This document shows, in pieces, positions 1 to 64,000 of a DNA stretch of 64,000 bases. The stretch is from the NCBI GenBank assembly GCA_015039365.1, contig WION01000011.1, positions 186,001 through 250,000 on the forward strand. The letters are read 5' to 3'. Position numbers and translations under genes: made by a program. The stretch is from Amanita rubescens (lineage: Eukaryota; Basidiomycota; Agaricomycetes; Agaricales; Amanitaceae). The notes beneath the pieces are model-generated. The model saw only the letters and a program-made list of their open reading frames with translations, did not search any database and was not told the origin of the DNA. Numbering within the stretch: the first letter of the stretch is position 1; every line of letters starts with the position of its first letter.

Positions 1-1534
1 ACAATTTGACTGAGTAATCCTCAGGTAGGCGGCGCAATAACTGGAGAGCATGTTTTCGATCCGGATTATCGTCTGGTTTATCCAACAGATTCTGCATCCG
101 CAGGAAAGCCACTTCAAGTAACGTCGGCGGAACGAGTCCAAGGTCGTCCGGGAGTGTGAGTACCATAGCATCTCTCATCCGAGAGAATATGTGAATAGGA
201 AGGTTCTGCAGAAACTCTTTGGGAGCGCCTCGCAAAAGATCGTTCGGCAGTTTAGCGAGAAGATCGTCCGGCAGTTTCTCTAGCACTTTGATCGGGACAC
301 GCGCCAAGAGTTCAGGCGGTAAACGGGCCAGAGCGGAGGATGGAATGCGGTTAATCAGTCGCTCAGGTAAGATAACGCTGACACCTTGGATCATATTGCC
401 AGGCAAGTGCGCCTCTAACTGGGGCTTGACCGTTTCGTTCAAGCTACAGCTGGCCGTCGTCTCGTACTTGTTCGAAAACTGCGGTTCGGAGAAACTTTGC
501 TGGAGATTCCCATACCATAGCGTCACCTGTGTCGCCTCGATAATCCATTCGGTTACTGCTTTCGGGATCTCGTCACCCGCCAGAACAATGTCGCATCTCT
601 CCACTTCATCGCGGATCACCTTGTTCACAATGTCCTTGAGGCGATCCCAGTCCTTCCGCTTCTCTATTCGAGTTCCCGCGTCCTCTTTAACAATATCCCA
701 AATGAGATGTCCGAGCACAGGGATCAATGCCGCCTTTAGCAACGTTTCCAACTTGTTCCAATTTCCGTCAAAAACGTGGGTCAATATCGTAGACTCGGTG
801 ACTCTATCCCAACGTAAGTCATACGTCGGAGATGACTGGAGAAGACAATGGCGAGTGACGAGCGTGATAATGGAACGGGCGACAAAGTAGCAGTTGTACT
901 GTTGTAAAGTGTAGTTCTTGGTGCGGGGGTCTAAACGAATGGCAACGGCGACGGCAATAACATTGTAGAGGTCTGGCTTGTTTGAACCGAATTCGAGAGT
1001 GATCTCTGCATCCGTCTCGGAACGAATAACCTCGAGATCAGCGTTGCTGACAGGCGTCAGGCTATCTTCAGCCTCGCATCCTTCTTTTGAGATAGGCTCG
1101 AAGTTGGGGCCTTTGATTGGTCTACGGTCGATGCGGTGAACCCACCCGTTGTCCAGATATATCACGATGTATTCGTGCTTGAAGTGGTCCCTCTCCTTCC
1201 GCAGCTCGAGCTTGGTGATGGTGGTATACGTCTGCCTCCCGTACCAGTCAAAGATCACTCCATCATCCCAATCGCGACAAATTATCCTGACGGGGGCCAT
1301 GTCCCGCATCGAGGACAATTTGTGGGCAAGGGCTTGATGGACATCATGAGATGCGTTGGCAAGGTACTCGTTGGCATGTTGGGATGCGTTTGCAAGATAT
1401 GTACCTTGACTGGCTATGGACGGGTTGGCTATGGACGGCGTGATCATGGATGGCCGAAACGAAGGGGGTAACCCTCCATGAAGGAGTTTCTCCTGCTCTG
1501 TGGTGTTGGCCTTCCCTCTGGAAAAGAAACGCAT
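1..1534 (-). CDS. Hypothetical protein, 3' end beyond the left edge
   Basis: One uninterrupted reading frame of 511 codons starts at the ATG at 1534-1532 and runs off the left edge. I do not recognise the family. The N-terminal 70 residues are polar with repeated A-N-A-S/N-P-S-I motifs. The middle mixes hydrophobic and charged stretches. Residues about 370-450 form a leucine-rich segment with repeated L-P-x-x-L-L units (VLEKLPDDLLAKLPNDLL). No signal peptide or membrane helix is evident. A broken paralogue at about 15.5-15.9 kb, also on the minus strand, aligns with the leucine-rich part and stops soon after the point where this gene leaves the window. This gene therefore probably lacks only a few dozen C-terminal codons here. 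No intron is needed, unlike most genes in the window. Coding status is well supported by frame length and the paralogue; function is unknown. Confidence 0.72.
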   Translation of the reverse strand, partial: MRFFSRGKANTTEQEKLLHGGLPPSFRPSMITPSIANPSIASQGTYLANASQHANEYLANASHDVHQALAHKLSSMRDMAPVRIICRDWDDGVIFDWYGRQTYTTITKLELRKERDHFKHEYIVIYLDNGWVHRIDRRPIKGPNFEPISKEGCEAEDSLTPVSNADLEVIRSETDAEITLEFGSNKPDLYNVIAVAVAIRLDPRTKNYTLQQYNCYFVARSIITLVTRHCLLQSSPTYDLRWDRVTESTILTHVFDGNWNKLETLLKAALIPVLGHLIWDIVKEDAGTRIEKRKDWDRLKDIVNKVIRDEVERCDIVLAGDEIPKAVTEWIIEATQVTLWYGNLQQSFSEPQFSNKYETTASCSLNETVKPQLEAHLPGNMIQGVSVILPERLINRIPSSALARLPPELLARVPIKVLEKLPDDLLAKLPNDLLRGAPKEFLQNLPIHIFSRMRDAMVLTLPDDLGLVPPTLLEVAFLRMQNLLDKPDDNPDRKHALQLLRRLPEDYSVKL

Positions 1535-2480
1535 TGTCGCTTCTGTATTCAGTGTTAGTGGAATGAGTTATAGGCGCAGGTGGGCTAACTTACAGTGAGA
1601 AGGCAACTTTTGGAATGGTGCAGGTCACGCGGCAAATGGAAGGATGGTCTTTATAATTGTTAATAAGGGTCCTTGTTCGCATCCCTGGCGAACCGGATCC
1701 TACCATTTGCGTCGGATGGCTAATCGGTTCCCTGAAGGTGATCTTGACGGCATATACGGGCGCTAGAATTCAGAAGCTCAATATATATGCGAGAATGGCA
1801 CTTCATAGAAATCAGTTATTTCTGGAAGGTCTTTGCAAGCATCACGGGCTGAGAGCTGGGCATATATGTGCGTAGTACCGGACCGACACGGATACTAGTC
1901 AGGGAAAAAGCAATTCCATTCCAAGTTGACGGCAGTGAGTAATGGGCACCAATTGAAGATTCCGTAACCCCACATGTATAGCGGCGGTCTTTCAAAACTG
2001 GAAGCAGCACTTCTGCATGGAAGTCAACCGGGATACTGCCAGCAGTGTCAAGAACATGCCGGGTAGTTGCAAGGCCGCGGTGAGGGAGCCCGATCACTAG
2101 TTCACTGGGCGTCACAGCACCGTGACTCAGTGATGGCCCACAGATGATCTCCCTGACAAGGGTTCTTCTCGGGACGGAGAAATTGAGGACTGATATATTA
2201 GTGACTCATCTGCATCCGCAGCCGTTTGTCGCAGGCTGGAAAAGATGATAAGATTACACTAAAATGATTACATTTTGTTATACAGGTTCAATGTAAACAC
2301 AAGTTCAGTAATGCAACGCGTAGGAGGTTTTAACGTGCTGAAGTTCAGTCCGACCAGATCATCAATGACGAGTGGTCTTCAGGCACACGGCAAGGGAGCA
2401 CAGGACCGGATGACCCCTTCACGACACATCTTCACGCAGATTGTTTATCTCGAGAGCAGAGCTCCAAATTGACGACAGAA
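1535..2480. other. Intergenic stretch, no supported gene
   Basis: Upstream region of the left-edge gene. A minus-strand open stretch at about 2150-1816 includes a PHRG tetrapeptide but starts without an ATG and matches no family I can defend. Nothing else is supported. Confidence 0.4.
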
Positions 2481-3060
2481 TCTGAGTCAACTACGCAGAG
2501 CGTGTTTGTAACTTTGTCGGTTCAGTTTCTTGATGTCAGGATCCTTAGTAAATTCGACGTCTTCAGAGGTTGAATCAATGGCAGCACGGGCTCCAAGTGG
2601 GTGACAGAATAAAGATCAGTACATTCACGTCGGATTTCTGTCAAATTGTCTTGATGAATAATGCCTTCTGGGATAAAATTGCCCATGAAAGCCGGCGCCA
2701 GCGAAATAAAGAGCACAAAGTGTTTGGCAGTATAGTTTCTTCACGTCAAATTCTCAGTAGAAGATTCATAAAGCCGTTTCCGGTGTAAGCGCGGGCTCCA
2801 AGTGGATGTGAAAGAGTACAAAAGCATTTGCCGATGCAGTCACGCTAGATTTCTCAGTCAAGTCGCCTTCAAGTTGATGAATACTAATGGAGTCTTCTGG
2901 GTTAAAATCACCCGTGCATGCCGGTGCCTGTACAAGTTCCGAGGCCGACGAAAAGGCGTGAAAATGAATCGCATTGGCCACGAGAGAACCGCTTACTATG
3001 CTGGTTGCTGTTGCCACAGTCGCACCACTAACACCGCCCACAAGCGCAACGACAGCTTGA
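2481..3060 (-). repeat. Two diverged tandem copies of a minus-strand coding-like segment
   Basis: Minus-strand translations at 2766-3041 and 2522-2716 are diverged copies of each other. Both carry a G-[DN]-F-x-P-E block followed about 30 residues later by HLEP and a leucine/proline tail. The copies are about 240 bp apart and separated by stops. The upstream copy is preceded by a hydrophobic alanine/valine-rich segment (AVVALVGGVSGATVATATS) that could be a signal or membrane segment. No ATG is in frame, so this is either exons of a small unrecognised gene or the remains of one. Duplication is seen; coding status is inferred. Confidence 0.4.
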
Positions 3061-3885
3061 GTTTACCATTGAAACGATGTATCCCTGCTAATCAGCCCCG
3101 GGTCACTGTTACACTTTGTAGTCAGATCGGACAGATAAGGGCGAGGAGGATATGAACCGAACTAACCGACCTCGAGATTTGCGCTTCGCATGACAGGTGA
3201 ATCGGGCAGCTCTTCCGCAATGACCCGACAGTGACCAGTTTTCTGCCCTCGTACGTTTGACTCGGTTATAACATTGGATAAGGCGGGCGGAGACACGAAT
3301 AGAAGATGGTGGTTGGGCTGCGTGTGTAGAAGCCGGGGCGAGGGAACGGAGCGTAGCGCCTTGCGCAGGCCAGTGTCCGGGGTGCCCACATCGCTGAATG
3401 GAGGTTATCCAAATATAGATAGAGCGACTCGGTTCCCGGGGTCACCGCAGCCTTAGTCCTGCGCGCTCTCGGCCCTTTGACCAGACGCACAATTCGACTT
3501 CGCTCATACACGTACCATAGTACGCTCACCGTGACATTGCTCTGTGCGCTTTCAAGCTTAACCAAGCGCGTCGTTTCTAACCGGCAACCGGCTGTCGCAG
3601 AGTCATCTGACGCACGCAGCACCATTATCTCTTTGATCTCGACTCCCACCGACTACCCTACACAAGGTCAAGCCACATCATTGAACTCACCACTGTTGCC
3701 TGCTGATCTTTTAATCCAGAGTCCAGACACATCATCCCTTGCCCCTGTCGAGTCCAGCACACAGCTCTTCTCATTTCACATCCCATCATCTTTGGTGAAC
3801 TTTTCTCAGGCTGCGCCAGGCATTTCCTTTCCACCACCCCCTCATCAAACAATCTCATTGTGATTCTAACAGAGCATCAATTACT
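3061..3885. other. Region upstream of the GTPase gene
   Basis: Contains overlapping open frames on both strands (3266-3649 minus, 3477-3863 plus) without recognisable domains or clear splice structure. The last few hundred bases presumably hold the promoter and 5' UTR of the gene starting at 3886. Confidence 0.35.
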
Positions 3886-6800
3886 ATGGAAGCAGCTACA
3901 GCTAGTGCACCTTCTTTGAGTAGGCTAATCTATGTGTCTCAGCATTGCTATTTGCTAATCCTTGACTGAAAGTATCAGATATAGATGAGACACATGTTCA
4001 AATGCTCAGGGAACGCTATCTGTGCCCACATTTTCGCATCCTTATTATTGGGAGGGCAAATGCAGGCAAGACAACCATCCTTGAGAATGTTTGTGGTGTA
4101 GCAAGGGGAACAGAGCCCATCATATATGACAGGAATGGTAAGTCAGTCTGAGTTTTTCACTTCAGTTGACTGTTGAGCTTTTTGTAGGTCATCAGCTTGA
4201 ACAGTCTGATATTCATTTGATACCATCACTTGAGGTGAGTCAGATAATGATGTATGAATGTACCCATTCACATGCAATGATAACAGAGAGGCCTGCATAA
4301 TATTGAGCATCAAATTACATACCCTGGAAGTAACTTTATCTTCCATGATGCTCAAGGTTTTGAATCTGGTTCAACTGAGGAATTGGACACTGCTTGGAAG
4401 TTCATTAAAAAGAAGTCTACAGAAACTGACCTGAAGAATCGGCTGCATGCAATTTGGTATCATCCTTTACCTCTTTTATAGTACTGGCTACCTAGCTGAC
4501 CCAACTTCCTGTAGGTATTGTATACCCATGGACAGCCCTCGTCCCATTCTGCCTGCAGAACTCAAGTTCTTTAATAAAGGGACTGGCAGAGGTAAATTGC
4601 CACCAAATCTACTAATCTACAGTGCACTGACCAGTAAATATCACCTTTACAGTTCCTTTAGTGGTTGTATTCACTAAATTTGATGGTCAAATAGCCAGTG
4701 AATCTGTCAACTTGACTGATGCAAAGGATGAGGATAAGTGGGAGAGAGCCAGGGAAATTGCTGAAATCACTTTTCAGAATGTCTATCTTCCTAAAGTTAT
4801 GGATGTTAAATATCCTCCCAAGGCATATGTGCGATTGGAAGGTGGGAATGATGAGGATTCCTTCCTGAAAAATGAGAGTAATGTTGTTTCATAGACATGG
4901 ATTTACCAGAAAAGAATTGTGCTGAATTAACTCAGCAAACTGCTGATGTAATAGATGATGACAGCATACATCACCTGTTTGTTTCAACACAGATGAACAA
5001 TCTGGACCTTTGTGTTAAATCTGCACTTCAGTGAGGGTTAAATTTTCAACATCACTTACTAACATTAACATTGTTTAGACATGTTCTGAAACATAAATAT
5101 TTGACATGGGATAATATCATTATGATAGTTTTTTCAAAATTTCCACATTTCTGGGTATGCTTTTTTTGTCAAACTGCACATAGGAAAAATTAATGGCAAT
5201 AGGCAGACAGGGAGGTAGGTGGCCTCACATGGAATAATAAATACTTGCACAAGTTCATCAGGAGGTAAGTAACACTCCATGCCTTCACATGACAACAAAC
5301 TTAGCCATGCTTCAGATGGCTGGCAATAAACAACTGAGTGAAACACAGGTTAGTTGTCACCATATTCTACTAGGTGGCAGGATCTGATGTTATTGATATC
5401 AGTGGGTAAGTGACATTGAACTAACATATGCATATGTAGATCTAATTGCTATTGTCTCATGATGACAGTTTGTAAGTAATGATCCTTTTGTGATCAGCAG
5501 CCTTGTCTCATAATCTACAGGAAGTGAGTGTCATCACTCATTTTGATTCTTTGTAAATTATTTCATGGTGCATCATATGACCAACAGAAAGTGAGTTAAT
5601 CTATCATTATGAACAGACTTGTCAATCTAGTCTCTTGTGGACAGGGAGTGAGTGATACAACACTGCCTCACACCACATCTGACCTGCTTAAAGAAAGTAA
5701 GCAAATTGATCTTGTTGAAGTTTATCAGACATAAATCAATGAACAATAGAAAGTTGGTGACTTACTGTTATCTGAAAGAGAATCTCAAGAAACCTCATTG
5801 GATTAATAACAGGAAGTAAAGGACATTTTCTTTCTGCATATCTGCTTCTGAACATTACCAAACAACAGACAGTAAATAGGTCTCCTTTTCAAAGCCTCTT
5901 GACAAGCAATTGAAAAACAAACAGGATGTATGTGATAATTTTGTGAGATATGAATTCATCATATGAAATACTAGAGGAAAGAGAGTCAGTGGCATCATTT
6001 GTTTTCTTTCTTCCCTACCCATTATGCTAATTCCATTCTAAAAGGAAGTGAGTAATGCTGGCCACTCTACTGCAAGACAATTTGGACACATTCTTTTGTT
6101 CTACAGATTGTGAGTGATATTGCAAGTTTCATATGAAATCACATATCTCTGAATAAACATAGAAGGTTAGCAGTGTGTCATCCTGGTTTTGTTGTTCAAA
6201 TGGTGACCTTATCAAAACTTTGCCTATGGCCTACAGTATGTGAGTAACATTGCAAATTGAAAGTTGTTCCATGAATCTTTTACCTACATCTGATAGGATG
6301 TGAGCAACACTGAAGATTTTTGTGGAAGGCAGTCTCATCACATCTTTTCCTATTTGGACTAACAGGGAGTGAGTGACATTATACATTGGCAAAAGGCAAT
6401 CGCATCACATCCTTTCCTTTGACCAACAGGTTGTGAGTCATCAGTTTGTGAAAGGCAGTCTTATTACATCTTTTTCTATGACTAACAGGGAGTGGGTGAC
6501 ATTTGCACATTTTGTGAAAAGGCAATCTCATCTAGTATGACTAACAGGTTGTGAGTGACATTGCACATTTTGTGGAAAGGCAGTCTCATCACAGTTTTTC
6601 CTATGACCAACAGGCTGTGAGTGTCATTGCACATTTTTCAAAAGGCAGTATCATAACATCTTTTCCTATGTCCAATAGGGAGTGAGTGACATTGCACATG
6701 TTTTGAAAGGCAGTCTCACCACATATTTTTCTATGACTAACAGGGAGTGAGTGACATTGCACATCTTGTGAAAAGCCTCAGTCTCATATCAGTTTGCCTA

Positions 6801-9598
6801 TGACCAACAGGCTGTGAGTGACATTGCACATTTTGTGAAAGGCAGTCTCATCACATCTTTCCTATGACTAACAGGTTGTTAGTGACCTTGCACATTTGTG
6901 AAAGGCAGTCTCATCACATGTTTTCCCATGACCAACAGCGAGTGAGTTGCATTCAAGTTGCACATTTTTTGAAAGACAATCTCATCACATCTTTTCCTAT
7001 GACCAATAGAATGTGAGTGACATTGCAAATTGTGTGAGATGCAATCTCACCACCTGCTTTCTTATGACAAACAGGGAGTGAGCAACATGATTATACATTG
7101 TGTGAAAGGCAAACTTATTGCATCTTTTCCTATGATCAACAGAAAGTGAGTGACATTGCACATTTTGTGAAAGGCAGTCTCATCACATCTTTCCTATGAC
7201 CAACAGCTTGTGAGTGATATTGCACAGTCTGTGAAAGGCAGTCTCATCACATCTTTTCCTATGACCAACAGCTTGTGAGTGACATTATATATTTTGTGAA
7301 AAAGCAGTCTTGTCACATCTTTCCCCACAGAATGTGAGTGACACTGCACATTTTGTGAAAGGCTGTCACCTCAATCACATCTTTTCCTACTATGATCTAC
7401 AGATTGTGAGTATCCTTGCACATTTTGTGAAAGGCATTCTCATCACATCTTCCCTATGACCAACAGTCAGTGAGTGACATGGCACATTTTGTAAAAGGCA
7501 GTCTCATCATATCTTTTCTTATCACTAACAGTTTGTGAGTGTCCTTGCACATTTGTGAAATGCACCCTCATCAAATCTTTTCCTATGAAACAGTTTGTGA
7601 GCAACATTGCACATTTTGTGAAAGGCAGTCCCATCACATCTTTTCCTCCAACAGCTTGTGAGGACATTGTCATTTTCAGTCTGATGATCATATTCCTATC
7701 ACAAACAGCTGGTAAGTGAAATGGCACATTTTGTGAAAGGTGGTCTCATCACATCTTTTCCTATCACCAACAGCGAGTGAGTGATATTGCACATGCTGTG
7801 AAAGGCAGTCTCATCACATCTTTTCCAATCACCAATAGTCTGTGGGTGACATTACACATTGTGTGAAAAAGTGGTCTCATCACATCTTTTCCTATCACCA
7901 ACAGCGGGTGAGTGACCTTGCACATTTTGTGAAAGGCAGTCCCATCAGATCTTTTTTGCTATCACCACCAGCTTGTCAGTGACAATGCACATTTTGTGAA
8001 AAGTGTTCTCATCACTTCTTTTCCTATGTCCAACAGCAAGTGAGTAACAATACACATTTTGTGAAAGGCAATCTCATCACATCATTTCCTATGACCAACA
8101 GGAAGTGAGTATTATTGCCTTTGTGAATGGCACTCTTATCACATCTTTTCCTATGACCAACAGTCTGTGAGTGACATTGCTCATTTTGTGAAAGGCAGTC
8201 TTGTCACATCTTTTCCTATGTCCAGCAGGGAGTGAGTGACATTGCTCATTTTGTGAAAGGCAGTCTTGTCACATCTACTCCTATGTCCACTAGGGAGTGA
8301 GTGACATTGCAAATTTTGTGAAAGGCAGTCTCACCACATCTTTTCCTATGACTAAAAGGAAGTGAGTGGCTTGCATATTCTCTGAAAGGCATTCTCATCA
8401 CATCTTTTCCTATCACTAACAGCAAGTGAGTGACAATGCACATTGTGTGAAAAGCAGTCTCATCATGTCTTTTCCTGTCACCAACAGGAAGTGAGTAATA
8501 TTGTACATTTTGTCTCATCACATCTTTTACTATCACCAACAGGAAGTGAGTGACATTGCACATTTTGTGAAAGGCAGTCTCATCACATCTTTTGCTACTG
8601 CCACCAGCTTGTCAGTGACATTGCACATTTTATGAAGGGCAATCTCACCACATCTTTTCCTATGACCAACAGGACGTAAGTGACATTGCATTTTTGTGAA
8701 TGGCAGTCTCATCACATCTTTTCCTACATGTTACCAACAGTCTGTAAGCAACATTATGCACTTTGTGAAAGGCACTCTCCTCACACCTTTTCCTATTACC
8801 AACAGTTTGTGAGTGACATTGCACATTTTGTGAAAGGCACAGTCTCATCACATCTTTTCCTTTGACAAACAGCTTGTGAGTGACATTGCAAATTTTCTGA
8901 CCAGCATTCTCAATATACCTCAATCCATGAATGTTTGATATATCATTACATGCTATGTAAATCAGAAAGTGAGGATTTTGCCATATCCTTTCTTTGTCTT
9001 CCTTTTACATTATTATCATCATAGATTGTAAGGTCTTCAACTCACCCACTCCCACCTTATGTGATCATTCCTCTTACTTAAATCACTTTTCTTGATTTCT
9101 AGGTGAGTGATTCTGGTCCATGAGGTATTGAATTTCATATCAGTTTGCATGCTAGTTTGTAGGTTTGATGATACACTGGATGTTTTACTCTATGTATCTC
9201 ATAACTAGCATGAACTTTTCTCCATGTTTGGAGCCAAGCAAAGGCCTTTTGTTGTCATGGTATTTTTGTTCCTCCTTTTCTAGGTAGCACACAACTGATG
9301 GCATAATCCATTGCAACAAGCCTACTGATTGCCAGGTCTTAGTTTGTAAATTATTCCTTTCCATCCACTATATTTCTCCTTAAACTTTCAAGCAATTATT
9401 ATCATTGCCAAGCAATCCTTTTGGATCAATAAACCATTTCTGCCATCAGTCACAGAAGCCTTGGATCAATGCAAGCAAAAAGGCTATGTTCAGAAGCTGA
9501 AGAGTGAAATTACTTCTGATTTTATCCACTCTGGTCATTTGGCCACATTACTCTATAGGAGGGTGATTAACATTGATGGTGGGTACTTTGTCTATTAG
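3886..9598 (+). CDS. P-loop GTPase-domain protein, with a microexon array between its N- and C-terminal exons
   Basis: N-terminal exons read 3886-3919, 3979-4137, 4188-4234, 4287-4456, 4515-4591, 4653-4877, 4910-5030 and 5079-5154 or 5193. They encode a fungal G-domain protein: P-loop GRANAGKTT (G1), FHDAQGFES (G3, DxxG-like), VVVFTKFD (G4, T-K-x-D), then CAELTQQTADVIDDD and LFVSTQMNNLDLCVKSA, typical of this expanded basidiomycete family. After W at 5152-5154 a donor (GTATGC) opens. If it is ignored, the frame stops at 5193. If it is used, the transcript enters the array of about 55-60 three-base exons. Coding-like sequence returns at about 9230-9283 (ELFSMFGAKQRPFVVM) and about 9400-9598 (KQSFWINKPFLPSVTEALDQ, ending TAG at 9598), resembling the C-terminal region I expect for the family. 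One gene from 3886 to 9598 is therefore my preferred model. The gene is AT-rich relative to its neighbours. Intron 4878-4909 would be only 32 nt. The N-terminal half is firm; joining the two halves is inference. Confidence 0.7.
5195..9040 (+). repeat. Tandem array of about 55-60 intron-like units separated by three-base exons
   Basis: Each unit of about 50-70 bp (mostly 62-67) starts with a 5' splice consensus (GTGAGTGACATTGCACA in the best copies). It continues through a conserved body (AAAGGCAGTCTCATCACATC) and ends with a branch-like and acceptor sequence (ATGACCAACAG or ATGACTAACAG). Between the CAG of one unit and the GTGAGT of the next lie, almost without exception, exactly three bases. 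These vary widely (GGA, GAA, AAA, CTT, GTT, GCT, CGA, TCT, TTT, CAA, GAC and others), although the flanking sequence is strongly conserved. By eye none of the triplets is a stop codon. Units in 6300-8900 are homogeneous; those in 5250-6300 and 8900-9040 are more diverged but keep the CAG-NNN-GTRAGT junction. The array sits between N- and C-terminal exons of the GTPase gene. Confidence 0.85.
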
Positions 9599-9743
9599 TC
9601 ATACACTACTTATGAACAATTTATGGCAGGGTGAAATGCCCAGCTATTCAGGTGATTTATTGGCTGCATTGCCTTTGCAAGATCATATTTATTTGTACAT
9701 AGATCACTTCTCATATCCCATGCATCTGTTTCAAATTTTCTTT

Positions 9744-10343
9744 CTAATGTAGACATATATGTACATGGTTGTTGGCAATACATTCAGGGATAGACCAATG
9801 AATGTGACTAAAGTCTCCATAGAATGGTGGCACCATCATAGGGGTGTTGGAGATGGTGTACGAAATCAGACTCCTTTCGATGTACAAAGAACTGGCATTC
9901 GGACGGCCAACAGACACCCTCCTTTTTAAAATCACAGAATCCTCGACGTCTGCACCTCGTCGCTGCTTAGTAGAAAGACCATGTGTTGAATGCACTGTTA
10001 TGGGCTGGCGAGGGTCTGGAGTATCAGATTGGACAAAGAAGGGCGAAGAGGGCACAATTGTATCGTAGTCTCGTGGCCGGTTGTGGGAAGTGATATCGTC
10101 TTCGATTCCGGAGGTAGTATCCCATTCTGAGTCAGTCTTCCAACGTCCATAAGCCATCTTTCTGTCCGTCCGGACCTTCAATAACGCCGCCGCAGTTGCT
10201 ATAGGAGATGAAGTTGAAGATATCAAACACGTTGATGAAGTAGGTGGATGCATCCGAAGGGGACGAAGGAAACGTGCTGGGGTCGATGTCAGGAAGTATG
10301 CTGGACGTGGAAAGGGCATCCCAATGCCGCCCTGAGCCATCAT
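9744..10343 (-). CDS. Hypothetical protein, 199 aa
   Basis: Single open frame from ATG at 10343 to a stop at 9744, GC-richer than the array DNA beside it. The product is serine/threonine/proline-rich with a central acidic patch and no recognisable domain, signal peptide or membrane helix. It converges on the plus-strand GTPase gene, leaving about 145 bp between the stops. It could be a real single-exon gene or the main exon of a longer one. Coding status rests only on frame length and composition. Confidence 0.4.
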   Translation of the reverse strand: MMAQGGIGMPFPRPAYFLTSTPARFLRPLRMHPPTSSTCLISSTSSPIATAAALLKVRTDRKMAYGRWKTDSEWDTTSGIEDDITSHNRPRDYDTIVPSSPFFVQSDTPDPRQPITVHSTHGLSTKQRRGADVEDSVILKRRVSVGRPNASSLYIERSLISYTISNTPMMVPPFYGDFSHIHWSIPECIANNHVHICLH

Positions 10344-10744
10344 GGGAACGTCGTTGTTGGTAGGACAGTTTGAACAGATGTTTGACGCAACTGGATGATG
10401 ATAGGAATAGTTGGGTATGATAATGTCGTTGTTAGAAGCTGACGAGTGCGAAAAGCGATTGGTTCGGCTTCGTATCTATTGAAGCGTGTTATCTAAACAA
10501 TGATGAATCCCACTCGGTTCTCCACGCTAACAGCGCTCAGGTAGTGAGCAGGTGAGTCAAGGGCGGCGCCGGGATGAGGTGGTAGGATGGAGAGTAGGAA
10601 GCAGCTGTCGCTCCGGAACGCCAGGTCTTGCGCCAAAAAGTCGTTGTGCGGACTAGATAGACCAGGGTGAATGAACGAACGGGTAGGAAACGCCAGAGAT
10701 ATGACTTACGAAGCGGTGGTGCCAGAGGGCGGAAATCACCGAGC
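10344..10744. other. Intergenic stretch
   Basis: No supported gene or repeat. It probably holds the promoter of the minus-strand frame ending at 9744. Confidence 0.35.
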
Positions 10745-11640
10745 TTATACTCCTAGCGAGCCTGAAAGCTTCAGACGAGCAAGAAGCAAAGGCTGATGCT
10801 GGGATTGTTTCGAGGAAGCGTTTCCTGCTCTGAGTATTCTAGATATCATGTTAGTTGTGTCCTTTAGCGTGTCGAGAAACTGGACGCAGGGCCTCTCCGT
10901 ATAGAGAACCTGAATGCCAGGTTCCGAATCTGACTGGCGATCAGCCACCGCGATGTTGGGCAGTCGCATTTGGCTCTGGGATACCGTTAAAATGGAGCGG
11001 AAAGTGTCACATGTCACATGATGGTACGTTTGGCGTGTCGTTTCAGTTCGACCGTCACTTCGACGCCTTCTCCTCAATTCGGCCGGTCTCGTTAACCACG
11101 ACTTGGACAAGTTGCTGCGGGTGGCAGTTAGGAAACGAGGAGATACCTGTTTCGGCAGCTTCTGGTGCTACTTCGCAAGTGGAGCATTGGAAAACATTGA
11201 AAACCCTCCCATCGCACCTTCATACACAGGCCTGGGCTTGTCTTCGACAGAACTGCCGAGTAACCACTGGTCCACCCTACTATAGCTAAATCCAACAACA
11301 TGCTTCCACGAAATAGAGCAACGATGGTTGTCGTATGACCCACACGAGATACACTCTCGCTCTGGTTCGTTCCATCTTTCAGTGATGGATACGTGAACCT
11401 TGAGGGGAATCAATCAGGGTTTCTGATGCTATGCACTTCGTTGAGTGCAGACTCGTATCGGCAAAGATCGATGACCTCCACACGAAACATTGAACATCGA
11501 AATGAACTCGTTTGCCAGGTTTCTACTCGAGTATTCACGTTATGGAGCAATGGAAGGTCGTTTTGTGGCGGTCCCTCAACATCAACTGTTTCCATAAAAT
11601 CGGATGGAACATTGTTACCGCAGTCGTCATCTATCTGATG
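10745..11640 (-). CDS. Possible multi-exon hypothetical gene
   Basis: Several minus-strand frames in tandem read like protein and could be exons of one gene: about 11595-11410 (DFMETVDVEGPPQND, then VETWQTSSFRCSMFRVEVID), 11413-11168 (ITERWNEPERECISCGSYDN) and 11110-10745 (ending LLLARLKLSGSLGV). I could not fix the splice sites or start and recognise no domain. The plus-strand frames here look like shadows. Reported only as probable coding sequence of unknown function. Confidence 0.3.
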
Positions 11641-11796
11641 GATTGCACGCGCCCGGCAACAAACGTATAAAATCTGCTATCTCCGTGCTATACCCTCGAG
11701 CTGGCCTCCGTTACTGCACCATTCAAACAGCAGAGTTTTTTCTTCACTCGTCTTTTTCATTCTCAATCAAAAACGTTGCCTATCGCGTTCTCAAAC

Positions 11797-12419
11797 ATGT
11801 TGTTCTCGTGCGCGCTGCTTTTCTTCCTATTTACCACTTTCGCGGTTGCGGCTCCAACTGCGAAGCTACAAAAAAGGATGCCCGCATCTGGTTTGCTAGA
11901 TTTTCAAGAGCACATGAAGTTTTTAACGGACGCGGGTGGTGTGTGGGTCCGAGAGGTCAGCAGATTCTCTTTTAACAGGAGACGGAGAATCCGCATTTAT
12001 CGCACATTTCGCAGTCTGGTAACCTCAAGGGGGGGATAGAACAACTCACGTTCAGCGGAGCGCCTGATATGCATTCTCGGGGCCACGATGTATTACTAAT
12101 GGTTGACGTACATCCAGCCAATTATATCACCCGACTTGGATACCGGGGTAAAATTCGTTGGAAACAAATTCTTCCCGCCCAGGTACAACTCCCTCTTATA
12201 TGGAAACGAGAAACAACGGTCAGCATATCGCAATTTGTAGATGTACGCGTCTCTTACATACTAACGTTGGACTTCATACAGGGTAGTAAGATCCAAATTG
12301 TCGAACAGGCTACGGTTATGAATATACCAGCTACGGGAGGAACAGGAAACCCCGGACCACTTCACTACCGTTCCTATTTTTTCAAAATCCTAGAAAAGGG
12401 GACGACGTCGGAAGGTTAA
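11797..12419 (+). CDS. Putative small secreted protein, gene model uncertain
   Basis: ATG at 11797 opens a classic signal peptide (MLFSCALLFFLFTTFAVAAP) followed by a dibasic KR site about seven residues on, suggesting secretion and Kex2-like processing. Downstream, coding-like fragments lie in different frames separated by short GT...AG segments: DGESAFIAHFAVW near 11985-12020, DTGVKFVGNKFFPPRYNSLL near 12135-12200, and a final piece ending at TAA 12417-12419. Introns of about 28-45 nt would be needed to join them, so the exact structure is unresolved and the locus may be partly broken. I do not recognise the family. Signal peptide confidence is good; the rest is weak. Confidence 0.4.
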
Positions 12420-12540
12420 AGTGCAAAGGACAGTACGGTGGGGGGGACAAGAGTGCACACTTAGCATAGCGTACACTTTTTGTCGGCGTTATTGCGCTCG
12501 TGGTGGGAGTGATCCACCTGCCGGCCAGGCGGAATAATAC

Positions 12541-13281
12541 TATGAATTGGAATTTCCGAGGCCGAAACGAGGTGTATACTTCGGTTTTATGTTGAAGAGG
12601 GGTCGCGGTGACACTAGGCCACACAAACAGAGTACAACAACCACAGCGGGCAGTGCTGCTCGAACACGATGGTTGGCAAGACGCTTTCCTTGTCAAAAGA
12701 ATCTTTCTCGCTCAGTTGGAGCGCTGCAAAAAGCGCTCTGTTACGGTCAAATACACGCGCTCGCACGAGGATTTGCGGCCCCGGTGAACATTCAACGGGA
12801 GGATAACGATGTGAACGAAACGCAAGCAGGACTTAAAGCCAAAGATGCCGTGGTGGACCTCCTTAGAATCGATAGAGCGCATGCCAACGCACCTCGGTTG
12901 TTCGACCTGCCACCTGATCCCATTGTGAAGCTAAGAAAGTCGTTTTCTGTGTTTGCTGCGATCAAACGATAATGAGAAACAGGGTCAGTTCCAAGCCGTG
13001 TGGTATGAATTCTCATGAACTTGCGCGTGTCGACGCTCCATTGCGACCATCATCAAGATTCAAAGGAATTTTACATGATTTGTTTATCATCCATCCCCGA
13101 AGATTCGCCCCTCAGGCAGGAACATGCCGACCTGTTCGGGGAACTGCGGGCATTACATAACGTTTGTTTGAAGATTGGAGTAATTTCTGGGATGGGGCAG
13201 AGCCTACACTTGATACGGCTTTTACAATCGCTAGTTGAAAAGGGATTAAGTTATCCACCAGAGATGGAAAAGCGTAGCTAG
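12541..13281 (+). CDS. Possible hypothetical gene just upstream of CHK1
   Basis: Protein-like frames occur on the plus strand at about 12640-12785 (LEHDGWQDAFLVKRIFLAQL), 12835-12972 (AKDAVVDLLRIDRAHANAPR) and 13090-13281 (SSIPEDSPLRQEHADLFGEL, ending TAG). GT...AG segments between them could be introns, but phases do not join cleanly in my reading. No family is recognised. It ends 71 bp before the CHK1 start codon, so if real it is tightly spaced with CHK1. Confidence 0.3.
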
Positions 13282-13352
13282 ATGCACAAAAGTTAGTTTG
13301 TCGTGATTGATTCCGAAATGTCCGGCGCGTCACTCCTTTGTCACAGCCCATC

Positions 13353-15363
<2,011 letters not shown>

Positions 15364-15469
15364 GTTGGTTATGAAATAGGTCAAATGCACGGTGGAGAGC
15401 TGTACGACTCGTTTCGTTGCATGCGGATGCGAATTCAAATTTTAAAGGCAACGAGGTTGTTTTCCAGAA

Positions 15470-15875
15470 TTCATCACAGCGATTCGTAAAGAATATAATG
15501 AGGAAAGCTGCCGTTATCCCATTTCTTCTTGATGCGTAATGTTTGGCACGAGGCATCGCCTGATCTGATGGCTGTTGTACGGGTTCGTGGGTTTCGCAGG
15601 CGAGGTCTCGTCTTCGTTGATAGACAATTGGGCTAAGTAATCCATAGGCACGCGACATTCTATCCTGATTGTCCTATCAAATTCTGCATTCGTGTCAAAG
15701 TCACCTTGAGGAAAAACGTCCAGGAGTGTAAGCGCCATGATATCTCCCAACCGAGAGAAAACCTAAACCGGGATGCTTTTTGGCTGCTTTTTGCAACGAA
15801 TCATGAGGCAGTTTGGCAAGAGTGTCTCTAGCACTCTAATCGGGACCCTTGCTAAGGTTCAACTTCCAAGAGTGT
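15470..15875 (-). pseudogene. Broken partial copy of the left-edge hypothetical gene
   Basis: The minus-strand reading VPIRVLETLLPN, then an in-frame stop, then VFSRLGDIMALTLLDV aligns with VPIKVLEKLPDD and IFSRMRDAMVLTLPDD of the gene at 1-1534. The copy keeps only the C-terminal part, has at least two in-frame stops (one just before VFSR, one upstream near TLARV), and runs to a terminal stop at about 15514. It lies about 100 bp past the CHK1 stop on the opposite strand. It shows that the left-edge family has a dispersed, decaying member. Confidence 0.6.
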
Positions 15876-17098
15876 ATTGGCCATTGCGCGCGGGTGGATT
15901 TGACTTACAGGAAAGAGGCAGTGTTGGATTGCGATCGCCTCGTGTGAAATGTGTCGTCCGTACATCATTGATAAGTGTCTAAAATTCGGTTAATGTTGAC
16001 CGGACCAGGGACTGAACCGCCATGTCGGTCACCACTCACCGTGATGCTATTTTCACGGCAACCATAGAACTTGCCTGAATGGCAATCTGCTCGGCAGTCC
16101 GTAACATGAACAGTTTTAGTGGCCTCATTCGAGCGGAGGCAAATTATTTTGGTGCAGCTTTCGAGCACGCCGCGGCCTGGCACGAGACAACCGGCCCGAA
16201 ATCTGCAAACGTGATTAGTTTTGCGTCGATAAATGACACATTGCCCGCATTCTCTGGTACTGCACGTGCAGATCCTCCAGTAGGCTAGGCAGCGTTTGGA
16301 TAGATGAATGTATGGATGTAATCGCCTCGTGTTCGGGTCTGAGACAGCCTATGTCATATTGGTACTAGTTAGTCGGAACCGACTTCACCATCAGGTAAGT
16401 AATCACCCGAAATCAATGATTTGATAGATAGAAGCATCGATTCGGCGATGTATAAAGACCGCGACTCTGTTTAGCTTGCCGAGTGAAGCCATATCAATAA
16501 TCGGTTCGTTCAATCTCTACTAGTCGCTAGCATCATGGGGCTCGAACGGTCAATACTTAATCATGATAAAGCGGTGCAGGACTGTGCTGTGTCGGACTAA
16601 GACTCAGAGTTGGGGATATGAGCAGCAATTCGCGATGAAGGACAGAAATGGTGAGCGGAATGACATCGAACAGCATCGAACCCGTCCGGCCCGATGATCG
16701 TCAGCATGTGATTCAAAGTCCGCGTTGTTGACTTCAATTACGTGACTGCGCTGACTCCGACGGCATCGCGGCAAACGGCAAGTTTTTAAGGCCTCGGAGG
16801 CGGTCGTCTCTCAAAGTATAATTGCGTTCGGGAAGGGCCAGTCGACCTAGCCCTACAATGAAAATGAATAGTTCAATAAACTGTGCCAGGCGATATAGCA
16901 GTTCGAGGTAAAGAACGATTCGGGATGGAGAGCGTGATTGGCGATAAATAAACGGGACCCAGATGACAAGGGCTTATGAAAATGATTGCGAAATCTACCG
17001 TTCCGACAGCATAGGGGCATACGCACTAGACAAACTCTTCGGCTTTCGCCGGCCGTCCTTGTCCAGACCTATGACGAACGTTAGTTTTAACTCCCATT
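15876..17098. other. Intergenic stretch with one copy of a 200-bp repeat
   Basis: No supported gene. Short open frames at 16079-16288 and 16963-17223 lack domains; the latter is antisense to the kinase-like gene. A copy of a dispersed repeat lies at about 16560-16800. Confidence 0.35.
16560..16800 (+). repeat. Direct repeat, copy 1
   Basis: About 200 bp shared with 18843-19060 in the same orientation. Shared landmarks include GATAAAGCGGTGCAGGACTG, AAATGGTGAGCGGAATGACA and TGACTCCGACGGCATCGCGG. Scattered substitutions and small indels separate the copies. No coding or transposon signature is visible. Confidence 0.75.
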
Positions 17099-18008
17099 TC
17101 AAGCGCAAGTCGTCGCACCGAGTTTCGGGTTGGATGCCATCCATAGACAATAAGAGACTCTGGCCATCGAGTCCAAATTGGAGTTATCTGGCCAACGCAG
17201 GATATTGGCGACAGAGGCGATGAAGCTACCATCTCCACCTGATCCCATGGTGTACTTTGCAAATGATAGTGGCAATCGCCCTATCGCGCCAAAGTCCAAC
17301 AGGACCGTGTTGCCACACTCGTCGACGCCGAAGTTGCTGATGTGCATGTCGGACTGAGTGAAAATCAATGGGTCATTGATAATTACGATCGGTTTCGCTG
17401 GGTTCCTAGCTAACTTCGAGAGAAGCTTGCGGCCCTGGCCAAATGAAATGTTGTCGGATGACGGATATTCGAAAAAAATAATATAAGCAGCGACTTACTT
17501 CATTCATATAACGCTCCAAGGCATCGATACTTGAAAAAGCCAGAGGTGCTTTATGGTCCTTGAAGAACCTATGACGAATGAGACCACCCCCTATTGGACC
17601 CACCGCATCTTTGGAAGGACCCATTACATCTTCGGGAGGAGCTGGAACCCTCGAGAGCCAATCGAGAGCCCATGCTGCCCTCTCAGCGAGGTTTGTAATA
17701 AGGGGGGAATGAGTAAGTTCGATGTATTCCATTACGAGGAATGCTTCCACTTGGGCATCGAAGTAGTGTAGAGCCTGGGGAATGCGTGGCCCATTCCTGT
17801 GACGCATGGCATAGTCGTAGATGTACGACTGCGTCAAGAATTCAGGCCAAAGAGCCTTGGGGTGGTCGAACTTGATGAAGTATTTTGATTTCTTTGATTC
17901 GATTGTCACGCAGGCGCGGTAACCAACGTCCCGCCAGTGATTCTGCTTGTGTTCTGCACAAGTTACGATGATATCGGCCTCAAAAGCGGCTAGTTCGGCG
18001 TCCGTCAT
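17099..18008 (-). CDS. Protein-kinase-like (aminoglycoside-phosphotransferase-type fold) protein
   Basis: Two exons on the minus strand, 18008-17499 and 17434-17099, joined in phase 0 (YMNE then GRKLL). The product is about 281 residues. N-terminal region: KKSKYFIKFDHP could supply the nucleotide-binding lysine strand, and VEAFLVMEYIEL resembles a hinge. C-terminal region: FTQSDMHISNFGVDECGN matches the Brenner-type catalytic loop (D..H..N), and VLLDFGAIGRLP supplies the metal-binding DFG. Families like this are abundant in Agaricomycetes and mostly uncharacterised. The catalytic aspartate, asparagine and DFG are present, so activity is possible, but the substrate is unknown. It lies between two copies of a 200-bp direct repeat. 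Upstream exons may exist, because the 18.0-18.6 kb region carries duplicated short segments with donor and acceptor sites. Confidence 0.7.
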
Positions 18009-18149
18009 CCCAAGAAGCCCTGGACGATGCTATATAAGAAAGCGTAAGGAGAGAAAATAATATGTACCAGTAGGACTTGGTATCCAAGGAAAGCATGGCG
18101 CCATAACTTGGATAAAGGTGGGTAAGTAAAGGTAGGAGTGACAATGGGT

Positions 18150-18640
18150 GGTAGAAGATCACGGGAGAAGCTTGGTCGAACGAGATAGGTGAAGATTAAG
18201 ACGCCGTAGACGAAGACACTTGCACGAGCATAAGGAAGAGGTAGGATGATATATATGAATACAAACATTGGAGGCGAAGTCAAAGACTTTGTTGATGTTC
18301 TGCAGGAAAATGTTTAAGAAAGGCAGGGAAGGACGATAAAACGATACATACAAGTGGACTGGGTCGACACCAAATTATAGCGTATTGCTTTGGGAGATGG
18401 TATGTAAATAAAGGCAGGAAGAATACTGAAAGAATAATACGTACTGGACGCTTACAACAGAAGCTTGGTCAAAGGAGACAAAGGAGTTCAACGCCCTAGG
18501 CGAAGACACTGAATGAAGGTAAGGAAGAGCGGTAGGAGGATACTCACGATTGATATGGGTCACGATGTCCTGTGAGGATAAGGAAGAACGCCTAAGGAAA
18601 GCGTGAAACGAGTTGCGAGACATCTGTGACATAGGTGCTC
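18150..18640 (-). repeat. Diverged tandem duplication upstream of the kinase-like gene
   Basis: Segments near 18160-18260 and 18455-18550 share AGAAGCTTGGTC, a CGAAGACACT block and a GTAGGATGATA/GTAGGAGGATA tail, about 290 bp apart. On the minus strand both include a potential exon ending in SFDQAS next to a splice-like site. The duplication may be of a 5' exon of the kinase-like gene or of a vanished gene. No clean gene model could be built. Confidence 0.45.
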
Positions 18641-18842
18641 ATGGCCAAGAATAGGTCGAGTCTTCCGCAGGTCTGTAGAGCGTAGTACTAGCCCTCAGAA
18701 CACTCGTGCTATAGAGCTCCGATACACTAGAATAATACCAAAATCGTATGATCTCCAGCTTTCTCACCGTCCTCCACACACCTCCGCTTTCAAGTGGCAG
18801 GAATCTTCATTTCGCAAGCTTCTCAGACGCAATCGTAGGTCG

Positions 18843-19060
18843 ATAAAGCGGTGCAGGACTGTGATGTCGGGCTAAGACTCAGAATTCAATGGACAGAGCC
18901 ACACAGAAATGGTGAGCGGAATGACATCGAACCCGTCCGGGCCGATGATAGTCAGCATGTGATTCAAAGTCCGCGTTGTTGACCTCGATTACGTAACTAC
19001 GTTGACTCCGACGGCATCGCGGCAAGTTTCTAAGCGGAGGCCTCGGAGCGCTGCAATTGT
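18843..19060 (+). repeat. Direct repeat, copy 2
   Basis: Second copy of the 200-bp repeat at 16560-16800, same orientation, about 2.3 kb away, with the kinase-like gene between the copies. Confidence 0.75.
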
Positions 19061-19306
19061 ATAGCTCAAGGTTTCTGCCGAGCGGCATTCATTCAGTTCT
19101 GGGTTTATCGACCGCATTACACTCATTTTGGCAGATTCGCACGCAGCCCTGACGGTGGACATAGAACGCGATAAAATAAGAAGCACGCTCAACGGCGATT
19201 CGACGCCGTCCGTCCACGACTTTGCCCTGGTGCCTCAAGTTACAAAACTTCCTTCCACCCTGTCATCACACTAATATCCTCTAATCCGCTCCATCGCCCG
19301 GAAACT

Positions 19307-20017
19307 ATGCACCCCATCATCTTCATCGCTCGTTCGCTCGTCGTGTGCACCTTCTTTGCCCTTCAAACAGGCAAGTGTCACGTCACTCCTTTTTTCTCCT
19401 TGTTTCGACTAAACGCGTAAACGAAATATTTTCAGACGCCTATTTCTCGTTCTCGCAACCCAATCCCAGTACTAAATGGCAAAATAATGGTCTTAACCAG
19501 ATCAGCTGGACGCAGGGGAAATTAGATGGCGTCAATAGTTTTGATATCGAGTTTACGCGAATAAGCGTGGCAGGCAATTGGCCAGTTGCCAAGGGAGGTG
19601 AGTACACATCCTTTCTCTCTCTCTCTCTATTCTTGTACCGACTTCGCGTTTTTCTTAGTGTCGCATACACAAACATCGCTCAATATCATGGTTGAAAACC
19701 TCCCATCAGGAGACGACTATTTTGTCCTCTTTCTCAATACAACAGGTGGCATCGTTTACGCCGTATCTCCCCGGTTTACCGTCCTCGCCCCATCCAATTC
19801 CTCCGCTTCCACACCAAAATCAAACGGCTCTCCCACTATCACAGTAAGCAGCACCCCAAACCCGACTCAACAGTTCGCAACCACGTTCCCCGCCGGGATT
19901 AGCACCTCACGCGCGTTACCTATGATCAACAGGGACCGATGGCATATGCAAGCAGCGGCCGTAGGCACAGCAGTCGTAACTTCCTTCATTGGAGTGCTAT
20001 GGACACTATTGCTATAA
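19307..20017 (+). CDS. Kre9/KNH-like GPI-anchored cell-surface protein
   Basis: Exons 19307-19370, 19436-19597 and 19659-20017. A signal peptide (MHPIIFIARSLVVCTFFALQ) is followed by the Ig-like KNH-type domain: FSFSQPNPSTKWQNNGLNQ, ISWTQGKLDGVNSFDIEF, SLNIMVENLPSGDDYFVLF and IVYAVSPRFTVL. A serine/threonine/proline-rich stalk then leads to a C-terminal hydrophobic tail (AAAVGTAVVTSFIGVLWTLL) ending the protein, as in GPI-anchored wall proteins. The family is linked to beta-1,6-glucan and cell-wall organisation; a wall or plasma-membrane location is inferred from the signal and tail. Intron 1 uses a GC donor (GCAAGT). The model is intact and the start is the only ATG before the signal peptide. 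Confidence 0.82.
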
Positions 20018-20526
20018 CACCCGTACGCGTGAGGCTTTCCCAATACGGTCAACCATGCTTCCTTTCTTGGCGATGCTGGCGCATCTTATCTATGAACTCT
20101 CCAACCCTTTCCGCTCCTTTCCCCTCTATACCAACAGGGACATACTATGACCACCCACAGAGTATACCAACGCATACATATACATGCATTACATGGACAT
20201 GATATCCATCCTTGCAGACGGACTTACGTATATAATCATTAATCGAGAAAATAGGAACAAGTACGATTAGAGCATGAGGTCGTTGGGAGGCCTTTTTTTC
20301 TTGTTTTGTTTTTGTCGAGTCACTTATCTTGTCTTTGTTTTTTTTTTTTTTTTGGGTCTTCATGTAAGTAGAAGTAGTGTACAAGATAGCCTTAGCTGTT
20401 ACATACTAGAAGTTAATCGTCTATTGACGATTTTATTTGTCAATCTACCTGACTCGTTCACAAATAAGGTTTGTACTTCCCTTCTCCGACGGCAAAAGAA
20501 GCACTTGAAGAAGCACCTGATTTAAG
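20018..20526. other. Intergenic stretch with a poly-T run
   Basis: Downstream region of the KNH-like gene. It contains a T-tract at about 20338-20354. No gene is supported, and no target-site duplication or element was recognised around the tract. Confidence 0.4.
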
Positions 20527-21260
20527 AATGGGGTAAAAGCCTGAGAAGGCCTGGACGAGGCGATGCTCTTTTTTCGGGTTGTTATCTCCCCGGGCCGACC
20601 CTGTCATCACATGGAGTCTAGCCACTTTTACGATCAACGATAGTGAGCCCACCAAACATTGTTAGAAACCCGGTCGGTAAGCCTCGATTGCTTATCTTGC
20701 CTTTTTTCGGTTTGTCCAAATTTGTCCGTCTAGACTCGTCACTCTTAGGGAACGCTCTCCGAGTCGAAAAAGTTTTCACCGATTTCTATCAGTTTGTCAG
20801 TATATTCAATTGTGATGCGAAACACGGAAAAAGTCAGATCTGCTATCAGGGCTGGCGGGGACATTCGCAGGGGGAACCGTCGTTAACGCGCCTTTTTTTG
20901 GATAAAGTGCGTACGTGAGTTGGTTTATCGCTCAAGGTTAAATGCTTTTTTAGGCATATGGCAGGTGCGAAAAAAAAGACGGTTCTTCGTAGATGATGAC
21001 ATCCGCAAAAAGTCCAGAATTCGCGTCTCGTCGTTTGCGTCCCTCTACTATGATCCCCTTAAAAACGTGTCCAGATCTACCAACGCTCAAGGTGTGCCAA
21101 GTTGGGCTTTACGAGGAACTAGGAGCGCTGCGGTTGTATGACAAGAATGACGCTTCATCTCGTCACTCCCGGACACCTCGCCGTCATGCGACACATTTTG
21201 GTACTGTCGACGGCCTCGCAGGCTCGTGTTCGAGAGAATGGAGCAGGATGCTTTGAACGG
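20527..21260 (+). pseudogene. Decayed, internally deleted copy of a NACHT-ankyrin gene
   Basis: Clear nucleotide similarity to the NACHT-ankyrin gene at 30239-33456, beginning in its 5' leader (GACGAGGCGATGCTC) and continuing through the first intron (GTAAGCCTC...TTGCTTATC) and exon 2 (TTCACCGATTTCTATC, AATTGTGATGCGAAACAC). After about 20960 it jumps to sequence matching about 31000-32030 (GAGGAACTAGGAGCGCTGC; ACATTTTGGTACTG), so roughly 1 kb including most of the NACHT domain is missing. Small indels and stops pervade the rest. It lies about 750 bp upstream of the HMG-box gene, outside the intact NLR cluster. Confidence 0.8.
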
Positions 21261-22006
21261 AGTTGAAGAGATGGTCGTAGAGGGTAAGACGGGAAGCGAC
21301 CATGGATGTAGGCTTGCAACAAGGGGCGGAAGAGTAGAAGCCTGAGGAGGACAAGCGAAAAGGAGCGCGATCAGGGGGCGACTAGGCGGAGATCGGGGAA
21401 GTGACTTATGACTTCCGTGTCTGCCGTAGGGCGAGCCGACGAGGATCTGGAGAGTGTGCGAGGTGGTCATTGAGGCGTTTTCGGTGTTATGTAGGAAGCA
21501 GACATTGCTTCTGGCGGAGGTCGTTATCGCCGAGAACGAGATTTGAGGAGATTTGGGCGGGGACTGAGGAACGAGAGCCTCCGTATGTGGCACGGTCGAT
21601 TATTGTTCTCATCCTCGGCAAATGCATGAGTGTCGTCGTGCATCACGTCAAAAAAGACCGAATTTATTGGTCTGACTACGGGAGACTAGGCAAATGCGAG
21701 CTGGAGTCAGTTTCGGGGTCTAACATAATTTGAGATAACTTAGACGATGCAACTAGGATCATCCAGTTAATCGAGGTCGATAATCTCAACGTCTCTTTGT
21801 CGTCGTTGCGATGCGACAGGATCCAGAGAATTACTCATGGCGGACACTGGCCTGTCGACCATGGCGGCCATTTTCAAGTGGGCTCCCACCCTGAGTGTCG
21901 CTTGTAAAAATAACTAACCGGTCTTGGGGTCCCGGGTCTCGTGGTACCTAGTGGACTCGGTCATAGGCGCTCATTTCGTTCGGCCTCGAAACCTTCAACC
22001 AGTCCA
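21261..22006. other. Intergenic stretch upstream of the HMG-box gene
   Basis: Open frames on both strands (for example 21087-21593 minus and 21401-21733 plus) have no domain or splice support. Presumed to include the promoter of the gene at 22007. Confidence 0.35.
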
Positions 22007-23527
22007 ATGTCTGTCAGTGGCGACACCATGGACATTTTACTGGATCCATATCCATCCACAACAGAAAACGTCCTTCACTCCGAGCGACACGACGATCCAG
22101 GCCCTCAATCGAGTTCTGACGAAGGAAGCATCGCTTCGTATGTGGACTCCTCGAGTAACGAGGCTGAATATGACGGTGCGCTATCCAGCCAAACGCTGAA
22201 TGCACACGGCACACCGAAGCGACCTACGAATGCTTTCATGATTTCTGCGCGTAAACGTAGGCCTCAAGCCTTCTCCGCCGAAAAACAAGCAATGCGGGAT
22301 CCATATCCATTCACAACCGAAAACGTCGATCACCGCGCCCTTCAATCCGAGCGACACGACGAGCCAGACTCTCAATCGGATTCAGAGGAAGGAAATATCG
22401 CTCCGTATGCGGACTCCTCGAGTAACGAGGCTGAATATGACGGTACTACTGCCATTGACGATTCAGATGCGCTATTCAGCCAAACGCTGCATGCACACGG
22501 CACACCGAAGCGACCTATGAATGCTTTCATAATTTCTGCGCGTAAACGTAGGCCTCAAGCCTTCTCCGCTGAAAAACAAGCAATGCGGGATCCATATCCA
22601 TCCACAACCGAAAACGTCGATCACAACTCCGAGCGACACGACGATCCAGGCTCTCAATCGGGTTCCGACGAAGGAAGTATCGCTCCGTATGTGGATCCCT
22701 CCAATTACGAGGTTGAATATGACGGTACTACGTCACCTAGTGCCATTGCAACCTTAGGCGACTCCGATGCGCTATCCAGCCAAACGCTGAATGCAGATGG
22801 CACACCGAAGCGACCTATGAATGCTTTCATGATTTTTGCGCGTGAACGTAGGCCTCAAGTCTCCGCTGAAAACCAAGCAATGCGCACAGGTGAAATTAGC
22901 AAGATTCTCAGCCACGAGTGGGCAGTCATGCCTCCGGTAAGTTTTTAAATCTTCGTCATCGCCTTAGCATAGCCGTTGACGGATTGACAGGGACAAAAGC
23001 AGGACTATCTCGACCGCGCAAAGCAGTTGAAGGAGATTTTCAACAGCAAATATCCCGATTATATCTACAGGCGACGACCGATGAATTATCGGCTAAATAA
23101 ATCGAAACCCAGGCACGACATGACAGGACTAGTAGACCAAGGCATCACCCCTGAAGCAGTGGAATACTACGGGAGCGCTCATCCTGAGGGTGATGACCGA
23201 CAATATGAAGGCGTTGCAAACATCGCCCATTCGTCTCGCATACAGCACGATTACATTGGGCCAGCGGCGCAGGCAAAATCAAACCCTTACCCTTACGTGA
23301 CTCCCGATTCACCCCATCGACACGAGAGTTCTCATGACCCTCGCATGCATTTTATCAGCCAGCAAGGCGAACGGCTAATAAACAGTTTCCATGCAAAGAG
23401 TTCCGGCTACGATTCCTCGGCTCAGTCCCGGCAAGCGCAGATTTATCCCGCAGACGCTGGTGAAACGCAAGGAAGATGGGAGCCAGAGACGGTGCGTTAT
23501 TGTTGTCGACGTAATTCATCTTTTTAA
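22007..23527 (+). CDS. MATA-type HMG-box DNA-binding protein with repeated half-boxes
   Basis: Two exons, 22007-22936 and 22991-23527, joined in phase 0 inside the HMG box. The full box begins KRPMNAFMIFARERRPQVSA, continues GEISKILSHEWAVMPP and GQKQDYLDRAKQLKEIFN, and ends HPDY/RP-like (SKYPDYIYRRRP), as in SOX/MATA boxes that bind the DNA minor groove. Upstream, the first strand and helix of the box (KRPxNAFxISARKRRPQAFS) occur twice more, each followed by DPYP(S/F)TTENV and an acidic serine-rich linker, with helices 2 and 3 absent. Family members act as mating-type or developmental transcription factors; the role here is unknown. The tail after the box is polar and disordered-looking. ATG 22007 is the first methionine in the frame; the frame extends further upstream without one. 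It ends about 100 bp before the first NLR gene. Confidence 0.82.
22041..22876 (+). repeat. Three in-frame tandem repeats covering linker plus HMG helix 1
   Basis: Units start near 22042, 22297 and 22588, each opening with GATCCATATCCATYCACAAC and ending with the half-box codons. Spacing is about 255 and 290 bp; the extra length in the later units is in the acidic linker. Conservation is high at the DNA level, so the amplification is fairly recent, and all copies stay in frame. Confidence 0.85.
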
Positions 23528-23629
23528 GCCTGAATCTCGAAGGCTTTATATAGGCCACTTTCGTCTCCCAAGCTCAAATCTTATCGCCTATTACCTTTCT
23601 CGAAAAGTCTGGAAATAGAGCTGGAGAAA

Positions 23630-26600
23630 ATGGTCACCGGAAACAAAGAACATTTCAAGTTTGTGGCAGGCGCTGCCCTACACGCCCCTACTGAACGTCA
23701 ATGGGCGGAAATGGTTTTTCAGGAGTCATTATTGGCTATTTCCAGCTGCGAGAAGAAGCATGATCAAGTGAAATCTGCAGTGCGAGGCATACCAACAGCA
23801 GGAAAATGGTTCCTCGAAAGACCTGAATACCGCACATGGAAAGCGGGAATGTCATCCTCCTTTCCACTTTTGTTGACGGGTATCCGTGAGTAATATCAGC
23901 CTCTCATGCACTGTTTATGTTCACAAGTTGCGGTAACGACCAGCGGGCTCGGGTAAGACAGTTATCAGGTATGAACACTTGTATTTGCTCCGGCGAACAA
24001 CCTTATCTAATTACCACTTCCTTGCGCAGCTCAGTTGTGATAGACGACCTACGAGGAAGTGAACGACCTGTAAATGCGGTGATCTTTCTGTACTGTGAAT
24101 CTCCAGATCACACCAAGTACGACACCAGGTCTTTCCTTGGCAATCTCTTTGGGCAACTTCTGCTTCAACTTCCCCAATCCAAGTACTCTGCGGTCGACCG
24201 TTTAGTCAGATTATACAACGCATTTCAACCCTTTGACTTTGAAGCTCTAATTATAAATATCTCTCGCGATTATGAAAAGGTTTTTGTCGTTATCGATTCA
24301 TTAGATGAATGTAAAGACCCCGTCGATCTTCTGGAAAGCCTCCCAGACAACTGGCATGTATTCATCACATCTTTGAGAGAATACCCTGTCAGGAATGCAT
24401 ATGCAAATTTCAATCGAGTTGTAATCAACTCTATGGATACTATAGCCGATATACGACGATTCGTTCGGTTGGAGGTCAAAAAAATCAAGGTTCAAAACCC
24501 TAAGTTGGCAAGATGTATCGTAGATAAGTTGACTTTAGATGCCCATGGAAGGTGGGTCCTGGTTTCTACCTCTAATCGCATATCCTCACTCTAGACTTCA
24601 CAGCTTTTTTTGGCCAATTTGTCATATGCGACAGCTTCGGCGACTGTGGACAGAGTATCAGATCCATGAATCTCTCAAATGGCTACCGCAAGGCATAGAT
24701 GATCAATTTCCCAGAGCTTTGCGGTTAGAGAGTGCAAACCAGGTGTGGGGAAGAACCAGACACGCCATACGTCTAGTTCGACTTGCGGTGAGACCCATGA
24801 CGATCCCGGAGTTGGCAGAGGCATTGGGAACTGCCGAATCAAACGGGCAACAGACATCCGGTCTTTACGCTGCACGCATGGATATGGATATGCTCATTGA
24901 CGGTTGTTCCGACCTTATTCGTATCCCAGCCGATAAGCAAAGACAACCTGATTTTGTTGTACCTGCTCCCTCTCTCAAGGTTCCATTGTTTGGAGGCGCC
25001 GCACACAACGACGTTGCCAAGCTATGCTTAACCTATCTCAAATCTAAACTAGCGGATTATTCACCAGCAGTTCTTGCACGGACCTCCGATCATCCTTTTA
25101 TGAGGTATGCTGTCACTGGATGCCTCGATCATATTCGCGCCTCCGGAACGGACTCATTGGCAACAGAGTTTCGAGCTTTTTTTGCTCCAGGCTCGAAAAC
25201 ATTCGAAGGGTGGTGCCGTCTGTACAAGAAGCAACTTGGAAAGTTCGCAACTTCTGGCGTTGGGAAGCACATTGAACGTCTGGATTGCGCCCATCTTGCG
25301 GTCTGGTTTGACCTTCCCATGATATTGCGCAAGTTCAGTGCCGCCGAATTGGCGGCAAAAGATTACAGAGGGTTGAACACGCTACACGTCGCAGTTGGAA
25401 TACCTAGCTCCCTTGCCGCGATTGATTGTCTACTAGATAAAGTAGACATCAACAGTCTCAGCAGATACGGCGACACCGCGCTTCACATTGCTGTTTCGCA
25501 CTCGAAGAATCCGGAGATGGTTATTCTACGATTTTGGCGGGCAGATGTAAATGTACATGCAAAAGACAGGGCAGGACGAACGGCTTTGCATCTATCGATT
25601 CTGAATCCTGAACGTGCTTTTTTATGCATAGCTACGCTGCTTCAGAGCGGAGCTAACGTCAATGCTCAAGATGCTTCCTTACGCACGCCCTTGCATTTAG
25701 CTGCGGCGGCAGCGTAACTATGTGTCCAACAGGCGCTTCACGGGTACCTGAATGCCAAGGATCAACTGCAGGGGATTACGAGAAAATAATACGTCTCTTA
25801 TTGGATAATGACGCAGATATTGAATCACAGGACGAGGCAGGCAATACCCCTCTTCACATCGCTTCCGAAAATGTGAATGCCTCTGTCTCAAAGCTATTGC
25901 TCGAAAGAGGGGCATCAGTTATTTCTCGTAACAAGCACGGTAGTATGGCAATCCACTTGGCTGTTGGGAATGTGGTACCGGATTCATCCATGATCCGATT
26001 TCGTCTTCAGGAAATTCGTGATCAAGAGCTCACCGTTCATGCGCTTCTCGATCGCGGTGCAGACGTTAATGCCACGATTCAAAATAGCCAAACACCATTA
26101 CACCTCGCGGCACGTTCTCGTTGCGAGCTCTGTATTTTCAATGCCCTTCTACAAAAGGGCGCAGCAGTAACCGCAAATGATGACGATGGCGTTACAGCGT
26201 TGCATCTGGCGGTAAAGATGGCCCCAATATCAAACGTAAACGAACCTGAAGGTCATTGGCGTATTTCTTGGATCGCATGCAGACAGATCATCGAGTTTTT
26301 GATCGAGAATGGCTGCGACCCGAGCACGTTACATGGCATAGTCGAGAAAGTCTGCCAATTTTTAGAGAGCCATTACCCCGACATTGTCACGACTCGAGAT
26401 GATGAACTGAAGCCGGATCATCCCTCCGTAACTTGGTTTAAAGATGTTGTGATATTGCTTTGTTCCAAGGGAGCCACTGTTAGTTCAAAGACCAACCGAG
26501 GTTATGATATCCTACGCTTTGCAATGGAATCATGGGCTTCTTGGATTCTCGAGAATCATCAGATTCTTGCAGCAAGACGACGTTCAGATGATATGTCGCT

Positions 26601-26655
26601 CATAGGAACATACTTAGCGTGGTCGGACATTGCTAAGATAATACCCCGCAGCTGA
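23630..26655 (+). pseudogene. NACHT-ankyrin NLR-like gene with a frameshift (NLR 1)
   Basis: Exons 23630-23885, 23944-23968, 24030-24551 and 24604 onward. The 25-nt second exon carries the Walker A residues and, with its neighbours, reads GIPGSGKTVIS. Walker B is KVFVVIDSLDEC; VFITSLRE follows. After the intron comes the winged-helix-like part (FFWPICHMRQLRRLW; LAVRPMTIPELAEALG) and ankyrin repeats (TALHIAVSHSK; NTPLHIASENVNASV; TPLHLAARSRCELC). The frame hits TAA at 25715-25717 in the ankyrin region, and the remaining repeats resume in another frame to 26655. No intron I can see repairs this; the only nearby GT...AG segment is 19 nt and gives the wrong frame. The gene is therefore broken, truncated, or affected by an assembly error. 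It converges with NLR 2, with stops 79 bp apart. Confidence 0.85.
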
Positions 26656-26734
26656 TAGACAATACACTTGTACACATGGTTCTTTTTCAATAATCATATA
26701 TATGCGCATAGCGTTCGTTGGGAATGCCTACTGA

Positions 26735-29700
26735 CTATAGCTTAGAAATTCTGGTCCACTCTGTGAACAGAGAAAGTAACACTGTTCGTTTGGCCGCGAT
26801 AGATGGATGATGGGCACGAATCCACGAAGCCCAGGACCCAGTTATAAATGATAAAATGTCTTGACCCTCGTCGTTCCTATGATTCGCCTTTGCACCGTTA
26901 GAACAAAGCAGCTTCTTGACATTGTCGAACCACATTGTGGAGGGGTGTTCCGGCTCCAAGTCATCTTCAAAAACCGTCGCCGAAGCGCTGGCAATGACAT
27001 CTGCGTATTTGGTGTCTATAAGACGAAGAACTCCTTCTGCGGTTTGATGCAATGACAGCCGATCACTTTCATCTGTCATCAGCTTGCAGACTATCTGTCT
27101 AAACGTCACCCATGATATACGCCATTGATCGACCGGATCATTCGGGTTTAAGATTGGCGCTACTTTGGCGGCAATTTGCAAGGGTGTGTTGCCTTGTTCA
27201 TCTATTGAATCGATAATAGCACCACGGTCGATCAGGAGGGAGAAAATGGGTTCTTTGCAACACGACAATGACGCTAGGTGTAGTGGAGAGCTTCTGACGT
27301 CATCATTAACGGGTAAATTGGCAGGTGCGGCGTGGCGAAGCAGAAGTGCTATGGTCAATTCTTGGTCTCTTTGTTCTGGAGTCGTAAAAACATTCCGCCG
27401 ATTCGTCGGCAAGTTACTTGAAATTGCAAGATGAAGCGGTGTACATCCTTCGTCATTAACAGCGTTCACGTATGCTCCCTTGTTTAGAAGAAATTCTACC
27501 GCAAATGCATTGACGCTATTTGCGGCGAGGTGGAGAGGAGTGTTTCCTACTTCATCCCTAAACAATACGTCCGCACCGTGGACTAGCAAAATCTTCATAG
27601 CCTGGATGTAGTCTTCGGCGGTAGATGTCTGACGGTCTAACTGCGAGGACGTTCTGCTCACTACATATTCGGGAGCAGAGGCTGCAATATGAAGAGGCGT
27701 GCATAGTGACCTGTCTCGAGCATTGGGATCGGCGTGACTTTGCAACAACGGAACAATGCATGGCATGGCGCGCCCAGGATTCAACATGGCCAAATGTAGA
27801 GCCGTTCGTCCCTCGCTATCCATCGCGTTCATCTCCGCACCCGCTTCCCAGAGCCGCTGAATGACGGCCTTCCCATGGGCCTGGAACCGAGTGATTGCGA
27901 CATGGAGGGCGGTTTTTCCTTCTTTACTAAGTTGACCGACGTCAACCTTGTCTAGTAACTGATCGATGACCGAAATGGAACTCGATATATCCATCGCGAC
28001 GTGTAGAGCGCTCAGTCCTCTATAGTCCTCTGCGCAGAGTTGATCATCGCTGAAGTGTGGAATGATCATTGGAAGATCAAACCAGACGGCAAGATGTGCT
28101 GGGTCAAGGTGTTCCAAGTGGTCTAAAACCTTTGAAGATGCAAAACTTCCTGACCACCTAGCGAATAGGTGTCTCCATATTTCGAACGTGGCCGCTTCTG
28201 GAGCTAGGAATTGCCGGAATTCCCTTGCTAACGCATCTGTCCCAGAGGCCCGAATATGTTCAAGCCAGCCTGCAACAGCATACGCCGCAAAGGGATGACG
28301 AGATATCTCAGATAAGACGGAGCGATAGTGCCTCATGGCTTTGAGTTTCAGATAAGACAAGCAAAGTTTTGCCAGTTCGGTATGCACGCTAGAGCGATGA
28401 AGAGCATAGCTCTTCATCGGTTCGGAAAGTTTTGCTGGGTCAGCTAGCATGGATCTTTTGACGAAATCGTGAAATGGAGCAACGATTTCCAACTGTCCTT
28501 CTTCCCCCAAGGGAACACAGATGAGAAGATTTGCACAACTGTCAACGAGCAGCATGGGATCCCGAACCACGTGTGATAATTCCCATTTATTCGTCATTTC
28601 CCCAGTTGCAACACCTTCGGCCAACTCGGGAAGGGTAAGAGGCCTTGTTGCACATAAGACAAACTTGAGAGCAAGGCTAGAGCGCTCAAAACGTTCGCGA
28701 CGCCGTCGAGAGATCGCTTTTAGCGCCCCTGCAACAGTATCGCCAATCCTCGACGGCAATGTGTGCAGGGATTTTTCGATGTCACCTAGTGTATCCGATT
28801 CTCGGAGTTGCTCGATATGACAGGCGGGCCAAAGAAAACTGAAAATATTGAGAAGGAGTAGATTATGATCCAACAATACTTACGTTCCTTGCGCGCCCGA
28901 GGTCAACTTTTGAACAATGGATTCAACAACTTTCTCGTCGTGGACTCCGATGCGTTTTGTGATCCGTTCAGCTTCCAACCTAACAAACTGCTGCACGTCA
29001 TGGGCGATATCATCTGCGCGAATTGTCAGTTGGGTATGATCTCGGAAGTGTTCTCGAATATCGCGATGATGTCGGCTAGTGACAAAGATGTACAGTTCGG
29101 TTCCCAGCTCCTTGAGAATTGGAAGGAACTGAGGGAGGCAATCACATTCATCTAACCCATCAATTATCACAAACGTCTTTCCGATCTCTCGAGATACCTG
29201 CATGATACACTTCGCAAAGTCAGAGTAGCAAAAGAGGTGCAGCTTCGTGAACTGTTCGCGTAGTTTATTTTCGGCGTCTGATTTTCGCGGTGCTCTCTGC
29301 AAGAGTTGGCCTAGAAGACTGCAGAGGATGTTCTTCGGATCACGTTTTCTGTCATCTTTCCGGTCACAGAAGCAGAAAATGACGGGGAATTGATGGCCTT
29401 TTTCTCTTTCAACATTGGCGATAACGATAGAGCTGCGCGGCGAAACCATATAATTGAGATCGTACAAACATAACTTACGCCATACCTGAGTACAGTCTTT
29501 CCCGAACCGGCTAATCAAATGACATCTAAGACTGATTATGGGGAAGAATAACGATTTAGCACATACGGACACCTTTCAACCATAGCAAACGCGACGCTGA
29601 TAGTCCCTCTTTCCATTCTATATATTCTTTCTTTTTAAGAAGCCATCGTCCCGCTGTTGGATGTGCAACTCCCCGTACTGCTTCAAATTTATCTTGATAG

Positions 29701-29894
29701 TCAATTGAGCAAAGATTTTTTACAAATTCTAATTCGAGAATTGGTCAAAAGCGAGAGCTCGCTGCATGAGGATAACCTCACCATCTAGTTGAACTATGAA
29801 GTCTCCTGCAATGTCGTAGAACACGGATCCGATCAAAGCCAATTGTTGGACTTCCGAGACGTCCCCAAGGTCGAGAGTACGGTTATTTGGCATG
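26735..29894 (-). CDS. NACHT-ankyrin NLR-like protein (NLR 2)
   Basis: Five exons on the minus strand: 29894-29782, 29728-29567, 29510-29486, 29432-28884 and 28838-26735. The N-terminus (MPNNRTLDLGDVSEVQQLAL, then SVFYDIAGDF) is a short variable leader with the I-x-G-x-x pattern seen in its paralogues. The TAGRWLLKKKEYIEWKEGLS and SRLLWLKGV block precedes the Walker A GSGKT on a 25-nt exon. Walker B is FVIIDGLDECD; the sensor-like stretch is IFVTSRHH. A helical linker with LTLPELAEGV follows, then about eight ankyrin repeats (for example RTALHLAMLNPG, NTPLHLAANSVNAFAVEFLL, SSPLHLASLSCCKEP). All exons join in frame with no stops, so the gene appears functional. It shares a 344-bp divergent promoter with NLR 3. 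A role in fungal non-self recognition is plausible from the architecture but not shown. Confidence 0.9.
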
Positions 29895-30238
29895 GGCGCA
29901 CGTTGACGCCGTAGTGCGCCGTTTGGCTGTCAACAATGTCATGGGTATTGATCAGAGTTGCGCCACGTGCCAACGGCCTTAATAATAATATTAATAACAC
30001 GTGGATGTGACTGCTTCAAGTTTGACATTTTTTTTACAACTTGAAATAAGGTGTGTTTTTACCCATTCTCTGACGACTCTTTATGCAAAAAGTCCCTGAA
30101 GGAGTCCCTAATTTTGTTGAGGATGCAGATCGCTGGTCTTCAACAGATTCAAAATGGGGTAAAGCCTGAGAAGTCTTGGACGAGGCGATGCTCTACTTTG
30201 GGTCTACGCCGGCGCCTTGGGTTGTAATCTGGCACTGC
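29895..30238. promoter_or_regulatory. Divergent intergenic region between NLR 2 and NLR 3
   Basis: Only 344 bp separate the two divergent start codons, so the promoters probably overlap. It contains two CACGTG-type or related E-box hexamers (near 29954-29970 and 29998-30003) and a TAATAATAATATTAATAA stretch. Co-regulation of the two genes is inferred. Confidence 0.5.
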
Positions 30239-33200
30239 ATGGCGTTTTCTGCATCTAGCCACTTTGCAATTAGCGGTAGCGAAATCACTAACATTTCTGG
30301 AAATTACTACACTATCAACACTGGTATCGGTAAGCCTCAATTGCTTATCCATCCTTTTTCAGTTTGTCTAAATTTTTTCGTCTAGGGGACGCTCTCGAGG
30401 ACTTTCACCGATTTCTATCGTTCGTCAATTGTGATGCGAAACACAGGAAAGTGAGATCTGCTATCAGGATGGGGACCCTCGCAGGGGAGTGGCTTCTGCG
30501 ACATGAAGCGTATACGATGTGGAAGGAAGAAACGTCGTTAACGCGCCTTCTTTGGATAAAGGGCGTACGTGAGTCCATCGCTTACAGTCAAACGATTTAT
30601 TGCTACCACGCACATATAGCAGGTGCAGGGAAATCAGTTCTTAGCTCGGTTATCATAGATGACCTCCGCAAAATCCAGAACCCGCGTCTGGCGGTTGCAT
30701 TCTTCTACTGCGAACTCCAAGATCCTCTAAAACGTGACCCGACAAATGTCCTAAGCAATTTGCTTGCTCAACTTTTACGCAAAGTCTCTCGAGGCAAACC
30801 AGCCGTCACCAATTTACTCAAACAATGTCCAAATCCTCAATCCGTTCACGACTTCGATCTGACAGAGCTTATCTTGGAATTCGCGCGAGAGTTTGATAAG
30901 ACCTTCGTCGTGATTGATGCCGTAGACGAATGTGACAATCTTGCCGAGTTGCTACCAGCTCTGACAACTCTGGCGGTGGAAATCAACGTGCTCGCTACTG
31001 GTCGCGACAATTCTCAAATTCGCAACGAGTTTCAGGGGCACGGAAAAGTGATAATTGGACGAGACGATATCAACCATGACGTGCGGAGGTTCGTCGAAAC
31101 GGATGTGAGGCACGTCAAAACTCGGGATCCACAGCTACTTCAGGACATTATTGATAGGTTGATCTCCGGTGCACAAGGAACGTAAGCAGTATCTATCCGT
31201 TTTACATCTTTTGATATCCAGACCTTTCTCTTCAGCTTTCTATGGCCCTCGTATCACATGCGGCGATTGAGAAAGTTGCGGACAGATTACGATATACGAG
31301 AAGCTTTGGACGACTTACCCCACGGAATGGAGGACACGTTATCTAGAGCTCTCGAAACCATTGATGCGCATCCTAATTCAGACCGCCTTCGTCGAGTGCT
31401 GCGACTGGCTATATACGCAGTACAACCTCTCACGCTGTACGAATTAGCGGAAGGCGTCGCGACAGCTGAAATGACCGACGTATGGGATCCAGCGCGCGTC
31501 GTGACGGATCCAATATCCCTCATCGACGATTGCGCAAATCTCCTCGTCTGTGCTCCTAGCAGTACTTTTCCACATCTACCTTACGTGGTTATTCCTTTTC
31601 ACGCGTCGGTCAAAGAATTCCTCGCGAACCCGGCCAGGATAACCCAGCCGTTCCTCAGATATGCTCTGTACCCGCAGAGTGTTTTACATTGCGATTTGGC
31701 AAGATTGTGCTTTTCTTGTCTCAAACTGAGGTGCGAGGACGAAGGAATTGCGCTAGGGAAAGGCTCGAAGACACCGTTCGCCCAGTATGCTGCTGAAGGA
31801 TGGGTAGAGCATATACGTGCTTCGGGATCGGATGTGTTAGTAAGGGAGTTCCGGGAGTTTGTAGCCGCCAGATCCACAACGCTCAAGGTGTGGGCCGCAC
31901 TTTACGAGGAACTAGGAGCGCTGCAGCTTTACGACAAGAATGGCGTCAAGGTTGAGCTTCATCTCCTCACTCCCGGCCACCTCGCCGTCAGACTCGACCT
32001 TGCGATGATGATCCCACATTTTGGTACTGAAGAACTCATGGCTGAAGATCACAGAGGGTCAACACCGCTATGCGTCGCCGTGGAAAGATCTGCCTCCCTA
32101 ATGCTTCTCGACAATCTTTTGAAGAGGGTGGACGTTAATCAAATTAACCGCGACAGTGAAACGGCCCTTCATATCGCTGCGTCCACCGAAGACGTTCGGA
32201 ATTCGGAAGCTATCATTCACCGGCTTTTGGTGGCTGGTGCAAATCCACACTGTCAGAACGACGAGGGACAGAGTGCACTGCACCTTCTGATGAACAATCC
32301 TATGCGAGCATTGTCATGTGTATCCCTCCTGCTACGGCGCGGGGCTGATATCCATGCCCGCGATGCGTATTCTCGTACACCACTCCATATTGCGGCCGCT
32401 GCTGAAATGTACGATGAAACTAGACTTTCGTATACAGGAGATGAGAATGGGACGTTGGAAGACTATCCGCGCGTCGCAGAGGGTTATGTAAAGCTCCTGA
32501 AAACTTTGCTAGACCATGGTGCAGACCCTCGGTGCGTCGACAGCAAACGCGAAACTCCGCTACATTTTGCAGCACGTAACGGCAATGCTTTTGCTGTCGA
32601 GTTTCTCGTGAATAACGGAGCATACGTTGATGCGAAGAATGAAGGTGGATACACACCACTTCACCAGGTCGTCTCTGATCAAACGCCAAGTCTTTGGTCA
32701 AACGAAGCTGGGCTATCTCAGAAGCACAAAGACTGTGAACTTACCCTCAAGCATATTCTCGGTTACGGTGCTGATGTTAACGCGCGAATCAGAGCCAAGC
32801 GTCGCACGCCGCTACATCTCGCAGCACTGTCACGTTGTCAACTGCCCATCATTGCTTGCCTCGTAGATGGAGGCGCAAAAGTGAATTGTATAGATAATCA
32901 TCACATCACTCCCTTGCATCTGGCTGCCAAAATGGCGCCGATATTCGACAGTCACAAACCTCCAGAGGAATGGCAAATTTCCTGGGTAGCCTGTAGAATG
33001 ATCATCGACATTCTCATCAGGTACACCGCTATCGACGAGAACGAGTGGGATACGCTATGCTCCCAGGTTGTTCGACTTTCGCGCAAGGGTGATCTGCGCA
33101 TCAGCCATCGGTTATCGCCGGGAAAAGTGAATCGGACGGAGAAGACGCATGACGCAGCATCGTGGTTTAATGGCTTTTTGAAACTGTTGTGTTCTAAAGG

Positions 33201-33456
33201 TGCATCCGTGAACGCCCGTAACGATCGCAATCACAACGTCTTGCAATATGCGACGTTGTTTTGGGCGTCGTGGATCTTCAAATATCACGCGTCGCTGCTC
33301 AGTGATAACGTCGTCTGGGGCCCAGACGAGATGACCAAGGAAGCGGCAGAGGTGGAATGGTCTCGCATCTTACATTCAATGAATCCTAGGATGCATGGTC
33401 GACCGTATGTAGGCTCGCAGATACCGTCACACAAGAGAAGACGATTTGGAAAATGA
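30239..33456 (+). CDS. NACHT-ankyrin NLR-like protein (NLR 3)
   Basis: Exons 30239-30329, 30386-30568, 30620-31181 and 31236-33456. The leader exon encodes SGSEITNISGNYYTINTG; the next encodes NCDAKHRKVRSAIRMGTLAG and SLTRLLWIKGV. The Walker A is GAGKS and, unlike its paralogues, the following intron is absent, so Walker A and SSVIIDDLRK are on one exon. Walker B is FVVIDAVDECD. Ankyrin repeats include RTPLHIAAAAEMYDE, TPLHFAARNGNAFAVEFLV and TPLHLAAKMAPIFDS. The protein ends in a basic tail (SHKRRRFGK) that could act as a nuclear localisation signal and is absent from the other copies. An alternative in-frame start lies at 30188. A decayed duplicate of this gene lies at 20.5-21.3 kb. The model is fully open. 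Confidence 0.9.
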
Positions 33457-33776
33457 TTGGTGAGCGGTATTGATTCGTGCTTTGATACTTAACGAACGTC
33501 TTTCTGCAGGTGATATACTCGCTCTACATTTCCGATGTCTGTTGGATCCAGGGCAGGACAGGTGCGCAACGCCGTGGGCCGGCGTAAGGGAGTACATATT
33601 GATGCTTGTAATCATGACCGAAGATAAGCACAATTGCATGTCCATTTCGGGGTCAACGGATCTGGACAGGCCTCACAGCGTGAGAAGCTTCTGCCAGTGC
33701 ATATGCACGTGGTTACAGAATAGACGCTCGTTACATGAGGCTTACAGCCGTTTAGGCTTCAATGAACGATAACCAG

Positions 33777-36700
33777 ATGTCCGTTCAACAACCCCCACAA
33801 ATGAACCTTAACGGATGTACACTGAATGGGATTGCAGGACACTACATACAGATTCAACGAGATGGCAGTGAGTATAGTAGACTTGGTCGGACTCAGGCTT
33901 CTTATTCACCGCTTCATAGCTCAGCGAGATGGTAAGCATAGGCTTGATCGTGTGCAGAATTCTCACCAATGTTCCCGTAATTCAACGAGGCGGTAGGTAT
34001 ATGGATTTGATCAAGCTTATGTATCTCACTAGCGTCTCTGCTCGAACTAGAATTGAAGAAGCTCGCTGAGGAGGATCACGCGAAATTGGGGAAGTTGAAG
34101 GATGCGACAAACGCATATCCGGCTGCTGGACAATGGCTACTCCAACGCGAAGAGTATAAAAGTTGGAAGGAGGGGTTATCAACGTCGCGCTTGCTATGGC
34201 TAAAGGGCACACGTGAGTGTTGGATCATTGAACGCTGCATAACTCGTTTAAACGTTCTTTCAATAGCAGGTGCGGGGAAGACAGTTCTCAGGTACGATCC
34301 ATCTACCTGAACCATGGTTGTTCAAACGAATCCGATATGCTCTCCGCGCAGCTCTGTCGTAATTGCGGATGTCAAAAAGACCGCAGGATGTCACATTATC
34401 TATGGTTTCTGTGACCAAAAAGACGACAAAAAACGTGATCCAACGAATTTGCTCGGTAGTCTATTGAGCCAGCTTTTGCGGAGTGCTCCAAACCCAGAAG
34501 CTGAGAACGAAATTCGCAGGCAGTGCGACCGGGAAGCGCTTTTCTGCAGCAGCGACCTTAAAAATCTTATCAAGGAGCAATCACCGGAATCTGAGAAGAC
34601 GTTTGCGGTAATCGATGGTCTAGATGAATGTGATAATCTCCCTCAGTTACTCCCCCTCCTCAAGGATCTCGCGACGAAGCTGTACGTCTTCGTCAGCAGT
34701 CGGGATCATCGCCATATTCGAGAGCACTTCCAAGATCAGACGCAGCTAGTGATTGGTGTGGCTGATATCGCACATGATGTGCAACAATTTGTAAAGGCGA
34801 GGCTAGAAGCCATCAGCAATCGCGTTCGACTTGAACGACGTATTGTCGATTCCTATTTCCGCCGGTTGACATCGGGCGCTAATGGAACGTACGTGTCTAG
34901 ATGCGATAGTAACATTGCCCTTTGCTTAGCTCTTTAAGTTTTCTTTGGCCTGCCTCCCATATCGAACAACTCCAAGATTCAATTACGCAACGGGACATTG
35001 ATAATTCACTAAATGATTTGCCCCGAGGTGTTTGTGAAATGATGGAAAGGATGCTAAAATGGATCCATTCAAAACGCACAGATCTCGTTCTTAAACTGGC
35101 CCTATGCGCGACGAGGCATCTTACTCTTCCCGAATTGGCTGAAGGTGTTGGAGTTGATGAGATGACAGACATATGGGAGCAGTCGCGCGTGGCCGCTAAT
35201 CCCTTGTTGCTCGTTGACGACTGCGCAAATCTCCTTGTTTGTGTTCCCCACCCAGAACAAGACCTATTGCAGATCGTCGTTCCGTTCCACGAGCTAGTCG
35301 AAAATTTTCTACTGCCTGACACTGATAAACCCACGAGAAGCAAAACATTTCATCGACGTACCGTGCACGTCCAACTCGCGAGGCTTTGCCTAAAGTATTT
35401 AAAGCTCCGATCCGTCTTATCTCAAGCTCACCGGCATCCATTTGCGGCGTACGCGGTTCCAGGGTGGCTAGAACATATTCGCGCATCTGGTACTGGTGAA
35501 CTAGCGAAGGATTTCGAGGAATTCTTATCACCGTGGTCTTCTACATTCGAAGGATGGAGGCGCTTATTTGCTAAATGGTCAGGGCCGTTTACATCTCAGA
35601 AGGTATTAGAGCATCTCGAGCACCACGTTCATCCCGCACATCTAGCTGTCTGGTTCGATCTTCCAATGCTTATCTCATGTTTTAGCCGGGACCAGCTGTG
35701 CGCAGAAGATTATAGAGGTCTAAGCGCTCTGCACATTGCAATGGAAATACCTAATCCTACCTCCGTCGTCAAATCCTTACTGGACATTGTCGATGTAAAC
35801 TACCTTGATCGAGACGGTCGTACTGCCCTCCATGTCGTCGTCTCTCAGTTCAGAGCCGATGGAGAGGCAGTGATCCAGCGGCTCTGCGAGAAAGGCGCCA
35901 AAATTGACAAGCCGGATAAAGAAGGACGAACTGCTCTACATCTAGCGATGTTAAATCCCGGAGCCGCGCAGCGGTGTATCCATCCGCTGTTGGAACGGCA
36001 TGCGAGTCCTTGTGCTCGAGATCTCTCCCGTCAAACCCCTCTTCACATTGCAGCGGCTGCTCCTAGATATGTATGGAGTCGAGCGTCCGAGAATCCCGAA
36101 TGCCAGGGAAAAGCCGCGGAAGCCTATTGTCGCGCGATGAACGCCTTGTTAGCCCGTCAATCCGATACGCAATCTACTGACTGGAAAGGCAACACTCCTC
36201 TTCACCTCGCTGCAGATAAAGTCAATGCGTTTGCAGTAGAACACCTATTAAAACGGAGGGCATTCGTAAATGCCGTTAACAACGAAGGATGCACACCTCT
36301 TCATCTTGCAATTAAATGTAACCTGCCAGGGTGCCGGCGAAATGAATCTACGATACAAGAGCAGAGATATCGACCATTTACTATAATGTCAGGGGGCCAG
36401 AGGAACGTGTTTACCACACCAGAACAAAGGGATCAACATCTCACCGTGAAATATCTCATTCTCAATGCCGCTTCGATTAATACGCCCGTCAACGACGAAT
36501 CGCAAAGATCGCCATTACATCTTGCAGGACTCTCATGCTGCAACGAGGCCATTTTCAAACTTCTTATCGAAAATAACGCAGCTGTTAACGCAATAGATGC
36601 AAAAGGTAATACTGCCCTGCATCTTGCCGCTATGATGGCGCCGATAAAAAATCCCGAAGACCCCGTGAACCAATGGCGCATATCATGGACATCTCTCAGG

Positions 36701-37057
36701 CAGATAATACGTAGTCTAATTACGAACGAAAGCGATTTGCATGCATTGCATCAAATAGCGGAGAAAAATCTTCACTTTATAAGCTCCCGTTATGCAGGCG
36801 CCATTGCGGCGGCAGCGCCCCAAGATGACAAAGATGATTTAGATCATCCCTTCACAGCGTGGTTCGAACAGGTAAAAAAGCTACTCTGTTCGAAAGGTGC
36901 AAGGATTGACCGGACGAATGACGAGAGCCAGAACGTTTTAGCTTGTACAGCCGCTTTCTGGTCTTCGTGGATTCAGAGCAATTACCGAGAAATGGCAGCG
37001 AGACAAATCACAGTATGTGAATTGTACACAGAGTGGAAAAAGATTTCCAAGTTATAG
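33777..37057 (+). CDS. NACHT-ankyrin NLR-like protein (NLR 4)
   Basis: Exons 33777-33867, 33920-33931 (12 nt), 34033-34212, 34267-34291 (25 nt, Walker A), 34352-34888 and 34939-37057. The leader (NLNGCTLNGIAGHYIQIQRD) resembles the other copies' G-x-x-x-x-x-x-G pattern. GAGKT is the P-loop, FAVIDGLDECD the Walker B and YVFVSSRDHR the following motif. After the LTLPELAEGVG helix come ankyrin repeats (RTALHVVVSQF, NTPLHLAADKVNAFAVEHLL, NTALHLAAMMAPIKN). Compared with NLR 2, the ankyrin region carries an extra stretch (RYRPFTIMSGGQ) before RNVFTTPEQRDQ. The 5' exons lie in a three-unit duplication of an exon-donor-intron segment. The gene is open throughout and converges with the fusion gene, with stops about 200 bp apart. 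Confidence 0.88.
33840..34032 (+). repeat. Three copies of a short exon-donor-intron segment in the NLR 4 leader
   Basis: ATTCAACGAGATGGCA followed by GTGAGTATAG, then CTCAGCGAGATG followed by GTAAGCATAG, then ATTCAACGAGGCG followed by GTAGGTATAT, spaced about 55-65 bp apart. The second copy is bounded by TAG and GTAAGC and acts as a 12-nt exon in my model. The third lacks an obvious acceptor directly upstream and is probably skipped. Confidence 0.65.
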
Positions 37058-37257
37058 TTTCATAACGATATTTTCGTAGTGACTCGTTTGCATACAACTT
37101 TATGCGATCACCATATGCTTACGTTTTCAGCCTGACTGTTACTACTGTACACGAAATAGAAGGAAAATTGGTGAATGAAAAAAGCGATGGTGAATAAAAA
37201 AAGCGAGGCATAAAGTATTCGTGGCCGTAAAATTAAGTAAGCTAGTTGTGCATTTGC

Positions 37258-40200
37258 TCAGACCTGATGAAGAATCTTGGCAATGTTCGACCATGCAAGG
37301 TATGTCCCCATCACTGACATATCATCTGCTTTTTGCCTTGTTGCAAGCATCCAATGGTAGTCGAGAATCCAAGAAGCCCAAGATTCCATGCCGAAACATA
37401 GAGGATTGTAATCTTGGCTCGTCTTCGAATTGAGTGTAGCACCTTTTGAACACAATAACTCCGTCACTCTCTTGAGCCTTGCTGTAGACGGAAGAATGTC
37501 CTCTGGTTCATCCAGCTGAGTGACAATGTCGGGATAAGAATTCTGCAAGAACTGGCAGACGTTGTCCGCAATGTCATGCACCGTGTGCGTGTCGGCGCCG
37601 CTGTGTATAAAAAACTCGATTATTTGTCTGCATCCAACCCATGAAATACGCCATTGGCTTTCAGGGTCGTTCGAATTCAAGATTGGTGCCATTTTTGTTG
37701 CCAGATGTAACGGACTAATATTTCTATCATCGGTTGCGGTCACTATTGCATCGTTTTGTATAAGAGCATCAAAAATGTCTAACTTGCAGGCCGAGTGTGC
37801 CGCCAGATGTAATGGGGTTCGGTTATGTTGATCTGTGGCGTTAACGTAATTGATGAGATGGCGGATCGTTAAAACGTGATCATCGTTTTCCCGAGAAGAG
37901 AACCGAATTGATGACGAATCCGGTGTTATATGTTCAACTGCCAAGTGTATTGGCATGCAACCGTGGCCATTCCGAGCCTTCATTGATGCCCCTTTTTGCA
38001 GCAATAATTCAACGGCAAAGGCGTTCGCATTTTCAGCAGCGATGTGAAGAGGAGTATTGTTTGCCTCGTCCCGTAATTCGATGTCTGCTCCAGAATCCAG
38101 CAGGATGCGTATTACATTTGAGTAGCCTTCGGCAATCAATTTTTGCCAGCTAAGACAACCATATCGCCTTCTCTGCACGTACTCAGGAGCAGCAGAAGCC
38201 AGGTGTAGGGGAGCGCGTGAAGAATTATCTCCAGCATTTACATCAGCGCCACTGCAAAGCAGCGTATCGATGCATGACAAAGCGCGTCCGGGATGCAACA
38301 TCGAAAGATGTAAAGGTGTCCGTCCCTCTCCGTCTTTGGCATTGACATTTGCACCCGGCGATTCCAAAAGTCGCTGAACGATTGTCACCGCATTTGCCGA
38401 CTCGGAAATGGCAATATGGAGAGCCGCATCACCCGATCTACTCAGACTGTTAACGTCGACTTTGTCCAGTAGACAATCAATTACTGCGAGAGAGGTCGAT
38501 ATTGCGACTGCAACATGTAGCGTGTTCAAACCTCGGTAGTCTTCAGTCATCAGCTCAGACTTGCTGAAGTGTCGCAGCATCATCGGAAGATTGAACCATA
38601 CGGCAAGATGGGCGCAATCAAGGTATTCCAGATGCTCTCCAACGCCAGATGTCGCAAACATTCCGAGTTGTCTCTTGTACAAGTCGCACCACCCCTCAAG
38701 CGTCGCCGAGCCGGATGAAAAAAAGCTGCGGAAATCTGCACCCAATGCATCCGTTCCGGAGGCACGTATATGGTCTAGGCATCCTGTAATAGCATACTTC
38801 GCGAAAGGATGGTCAGAAGCGTGACAAAGAGCCTCTGGTGGGTGATCCACCAGTTTATATCTGAGATATGTTAAGCAGAGCCTGGCAAGGTCGTCGTTTA
38901 CGAGGCTAGATGGTCGGAATCCATATTTTGCAAGGTCCCCGGTTAGCCCGAGGACGTGGTCAAGCAAAATTTCCTTGAGAGAACTATGGACAGGGATGAG
39001 AAAATCAGGTTGGTTTCGATTGTCGGTCGGGACGCGAAGGAGTAAACGCGAACAGATGTCGACGAGATCATCCACATCTGGAATGTAGAGCGAATTAAAA
39101 CTCTCCGGCAGGTCTCCCATTTCCATCATTCCTACAGCCTCTGCCAGTTCTGGAATCGTCATGGGTCTCATAGAGCATAGGGCTATATGTAGGATGCGTT
39201 TGAGTTTTTCCCACGAACGATCCTGGCTCATCGATTCCAAGGCCTGGAGAAACGGAGCGCTCATGCCTTGCGGTGGACTGTCAAGTGATATCCAAATCTG
39301 CTCCTCCGTCTGCATTCTGTGCAATTGCTGCATATAATAGATCGGCGAAAGGAAACTGGCATATGTTGAGTGAGTAAATTTGATCAAGTAGGACCATGGT
39401 GACCGTCGGAATCGGTCACCGGTCACCACTCACCTTCCCTGAGCCCTGTAGGTCAGCCCATCTATGACATCATTTTCAAATTTTGGATTTCGAACACTGA
39501 GTTTTTTTACCCTCGTGCGAACAAATTCACGAACATCACTTTCAATGTTCGAAGGACCAGTGATTGCGACTTGATTGAATGTCTTCAACGCATCCTGAAT
39601 TGATCTCTGTCTTGAAGAAGTAATAAAGACGTGCAATCCAAATTCATCAGGGAGATTTCGTAGTAAATTGGCATGGTCTTCGCACTCATCTACTGCATCA
39701 ACGATGACGAAAACTTTTTCATATGCACGGGATATGTCCATTATAAGGCCCTGATAGTCTGGATGTTGGAGTTTCCCATATGATTTAACCAAATGGTCAA
39801 CTATGGAGTGTTTGCCCTGAGGGAGCTGAAGTAGAAGTTGACCTAGTATAGTGCTCAGAAGGGTCATAGAGTCACACTTGATCCCTTCCAGGGATTGACA
39901 ATATAGATAGGTGACTGCGTTTAAGGGGGGTTTGCCTGCTCTAAGGTCATCTATCACAAGTGAGCTGCATGAGGAAGTGTTATTCTTTTTTATTTGGTAA
40001 TAATCCAACTGCAAGTGTTCATACCTAAGAACTGTCTTGCCTGAGCCAGCTGATAAAAAGGTGTCAAGTTGGAGTTTGTGACAGGGTGGTGATGATACTT
40101 ACGCAAACCTGTTAACCAAAGTAGACGGGAAGATGATGTTCCTTCCTTCCATTTGCAGTATTCTGATTTGCTTAACAACCATTCTCCCATTTTTGGCATA

Positions 40201-43200
40201 TTTTGCACTGCCAACCTAACTTGAACATGCCTTTTGTGGCAGTTTGCAGCAGCTAAGAGTGAATAACGAGCAATTATTTCTGCCCTTTGATTGGCATCAG
40301 TACCCAATGTCTCCAGTTCACCACCAAAAATGTCTGGGTGGTTTGGTACATTTTCTGCTCTTGTTGGGCCGGCCACATGAGTTACATCCATTCTCTCCAA
40401 CTCTGAATTCTGCCTTCCTTGGATAATGTGTGTGCTGGTAATATTTGAGTGGTCTGATTCAAGCTTTGCTTTTATCATATCCACCATCTGCTCCTTTGTA
40501 TCATCCCACATTTCCTGATTGCCATATATTGATGCCAGCCCAGTTGCAATTCCAGAAAGTGTGTGTTTGAAGTCTGGTCCAAACTTTGTTTTTATCATAT
40601 CCACCTCCAGCTTGTCTGCTTCATCCCACTTATCTAATTTCCTGTATATGGATGCCAAATTGGACATGCTAGTAAAAGTGTCTAAATGGTCTAATCCAAG
40701 ATTCTCTTTTCTTGCATTCATCACATCCACCTGAAGCTTCTCTGACTCCTCCCACTGACCTAGATTAAAGTATGTGCATGCCAAACTGGTCATGCTAGTA
40801 AGGGTTTCTGGATGGCTTGATCCAAGCTTTGCTTTCATTGCATTTGTCACATCTACCTGAAGCCCTTCTGCTTCACCCCACCTTCCCTGATTAAAGTAAG
40901 TGGATGCCAAATTGGACATGCTAGTGATGGTGTCTGGATGGTCTGATCCAAGTTTTGCCTTCCTTCCATCCATCAACTCTACTTGAAGCTTCTCTGCTTC
41001 ATCCCACCTTTCTTGGTTAAAGTATGTGGATGCCAAGTTTGCCATACTAGTCAAAGTACTTGGATGGTCTGATCCAAGCTTTGCTTTTGTTCTATCCATC
41101 ACTGCAACCTGAAGTTTCTCCACCTCATCCCATCTCCCTTGCTTCCTATATGTAGATGCCAAACTAGCCATGCTCATAAGAGTGTCCAGGTGGTCTGACC
41201 CAAGCTTCCCTTTTCTTGCATCCATCACCTCTACTTGAAGCTTCTCTGCTTCATCCCACCTTCCCTGATTAAAGTATGTGGATGCCAAGTTGGCCATGCT
41301 AGTCAAAGTACTGGGATGGTCTGATTCAACTTTTGCTTTTGTGGCATACATCACCTCTACTTGAAGCTTCTCTGCTTCATCCCACCTTCCCTGATTAAAG
41401 TATGTGGATGCCAAGTTGGCCATGCTAGTCAAAGTACTGGGATGGTCTGATCCAACTTTTGCTTTTGTGGCATACATCACCTCTACTTGAAGCTTCTCTG
41501 CTTCATCCCACCTTCCCTGATTAAAGTATGTGGATGCCAAGTTGGCCATGCTAGTCAAAGTACTGGGATGGTCTGATCCAACTTTTGCTTTTGTGGCATA
41601 CATCACTTGAACCTGAAGTTTCTCTGCCTCATCCCATCTTTCTTGCTTCCTATATGTAGATGCCAAATTGGCAATGCTAATTAAAGTTTCTGGGTGATCT
41701 GATCCGAGCTTTGTTTTTCTTGCATTTATCACATCCATCTGAAGCTTCTCTGCCTCATCCCACTTTCCCTGGTTCCTGTATGTAGATGCCAAATTGACAA
41801 TGCTGGTGAGAGTGGATGGGTGGTCTGATCCAAGCTTTGTTTTTCTTGCATTCATCACATCCATCTGAAGCTTCTCTGCCTCATCCCACCTTCCCTGTTT
41901 CCAATATGTTGATGCCAAATTAGCCATGCTAGTGATCGTGTCTGGATGGTCTGATCCAAGTTTTGCTTCCCTTGTGTTCAATACCTCTAATTGAAGTTGC
42001 TCTGCCTCATCCCACCTTCCTTGACTTAAGTATGTTAATGCCAAATTGGACATGCCAGTGAGAGTCAGTGGATGATCTTGCCCAAGCTTTCCTTTCCTTG
42101 CATCCATCATCTCTACTTGAAGCTTCTCTGCTTCATCCCACCTTCCCTGATTAAAGTATGTAGATGCCAAGTTGGCCATGCTAGTCAAAGTACTGGGATG
42201 GCCGGATCCAACTTTTGCTTTTGTGGCATACATCACTTGAGCTTGAAGTTTCTCTGTCTCATCCCACCTTCCCTGATCCCTGTATGTTGATGCCAAATTG
42301 GCCATGCTGGTGAGAGTATCTGGGTGATCTGATCCCAGCTTTGTTTTGAATCCATTCATCACATCCACCTGAAGTATCTCTGCCTCATTCCACCTCCCCT
42401 GATTCCTGTATGTTGATGCCAGATTGGCCATGCTGGTGAGAGTGGAGGGGTGATCTAATCCAAGCTTTGTTTTGAATGCATTCATCACATCCATCTGAAG
42501 TTTCTCTGCCTCATCCCACCTTCCCTGATTCCAGTATGTTGATGCCAAATTGGCCATGCTGGTGAGAGTGGAAGGGTGATCTAATCCAAGCTTTGTTTTT
42601 CTTGCATTCATCACATCCATCTGAAGCTTCTCTGCCTCATCCCACCTCCCCTGATTCCAGTATGTTGATGCCAAATTTGCCACGCTGGTGAGAGTATCTG
42701 GGTGATCTAATCCAAGCTTCACTTTGAATGCATTCATCACATTCTTCTCAAGCTTCTCTGCCTCATCCCACCTTCCCTGATTTCTGTATGTTGATGCCAA
42801 ATTGGCCATGCTGGTGAGAGTATCTGGGTGATCTGATCCTAGCTTTGTTTTGAATGCATTCATTACATCCACCTGAAGCTTCTCTGCCTCATCCCACCTT
42901 CCCTGATTCCTGTATGTTGATGATAGATTGGCCATGCTAGTAAGAGTAGCTGGATGGTCTGATCCAAGCTTTGTTTTTCTTGCATTCATCACATACATCT
43001 CAAGCTTCTCTGCTTCATCCCACCTTCCCTGATTCCAATATGTTGATGCCAAATTGGCCATACTGGTGAGAGTGGATGGGTGATCTGATCCAAGCTTTGT
43101 TTTTCTTGCATTCATTACATCCATATCAAGCTTTTCTGCCTCATCCCACCTTCCCTGATCCCTGTATGTTGATGCCAAATTGCCCATGATGGTGAGAGTA

Positions 43201-45210
43201 TCTGGGTGATATAATCCCAGCTTTGTTTTAACAGCATTCATCACATCCATTTGAAGTGTCTCTGCCTCGTCCCACCTTCCCTGACTCCAATATGTTGATG
43301 CCAAATTGGCCATGCTAGTGAGAGTGGATGGGTAGTCTGATCCAAGATTTATTTTTCTTGCATTCATCACATCCATCTGGAGCATCTCTGCTTCATCCCA
43401 CCTTCCCTGATTCCTGTATGTTGATGCCAAATTGGCCATGCTGGTGAGAGTATCTGGGTGATCTGCTCCCAGCTTTGTTTTGAATGCTTTTGTCACATCC
43501 TTCTCAAGCTTTTCTGCCTCATCCCACCTTCCCTGATTCCTGTATGTTGATGCCAAATTGGCCATGCTGGTGAGAGTATCTGGGTGATCTGATCCCAGCT
43601 TTGTTTGTCTTTGATGAACTACAACATGTAACAATTTTTCTTCCTCATCCCAGCTCCCAACATGATCAAATACAAGTGCAAATCTTGTATATTCATCATC
43701 ATAGTACTTGCCATTCAACTTTAATCTCAATCCATGCAAAAGGTTTGACCTAATGTGTGGTGCAAGGGATTGACAGAATTCATAATTATCAGTATTCCAG
43801 TCCAGAGCTATTGAACAGGACAACAGTGCTCTTGCTCTGTGATAGTGATCAGCTACTTCTGCTTCTGGGATGCGGTTCCTACTCCAGGCATTTACCAGTG
43901 GGCTCACAGAATACAGGTGATTATGACTCCTGACAAGAGAGAATGAGAGCAAAGCCTGAATTCCGTCTAGAAACTGAAATTTGTCCCACTCCCCATTTTT
44001 TCCTATGAACACAGCTTTGTCATCCAGAAAACTCAATGATGATGAAAAATGCACATCATCCTCAATATGTCTCTTCATGTAGTTCTCAGCAGCATTTTTG
44101 AATAATTCTTGTGGTATATTAGCATGATCAAGGAATGCAAAGATCTTCAAGAGCTTGATGGCACTTTGTGCTCCAACAGATTCCTGTGAACTATCCTTTG
44201 CAGCTCTATCCTCCATCTTTTTCATGGAAATGTCCCATGTCCCATATGTAGTTCTCCCATAATCTGAAGCACCTTGAAATCCTGGAGTATCCCTCATTAA
44301 CTTGTGCTTATATCTTGTGTACAATTCCAAGTAACTGTTAATGCTGAAACCACAGGAATGCATATATGCTCCTGCTTGCTCAATGGCAAGAGGGATCCCA
44401 TCCAATTGTGACACAAGCAGCTGTGCCAGATTATAGATATCATTGTCTGTGTCATCAAGCATGCCTGACTTCAAAAGCAAGGAAATAGCATCTTCATTTT
44501 CCATGCCATGAACCTCCATTGAGTTCTTGCTCAATATAACTCTCTTCAATCCAATATTCCTACTTGTTATCATAACATTTCCTCCATTTCCTGATGGGAG
44601 GAATTTCTCAACTACTGAGTAATGTTCATCTGCTCCATCATACACAATCAAAAAGTAGGGCCTTTGAGAAATCCAATCAAGAGCAGATTTTGCTGAGGGT
44701 CTACCATCTGGTGAAGTACTGTAGGTTGAGGATATCTGCATGAGTACAAATTCAACACTTTTCTCTGAAGAAGCATCAATCCAGAATATGTCAGAGAACC
44801 TTGAATAGGTCAGTTCTCTTGAATTATTGTACTATTGTGGAAAATACTGACAAATGTTGATTTTCTTCAATGAATTTAAGACAAATCTGTGTCTTGCCAA
44901 TGCCACCTAAACCATGCAAAAGAAAGGATTTTCTTTGGCCTCCAATATTGGAAGTAAAGTGGTCCTTCAGCTTCTGCAAGTACTTATCTTGGCCTGTAAA
45001 GAAAGCACTAGAAGGTTTAATGGGAGGTAAAGGAGGTAGTAGATCAGTGTCAGAAGAATCTACAATATGATAGTTGATCTATGAGTCTGGATTATTGACA
45101 AGATCCAGGTGGAAAATGCTGAAATGCAAAACCTCTGTGAATTGGCTAACCACAGTAAAATCCTTAACAAAGATACTAGTATTCACTACTTGAGGTGGAT
45201 CTGCTGACAT
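37258..45210 (-). CDS. NB-ARC / TPR / NACHT / ankyrin fusion NLR-like protein
   Basis: Minus-strand exons: start at 45210 (first junction uncertain), a P-loop exon ending at 44852, then 44817-40103, 40049-40025, 39964-39434 and 39355-37258. Module 1 is NB-ARC: TGQDKYLQKLKDHF, Walker A GLGGIGKTQ, FWIDASSEKSVEF, Walker B YFLIVYDGAD, VMITSRN and the GxP motif GIPLAIEQAGAYM. Next come about 25 TPRs of 42 residues of the kinesin-light-chain type (GRWDEAEKLQ...TLTSMANLASTY). In the same exon, with no stop, follow CHKRHVQVRLAVQNM and SSRLLWLTGL, which begin NACHT in the neighbouring genes. The 25-nt exon supplies PGSGKTVL, then FVIVDAVDECED, FITSSRQRS, IPELAEAVGM and ankyrin repeats (TPLHIAAENANAFAVELLL). 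A transcript start or end inside the long exon cannot be excluded, but the sequence shows one open frame across the TPR-NACHT junction. A 34-nt intron (44851-44818) interrupts NB-ARC. An in-frame TAG near 45083 must be spliced out or marks decay of the 5' end. Confidence 0.85.
40470..43660 (-). repeat. 126-bp coding tandem repeats (about 25 TPRs)
   Basis: The TPR exon is a run of about 25 in-frame 126-bp units. Units at about 41220-41600 are almost identical at the DNA level, while both ends are more diverged, indicating recent homogenisation in the centre. Variation concentrates at a few positions of the 42-residue unit, such as K-L-Q/E-x-x-V-M and the S/N-T-Y-[RWF]-[NK]-Q turn. Confidence 0.9.
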
Positions 45211-46420
45211 GATCACAGTCTATGGAGGAATCATATTTGGAAATGAGAATTATGCTTGGAATAGGCCAAAATGAGGTTACCTGATGTCGTGCAATGCACA
45301 ATGTAGCTATATGGTGGTCAAGAAGGAAGGAAGTGATGTAACACGTCACATGAAGCTTCGTGGAAAAGGGCTCTCGGCATAATCCGGCAGCACTTCCGAT
45401 GTCACTTTCGATGTGTCGGACACGCGTCATGCTTCCCCTGCGACTCTTTTGGTCTCATATCGGTGTTTTCTTGAAAGCGAACATGGTCAGGATTCGGCCC
45501 AGGGTGATGTTACCGGGTTTTCCACCAGCGACAGTGACAGTTACCGCCCCTCTTTCTCAGTCCTTGTTTAGTCTTCAAAGGCAGCATTTATAACGATGAG
45601 GGAGACGTGTTGACAATGCTGGGATCAATGTAGTTGAGGTCAACTTGGTGTGCTGGGGATTCCAAGTTCTCTTATCAAGCAGGGGCAGACGCGACACTCA
45701 AGACAATCATTCTGCGTCAGGTCAAACCGTGGTGCATGCAGTACAAATTGACAGATTGATTACCGTCTTTCTATGTACCCTGCACACGTTGCTGTAGAGA
45801 GCCACTGGTGGCCAATATTAAATCATAATTTTTTTGAGGTGACGATAACCCGTTCACGCGTTGATCTCACCTTCGCTTCTGCATTTCTTACTGCTATTAT
45901 TTTGTTTCTGAAGCAAGATTCATGTATATCTCGAGTAGGGCGTAGTGGATCAAAGAATGGATTGGTGCAGTGAGATGTGTCATGCCGGCACCACTTCTGT
46001 CATCCTCGCTTGCTGCCCTATCAAAGGATCTACGCGATCTCGCTCTCTCTGACTTTCCGGCGCCGGTCACTGGGCTCACCGCAAGACTTGAAAGTACCCT
46101 AGATTAACGCTCCACTTACTATGAGGAGCTGCTGCTTTACTATCGGGCAAAGACGGGTGCTGCACTCGGCGTTACGACGGGAGGTGTTTTACATGGCGTG
46201 GCGGACTTCAATGAACCACCTCCACGGCCGCACTGCCCAACATCTTTCCTCCTCCTCTGCCCCCTCTGCCCACGTACCGCCCAATTTCACCACTCTCACC
46301 AGCCATATCCTCTATCCATACCAGCTGAGCGGCCATGACACGTCATCAGCTCTTCCCCATCCACACTGTCTGTGCTCTACTTTGTGGCAAACTCCGCCAC
46401 TCAGAGGACCAACAATGGCC
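45211..46420. other. Intergenic stretch upstream of the fusion gene
   Basis: Presumed promoter of the fusion gene followed by unannotated DNA. A plus-strand open frame at 46121-46522 has no recognised domain. Nothing else is supported. Confidence 0.35.
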
Positions 46421-47715
46421 CCACTGCCACAGAACATCAAGGCTACGCTCTTTCACGTCCTTGTGGGTGACTTGGACACAACGGTGCGCCACTGCGCCGG
46501 CGCCTGCACTCAAAAGCAGTAACGAGTTAGATCGTTGTGCCACCTAGCTTCCTTGAGGGTCGGGGTTAGGAGGTGGATGACCATAAGTACGTCAAGCATC
46601 TACTCAACTCGACTGGCTCTTTTAAATATTCAACGTACAGCTCGCCGGCCCTGGTTCTATGGTTCGAAAGAAGCAGCTCTGAGATTCAGACGTGACTCAG
46701 ACTGGATCCATGAACCGGCAAGGCGTTGCTCCACTTCCATCGACTCCACGCCAGATTGTTAACTGTTGTATGTCAACACAAATAATAATCCAGATAAGGG
46801 TACTACGCCCTCGGGAGAAGGTCTGGGCGCGAAGAAGAAGAACAGAGTTTGCGGCACGACGATGTGAATAGCGTCCGACGCTGGTCGTGACGACGTTGCT
46901 CTGAAAGTGCTCAAGTCCGTTACAAGGAAACTCAATGACTCGCTTGCGCTGGTGATATTCTTCGTCACAATCTTCGAAGACTACAGATCGATGGGAAAAG
47001 AGCTACGAGCCTGCAGCACGCATCTCGCTTCTATCCTCTAAGCTGAGCAGCGGCATCAAGAATAGCCCTGCTGGTGCCAGTGGGTCCCCCCTTCAACTAC
47101 TTAATTCTAATTCAACTCACAATTTCAGGGATTGGGGCTAGTAGGCGACGTAGACATCTCCATGTGGGTAGGATAGCCATCAGGTACGTCAACCAGCTTC
47201 CCTAGCAACGTCGATTGTTAACGTTGCAAAACGAATGCAGGATTTCGACGCCGATTGTATGGTTGGAGGGAAGCTCTGCGCTGCGCAGAGCCATCGTAAA
47301 GTATTGATCCACTGCCACATCTCGCGTCGGATGACAGGAATGATACTTAATCTTTGCATAAACCTCGGGTGTGGAATAGGATACAATGCCATCACTTGAT
47401 AGCCTTGGCACGACTTAAAAAAGAGTTTACAATACGACGATGTATGATCGACTAACCCTCACCGATGATCATGGGGAGGGTTACTTTGCAAATAGCAGAT
47501 TCGGGTACAAGGCGACAGAGAGACCCGCTTATGTTGACTCGGCTCGGCGAAGCGATCTTGTTGAGGCCGTTTTAGTCATGGTTTGAAGACCGAGCAAGAA
47601 CATGGCACAAGGCGCAACTTCCTGCCGTCAAGTTTTACAAGGACATATGCATCGTCATTTAGTAATAGGACATTCACGAACGACAAACTTGGAAAAGATA
47701 CGTAAGACTACACAA
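46421..47715 (+). repeat. Segmental duplication, copy A
   Basis: Matches 58340-60060 in the same orientation over several hundred bases with blocks such as CTTGGACACAACGGTGCGCC, CGAAAGAAGCAGCTCTGAGA and CTCCACGCCAGATTGTTAAC, and at its end runs into the 3' part of the secreted-protein gene. Positions 47395-47640 also match the right end of the window (63330-63550 inverted, 63940-64000 direct). No coding region is supported inside it. Confidence 0.8.
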
Positions 47716-47720
47716 CTCCT

Positions 47721-48251
47721 CTAATACTTGCACCAGCCATCGCTCTCGGTGATGTAGTCAAGGAGTCCAGAGGGTTGAGTCTGGCCACCCTTGTTGATGG
47801 CAGTGTTGGAATAGTGGCATGTCTTGTACATAGAGCAAGTAAGATCTGGGCTGCCATTCTATGAAAATCCGTTAGAATGCGTCGACTTTGTTAAAAAAAA
47901 AAAAGGAAAGAAAGCCGACCTTGCCGTTGACATCATGGTAAGCTAACAAGACATTCAGTATCGTACATTTCTGCAGTTAGGAATTGGCCTACTGTTGACA
48001 AAGTTGCAGCCGGAGACGCCATTGCAAGCCGTGAAACAATCTAAAATCACAAATAAGCGTCGAGCGAAAGAATATGCGGCCAACACCTTACCATAGATAG
48101 TTGGGACGAGCTTATAAGTGAGATAGTCCGAAGCCTCAGTGGCACCATTGAGGTTCAGGAAAGTCGGATAGAAAAAGCTTCGCTGGGCGATCGTGGCGGC
48201 CGAGGCAGCAGAGGCAGCGGTGAGAGCGAGGATGAGCGAAGAGAAGTGCAT
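47721..48251 (-). CDS. Small secreted cysteine-containing protein
   Basis: Minus-strand exons 48251-48092, 48040-47993, 47942-47920 (23 nt) and 47858-47721. A signal peptide (MHFSSLILALTAASAASA) precedes a mature region of about 100 residues with spaced cysteines: DCFTACNGVSGCNFVN, TYHDVNGKNGSPDLTCSMYK, TCHYSNTAINKGGQTQPSG and a terminal SDGWCKY. The pattern is that of a secreted family common in Agaricomycetes, of unknown function. The cysteines probably form disulfides outside the cell. An intron contains a 12-base A/T tract. The last exon has a relic copy at about 60046-60140 within the segmental duplication. Confidence 0.8.
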
Positions 48252-50056
48252 TTCGATCGTAAGACTAGTATCTGGGGACGTGAGTCTGAGGTTGGCTTCA
48301 AACGCGCCAGGTTAAATACCTCCAGAGTTTCTGTTTCCGGTATCTTGTCGTCCTGGCCGCTCACCACTCGTATTGGACACAGGAACGGCTTCATACCATT
48401 TCTCGACCTCCGACTCAACGAGTCAGGAAGCTCCGTTGTTTGCGCATGAGATCCATCCTGTGGTATATTTCACGATCTTCCATCAATCAAAACCTATACG
48501 TTACGTTGCTGAGAATGTAACGTAAATTTGCCCTGACCGCTCACCACTCATGTTCAGGAATCAGGGGATGACCAAACGCCGGTGCTTGAACCACGCGTGA
48601 GTTTGGTGCCTAGCCTTGTATTTTTCGTCATCGGGGTCATTTCAACCAGTGCGAAGCGTAAGAAAGTAGCCGAGAATAATTTTAACAGGAGGATGCGGGG
48701 TAAGGGAGGGTAAGGGGAGATGCAATAAACAAATGAGCCTCCGAGGCGGACGGCAACGCGTATTTGCCGAACAAAAGGCCCCGAATCACGGGAGCGAGGC
48801 ACGACAACACGTGCATCAGGTTCTCCGAGCCTTGGTGGATGTGTGCCTCTGTTCCTTTCCTTGACATTTGCTCGGCAGGGTTCAATACGCGTCGGCTTAT
48901 CCCAAACTCAGTTGTGGCAGGTGGAGTTCCAGTTGAATGTGAATGCGCAACAAAGGAACGTGACTCTGACATGTGACATGTGACACTCTCTGATCTCGCT
49001 GACCATGGGAACTGCGACAGAGTGCCGCTGCGATTTTAAAGGTATCGCTCGCTATTCGTCGTTGCGACTACATGATGTAGCCTCCAACATCCATATTCAT
49101 ATCCACACCGGATGACACTTCATCATCTCATACGACACTGCTCTTGACGAAACGCGATCCGACTTTCTTCCAGTCGTACGCTATCCATGCAAGTCCGCGC
49201 ATCGGTTACTGGTTACCAAAAGGCTATGGTATAGCGGTTCACGGCCATTTTGAAAATTTTGTTTCAAAGACGCATCTGTGAAAGTACATCATTGTGCCTA
49301 GCGGATTCACAGGTATCCCTCTTCCCTACGTCGCGATCGACTACTTATGGCCCAAGTGAGATGACTAGGGACTTGCCAATGGTAGAACGATCCCGCATCT
49401 TACGGATGGCGAGCCGTGGGATACGCCAACTATCTCAATATTTGTCGCCGAAAATGCGTCGTTTTCGAACCGACCAACGAAGAGTGAGTACATAGCCGTC
49501 AGCAAAATTTACGTCTAATGGAAGTTTTTTGTAAATGGGGCCGTGCCCACCCAGGTAATCCGTCGCACAAGTAACAGCAATTGCAAACAAAAAAAAAGTT
49601 AGGTACACCAACCGGAAATTGACAGCAGTCTTGCCGTCTCAATTTCATCTAAACGAGGATGGCGCATGCATTGTTTTCTTTACCCTATAATACAATTCTT
49701 TTCCTCTTCGTATTGGCAACGGAACTTGTGCGCCCTCAAGGCAGTTCGCTTCATGCAAATACAACACGCAAATATACTCAAAAAAGGAAACATGAACGAA
49801 ACGAGGTGCCATAATGGCGAACGGCTCTGTCTTCATGCTATCCGCGTGAAGTGGGATAAGGGATGGAGATGTCCCTTCGTTCGATTGCCGCGAATGGCGC
49901 TCACGCCAATCAAATTTGACGGTGGTTTAGTGGCATGTGACGTGTAGTTCGGTTCGTACGATGAATTCCTGCCTATATATAACGCTACCATTTTCGTCAG
50001 TAATCTATTTCACCCAGGCGGACCTTATCCCCATTTCCCATCAATCTGAAATTCGT
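48252..50056. other. Long intergenic stretch, possibly with gene remains
   Basis: No gene is supported. Around 49290-49490 the plus strand reads like protein between stops (YIIVPSGFTGIPLPYVAIDY; HLTDGEPWDTPTISIFVAEN), which could be a decayed gene. Minus frames at 48554-48972 lack support. Confidence 0.3.
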
Positions 50057-50311
50057 ATGGACGCGGATCGTTATCTTGCTTTCGTGACAAGCCTCGGACG
50101 TAACTCGCATCGTGACTACTTAGTCTGTTTATTGTCGGCCCGTCTGAGAACCCTGCACCAGGGCCCCACCGATTTGAGCTTGCCAGAATTTCTGGTCGAA
50201 GCGCTTAGGGTGAAGAAATGCGAGAGAATGGAGAACGGAGCTTTTGCGTCTCTCGAACCAACGAAAGCACCCCAACCCCCCAAACCATCTAATCAAGTGG
50301 CTGCAGTATAA
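50057..50311 (+). CDS. Small hypothetical protein, 84 aa
   Basis: ATG at 50057 opens MDADRYLAFVTSLGRNSHRD and the frame runs to TAA at 50309-50311, ending in a proline-rich tail (APQPPKPSNQ). A TATATATAA-like motif lies upstream near 49974-49982, about 75 bp before the ATG, a reasonable core-promoter position. No domain is recognised and the product looks soluble. The longer frame upstream lacks the same protein-like composition. Confidence 0.4.
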   Translation: MDADRYLAFVTSLGRNSHRDYLVCLLSARLRTLHQGPTDLSLPEFLVEALRVKKCERMENGAFASLEPTKAPQPPKPSNQVAAV

Positions 50312-50753
50312 TTGTGCATGGGCGCAAGCGTGCGATCTCGATGTCGCTGTAACTTGAACCTAGACGTGACCCCCACTAGTACGCGTACTGTCAAAGGGTG
50401 CACATGATGCATTTCAAAATCATACATATCCTTGCCCCAATCATTGACCAATCCACTTTTGCTACAACTACGGTTGCCAAATATCAGAAAGGTTAGGGTT
50501 ACTACTTAATATGCGCTGTCAACTGATAAGCGGGGCATTCAAGTTCTGGGCAGTGCTAGCGACGCGCGTCAACTTCTGCTGAACGATGAACATCGATAAT
50601 AATGAGGTTGTACGATTGTTTGATAGAATCCTTCTACTTTGTCTATCGTAACTAGTAGGAGCCGATACCTTGATTCCAGTCATTTATAATGATCGAAGGT
50701 GAAGAAGAGACATATTCCTGACGAGTAAGCAACGACGAATGGTCATGAAATTC
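50312..50753. other. Intergenic stretch
   Basis: No feature is supported between the small plus-strand frame and the 3' end of the F-box gene on the minus strand. Confidence 0.4.
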
Positions 50754-51749
50754 TCAGCCAAAATGGAATACAGTCATCTTTTCAACAACATCCAGTCCGT
50801 CGTCATCCTGGCTCTTGACAAACTGCCAACCGTAAGTATAAGTAGGACCCAAAGCCACGCCTAGCACGTACCTTTAAACCTAACACATTCTCGTCGTCCA
50901 TGAACCACGCGTTATAACCATACACCTCGGGAGCTGTGTATATCGTACAGCCCAATCCCATCTTGATCTCTTCCGCAAAAACATTACGATGATCAAAGTA
51001 GTCTCTTTTTCGTCCTACAACCAATTTTCCAGGCATATTATCTTGAAGATTGTGGACGTTATAAGGGTTGAAGTCAATGATGCTGACTTGGTATCTTTCA
51101 TCACTATCATCGACAGGCTCAAGACGAACCCATCTTTGTCCGGCGGAAGTGGTAATCCAGGTTTCAGTATCGTCCCCCAGCGTCGAGCCACCTTGAAATA
51201 GGTGGTCATCCAGACCAAGGAATTGAGTTCACGCTATACACCTCTCCGGCGGTAGACCCGCTAGAGGCTGCCTGAAAGTCCATGCTGAAGGAGAGAGAAT
51301 ATGACGCCCCAGATTCGCCAGAATCGATCAACTCTTGATTGAAATGATGCTGGAGATTGAATGGGGGAGGCGCGCCTGTCTCTGTGAGATTTGTGATGTT
51401 TTCTAGAAGAGATCGGCGGCGCATGAAAAGAACGAATGTCAGGTCAGATTGGGTGGGGAAAGGGTGATATTGACTATGGTGATGATCATGGTTTCGTCCG
51501 CAGAAGTGTGGAATGGTTTAGGTGAAGCGCGTAGCACGTTATGTGGGTTAGGTCGACCGCGGCAACTATCAAGTGAGGAGATAGAACATCCCTTAGACAT
51601 AACAGGAAAACAAAGACGTAACACCTGATATGGAACACTATCTGCTTCCTTGGGGATCTTCCAAACTTCGTATTGGCCATGGATCACGTTGGGTACGATA
51701 AGAATTTCAGGTGATACGAAAGCAAGACTACTAGAGTAGGCGTTCTCCG

Positions 51750-52113
51750 TGTTAAACGGTAACACGCTAGAGGCTAGAAGATAGAGATAAACTCAGATAC
51801 GTTTATTCGTACTACAGTTGTAGCATACCTAGAAGATAGAGATAAACTAACAACGGGTATTAGTATGTGATTAAGATAGTGTGGAAAGGACGATCTCACC
51901 TCAGATACGTTTATTCGTACTGAGGTGAGAGACGCAAAATGGAACTATATAAATATGTAGGAGATGAAAGGTAACTAGGTAGAGGGATATGTGAGGCGGA
52001 TGAATGGTGAGATGCGCTTTGTGGTGCAAAGCGCGTTGATGGTGAACAATGCTCGGCGCACTAAGCGCCGAGGTATGAAAGGAGGAGGCGTCATTGCGTT
52101 GTAATGTTCAACA
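51750..52113 (-). repeat. 3' LTR of the copia element
   Basis: 364 bp, identical by eye to 56738-57101. It contains inverted motifs (CGGCGCACTAAGCGCCG; CTCAGATACGTTTATTCG) that may serve in transcription or RNA structure. Confidence 0.95.
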
Positions 52114-52122
52114 CTCCTCCTC
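52114..52122 (-). other. Candidate polypurine tract
   Basis: On the minus strand GAGGAGGAG lies immediately before the 3' LTR, the expected place for second-strand priming. Confidence 0.7.
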
Positions 52123-52131
52123 AACGCGAAC

Positions 52132-55100
52132 TTAAGTTGAGGCTCCTCCTGTCGATAGCTCGGGTAGATTCTGTAATCCAAGGAACATGCGGAACCGGAT
52201 GAATTTCTGGCGTTCGAGAGGTTTAGTGAGAGCGTCGGCTAGGTTGTCTCGGGTGGAGATGTATTTGAGAACCACTTCGCGGTTTTCGACACATTCTCGA
52301 AGATAATGATACTTGATGTCCATGTGTTTGACTCGAGCATGAAGGAGAGGGTCTTCTGAGAGTATACGAGCAGCGTTGTTGTCGCAATAGATAACTGTGG
52401 GTTCATCCTGAGGGAAACCAATGGCACGAAGGAGTTGACGGATCCATATGGCTTCTTTGGCTGTCTCAAATGCTGCAACGTACTCGGCTTCGCATGATGA
52501 GGTCGTGACATTCCTTTGCTTGCGTGCGCTCCAGGAGATGGTACCGGATCCGAGTGAGAAGGCGTAGCCTCCGACGCTTCTTCGAAAATCCGGACAGTTG
52601 GCCCAATCGGAATCGCTGTAGCCGATGAGTTTGATTTCGTTGGCGCCTCCGAGTTTGAGCCAGAGGGTTCTCGATCCTTTTAGGTATCGTACGAGTCGAA
52701 TAGCAGCGTCCCAGTGTTCGAATGAGTAGCAGTCGAGGAATTGCGTTAGTTGTTGTACATCGACTTTGATGTCAATCCGAGTTCCGATTGCGAGATAGAT
52801 GAGGGCTCCTACGAGAGATCGATAAGGTAATTTTTGTAGGGTTTGACGCTCCTCCTCGGACAGAACGGAGAGGTCTGGACGTCGTAACTTGAGACCGGGT
52901 TCCATCGGAATAGTGCTCGGGTTGGCATCCTTCTGTCCAAACTGGGTGATAATTTTGTCGATGAGGGTGGTTTGGGAGAGGTAGATGGAGCGAGTAGAGC
53001 GGTCCCGTTTGATGGCTATGCCGACGCAGAGGCGAGCTTCGCCGAGATCAGATAGTTCCCACTTTGTACGCATCTGTTGTTTGAAGGCGTCATTCTCCGC
53101 TTTAGAGTTAGAGACCAATAGAAAGTCGTCGACGTGCACTACAGCAATAACAATGCGGTCGTCCTGGTTTCGGTAGTATGTACAATAGTCGGGCACGAGG
53201 CGTCGAAAACCCCATGAGATCATAGATTCGTTTAAGGTTTGGTTCCAGACTCGGCCGCTTTGCTTCATGCCGTACAAACTCCGTTCCAGCTTCCAGACCC
53301 AGTCTTCCTTTCCAGCTTCTTCGAAACCAACCGGCTGCTCCATGTATTGTGTCTCATCGTCAGGCAGAAGACCGTAGAGAAAAGCGGTCTTGACATCAAT
53401 TTGTTGAATATCCCAGTCAAGGGAAGCGGCAATGTGTAAGATAATCCGCCAAGATTCCATCCGGGCCGTCGGCGATGTCGTTTTTGAATAGTCACGGCCG
53501 AAGATTTGTTCAAATCCCTTGAAGACATGACGAACCTTCCAACGGACGGGGTTGCCATGCTCATCACATTTGATCCTAAAGACCGGCTTCCCTTTTCGAA
53601 CGCGTTGGCTAGGTGGGACAGCGGATCGAGGGACGAGGGTGAAGACCTTCATATCGCGTAAAGATTTGAGTTCTTCCCGATATGCCGCGAGCCATTTTTC
53701 GGCATCTGGGGAACGTTGCGCCTCCGCCCAATCATTCGGTAGATCTTGGTCCCCGTTGTCGCTTAATAGAAAGGCCAGTTCAGGGTTTGATTCACACAAG
53801 TCCGCTAAGTGAGCGAGATTTGCTGCATCATGGCCGAATGCCTCGTTGTTCTGAATGAGATTCCAGAAGGCGGGCTGCTTCTCTTGTCGCGCACGCGTCA
53901 CACGCTCCGCACTTTCTTTCGACTGTTGGACGGCTTGTTCAAGGCGGGAGGGTTGGGGAGCACCAGAAGTAGTCTGGATGCGGGTTGAGCGTCGAGGTTG
54001 ATTGTCGTGAGTAGCGAGCGTGGGTGGAATGGTGGGATTACTAGGTACCGCAGGTGGAAGCTCCGGAGCTGGAAGCGTCGGAGGCAGTGGCGGGGGTAGG
54101 ACCGGCTCATTACCATCTTGGAATGTTACAGGCGGGACAGTGGCTTGGATGAGCTGAGGGACGGAAGGCTGAAGTTTGACGTCACCAGCAGGCATATGAC
54201 CGTGGTGGCTTTCTAAAAATTGGACGTGGAATGAGCTAATGACTTTGTTCGTTTCGCGATGATAACAGCGATATGTTTTAGACTTAGCATCATAACCGAT
54301 GAGGACGCATTCGATGGAACGCGGATATATCTTTGGGTTGTGAGAGTTTTGAATGAGGACAAATGCGCGGCAACCGATTTCTCGCAAGTAAGAGTAGTCA
54401 GGCTTCTTGCCGTACCAGATCTCAAATGGGACTTTTCCTTTGAGTGGTCGAGATGTTGTTCTCGTGTGAAGGTGTGCTGCTGTCAGATAAAATTCGTCCC
54501 AGAGCTTCGACGGAAGTTTCGCATAGAGTCGCATTGTCCGAGCTTTTCCCATTAGAGTGCGGTGCATTCGTTCGACGCGTCCAATGTGTGCTGAAGTGTA
54601 TGGTGCTGAGTATTCATGATCACCGCCTCGTGATTGAAGCCATTTGTCGAGCTCATTACTTCTTAGTTCTCCGTTATCCGTCCGATACTTCCAGAGCTTT
54701 AAACCGGTTTCATTCTCGCGTGCGAGTTGCCAGGCGACCAATTCTCGATAGGCTTGACCTTTGGTTTTTAGCGGGATACTCCATACGAAGCTCGAGTAGT
54801 CATCGACAATGTTCATAATATATCTATTTCCAGTGCGCGATTCTACATCAGCTGGTCCTGAGAGATCTACCCAGACTATTTCGAGTCTCCTTTTGGCTCG
54901 CCCTCCATCCCAGCGTTGCTTAGGAATTGGTTCTCTGGTCTGTTTTCCAAGGGCACAAGAGTCACATTTCGGAGGTAGCTGGGTAGAAATGGGGTGCGCA
55001 CCGCTTATAGCGCTATTTTTGATTGTGTCGATTACGGCTTCATAGTTGGCATGTCCAAGTCGCCGGTGCCATGTCTCCAGGTTGGCAGCATATTTCACAG

Positions 55101-56664
55101 TGAGCGTGTGTTCTATTGGTAGATCAAAGAGCTGGAGTTGGTAGAGTTTTCGCATGGATAACTGTCCCCGTGCGATAACGGCGCCAGTCGTCTTGCTTGT
55201 GATCCAACATGAATCCTCATCAAAATGGGCAATAAATCCCGAGTCTCGTGTAAGGGTTTGGACGGAGATTAGGCGGACGGTGGATGTGGGGACGAATAGG
55301 GCGTTTTTGAGTATAATGTGGTCATCCTCGGTTAAGGTGAGCTTGATATCTCCGACTCCTGTGGCTGCGATGGATGATCCGCCTACTCCTTTGATGAATT
55401 TAGGAGAAATGGATCGTAAATTGCTGAAGTCGGCGCGCTCAGGTGATATATGGACAGTGGCGCCAGTGTCGCAAAGGAAAGGTAAGGCTTTGTTTTCGAC
55501 GATGCTTGAGAATGCGACAGGGTCGTTTGGTTTGCTGTTAGTGGCCCAGTTGACTGACGTTGTAGGCTCCTCCTCAGCAAGCCATCCCTCACACTCAATG
55601 CTATCACTAGAGTTTGATTGGATTGATTGGAGGTTATCGGATGCGAGGCCAGCAAAAGCAGGTGTAGTCTCGGCAGAGGCACCTTCATCAGTATCAACTG
55701 CGTCAATGTATGCAGTGAACACGCGACCTGTCGTATCTTTGAGACGAATCGGTATTTTCCCTTTGTTACCGGATGAGGAAGTTGAGGTGTTTTTGCCAGA
55801 AGTCTTGCCTCCCGCTTCCCGCCGTGCACGCTTTGACTCCTCAATTGTCTTCCCTGCCATGCCGCCGCCTGGGGAGATGCAGTAATCCGCGCTATGACCA
55901 GGCCTCTTGCAATTGCTACATGAAGGGACGTTGGGTTTGGTTTTGGCCAGTAGAGCAGTGGCGGGGGAAGGGGTTGATTTATCAGCATTGAGCAGGCGTT
56001 GTTCGTTCTCAAGGAGGCGAATGATGTCAGTGGGTGTGTAGGGTTTTTCCTTTGTTGATTGAGATATGCTGTGATTGACGGTGGTTCTCAGATGTGCGTA
56101 GTTGGTCAGGCCGCTTAGAATGAATAGGCAAGCCATGACATCGGCAGTTAGATCTCCCATCGCTAGTGTTCGCTTGGCCAGCTGATAGGCCTTAGTCGCT
56201 GATGTGGGTAGGGGTTCGTCGTGATGTGAGAATCGAAGAGACATCCCTTCGTGGATTAATTGAAGTTGGCGCATAGGACCTTCGTTAACATGGCGTGTCT
56301 CGAGCTTATCCCAGCACGCTTTCGAGGTGGTGACAGTGTCATCAGCGAGGATAAATTCCTGCTCACTTTCGTCAATGTTTTGAAGCAGGAAGTTAAAGGC
56401 GAGGTCGTCATTCTCGCTCCAGTTGGCATGCGCGCGTGGCTCTTTGTCCGCAGTGGGTTTAGAGACAGTACCCTTAACATACCCTTTGAGTCGGTTGAGG
56501 CCTAGCGCTATATTCATTGTTCGGCTCCATTCTTTCCAGTTGCCCTTGACATGGTCGAGACGGTCGCCAGTAAAGGTCTGAGATATGGATAGACGTGGGA
56601 TAGACGGACGATATGTGTCGGGATCATAAATCCCGGATGGGTTTGGATTCTCGGTTCCAGGCAT
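52132..56664 (-). CDS. Copia gag-pol polyprotein
   Basis: One uninterrupted frame of 1510 codons. In order: gag with a CCHC zinc knuckle (CSNCKRPGHSADYC, about residue 250), aspartic protease (FLCDTGATVHIS), integrase HHCC (HRRLGHANYEAV; CDSCALGK) and DDE core (WVDLSGPADV; YRTDNGELRS), reverse transcriptase (IQQIDVKTAFLYGL; VVHVDDFLLVS, the Y/F-x-DD box) and RNase H (GYSDSDWANCP; SSCEAEYVAAFETAKEA). Gene order integrase before reverse transcriptase places it in Ty1/copia. No frameshift separates gag from pol. All catalytic residues I can check are present, so the element may be active. Confidence 0.95.
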   Translation of the reverse strand: MPGTENPNPSGIYDPDTYRPSIPRLSISQTFTGDRLDHVKGNWKEWSRTMNIALGLNRLKGYVKGTVSKPTADKEPRAHANWSENDDLAFNFLLQNIDESEQEFILADDTVTTSKACWDKLETRHVNEGPMRQLQLIHEGMSLRFSHHDEPLPTSATKAYQLAKRTLAMGDLTADVMACLFILSGLTNYAHLRTTVNHSISQSTKEKPYTPTDIIRLLENEQRLLNADKSTPSPATALLAKTKPNVPSCSNCKRPGHSADYCISPGGGMAGKTIEESKRARREAGGKTSGKNTSTSSSGNKGKIPIRLKDTTGRVFTAYIDAVDTDEGASAETTPAFAGLASDNLQSIQSNSSDSIECEGWLAEEEPTTSVNWATNSKPNDPVAFSSIVENKALPFLCDTGATVHISPERADFSNLRSISPKFIKGVGGSSIAATGVGDIKLTLTEDDHIILKNALFVPTSTVRLISVQTLTRDSGFIAHFDEDSCWITSKTTGAVIARGQLSMRKLYQLQLFDLPIEHTLTVKYAANLETWHRRLGHANYEAVIDTIKNSAISGAHPISTQLPPKCDSCALGKQTREPIPKQRWDGGRAKRRLEIVWVDLSGPADVESRTGNRYIMNIVDDYSSFVWSIPLKTKGQAYRELVAWQLARENETGLKLWKYRTDNGELRSNELDKWLQSRGGDHEYSAPYTSAHIGRVERMHRTLMGKARTMRLYAKLPSKLWDEFYLTAAHLHTRTTSRPLKGKVPFEIWYGKKPDYSYLREIGCRAFVLIQNSHNPKIYPRSIECVLIGYDAKSKTYRCYHRETNKVISSFHVQFLESHHGHMPAGDVKLQPSVPQLIQATVPPVTFQDGNEPVLPPPLPPTLPAPELPPAVPSNPTIPPTLATHDNQPRRSTRIQTTSGAPQPSRLEQAVQQSKESAERVTRARQEKQPAFWNLIQNNEAFGHDAANLAHLADLCESNPELAFLLSDNGDQDLPNDWAEAQRSPDAEKWLAAYREELKSLRDMKVFTLVPRSAVPPSQRVRKGKPVFRIKCDEHGNPVRWKVRHVFKGFEQIFGRDYSKTTSPTARMESWRIILHIAASLDWDIQQIDVKTAFLYGLLPDDETQYMEQPVGFEEAGKEDWVWKLERSLYGMKQSGRVWNQTLNESMISWGFRRLVPDYCTYYRNQDDRIVIAVVHVDDFLLVSNSKAENDAFKQQMRTKWELSDLGEARLCVGIAIKRDRSTRSIYLSQTTLIDKIITQFGQKDANPSTIPMEPGLKLRRPDLSVLSEEERQTLQKLPYRSLVGALIYLAIGTRIDIKVDVQQLTQFLDCYSFEHWDAAIRLVRYLKGSRTLWLKLGGANEIKLIGYSDSDWANCPDFRRSVGGYAFSLGSGTISWSARKQRNVTTSSCEAEYVAAFETAKEAIWIRQLLRAIGFPQDEPTVIYCDNNAARILSEDPLLHARVKHMDIKYHYLRECVENREVVLKYISTRDNLADALTKPLERQKFIRFRMFLGLQNLPELSTGGAST

Positions 56665-56737
56665 GGTAGCAGCGAGAGTGTGTAGCGTGAAAACCAGATA
56701 ACTTCAGATTTAGATCTGACGGAATAGGCCCATAACC

Positions 56738-57101
56738 TGTTAAACGGTAACACGCTAGAGGCTAGAAGATAGAGATAAACTCAGATACGTTTATTCGTAC
56801 TACAGTTGTAGCATACCTAGAAGATAGAGATAAACTAACAACGGGTATTAGTATGTGATTAAGATAGTGTGGAAAGGACGATCTCACCTCAGATACGTTT
56901 ATTCGTACTGAGGTGAGAGACGCAAAATGGAACTATATAAATATGTAGGAGATGAAAGGTAACTAGGTAGAGGGATATGTGAGGCGGATGAATGGTGAGA
57001 TGCGCTTTGTGGTGCAAAGCGCGTTGATGGTGAACAATGCTCGGCGCACTAAGCGCCGAGGTATGAAAGGAGGAGGCGTCATTGCGTTGTAATGTTCAAC
57101 A
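56738..57101 (-). repeat. 5' LTR of the copia element
   Basis: Identical partner of the 3' LTR. Just inside it on the minus strand, GGTTATGGGCC follows the LTR end by a few bases and is the candidate primer-binding site; the tRNA was not identified. Confidence 0.95.
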
Positions 57102-57963
57102 CTCCGAAGTTTGATGTTGCTATCGTAAAAAAGGCAAATATTTCAGAAGGAAAAGAGAGACGGATTAGCATAGCTGCGTACCAACCGCTTGTGGCCCGTC
57201 TTCCAGTCGAAGATGAATAGCTGGGCCATCCTGTGAGTTTCGACTAGGAGAGCAAGGTTGTCGCCAGCGATTTCCAGCGTAACATCCTGACCTCTTTCAT
57301 AATCTCGTACATCTATTCGTGGACGGTGAGCCAACGGATGGTATTCTCTAGTGGAGAATTGGAGAAGAATCATGTACATTGAATATGGGCGTCTTTGATC
57401 GACATCCGTCGACCTGGCGTTTAAAGTGAGAAGCGTCATTCACAAAACAGGTTTTGACGAACGCACGAGATGACGTTGATCATGAGATCATGTTCGTCAA
57501 CAGCCATGCCCACCTTCTGGATATGCACACAGTCACGATTCCAATTCTTGATTGGAGCGTGACTGGGTATGGTTATCCATCGTAGAACATCATCAGGTGT
57601 GGATGGAAGGGAGCAATAGTGCAAATTATGGCCCTCGCTATCACCGTACAGATAGACGCCCGATGTCAAGTCGCATATAGGAAATGGCTTATGTGCATCA
57701 TCGAACGTCTTTATAAAGGCTGGCTGAAACCTGCACCACGCCTTTTCTCGCTTCATCAGAGCATCGTAGCGTTCCGCGAATGACAGAGTGCAATACGGGT
57801 TGTCAACGACGCCTGCCGCATAACAGGCCAAGTGATACCGAAGAATCAACGAGGAACGTATGAAACTGTTAATTTGCATTGATACAAGGGTGCACTTTCT
57901 GACGTCTTCTGCATCCAGATAGAGGAAAATTAGCTCGAGCACATCGTGGGGGAGCGCAAGCAA

Positions 57964-58319
57964 AGTAGTGGGGCTGCTTATGCGATAGATTAAAAGGACA
58001 TGAAGGAAAACAGGGGGCGGACGAACTTTGCAGAGTCAAAAACCGCACTCCCAGTCACTACGGGACACATAGCACCAGTAGCCTCGTTGCGAGTGCTCCT
58101 TGGCGCCTTGCCGTGCATTGAATCCATGCCTGGTATAGGAGGCTTCTTGCGGATTCCCGGAGCGTACGGATGTAGTGTCTGAGAACGGCGAACGCCTATT
58201 TTTGTTGCATCACGTGACCCAGAGATTTCTGGCGCCCGATCCTACGCCCGCAACGATTTCTCTCTTATAGACGTGATGGTCCAGTATGAAGAATATCCGA
58301 GAGTCGAGACAGCCGTCAT
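57964..58319. other. Intergenic stretch upstream of the F-box gene
   Basis: Should contain the F-box gene's first exon or promoter. No start codon could be joined to the F-box frame with confidence. Confidence 0.35.
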
Positions 58320-58384
58320 GTTGACAACACATATGGTACTCAGCGGAACGACCGACAATGGCACCACTGCCACAGAACATCAAG

Positions 58385-59061
58385 GCTGCGCTCTTTCTTT
58401 TTTTTTTTTTTTTTTTTCGAATAGAAGGCGAGTGTATTGCCACAACACACTACAGAGGTACTCTGGGAAAAAACCTACACTAGGTGAGGAAAAGAACCCG
58501 TAAGCAAAATACTTATACTAATCACGAAGTCGGCATAGGGCCGCATACAGTGTTTAACTAGTCCACCCCCAGACGAAGTCGACGAGAGAGGAGCTATGAG
58601 CCGTGGAAGGACGAGGGGACCTAGTCTAAGCCTAGGCCATCGTAGCGCGCCGCGACGCGGGCGGTTTGTTTGGTTTGGTGGCGTTGATCGCGAGCCTGGC
58701 GGACTTGCTTCAATCGTTTGGCTTGCAGGGCGGCAAGCGCTTTGTCGTCGAATCTAGAGATGAAGAAGGGGCAGTCCCGCGAGATGGCGAGATGGGGCCC
58801 ACGGCAATTGATGCATTTGATGTCTTCCATGGTGACGTCCTGTTGGACTGCCTGCTCATGGACGGCCGTGCTGTGACAGTTGGCGCAAAGGGCACACCAA
58901 GGAAGGCGTGACGAACAGACATGAGAAGTGTGGCCCCACCGGAGGCAGATACCACACTGGCGAGAGGCCTTGCGCAAGACCCAAGGGCGGGCACGACAGG
59001 GGATGCCATCGAAGTTGACGTCCGTCTGGAGGAGGCGACGTGCGACAGCTACGCTCTTTCA
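58385..59061 (-). mobile_element. 5'-truncated LINE-like retrotransposon fragment
   Basis: Compared with copy A of the segmental duplication, about 650 bp is inserted here. On the plus strand it begins with a run of about 22 T (a poly-A tail on the minus strand) and is flanked by GCTGCGCTCTTTC (58385-58397) and GCTACGCTCTTTC (59049-59061), a 13-bp target duplication with one mismatch. The body carries a minus-strand ORF with gag-like zinc knuckles. This is the signature of target-primed reverse transcription. Confidence 0.88.
58621..59046 (-). pseudogene. C-terminal fragment of LINE ORF1 (zinc-knuckle protein)
   Basis: The minus-strand frame is open from the truncated 5' end of the element to a stop at 58621. 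It shows three cysteine/histidine knuckles: CGICLRWGHTSHVC, CALCANCHSTAVHE and CINCRGPHLAISRDC. A basic tail (QAKRLKQVRQARDQRHQ) follows. These knuckles are typical of ORF1 proteins of fungal non-LTR elements. The N-terminal part and all of ORF2 are missing, so it is not autonomous. Confidence 0.8.
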
Positions 59062-60045
59062 CGTCCTCGTAGGTGACTTGGACACAACAGTGCGCCACTG
59101 CGTCGGCGCCTACATCCAAAAGCAGTATCGTTGAGGGTCGGGGTTAGGAGATGGATGACCATAAGGTACGTCAAGCATCTACTCAACTCGACTGGCTCTT
59201 CTAAATATTCAACGTACAGGTCGCCAGCCCTGACTCTATGGTTCGAAAGAAGCAGCTCTGAGATTCAGACGTGACTCAGACTGGATCCTTGAACCGGCAA
59301 GGCGTTGCTCCACTTCCATCGACTCCACGCCAGATTGTTAACTGTTGTATGTCAACACAATATATATCGGATAAGAATCCAGATAAGGGCACTACGCCTT
59401 CGCGAGAAGGCCTGGGCGCGAAGAAGAAGAAAAGAGTTTGCGACACGACGATGTGATCGATAGCGATTCGTGACGACTCTGAAAGTGCTCAAGTCCGTTA
59501 CAAGAAAACTCAATGACTCACTTGCGCTGGTGATATTCTTCGTCACAATCTCCGAAGACTACAGATCGATGGGAAAATAGCTACAAGCCTGCAGCACGCA
59601 TTTCGCTTCTATCCTCTATGCTGAGCAGCGGCGTGGAGAATAACCTTGTTGGCGCCGGTGGGTTCCCCCTTCAACTCAGAAAGGAACTAGAAAGAAAACT
59701 TGCCGTTTCCACCCTTTCTCAACATTCAATTCGGCTCCGGTTTCACAATTTCAGGGATTGGAGCTAGTAGGCGACGCAGACATCTCCAAGTGGGTAGGGA
59801 TAGCCATCAGGTACGTCAACCAGATTCCCTAGCAACGTCGATTGTTAACGTTGCAAAACGAATGCAGGTTGGCAACTGAGGGAAGGCTCTGCCAAGCGAT
59901 CCTGTTGAGGCTGTTTTAGTCACGGTTTGAAGACCGCGCATGAACATGGCACAAAGCATTCAAGTTTTAATCGGACATATGCATAGTCATTTAGCAATAG
60001 TAATTTCACGAACGACAAACATGGACAAAGTACGTAAGACTACAA

Positions 60046-60140
60046 CATGCACCAGCCGTCGCTCTCGGTGATGTAGTCAAGAAGGTTGAGTCTGGCCACC
60101 CTTTTTGATAGCGGCGTTAGAATAGTGGCATGTCTTGAGT
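60046..60140 (-). pseudogene. Relic of the secreted-protein 3' exon
   Basis: Matches 47721-47830 (shared CCGTCGCTCTCGGTGATGTA with one mismatch, GTTGAGTCTGGCCACCC, AGAATAGTGGCATGTCTTG) with small deletions. The rest of the gene is absent; the copy ends where an ankyrin relic begins. Confidence 0.75.
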
Positions 60141-60151
60141 CCTCATGATCG

Positions 60152-60382
60152 AGATTTTTCGCGCCAAACGCCTCTTCATATTGCAGCCGTTGCCCCTAGA
60201 TATGTAATCAGCAGAGTCATCCCGAATGCCAAGAAAAAAGTGCAGATGCCTATCATTATGCGATGAACGCCTTGCTGTTCCATCAATCCAACACGCGATC
60301 TACTGACCAGAAAGATAATACCCCTCTCCATCTCGCCGCATATAGTGTCAATGCGTTCGCAGTAGAACCTCTCGGAATAAAC
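60152..60382 (+). pseudogene. Ankyrin-repeat relic of an NLR 4-like gene
   Basis: Matches 36022-36250 of NLR 4 (CGATGAACGCCTTG, CTCGCCGCATATAGTGTCAA versus CTCGCTGCAGATAAAGTCAA, AATGCGTTCGCAGTAGAAC) at roughly 80 percent by eye, with indels breaking the frame. Only about one and a half ankyrin repeats are left, and no NACHT sequence is nearby. Confidence 0.8.
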
Positions 60383-60976
60383 TATCATTCGGTCTGTGTT
60401 CAAGCGTAGGTATGTACCCTAAAAACATCAACGTCCTCTAAATAAACTATGAAATAGAAATTCTCGACATGCCAATTGGACAGTACTCACATGACGAGGT
60501 GTTTTTCATTGAGTCGTTCAGTTGCGATGTAACATGTATCATGGAACCACTTCCCTCGCTACGAAACACAATGCCCACGGCATCCATCCGGATTCTCAGA
60601 CACCGGTCACTCGTAGGCGCAGACCTATCAATATCCTACAGTCGTGCGCAGCAAAAGATGAGTGAAACATGGGAGCTTCCCATTCTCATCCTCCTTGGAT
60701 AATGAAACGCGCAAGTCAATCAAATTCTCCTCGTCAGACACGGTGCATTAAAGGTATGCTTAGGTGTTTGTCGTCCCAGTAGGTCATGATGCCTGGGCAG
60801 ATACTGTTTCTTCTTCCCCCCTCGGTCTGATCGGAAATTTTCCAGACATTAAAATATACCTCGGACATAGCGCGCCTCTCTACTCCAGTACCTAGCTTGC
60901 TAGGCCACGACGCTTTTCAGGGCATCTTGCTGTCTATCAACCCGTTAATTCATCGATCTCTTGAAGCGACGTTGGG
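60383..60976. other. Intergenic stretch
   Basis: No gene supported. A plus-strand frame at 60469-60702 has no recognisable domain. Presumed promoter of the membrane-protein gene at 60977. Confidence 0.35.
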
Positions 60977-62892
60977 ATGGCAACGGCGCCTACTTATCTA
61001 CCAAAGCTGGGAGCGACTGAGGGCGCAACATTCCTAGGTGGACTGGGAACAGCCATGTGCGAATTGATCGTTACCCGAGTTGAGAGTGCGCTGAACAACC
61101 ATCGAGCAGGCTCTACGGGTGCACTAATGTCCAGATATACTTATATTTTAGCAATTATCGGCAGGATGGATTTAGGATGAAATTCACGGTAAGTAAGGAA
61201 GTTTCGACACCGAACTGCCTGACCATTGTCGCAACAAGGTCATTCTTCTTTGGTATGAAAACTAAATATTCGAAATGACTCGGAAATTGAAGTGGCAATA
61301 GGATTATGGACTCGCTTCATATGGCACTTACCGTCGTTGCCCTCTGGCATTACTTAATTGATTCGTTCGGCGACTATTCGGCTTTGCTAGCGGAAACTTG
61401 GTGCGTAATTTGTACTGCATCTTCAACTCACAGATAAATTCGTACCCATAGGATGGTCAAAGTAAGTTTCGATGGTTTACCTATCGTTCTATGTGTACTA
61501 ACTTGGGTCCGTTTCCAGTTGCAGAGCATTGTGCACGTGGGTTTACTTCTACCCTATGAGCTGGGCACTGTTCAACACATAATTATTAGATTTTCGGGGT
61601 CCTTATTGTGCAAACGTGCGTTCTGGTTTCTGTTAACTTCAATGATATCTGTTTATTTCACTCCTAGTCTCTACACTGCACGAGTTTGGAAACGTAAGGC
61701 GTTGGGATTCATTTCATCCACATGTCAAACGTATCCTCTATTAAGTGAGCTTAAGTCTTGACCACAAGGTTTGGCCACGAACCATAGTGAGTCGAATTGG
61801 GGGGGTACGTAGATTTTGCTGATGGTTCCTCTGCTAGAGCATGATTCTCGTGGCTGGATATGGCAAGTTACTCTCAGAGCTATATGCGTGTCGGGTCCGC
61901 TCACCTTCCCTTTTCAGTCTTCGGAATCCGTACGTTGAACCTCCTGCTCCATTTACAGTTCCGACCTGCTTGCTCTAGTTCTTTCAGTCGGGTTGTAAGT
62001 GGGGTGTCAAAAGCTTCCCTTTGCAGGGCAAGTGACATATAACAAACAGATATCGCTCAAATTCGTCTTTGCAAATAGAACAATACAGTGTATGTCCTCA
62101 TCCCCATGCGATGTGAAACTGCTCCGGCTGCTGATGTCGCTGATAGTGGGCAATTTACTCATCGCTTTCCGTGTCCACGTTCCTCGACTTCATGATAGCG
62201 ACTGCGGTATGTCATTTGTTATCTACCTGCAGGACAAGTATAGCAGAGGCAGAGTGAGTGTGTTTGCTTGCTTTCTATTTGGTATCCTAAAATTCTGCAC
62301 GCTCTCAGGATGAAGTCCAAGGTTTGGGTTATCATGCGTTACGTCGTCATTTCTGGGACTTTAACGAGGTATGCAACATGTGTTGTTATGTCACGTCTGG
62401 AGGGTTTCTGATGTGAATTCTAGTATCTGCTCGCTATCCGCCTTGATCACGGTGATCATTTGTCTTTACCTGTTATCGCATACGTAAACCCACAAGCAGT
62501 TAAAAGTTTATCATTATGCCAAACAACCTCATTTTCTTGGGACAGCTCTTCATGGTTTCAAAATGTAAGAAGCCTGACTTATGTTTGGAATTCTGAAAAC
62601 AATTTTGTAGTGTATGTTAACAGTTACCTCGCCATGTCAGTCCTGTTCGAGTCATACTCTATCCGTGCTTAAGAAATCACGCAGGTTGAACGCGAGGAAT
62701 AGCTTACGTGGAAGCGAGTCGCACGTATCCCGCTTCGAAGCATGCCGTCCTCAGCATGTGCTACCTATGAGCGACATGGAAACGAGACGCTCGATGGCGA
62801 ATGGCGCAAATAATCATTGCCTATCAATTGACCAGACGGAATCTAAGTATTGTGGTGAAACTGTCCAAGGTGTTTACTGGAGTCATCCTTAG
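60977..62892 (+). CDS. DUF6534-like multi-pass membrane protein, many small exons
   Basis: Readable exons include 60977-61056, 61110-61188, 61239-61252 (14 nt), 61302-61400, 61452-61461 (10 nt), 61519-61536, 61590-61615, 61668-61693, 61746-61786 and 61838 onward. They join to PTYLPKLGATEGATFLGGLG, LYGCTNVQIYLYFSNYRQDG, DSLHMALTVVALWHYLIDSF, LIVQTLYTARVWKLSLS. Near the 3' end are SGTLTSICSLSALIT (about 62350-62440), NNLIFLGQLFMVSKLYVNS and LNARNSLRGSES, with the stop at 62890-62892. This order and these motifs match the seven-helix family common in Agaricomycetes, function unknown, probably plasma membrane. The middle (about 61860-62340) is unresolved and one intron there would need a GC donor. 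The gene may be intact with about 14 introns or mildly damaged in that part. Confidence 0.7.
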
Positions 62893-63053
62893 ACTGTTGC
62901 CTGCCACTGACTTGTGTTATAAAGATAGCGTTAAAATCGCGGTAGACACTCATGGCCAATATTTATAAAGTTGTAATTTGAATGAAACGATTTAATTGTA
63001 TCAGTAGTTCAAGGGTAATAAGTATAATGTCTCTTATTATATTCAACACTGAG

Positions 63054-64000
63054 TCATCCCCGCCTCGCCTTTCCTCTCCTCTTTGGTTTTGTGATAGATT
63101 CCGGTAACCACTCATTCCCGCTATCCTTGTCAGAGTCAGCCGGTTTTTCCACTCTTTCGACTAGAGGCGGTCGATCGAGAATACTTGGACGAATTTTCTC
63201 AACTCGTACAGCAGCTTCTGCGATTTCTTCAGGGCTGACCTCTTCTCCTCTCCGTATCCGAGCAGCAATATCGGGTGTGATGCGTATTCACTTGACGTTC
63301 GTTTGAAAGCCCGGTGACCGGTGGGCCTCAACAGGATCGCTTTGCCGAGCCTTGCCATCCGAGTCAACAGAAGTGGGTCCCTCAGTCGCCTTGTACTGGA
63401 ATCCGCTATATGCAGAGTAGCCCTCGCCATGATCATCGGTGAGCATAAGTCGATCATACACCGTCGTATCGCAAACTCTTTTTTAAGTCGTGCCGAGGCT
63501 ATCAAGCGATAGAAGCGTCCAAATATGGAAAGCCGGTTGGGTCACCGGTAAATCGGTTAACCCTACAGCACCCAGAAACGACTATACCATCTCTCTTCCC
63601 TCCCCAGTATTCGTATTGTGGGGGAGGGAACCTGATAGATAACCCACGAGGGTAGTTTGCGTTTGCGCGACTGGGTCCTTCACTACAAACTAAGCTGGAT
63701 CGTGCCCTGTACGTTTGGGTTTCCTCGCGTGGTCCCAGGTTCGGAAAATAAGACTACAAGTCAGGGAGCAAATGAAGGAAACGATTGGGAGAACTTACCA
63801 TGTGCCCACTGAATCGCCCTCATGCGATCTTGTCCTTCCCTCTCTCTCTCCTTTAGGAAGACGTTCAAACGGCTCTTGAAGCCGCTACTGAATCAGGATT
63901 CACGATTCATAGTAGCAATGAACAAAGACACACACCACATGTCGTTTTAGTCACGGTTTGAAGACCGCGCACGAGCCTGGCACAAAGCGCAACTTCCTGC
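63054..64000 (-). CDS. Hypothetical protein, 5' end beyond the right edge, possible premature stop
   Basis: Minus-strand exons: about 63878-63800 (LNVFLKEREREGQDRMRAIQ then WAH, donor GTAAGTTCTC), about 63470-63303 (YDRLMLTDDHGEGYSAYSGF; DPVEAHRSPGFQTNVK) and 63300-63054 (RITPDIAARIRRGEEVSPEE; NEWLPESITKPKRRGKARRG). The last two blocks lie in one frame separated by a single TGA at 63300-63302; a TGG in its place would give a continuous protein. Either the gene carries a nonsense mutation or a small intron is missed. I do not recognise the family. The lysine/arginine-rich end could be a nuclear signal. Part of this sequence recurs inverted at about 47395-47570. Confidence 0.5.
63940..64000 (+). 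repeat. Third partial copy of the segmental repeat, running off the edge
   Basis: GTTTTAGTCACGGTTTGAAG and GCGCAACTTCCTGC repeat those at 47567-47630, and the first also at 59908-59940. The copy continues beyond the window. Confidence 0.8.

Follow-up and report, generated by a model that had tools for sequence, protein, structure and literature searches.

The window, by which we mean the whole stretch of 64,000 nucleotides of Amanita rubescens DNA that was analysed, carries a gene interrupted by dozens of short introns set three nucleotides apart, and this locus raises the question of whether such an array is spliced into protein one codon at a time and, if so, how its codons change. The upstream exons of the host gene, which probably encode a P-loop G-domain protein, lie at 3978..5032 (forward strand, as do all features below) and were placed by tblastn, homologs and alignment, their ends being partly approximate; the motif GRANAGKTT is conserved in the alignment. 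When homologs of the host protein, rather than the window's own model, were scanned, MMR_HSR1, Arf and small_GTP scored below their curated cut-offs, and sequence searches of Pfam, NCBIfam and PDB with these homologs returned nothing above cut-off. The last ordinary exon ahead of the array (5079..5154, tblastn) ends in HVLKHKYLTWDNIIMIVFSKFPHFW, in phase 0, and the same ending is present in 19 of 20 sister loci and absent from L038 as fetched.

A frame-aware parse, which by construction admits only whole-codon exons without stops, extends the array over 5155-9208 and resolves it into 59 exons of exactly 3 nt, of 23 kinds of triplet, together with one 6-nt exon (8226-8231), one 12-nt exon, one 33-nt exon and one zero-nt AG|GT junction, separated by introns of 46-90 nt (median 61). 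The sequence-only reading had proposed tandem introns with single-codon exons of more than 20 kinds at 5195-9040; the array and its range of triplets hold up, and the borders prove slightly wider. Its claim that the triplets vary amid conserved flanking units is likewise matched by the entropies at the three triplet positions (1.82, 1.81 and 1.45 bits); no scored column exceeds the first two, though the pattern used for selection itself fixes the GT, the AG and parts of the splice sites. A plasmid collection gave no match.

The first feature of the array is the 12-nt exon, ADRE (5203..5214), supported by framed models and by the proteins P0001 and P0005. Its counterparts are VDRE in most paralogs and a 15-nt VDRSE in L036 and L040, the protein text at this point is HLW-VDRA-V in P0001 and HFW-VGRD-E-MANKQLSEAQ in P0005, and an unframed parse often favoured a 4-nt reading, GGAG. 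The first single-codon exon, GAG (E), follows at 5262..5264 (frame-aware parse), and then the 33-nt exon MAGNKQLSETQ at 5316..5348 (framed models, P0001 and P0005), which is 30 nt in most paralogs and reads TNEQLSETK in P0001 and MANKQLSEAQ in P0005. Fifteen single-codon exons in a row, W-F-E-K-G-K-K-E-T-D-R-E-I-K-Y (5403..6239, framed models), are largely conserved among paralogs, and a homologous segment is found in P0001, P0005 and C168. The variable tract proper occupies 6297..8875, where framed models place 40 single-codon exons and the two-codon exon. Beyond it lie AAA (K) at 8966..8968 (alignment, frame-aware parse) and ATT (I) at 9025..9027 (frame-aware parse); cDNA-like P0001 appears, from tblastn of its tail, to keep the intron after the codon equivalent to this ATT. 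The zero-nt AG|GTGAGT junction at 9102..9103, read from sequence alone, is a possible recursive splice point, and AG|GTGAG stands at the equivalent place in L036, L038, L040 and L042. At 9156..9158 the frame-aware parse gives TTT (F), either a single-codon exon or else part of a longer intron. Downstream are the exon HELFSMFGAKQRPFVVM at 9209..9259 (phase 0; alignment, reading frame by eye), akin to PELFSVFGEHSTF of P0028; the exon PTDCQVLV plus one nucleotide at 9321..9345 (alignment, boundaries by eye), akin to ATACQVLA of P0028; and the C-terminal exon, (S)IIIIAKQSFWINKPFLPSVTEALDQ.. through the stop, at 9393..9598 (tblastn).

At least 30 such arrays were found in the genome, all at one slot of one gene family, and their 3-nt spacing is far beyond chance. 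Junctions of the form CCAACAG-NNN-GTGAGT number 2443 genome-wide, with none for the reversed-pattern control, and the same pattern with gaps of 2, 4 and 6 nt occurs 16, 9 and 33 times (controls 0, 2 and 3). In 21 loci, 967 of 1208 GTRAGY donors lie exactly 3 nt past a YAG, the next commonest distances being 2 nt (25) and 6 nt (16). An unframed parse of 18 loci, which has no preference for threes and no stop avoidance and which took its splice-site weights from training on sites with 3-nt spacing, returned 1002 exons of 3 nt among 1177, followed by 4 nt (28) and 6 nt (20). Each of 16 gene models contains between 28 and 87 single-codon exons; off-length exons include several of 2 and 4 nt in L034 and L024 and at least one each in L027 and L029. 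Framed models, built of whole codons only, chain in frame from the G domain to the C-terminal exons in 16 of 21 loci, L024 needing implausible exons, while only 3 of 18 unframed chains have the remainder required for frame closure, which we attribute to misread end exons.

Are the triplets codons? The sequence-only reading had noticed no stop among them, and larger numbers agree: there is none among the 1002 unframed 3-nt exons, and genome-wide TAA and TGA together occur twice, against 735 occurrences of CAA or CGA and 471 of TAT or TTT. Over 513 distinct contexts, T-first triplets account for 0 of 261 in NAA, NGA and NAG and for 77 of 252 elsewhere; the exceptions are three TGA units within array stretches. 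This depletion suggests that most single codons are usually included in the product. Codon choice in the arrays favours NRA, NYT and NAT, with NYA rare and NGT absent, a pattern that fits avoidance of an additional YAG or GT at the junction and is probably a splicing constraint. Between the window and its closest copy, L021, 83 of 3065 intron positions have changed (2.7%), 1 of 554 in splice sites (0.2%) and 3 of 225 in exons, with a single, synonymous change among the single codons; the corresponding counts for L036 and L040 are 184 of 4813, 6 of 842 and 10 of 300. In these two testable pairs, sequence divergence shows purifying selection on the splice sites. In the old paralogs C168 and C107, the identity of intron interiors is 55% and 54% (49% and 48% after shuffling), and their 89 codons at 3-nt spacing include no stop; by this comparison the single-codon arrangement is seen to outlast near-saturation of the introns.

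Protein sequences bear on the same question. P0001 (386 aa, contig of 1446 bp) and P0005 (311 aa, contig of 1903 bp) both contain the tract, in long unbroken codon runs. Their contigs are short and apparently intron-free, from which we infer that they are cDNA and, therefore, that relatives of the window's gene are spliced. The tail of P0001 resembles read-through of the last intron (tblastn); as a counterpoint to cDNA status, the remainder of the P0005 tail is not accounted for. Two protein searches for more transcripts matched only P0005, P0003 and P0001 itself. Gene finders seem unable to model such arrays, since annotated homologs such as P0002, P0003 and P0008 stop soon past the exon preceding the array and P0064, an annotated A. 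rubescens gene model, has hardly any residues between FPHYW and its C-terminal part. The P0064 sequence is the product expected from direct joining of the flanks.

The skipped region in P0064 would also be expected if the array were a satellite grown in one large intron, with the triplets as decoys or spacer and the flanking exons joined directly, an alternative that the earlier reading had itself raised. The array is indeed partly tandem-repeat-like, and arrays grow and shrink, L022 and L028 differing by one unit. Such a satellite is nevertheless contradicted by the genome-wide stop avoidance and by the constraint on codons and splice sites, and it sits poorly with 3-nt spacing that is kept where introns near saturation, with an encoded, conserved WFE.GKK segment and with short-contig proteins that contain the tract; we regard it as extremely improbable. 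The depletion of stops and the constraint on splice sites, together with the old paralogs whose introns are close to saturation, led us to reject a plain minisatellite as well. What is supported instead is a series of introns in tandem with single-codon exons, by genome-wide stop avoidance, splice-site selection, persistence in near-saturated paralogs, the in-frame chain into conserved C-terminal exons and the apparently intron-free sequences that include the tract. We consider it highly probable that in the tract, a peptide between the G domain and the C-terminal domain, each codon has its own exon, with the short introns spliced and identical introns proposed as recombination sites.

A spliced array might still serve chiefly to generate isoforms, many subsets of codons being skipped in a regulated or random manner. 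All array exons are whole codons, so any subset keeps the frame, and the huge isoform space that the earlier reading drew from this may exist; schistosome micro-exon genes (MEGs) are described as exploiting their small symmetrical exons similarly (PMC4350168). Against this stand the long unbroken runs of P0001 and P0005 and the usual inclusion of most codons that stop depletion suggests, and an array devoted mainly to isoforms seems to us a possibility on the doubtful side.

The introns themselves point to how the spliced tract may change. One 62-nt intron has 352 letter-identical copies genome-wide, at least 330 of them in sampled arrays of the one gene slot; among the 22 others, C12 has another 3-nt junction no more than 300 bp away. 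The 330 are preceded by 27 kinds of triplet. The exact intron is present at 18 of the 21 loci and absent from the window's own array, and upstream DNA diverges by up to 9.5% among the 12 loci that have at least 10 copies. Duplication of intron and codon as a unit, followed by point mutation, predicts that similar introns share codons; it was rejected because in L022 a set of 8 different codons precedes 39 letter-identical introns, and because codon sharing between nearest introns exceeds that of shuffles weakly in some arrays and not in others. Introns and codons are thereby shown by sequence to evolve largely separately.

Separate evolution could also arise if a mobile, introner-like 62-nt master intron had spread without codons over paralog junctions, via DNA or intron RNA. 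The number of exact copies, the loci and kinds of triplet that they span and the upstream divergence between copy-rich loci are in keeping with such spread, as is the association between codon and intron bases, which peaks beside the codon and falls mostly within ~15 nt, single far columns also being prominent. However, the exact copies are concentrated in arrays of one gene slot rather than scattered over unrelated genes. Nor would a 3-nt spacing be expected from insertion by itself, which also fails to explain why codons turn over between loci whose flanks differ by 1-2%. We think this spread unlikely.

The turnover is apparent in paralog pairs. Of 17 pairs, which are not independent because they were drawn from only 8 loci in two groups, 11 combine flanks 0.6-2.5% apart and near-identical introns with codon tracts within 2 SD of shuffled ones. 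L036 and L040, whose introns are more diverse and whose flanks differ by 0.5-1.8%, keep 90% of their codons, the slow evolution of diverged-intron arrays being a contrast from two pairs; L025 and L027 have introns of the identical type and flanks that differ by 2.3% upstream and 0% downstream, yet keep 85%. Differences among L025, L031 and L027 come in codon blocks and not as scattered changes, and among 15 loci same-codon runs exceed shuffles clearly in L024 only and marginally in L027. Donors of swapped blocks were sought through shared codon words, with none clear: only near-identical loci and one 5-codon word emerged. A mutator that targets the codons themselves at junctions would account for letter-identical adjacent introns beside codon tracts that differ completely, but no enzyme or element was identified, the codon set is stereotyped and the differences in L025, L031 and L027 are blockwise, so that we judge a mutator very unlikely.

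In the recombining, spliced array that we favour, the spliceosome would remove each short intron by intron definition, adding one codon each time, and with single codons as exons, units could be gained, lost or exchanged and the frame would stay intact. At loci where nearly all introns are letter-identical, the 62-bp stretches would be recombination sites between every pair of codons; units could therefore be exchanged, gained and lost, making the tract hypervariable. Identical introns would in this manner swap codons, while slow change would be expected where introns have diverged, as in the window's tract. The role of the variable tract is perhaps, at a guess, recognition.

How does this arrangement compare with known systems? 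MEG exons are larger than the 3-nt units of the Amanita array. MEGs have their coding region largely in very small symmetrical exons that allow frame-neutral variation (PMC4350168), and symmetrical micro-exons with the possibility of such variation are shared by the Amanita genes. Here, however, the exon is the smallest whole-codon unit, with dozens in tandem in one slot, the introns are of ~62 nt and often letter-identical, and the protein family is unrelated; moreover, micro-exons are confined to the tract and do not form the bulk of the coding sequence, the G domain and C-terminus being encoded by ordinary exons. Single 3-nt microexons in NCAM, troponin T and homothorax are spliced and add one codon (PMC7392893 and PMC8042270); those are lone exons, whereas the Amanita family throughout has 28 to 87 per gene model. 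Introners and introner-like elements are near-identical introns at many places in a genome (PMC9860276), which is the likeness here; of the 352 exact copies of the Amanita intron, though, at least 330 stand in tandem in one gene-family slot with codons between, not at many unrelated positions. Stwintrons are adjoining or nested fungal introns that multiply; those are nested, whereas a codon separates each Amanita intron from the next. Ratchet points are the AG|GT junctions of recursive splicing. In recursive splicing with RS-exons such junctions have zero or very small exons (PMC6224609), and the zero-nt junction at 9102/9103 resembles them, but the Amanita triplets are coding and would be expected to be retained. 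In the open-access literature searched, we found no array of 3-nt exons, and no open-access paper was found that joins Amanita with microexon or with introner. It seems to us as likely as not that this is a codon-by-codon cassette array in which, for the fast-evolving members, each codon boundary is a homologous recombination site and the tract is rewritten among dozens of paralogs with frame and splice sites intact, a germline hypervariability system of a kind undescribed before.

These genes take exon-intron structure to its limit, with one codon per exon over dozens of consecutive exons, and a single genome has at least 30 of them. Three questions can be put to the test in the arrays: by what means the spliceosome deals with successive 3-nt exons, how introns of this kind multiply, and whether introns that are identical act as recombination sites for diversification at the level of the codon. 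Arrays with identical introns, in which the tracts of close paralogs are mostly unrelated, and arrays with diverged introns, whose codons are conserved in two pairs, form a natural experiment that bears on the origin of hypervariable proteins. For Amanita, the arrangement may be a means of rearranging a protein one codon at a time.

The gene that hosts the array encodes a P-loop G-domain in exons at 3978-5154, this part of the protein ending in ..SKFPHFW, after which come exons of 12, 3 and 33 nt, a single-codon chain running up to an ATT at 9025-9027, and the C-terminal exons. Three-nucleotide exons number 59 in the window and are of 23 kinds; there is also one 6-nt exon. In the framed models, which accept solely stop-free whole-codon exons, all array exons are in phase 0, with the final two exons joining as 1 + 2 nt. 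An unframed parse of 18 loci, not told to favour threes or avoid stops, made 1002 of 1177 exons three nucleotides long, with no stop among the 1002; the needed remainder was left by only three of the 18 chains because ordinary exons at both ends were misread. Two homologous proteins, P0001 (HLW-VDRA-V) and P0005 (HFW-VGRD-E-MANKQLSEAQ), support reading the first of the small exons as 12 nt. Near the array's 3' end, at 9102-9103, lies a zero-nt AG/GTGAG junction, likewise seen in the sister loci L036, L038, L040 and L042; it is possibly a recursive splice point, or a unit without its former codon.

The genome searched is a 75.7 Mb assembly of 786 contigs, in which the window is G000:C13:186001-250000. 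A 476-base array query gave at least 322 matches, which by visual count form 30 clusters on 28 contigs, one cluster being that of the window; stretches over 20 of the 29 other clusters were sampled. Each of the 20 sister loci has at least one of the two flanks, upstream exons or downstream exon; within the fetched stretches the downstream exon is absent from L021 and L030, and the upstream exon from L038. The C-terminal exon, matched by eye, is present in 29 of the 30 clusters, the remaining one running off its contig, and has at least 150 scored matches genome-wide. Some contigs look like haplotype copies (for example, L022/L028/L030 and L025/L031). Framed models were obtained for 16 of 21 loci, each with 28 to 87 three-nt exons; the others are L034 and L035, where the framed model failed, and L021, L030 and L038, with one flank missing. 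The sequence-only reading had proposed about 55-60 tandem introns separated by 3-nt exons, a structure that it had right but understated: one codon per exon is a coding architecture common to a whole gene family.

The triplets behave as codons. Those in YAG-NNN-GTRAGY number 966 in the 21 loci, in 513 distinct contexts, and use 37 of the 64 possible triplets to specify 19 amino acids and no stop. T stands first in 77 of 252 contexts where a stop is impossible versus 0 of 261 where one would result, although the contexts are related and the P value is indicative only. Genome-wide, AACAG-TRA-GTGAGT occurs twice (reversed-pattern control 2), and the equivalents with CRA and TWT occur 735 and 471 times (controls 0 each). 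These two cases, both TGA, are units inside arrays, as is another TGA, followed by a GTAAGT donor, that was seen by eye among the listed matches; the genes concerned (L045, L046 and L047) may be dead or may skip the unit. In the variable tracts the third base follows a rule (NRA 349, NYT 168, NAT 44, NYA 27, NGT 0) that would keep a rival YAG or GT from arising at the junction.

Exceptions to the 3-nt spacing occur. Thirteen of the 16 two-nt junctions genome-wide fall in L034 (C749) and L024 (C13:58x). L034 has many indels and 32 to 41 substitutions relative to the common intron, against 6 to 40 in L022 and 1 to 7, without many indels, in L024; L034 may be badly assembled or decayed. L027 and L029 contain a single 4-nt case each, and the array of L035 (G000:C124) is broken by an insert that does not resemble the units and measures at least about 1 kb.

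In a protein search, the best 120 of 837 matches were considered and 28 sequences read. P0001 (..FGKFPHLWVDRAVTNEQLSETKWFEKGKKESDREIEYDGGPPQRG..LLFRIVRFHFRGSPNPTSC..) comes from a 1446-bp contig and P0005 (..FGKFPHFWVGRDEMANKQLSEAQWFEHGKKDTDKQIVYDGERLLQRNYEHQYQ..) from a 1903-bp contig; since a genomic copy built like those sampled would span several kilobases, both contigs should derive from spliced RNA. Assuming a gene of the sampled kind, P0001 would be joined from 58 single codons running from W to I. It can be aligned to known arrays in its first part only, and its IVRFHFRGSPNPTSC looks like the product of reading through the last intron (15 residues at 80-87%, E 0.003-0.02, in L038, L024, L026 and L039; lower elsewhere). 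The distant proteins P0023, P0028 and P0034 have a similar WF....E..YY segment and C-terminus. Annotated P0002, P0003 and P0008 end shortly after HFW, and the gene model of A. rubescens P0064 has hardly any residues separating FPHYW and the C-terminal part, reflecting either a prediction that failed on the array or a gene without one. Splicing of single-codon exons in the window's gene is, on sequence evidence, strongly supported. Two distant cDNA-like homologs, P0103 and P0104, have, in roughly the same place, tracts of low complexity in which E, R, L, H and Y abound, and the arrangement may extend beyond Amanita.

Comparison of copies points to constraint on exons and splice sites. Unique introns allow the window to be aligned with its closest copy, L021, from 5155 to 9032: 83 of 3065 intron-interior sites differ, with many indels, versus 1 of 554 splice-site positions and 3 of 225 exon positions. 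Deletions, the class scored apart from insertions, are absent from exons and splice sites; the sole altered single codon is synonymous, and the two other exon changes lie in the 33-nt exon. L036 and L040 differ at 184 of 4813 intron, 6 of 842 splice-site and 10 of 300 exon positions, with one whole unit missing and codon changes that alter amino acids. In small stretches sampled from two distant paralogs, C168 and C107, introns are near saturation with changes (interior identity 0.552 and 0.539 versus 0.494 and 0.482 for shuffled letters). Three-nt exons are kept at 54 and 35 junctions, respectively, with no stops; matches closer than 30 nt downstream of a junction were excluded (TGA there is read from GTGAGT itself). 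The C168 chain starts E-W-F-E-Q-G-K-R, resembling the window's segment; the 5' part is apparently absent from the C107 copy.

Elsewhere in the window, an NLR-like gene on the minus strand at 39990-44741 has a 1583-aa ORF in which NB-ARC is accompanied by a tandem array of about 24 TPR repeats, each of 126 bp and similar to the others (82% matches). Ankyrin repeats occur in five ORFs on both strands at 24539-39429. A 1510-aa Copia-type retroelement ORF (RVT_2, gag, integrase core) lies at 52132-56664 on the minus strand, and at 22177-22884 a 291-bp unit is tandemly repeated 2.4 times inside an ORF with an HMG box.

Single 3-nt microexons are already known (PMC7392893, PMC8042270), and schistosome MEGs are described as using small symmetrical exons (PMC4350168). 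Introners were reported in 5% of species examined (PMC9860276); a text search of that paper gave no match to Amanita, Basidiomycota, tandem or microexon. Judged by listings, searches of the open-access literature turned up no array comparable to this chain of 3-nt exons.

Identical introns are uncoupled from the codons beside them. One 62-nt intron has 352 letter-identical copies genome-wide (control 0). Array context accounts for 330 copies in the sampled loci, spread over 18 of the 21 and absent from the window, L021 and L039. The trimer before the intron is of 27 kinds; CAG and a few others may stem from shorter exons. Twelve loci have at least 10 copies, with upstream DNA 0 to 9.5% apart. 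L022 has 39 identical introns behind 8 codons, and the 20 core introns of L023, identical but for one, go with 5 codons. Codon sharing between the most similar introns is weak or not above shuffles. Codon bases are associated mainly with intron bases in the nearest 15 nt or so, where splice-site context may contribute, and a few distant columns stand out too.

Codon tracts turn over between paralogs. In 11 of 17 pairs compared, flanks are 0.6-2.5% apart, 8-10 of 10 conserved codons are identical, introns are near-identical, and variable tracts lie within 2 SD of shuffled ones; these pairs are formed among 8 loci of two groups (L024, L025, L026, L027, L032; L023, L029, L033), and so on fewer independent cases, and the L024 framed model includes implausible exons. 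L039/L025 and L037/L039, 3-6% apart, likewise have codon tracts at the shuffled level. Contrary to this pattern, L025/L027 kept 0.85 of codons with flanks 2.3% apart upstream and 0% downstream. L025/L031 kept 0.94 with identical flanks, and L025, L027 and L031 differ from each other by codon blocks. L022/L028 have identical flanks and one unit different. L036/L040, whose array introns are about 0.89 identical, kept 0.90 of codons with flanks 0.5-1.8% apart. These sequence comparisons suggest, with only two slow pairs (L036/L040 and the window/L021), that turnover depends on intron identity, as expected of recombination. The account that best fits the uncoupling of introns and codons is putative codon shuffling via the identical introns.
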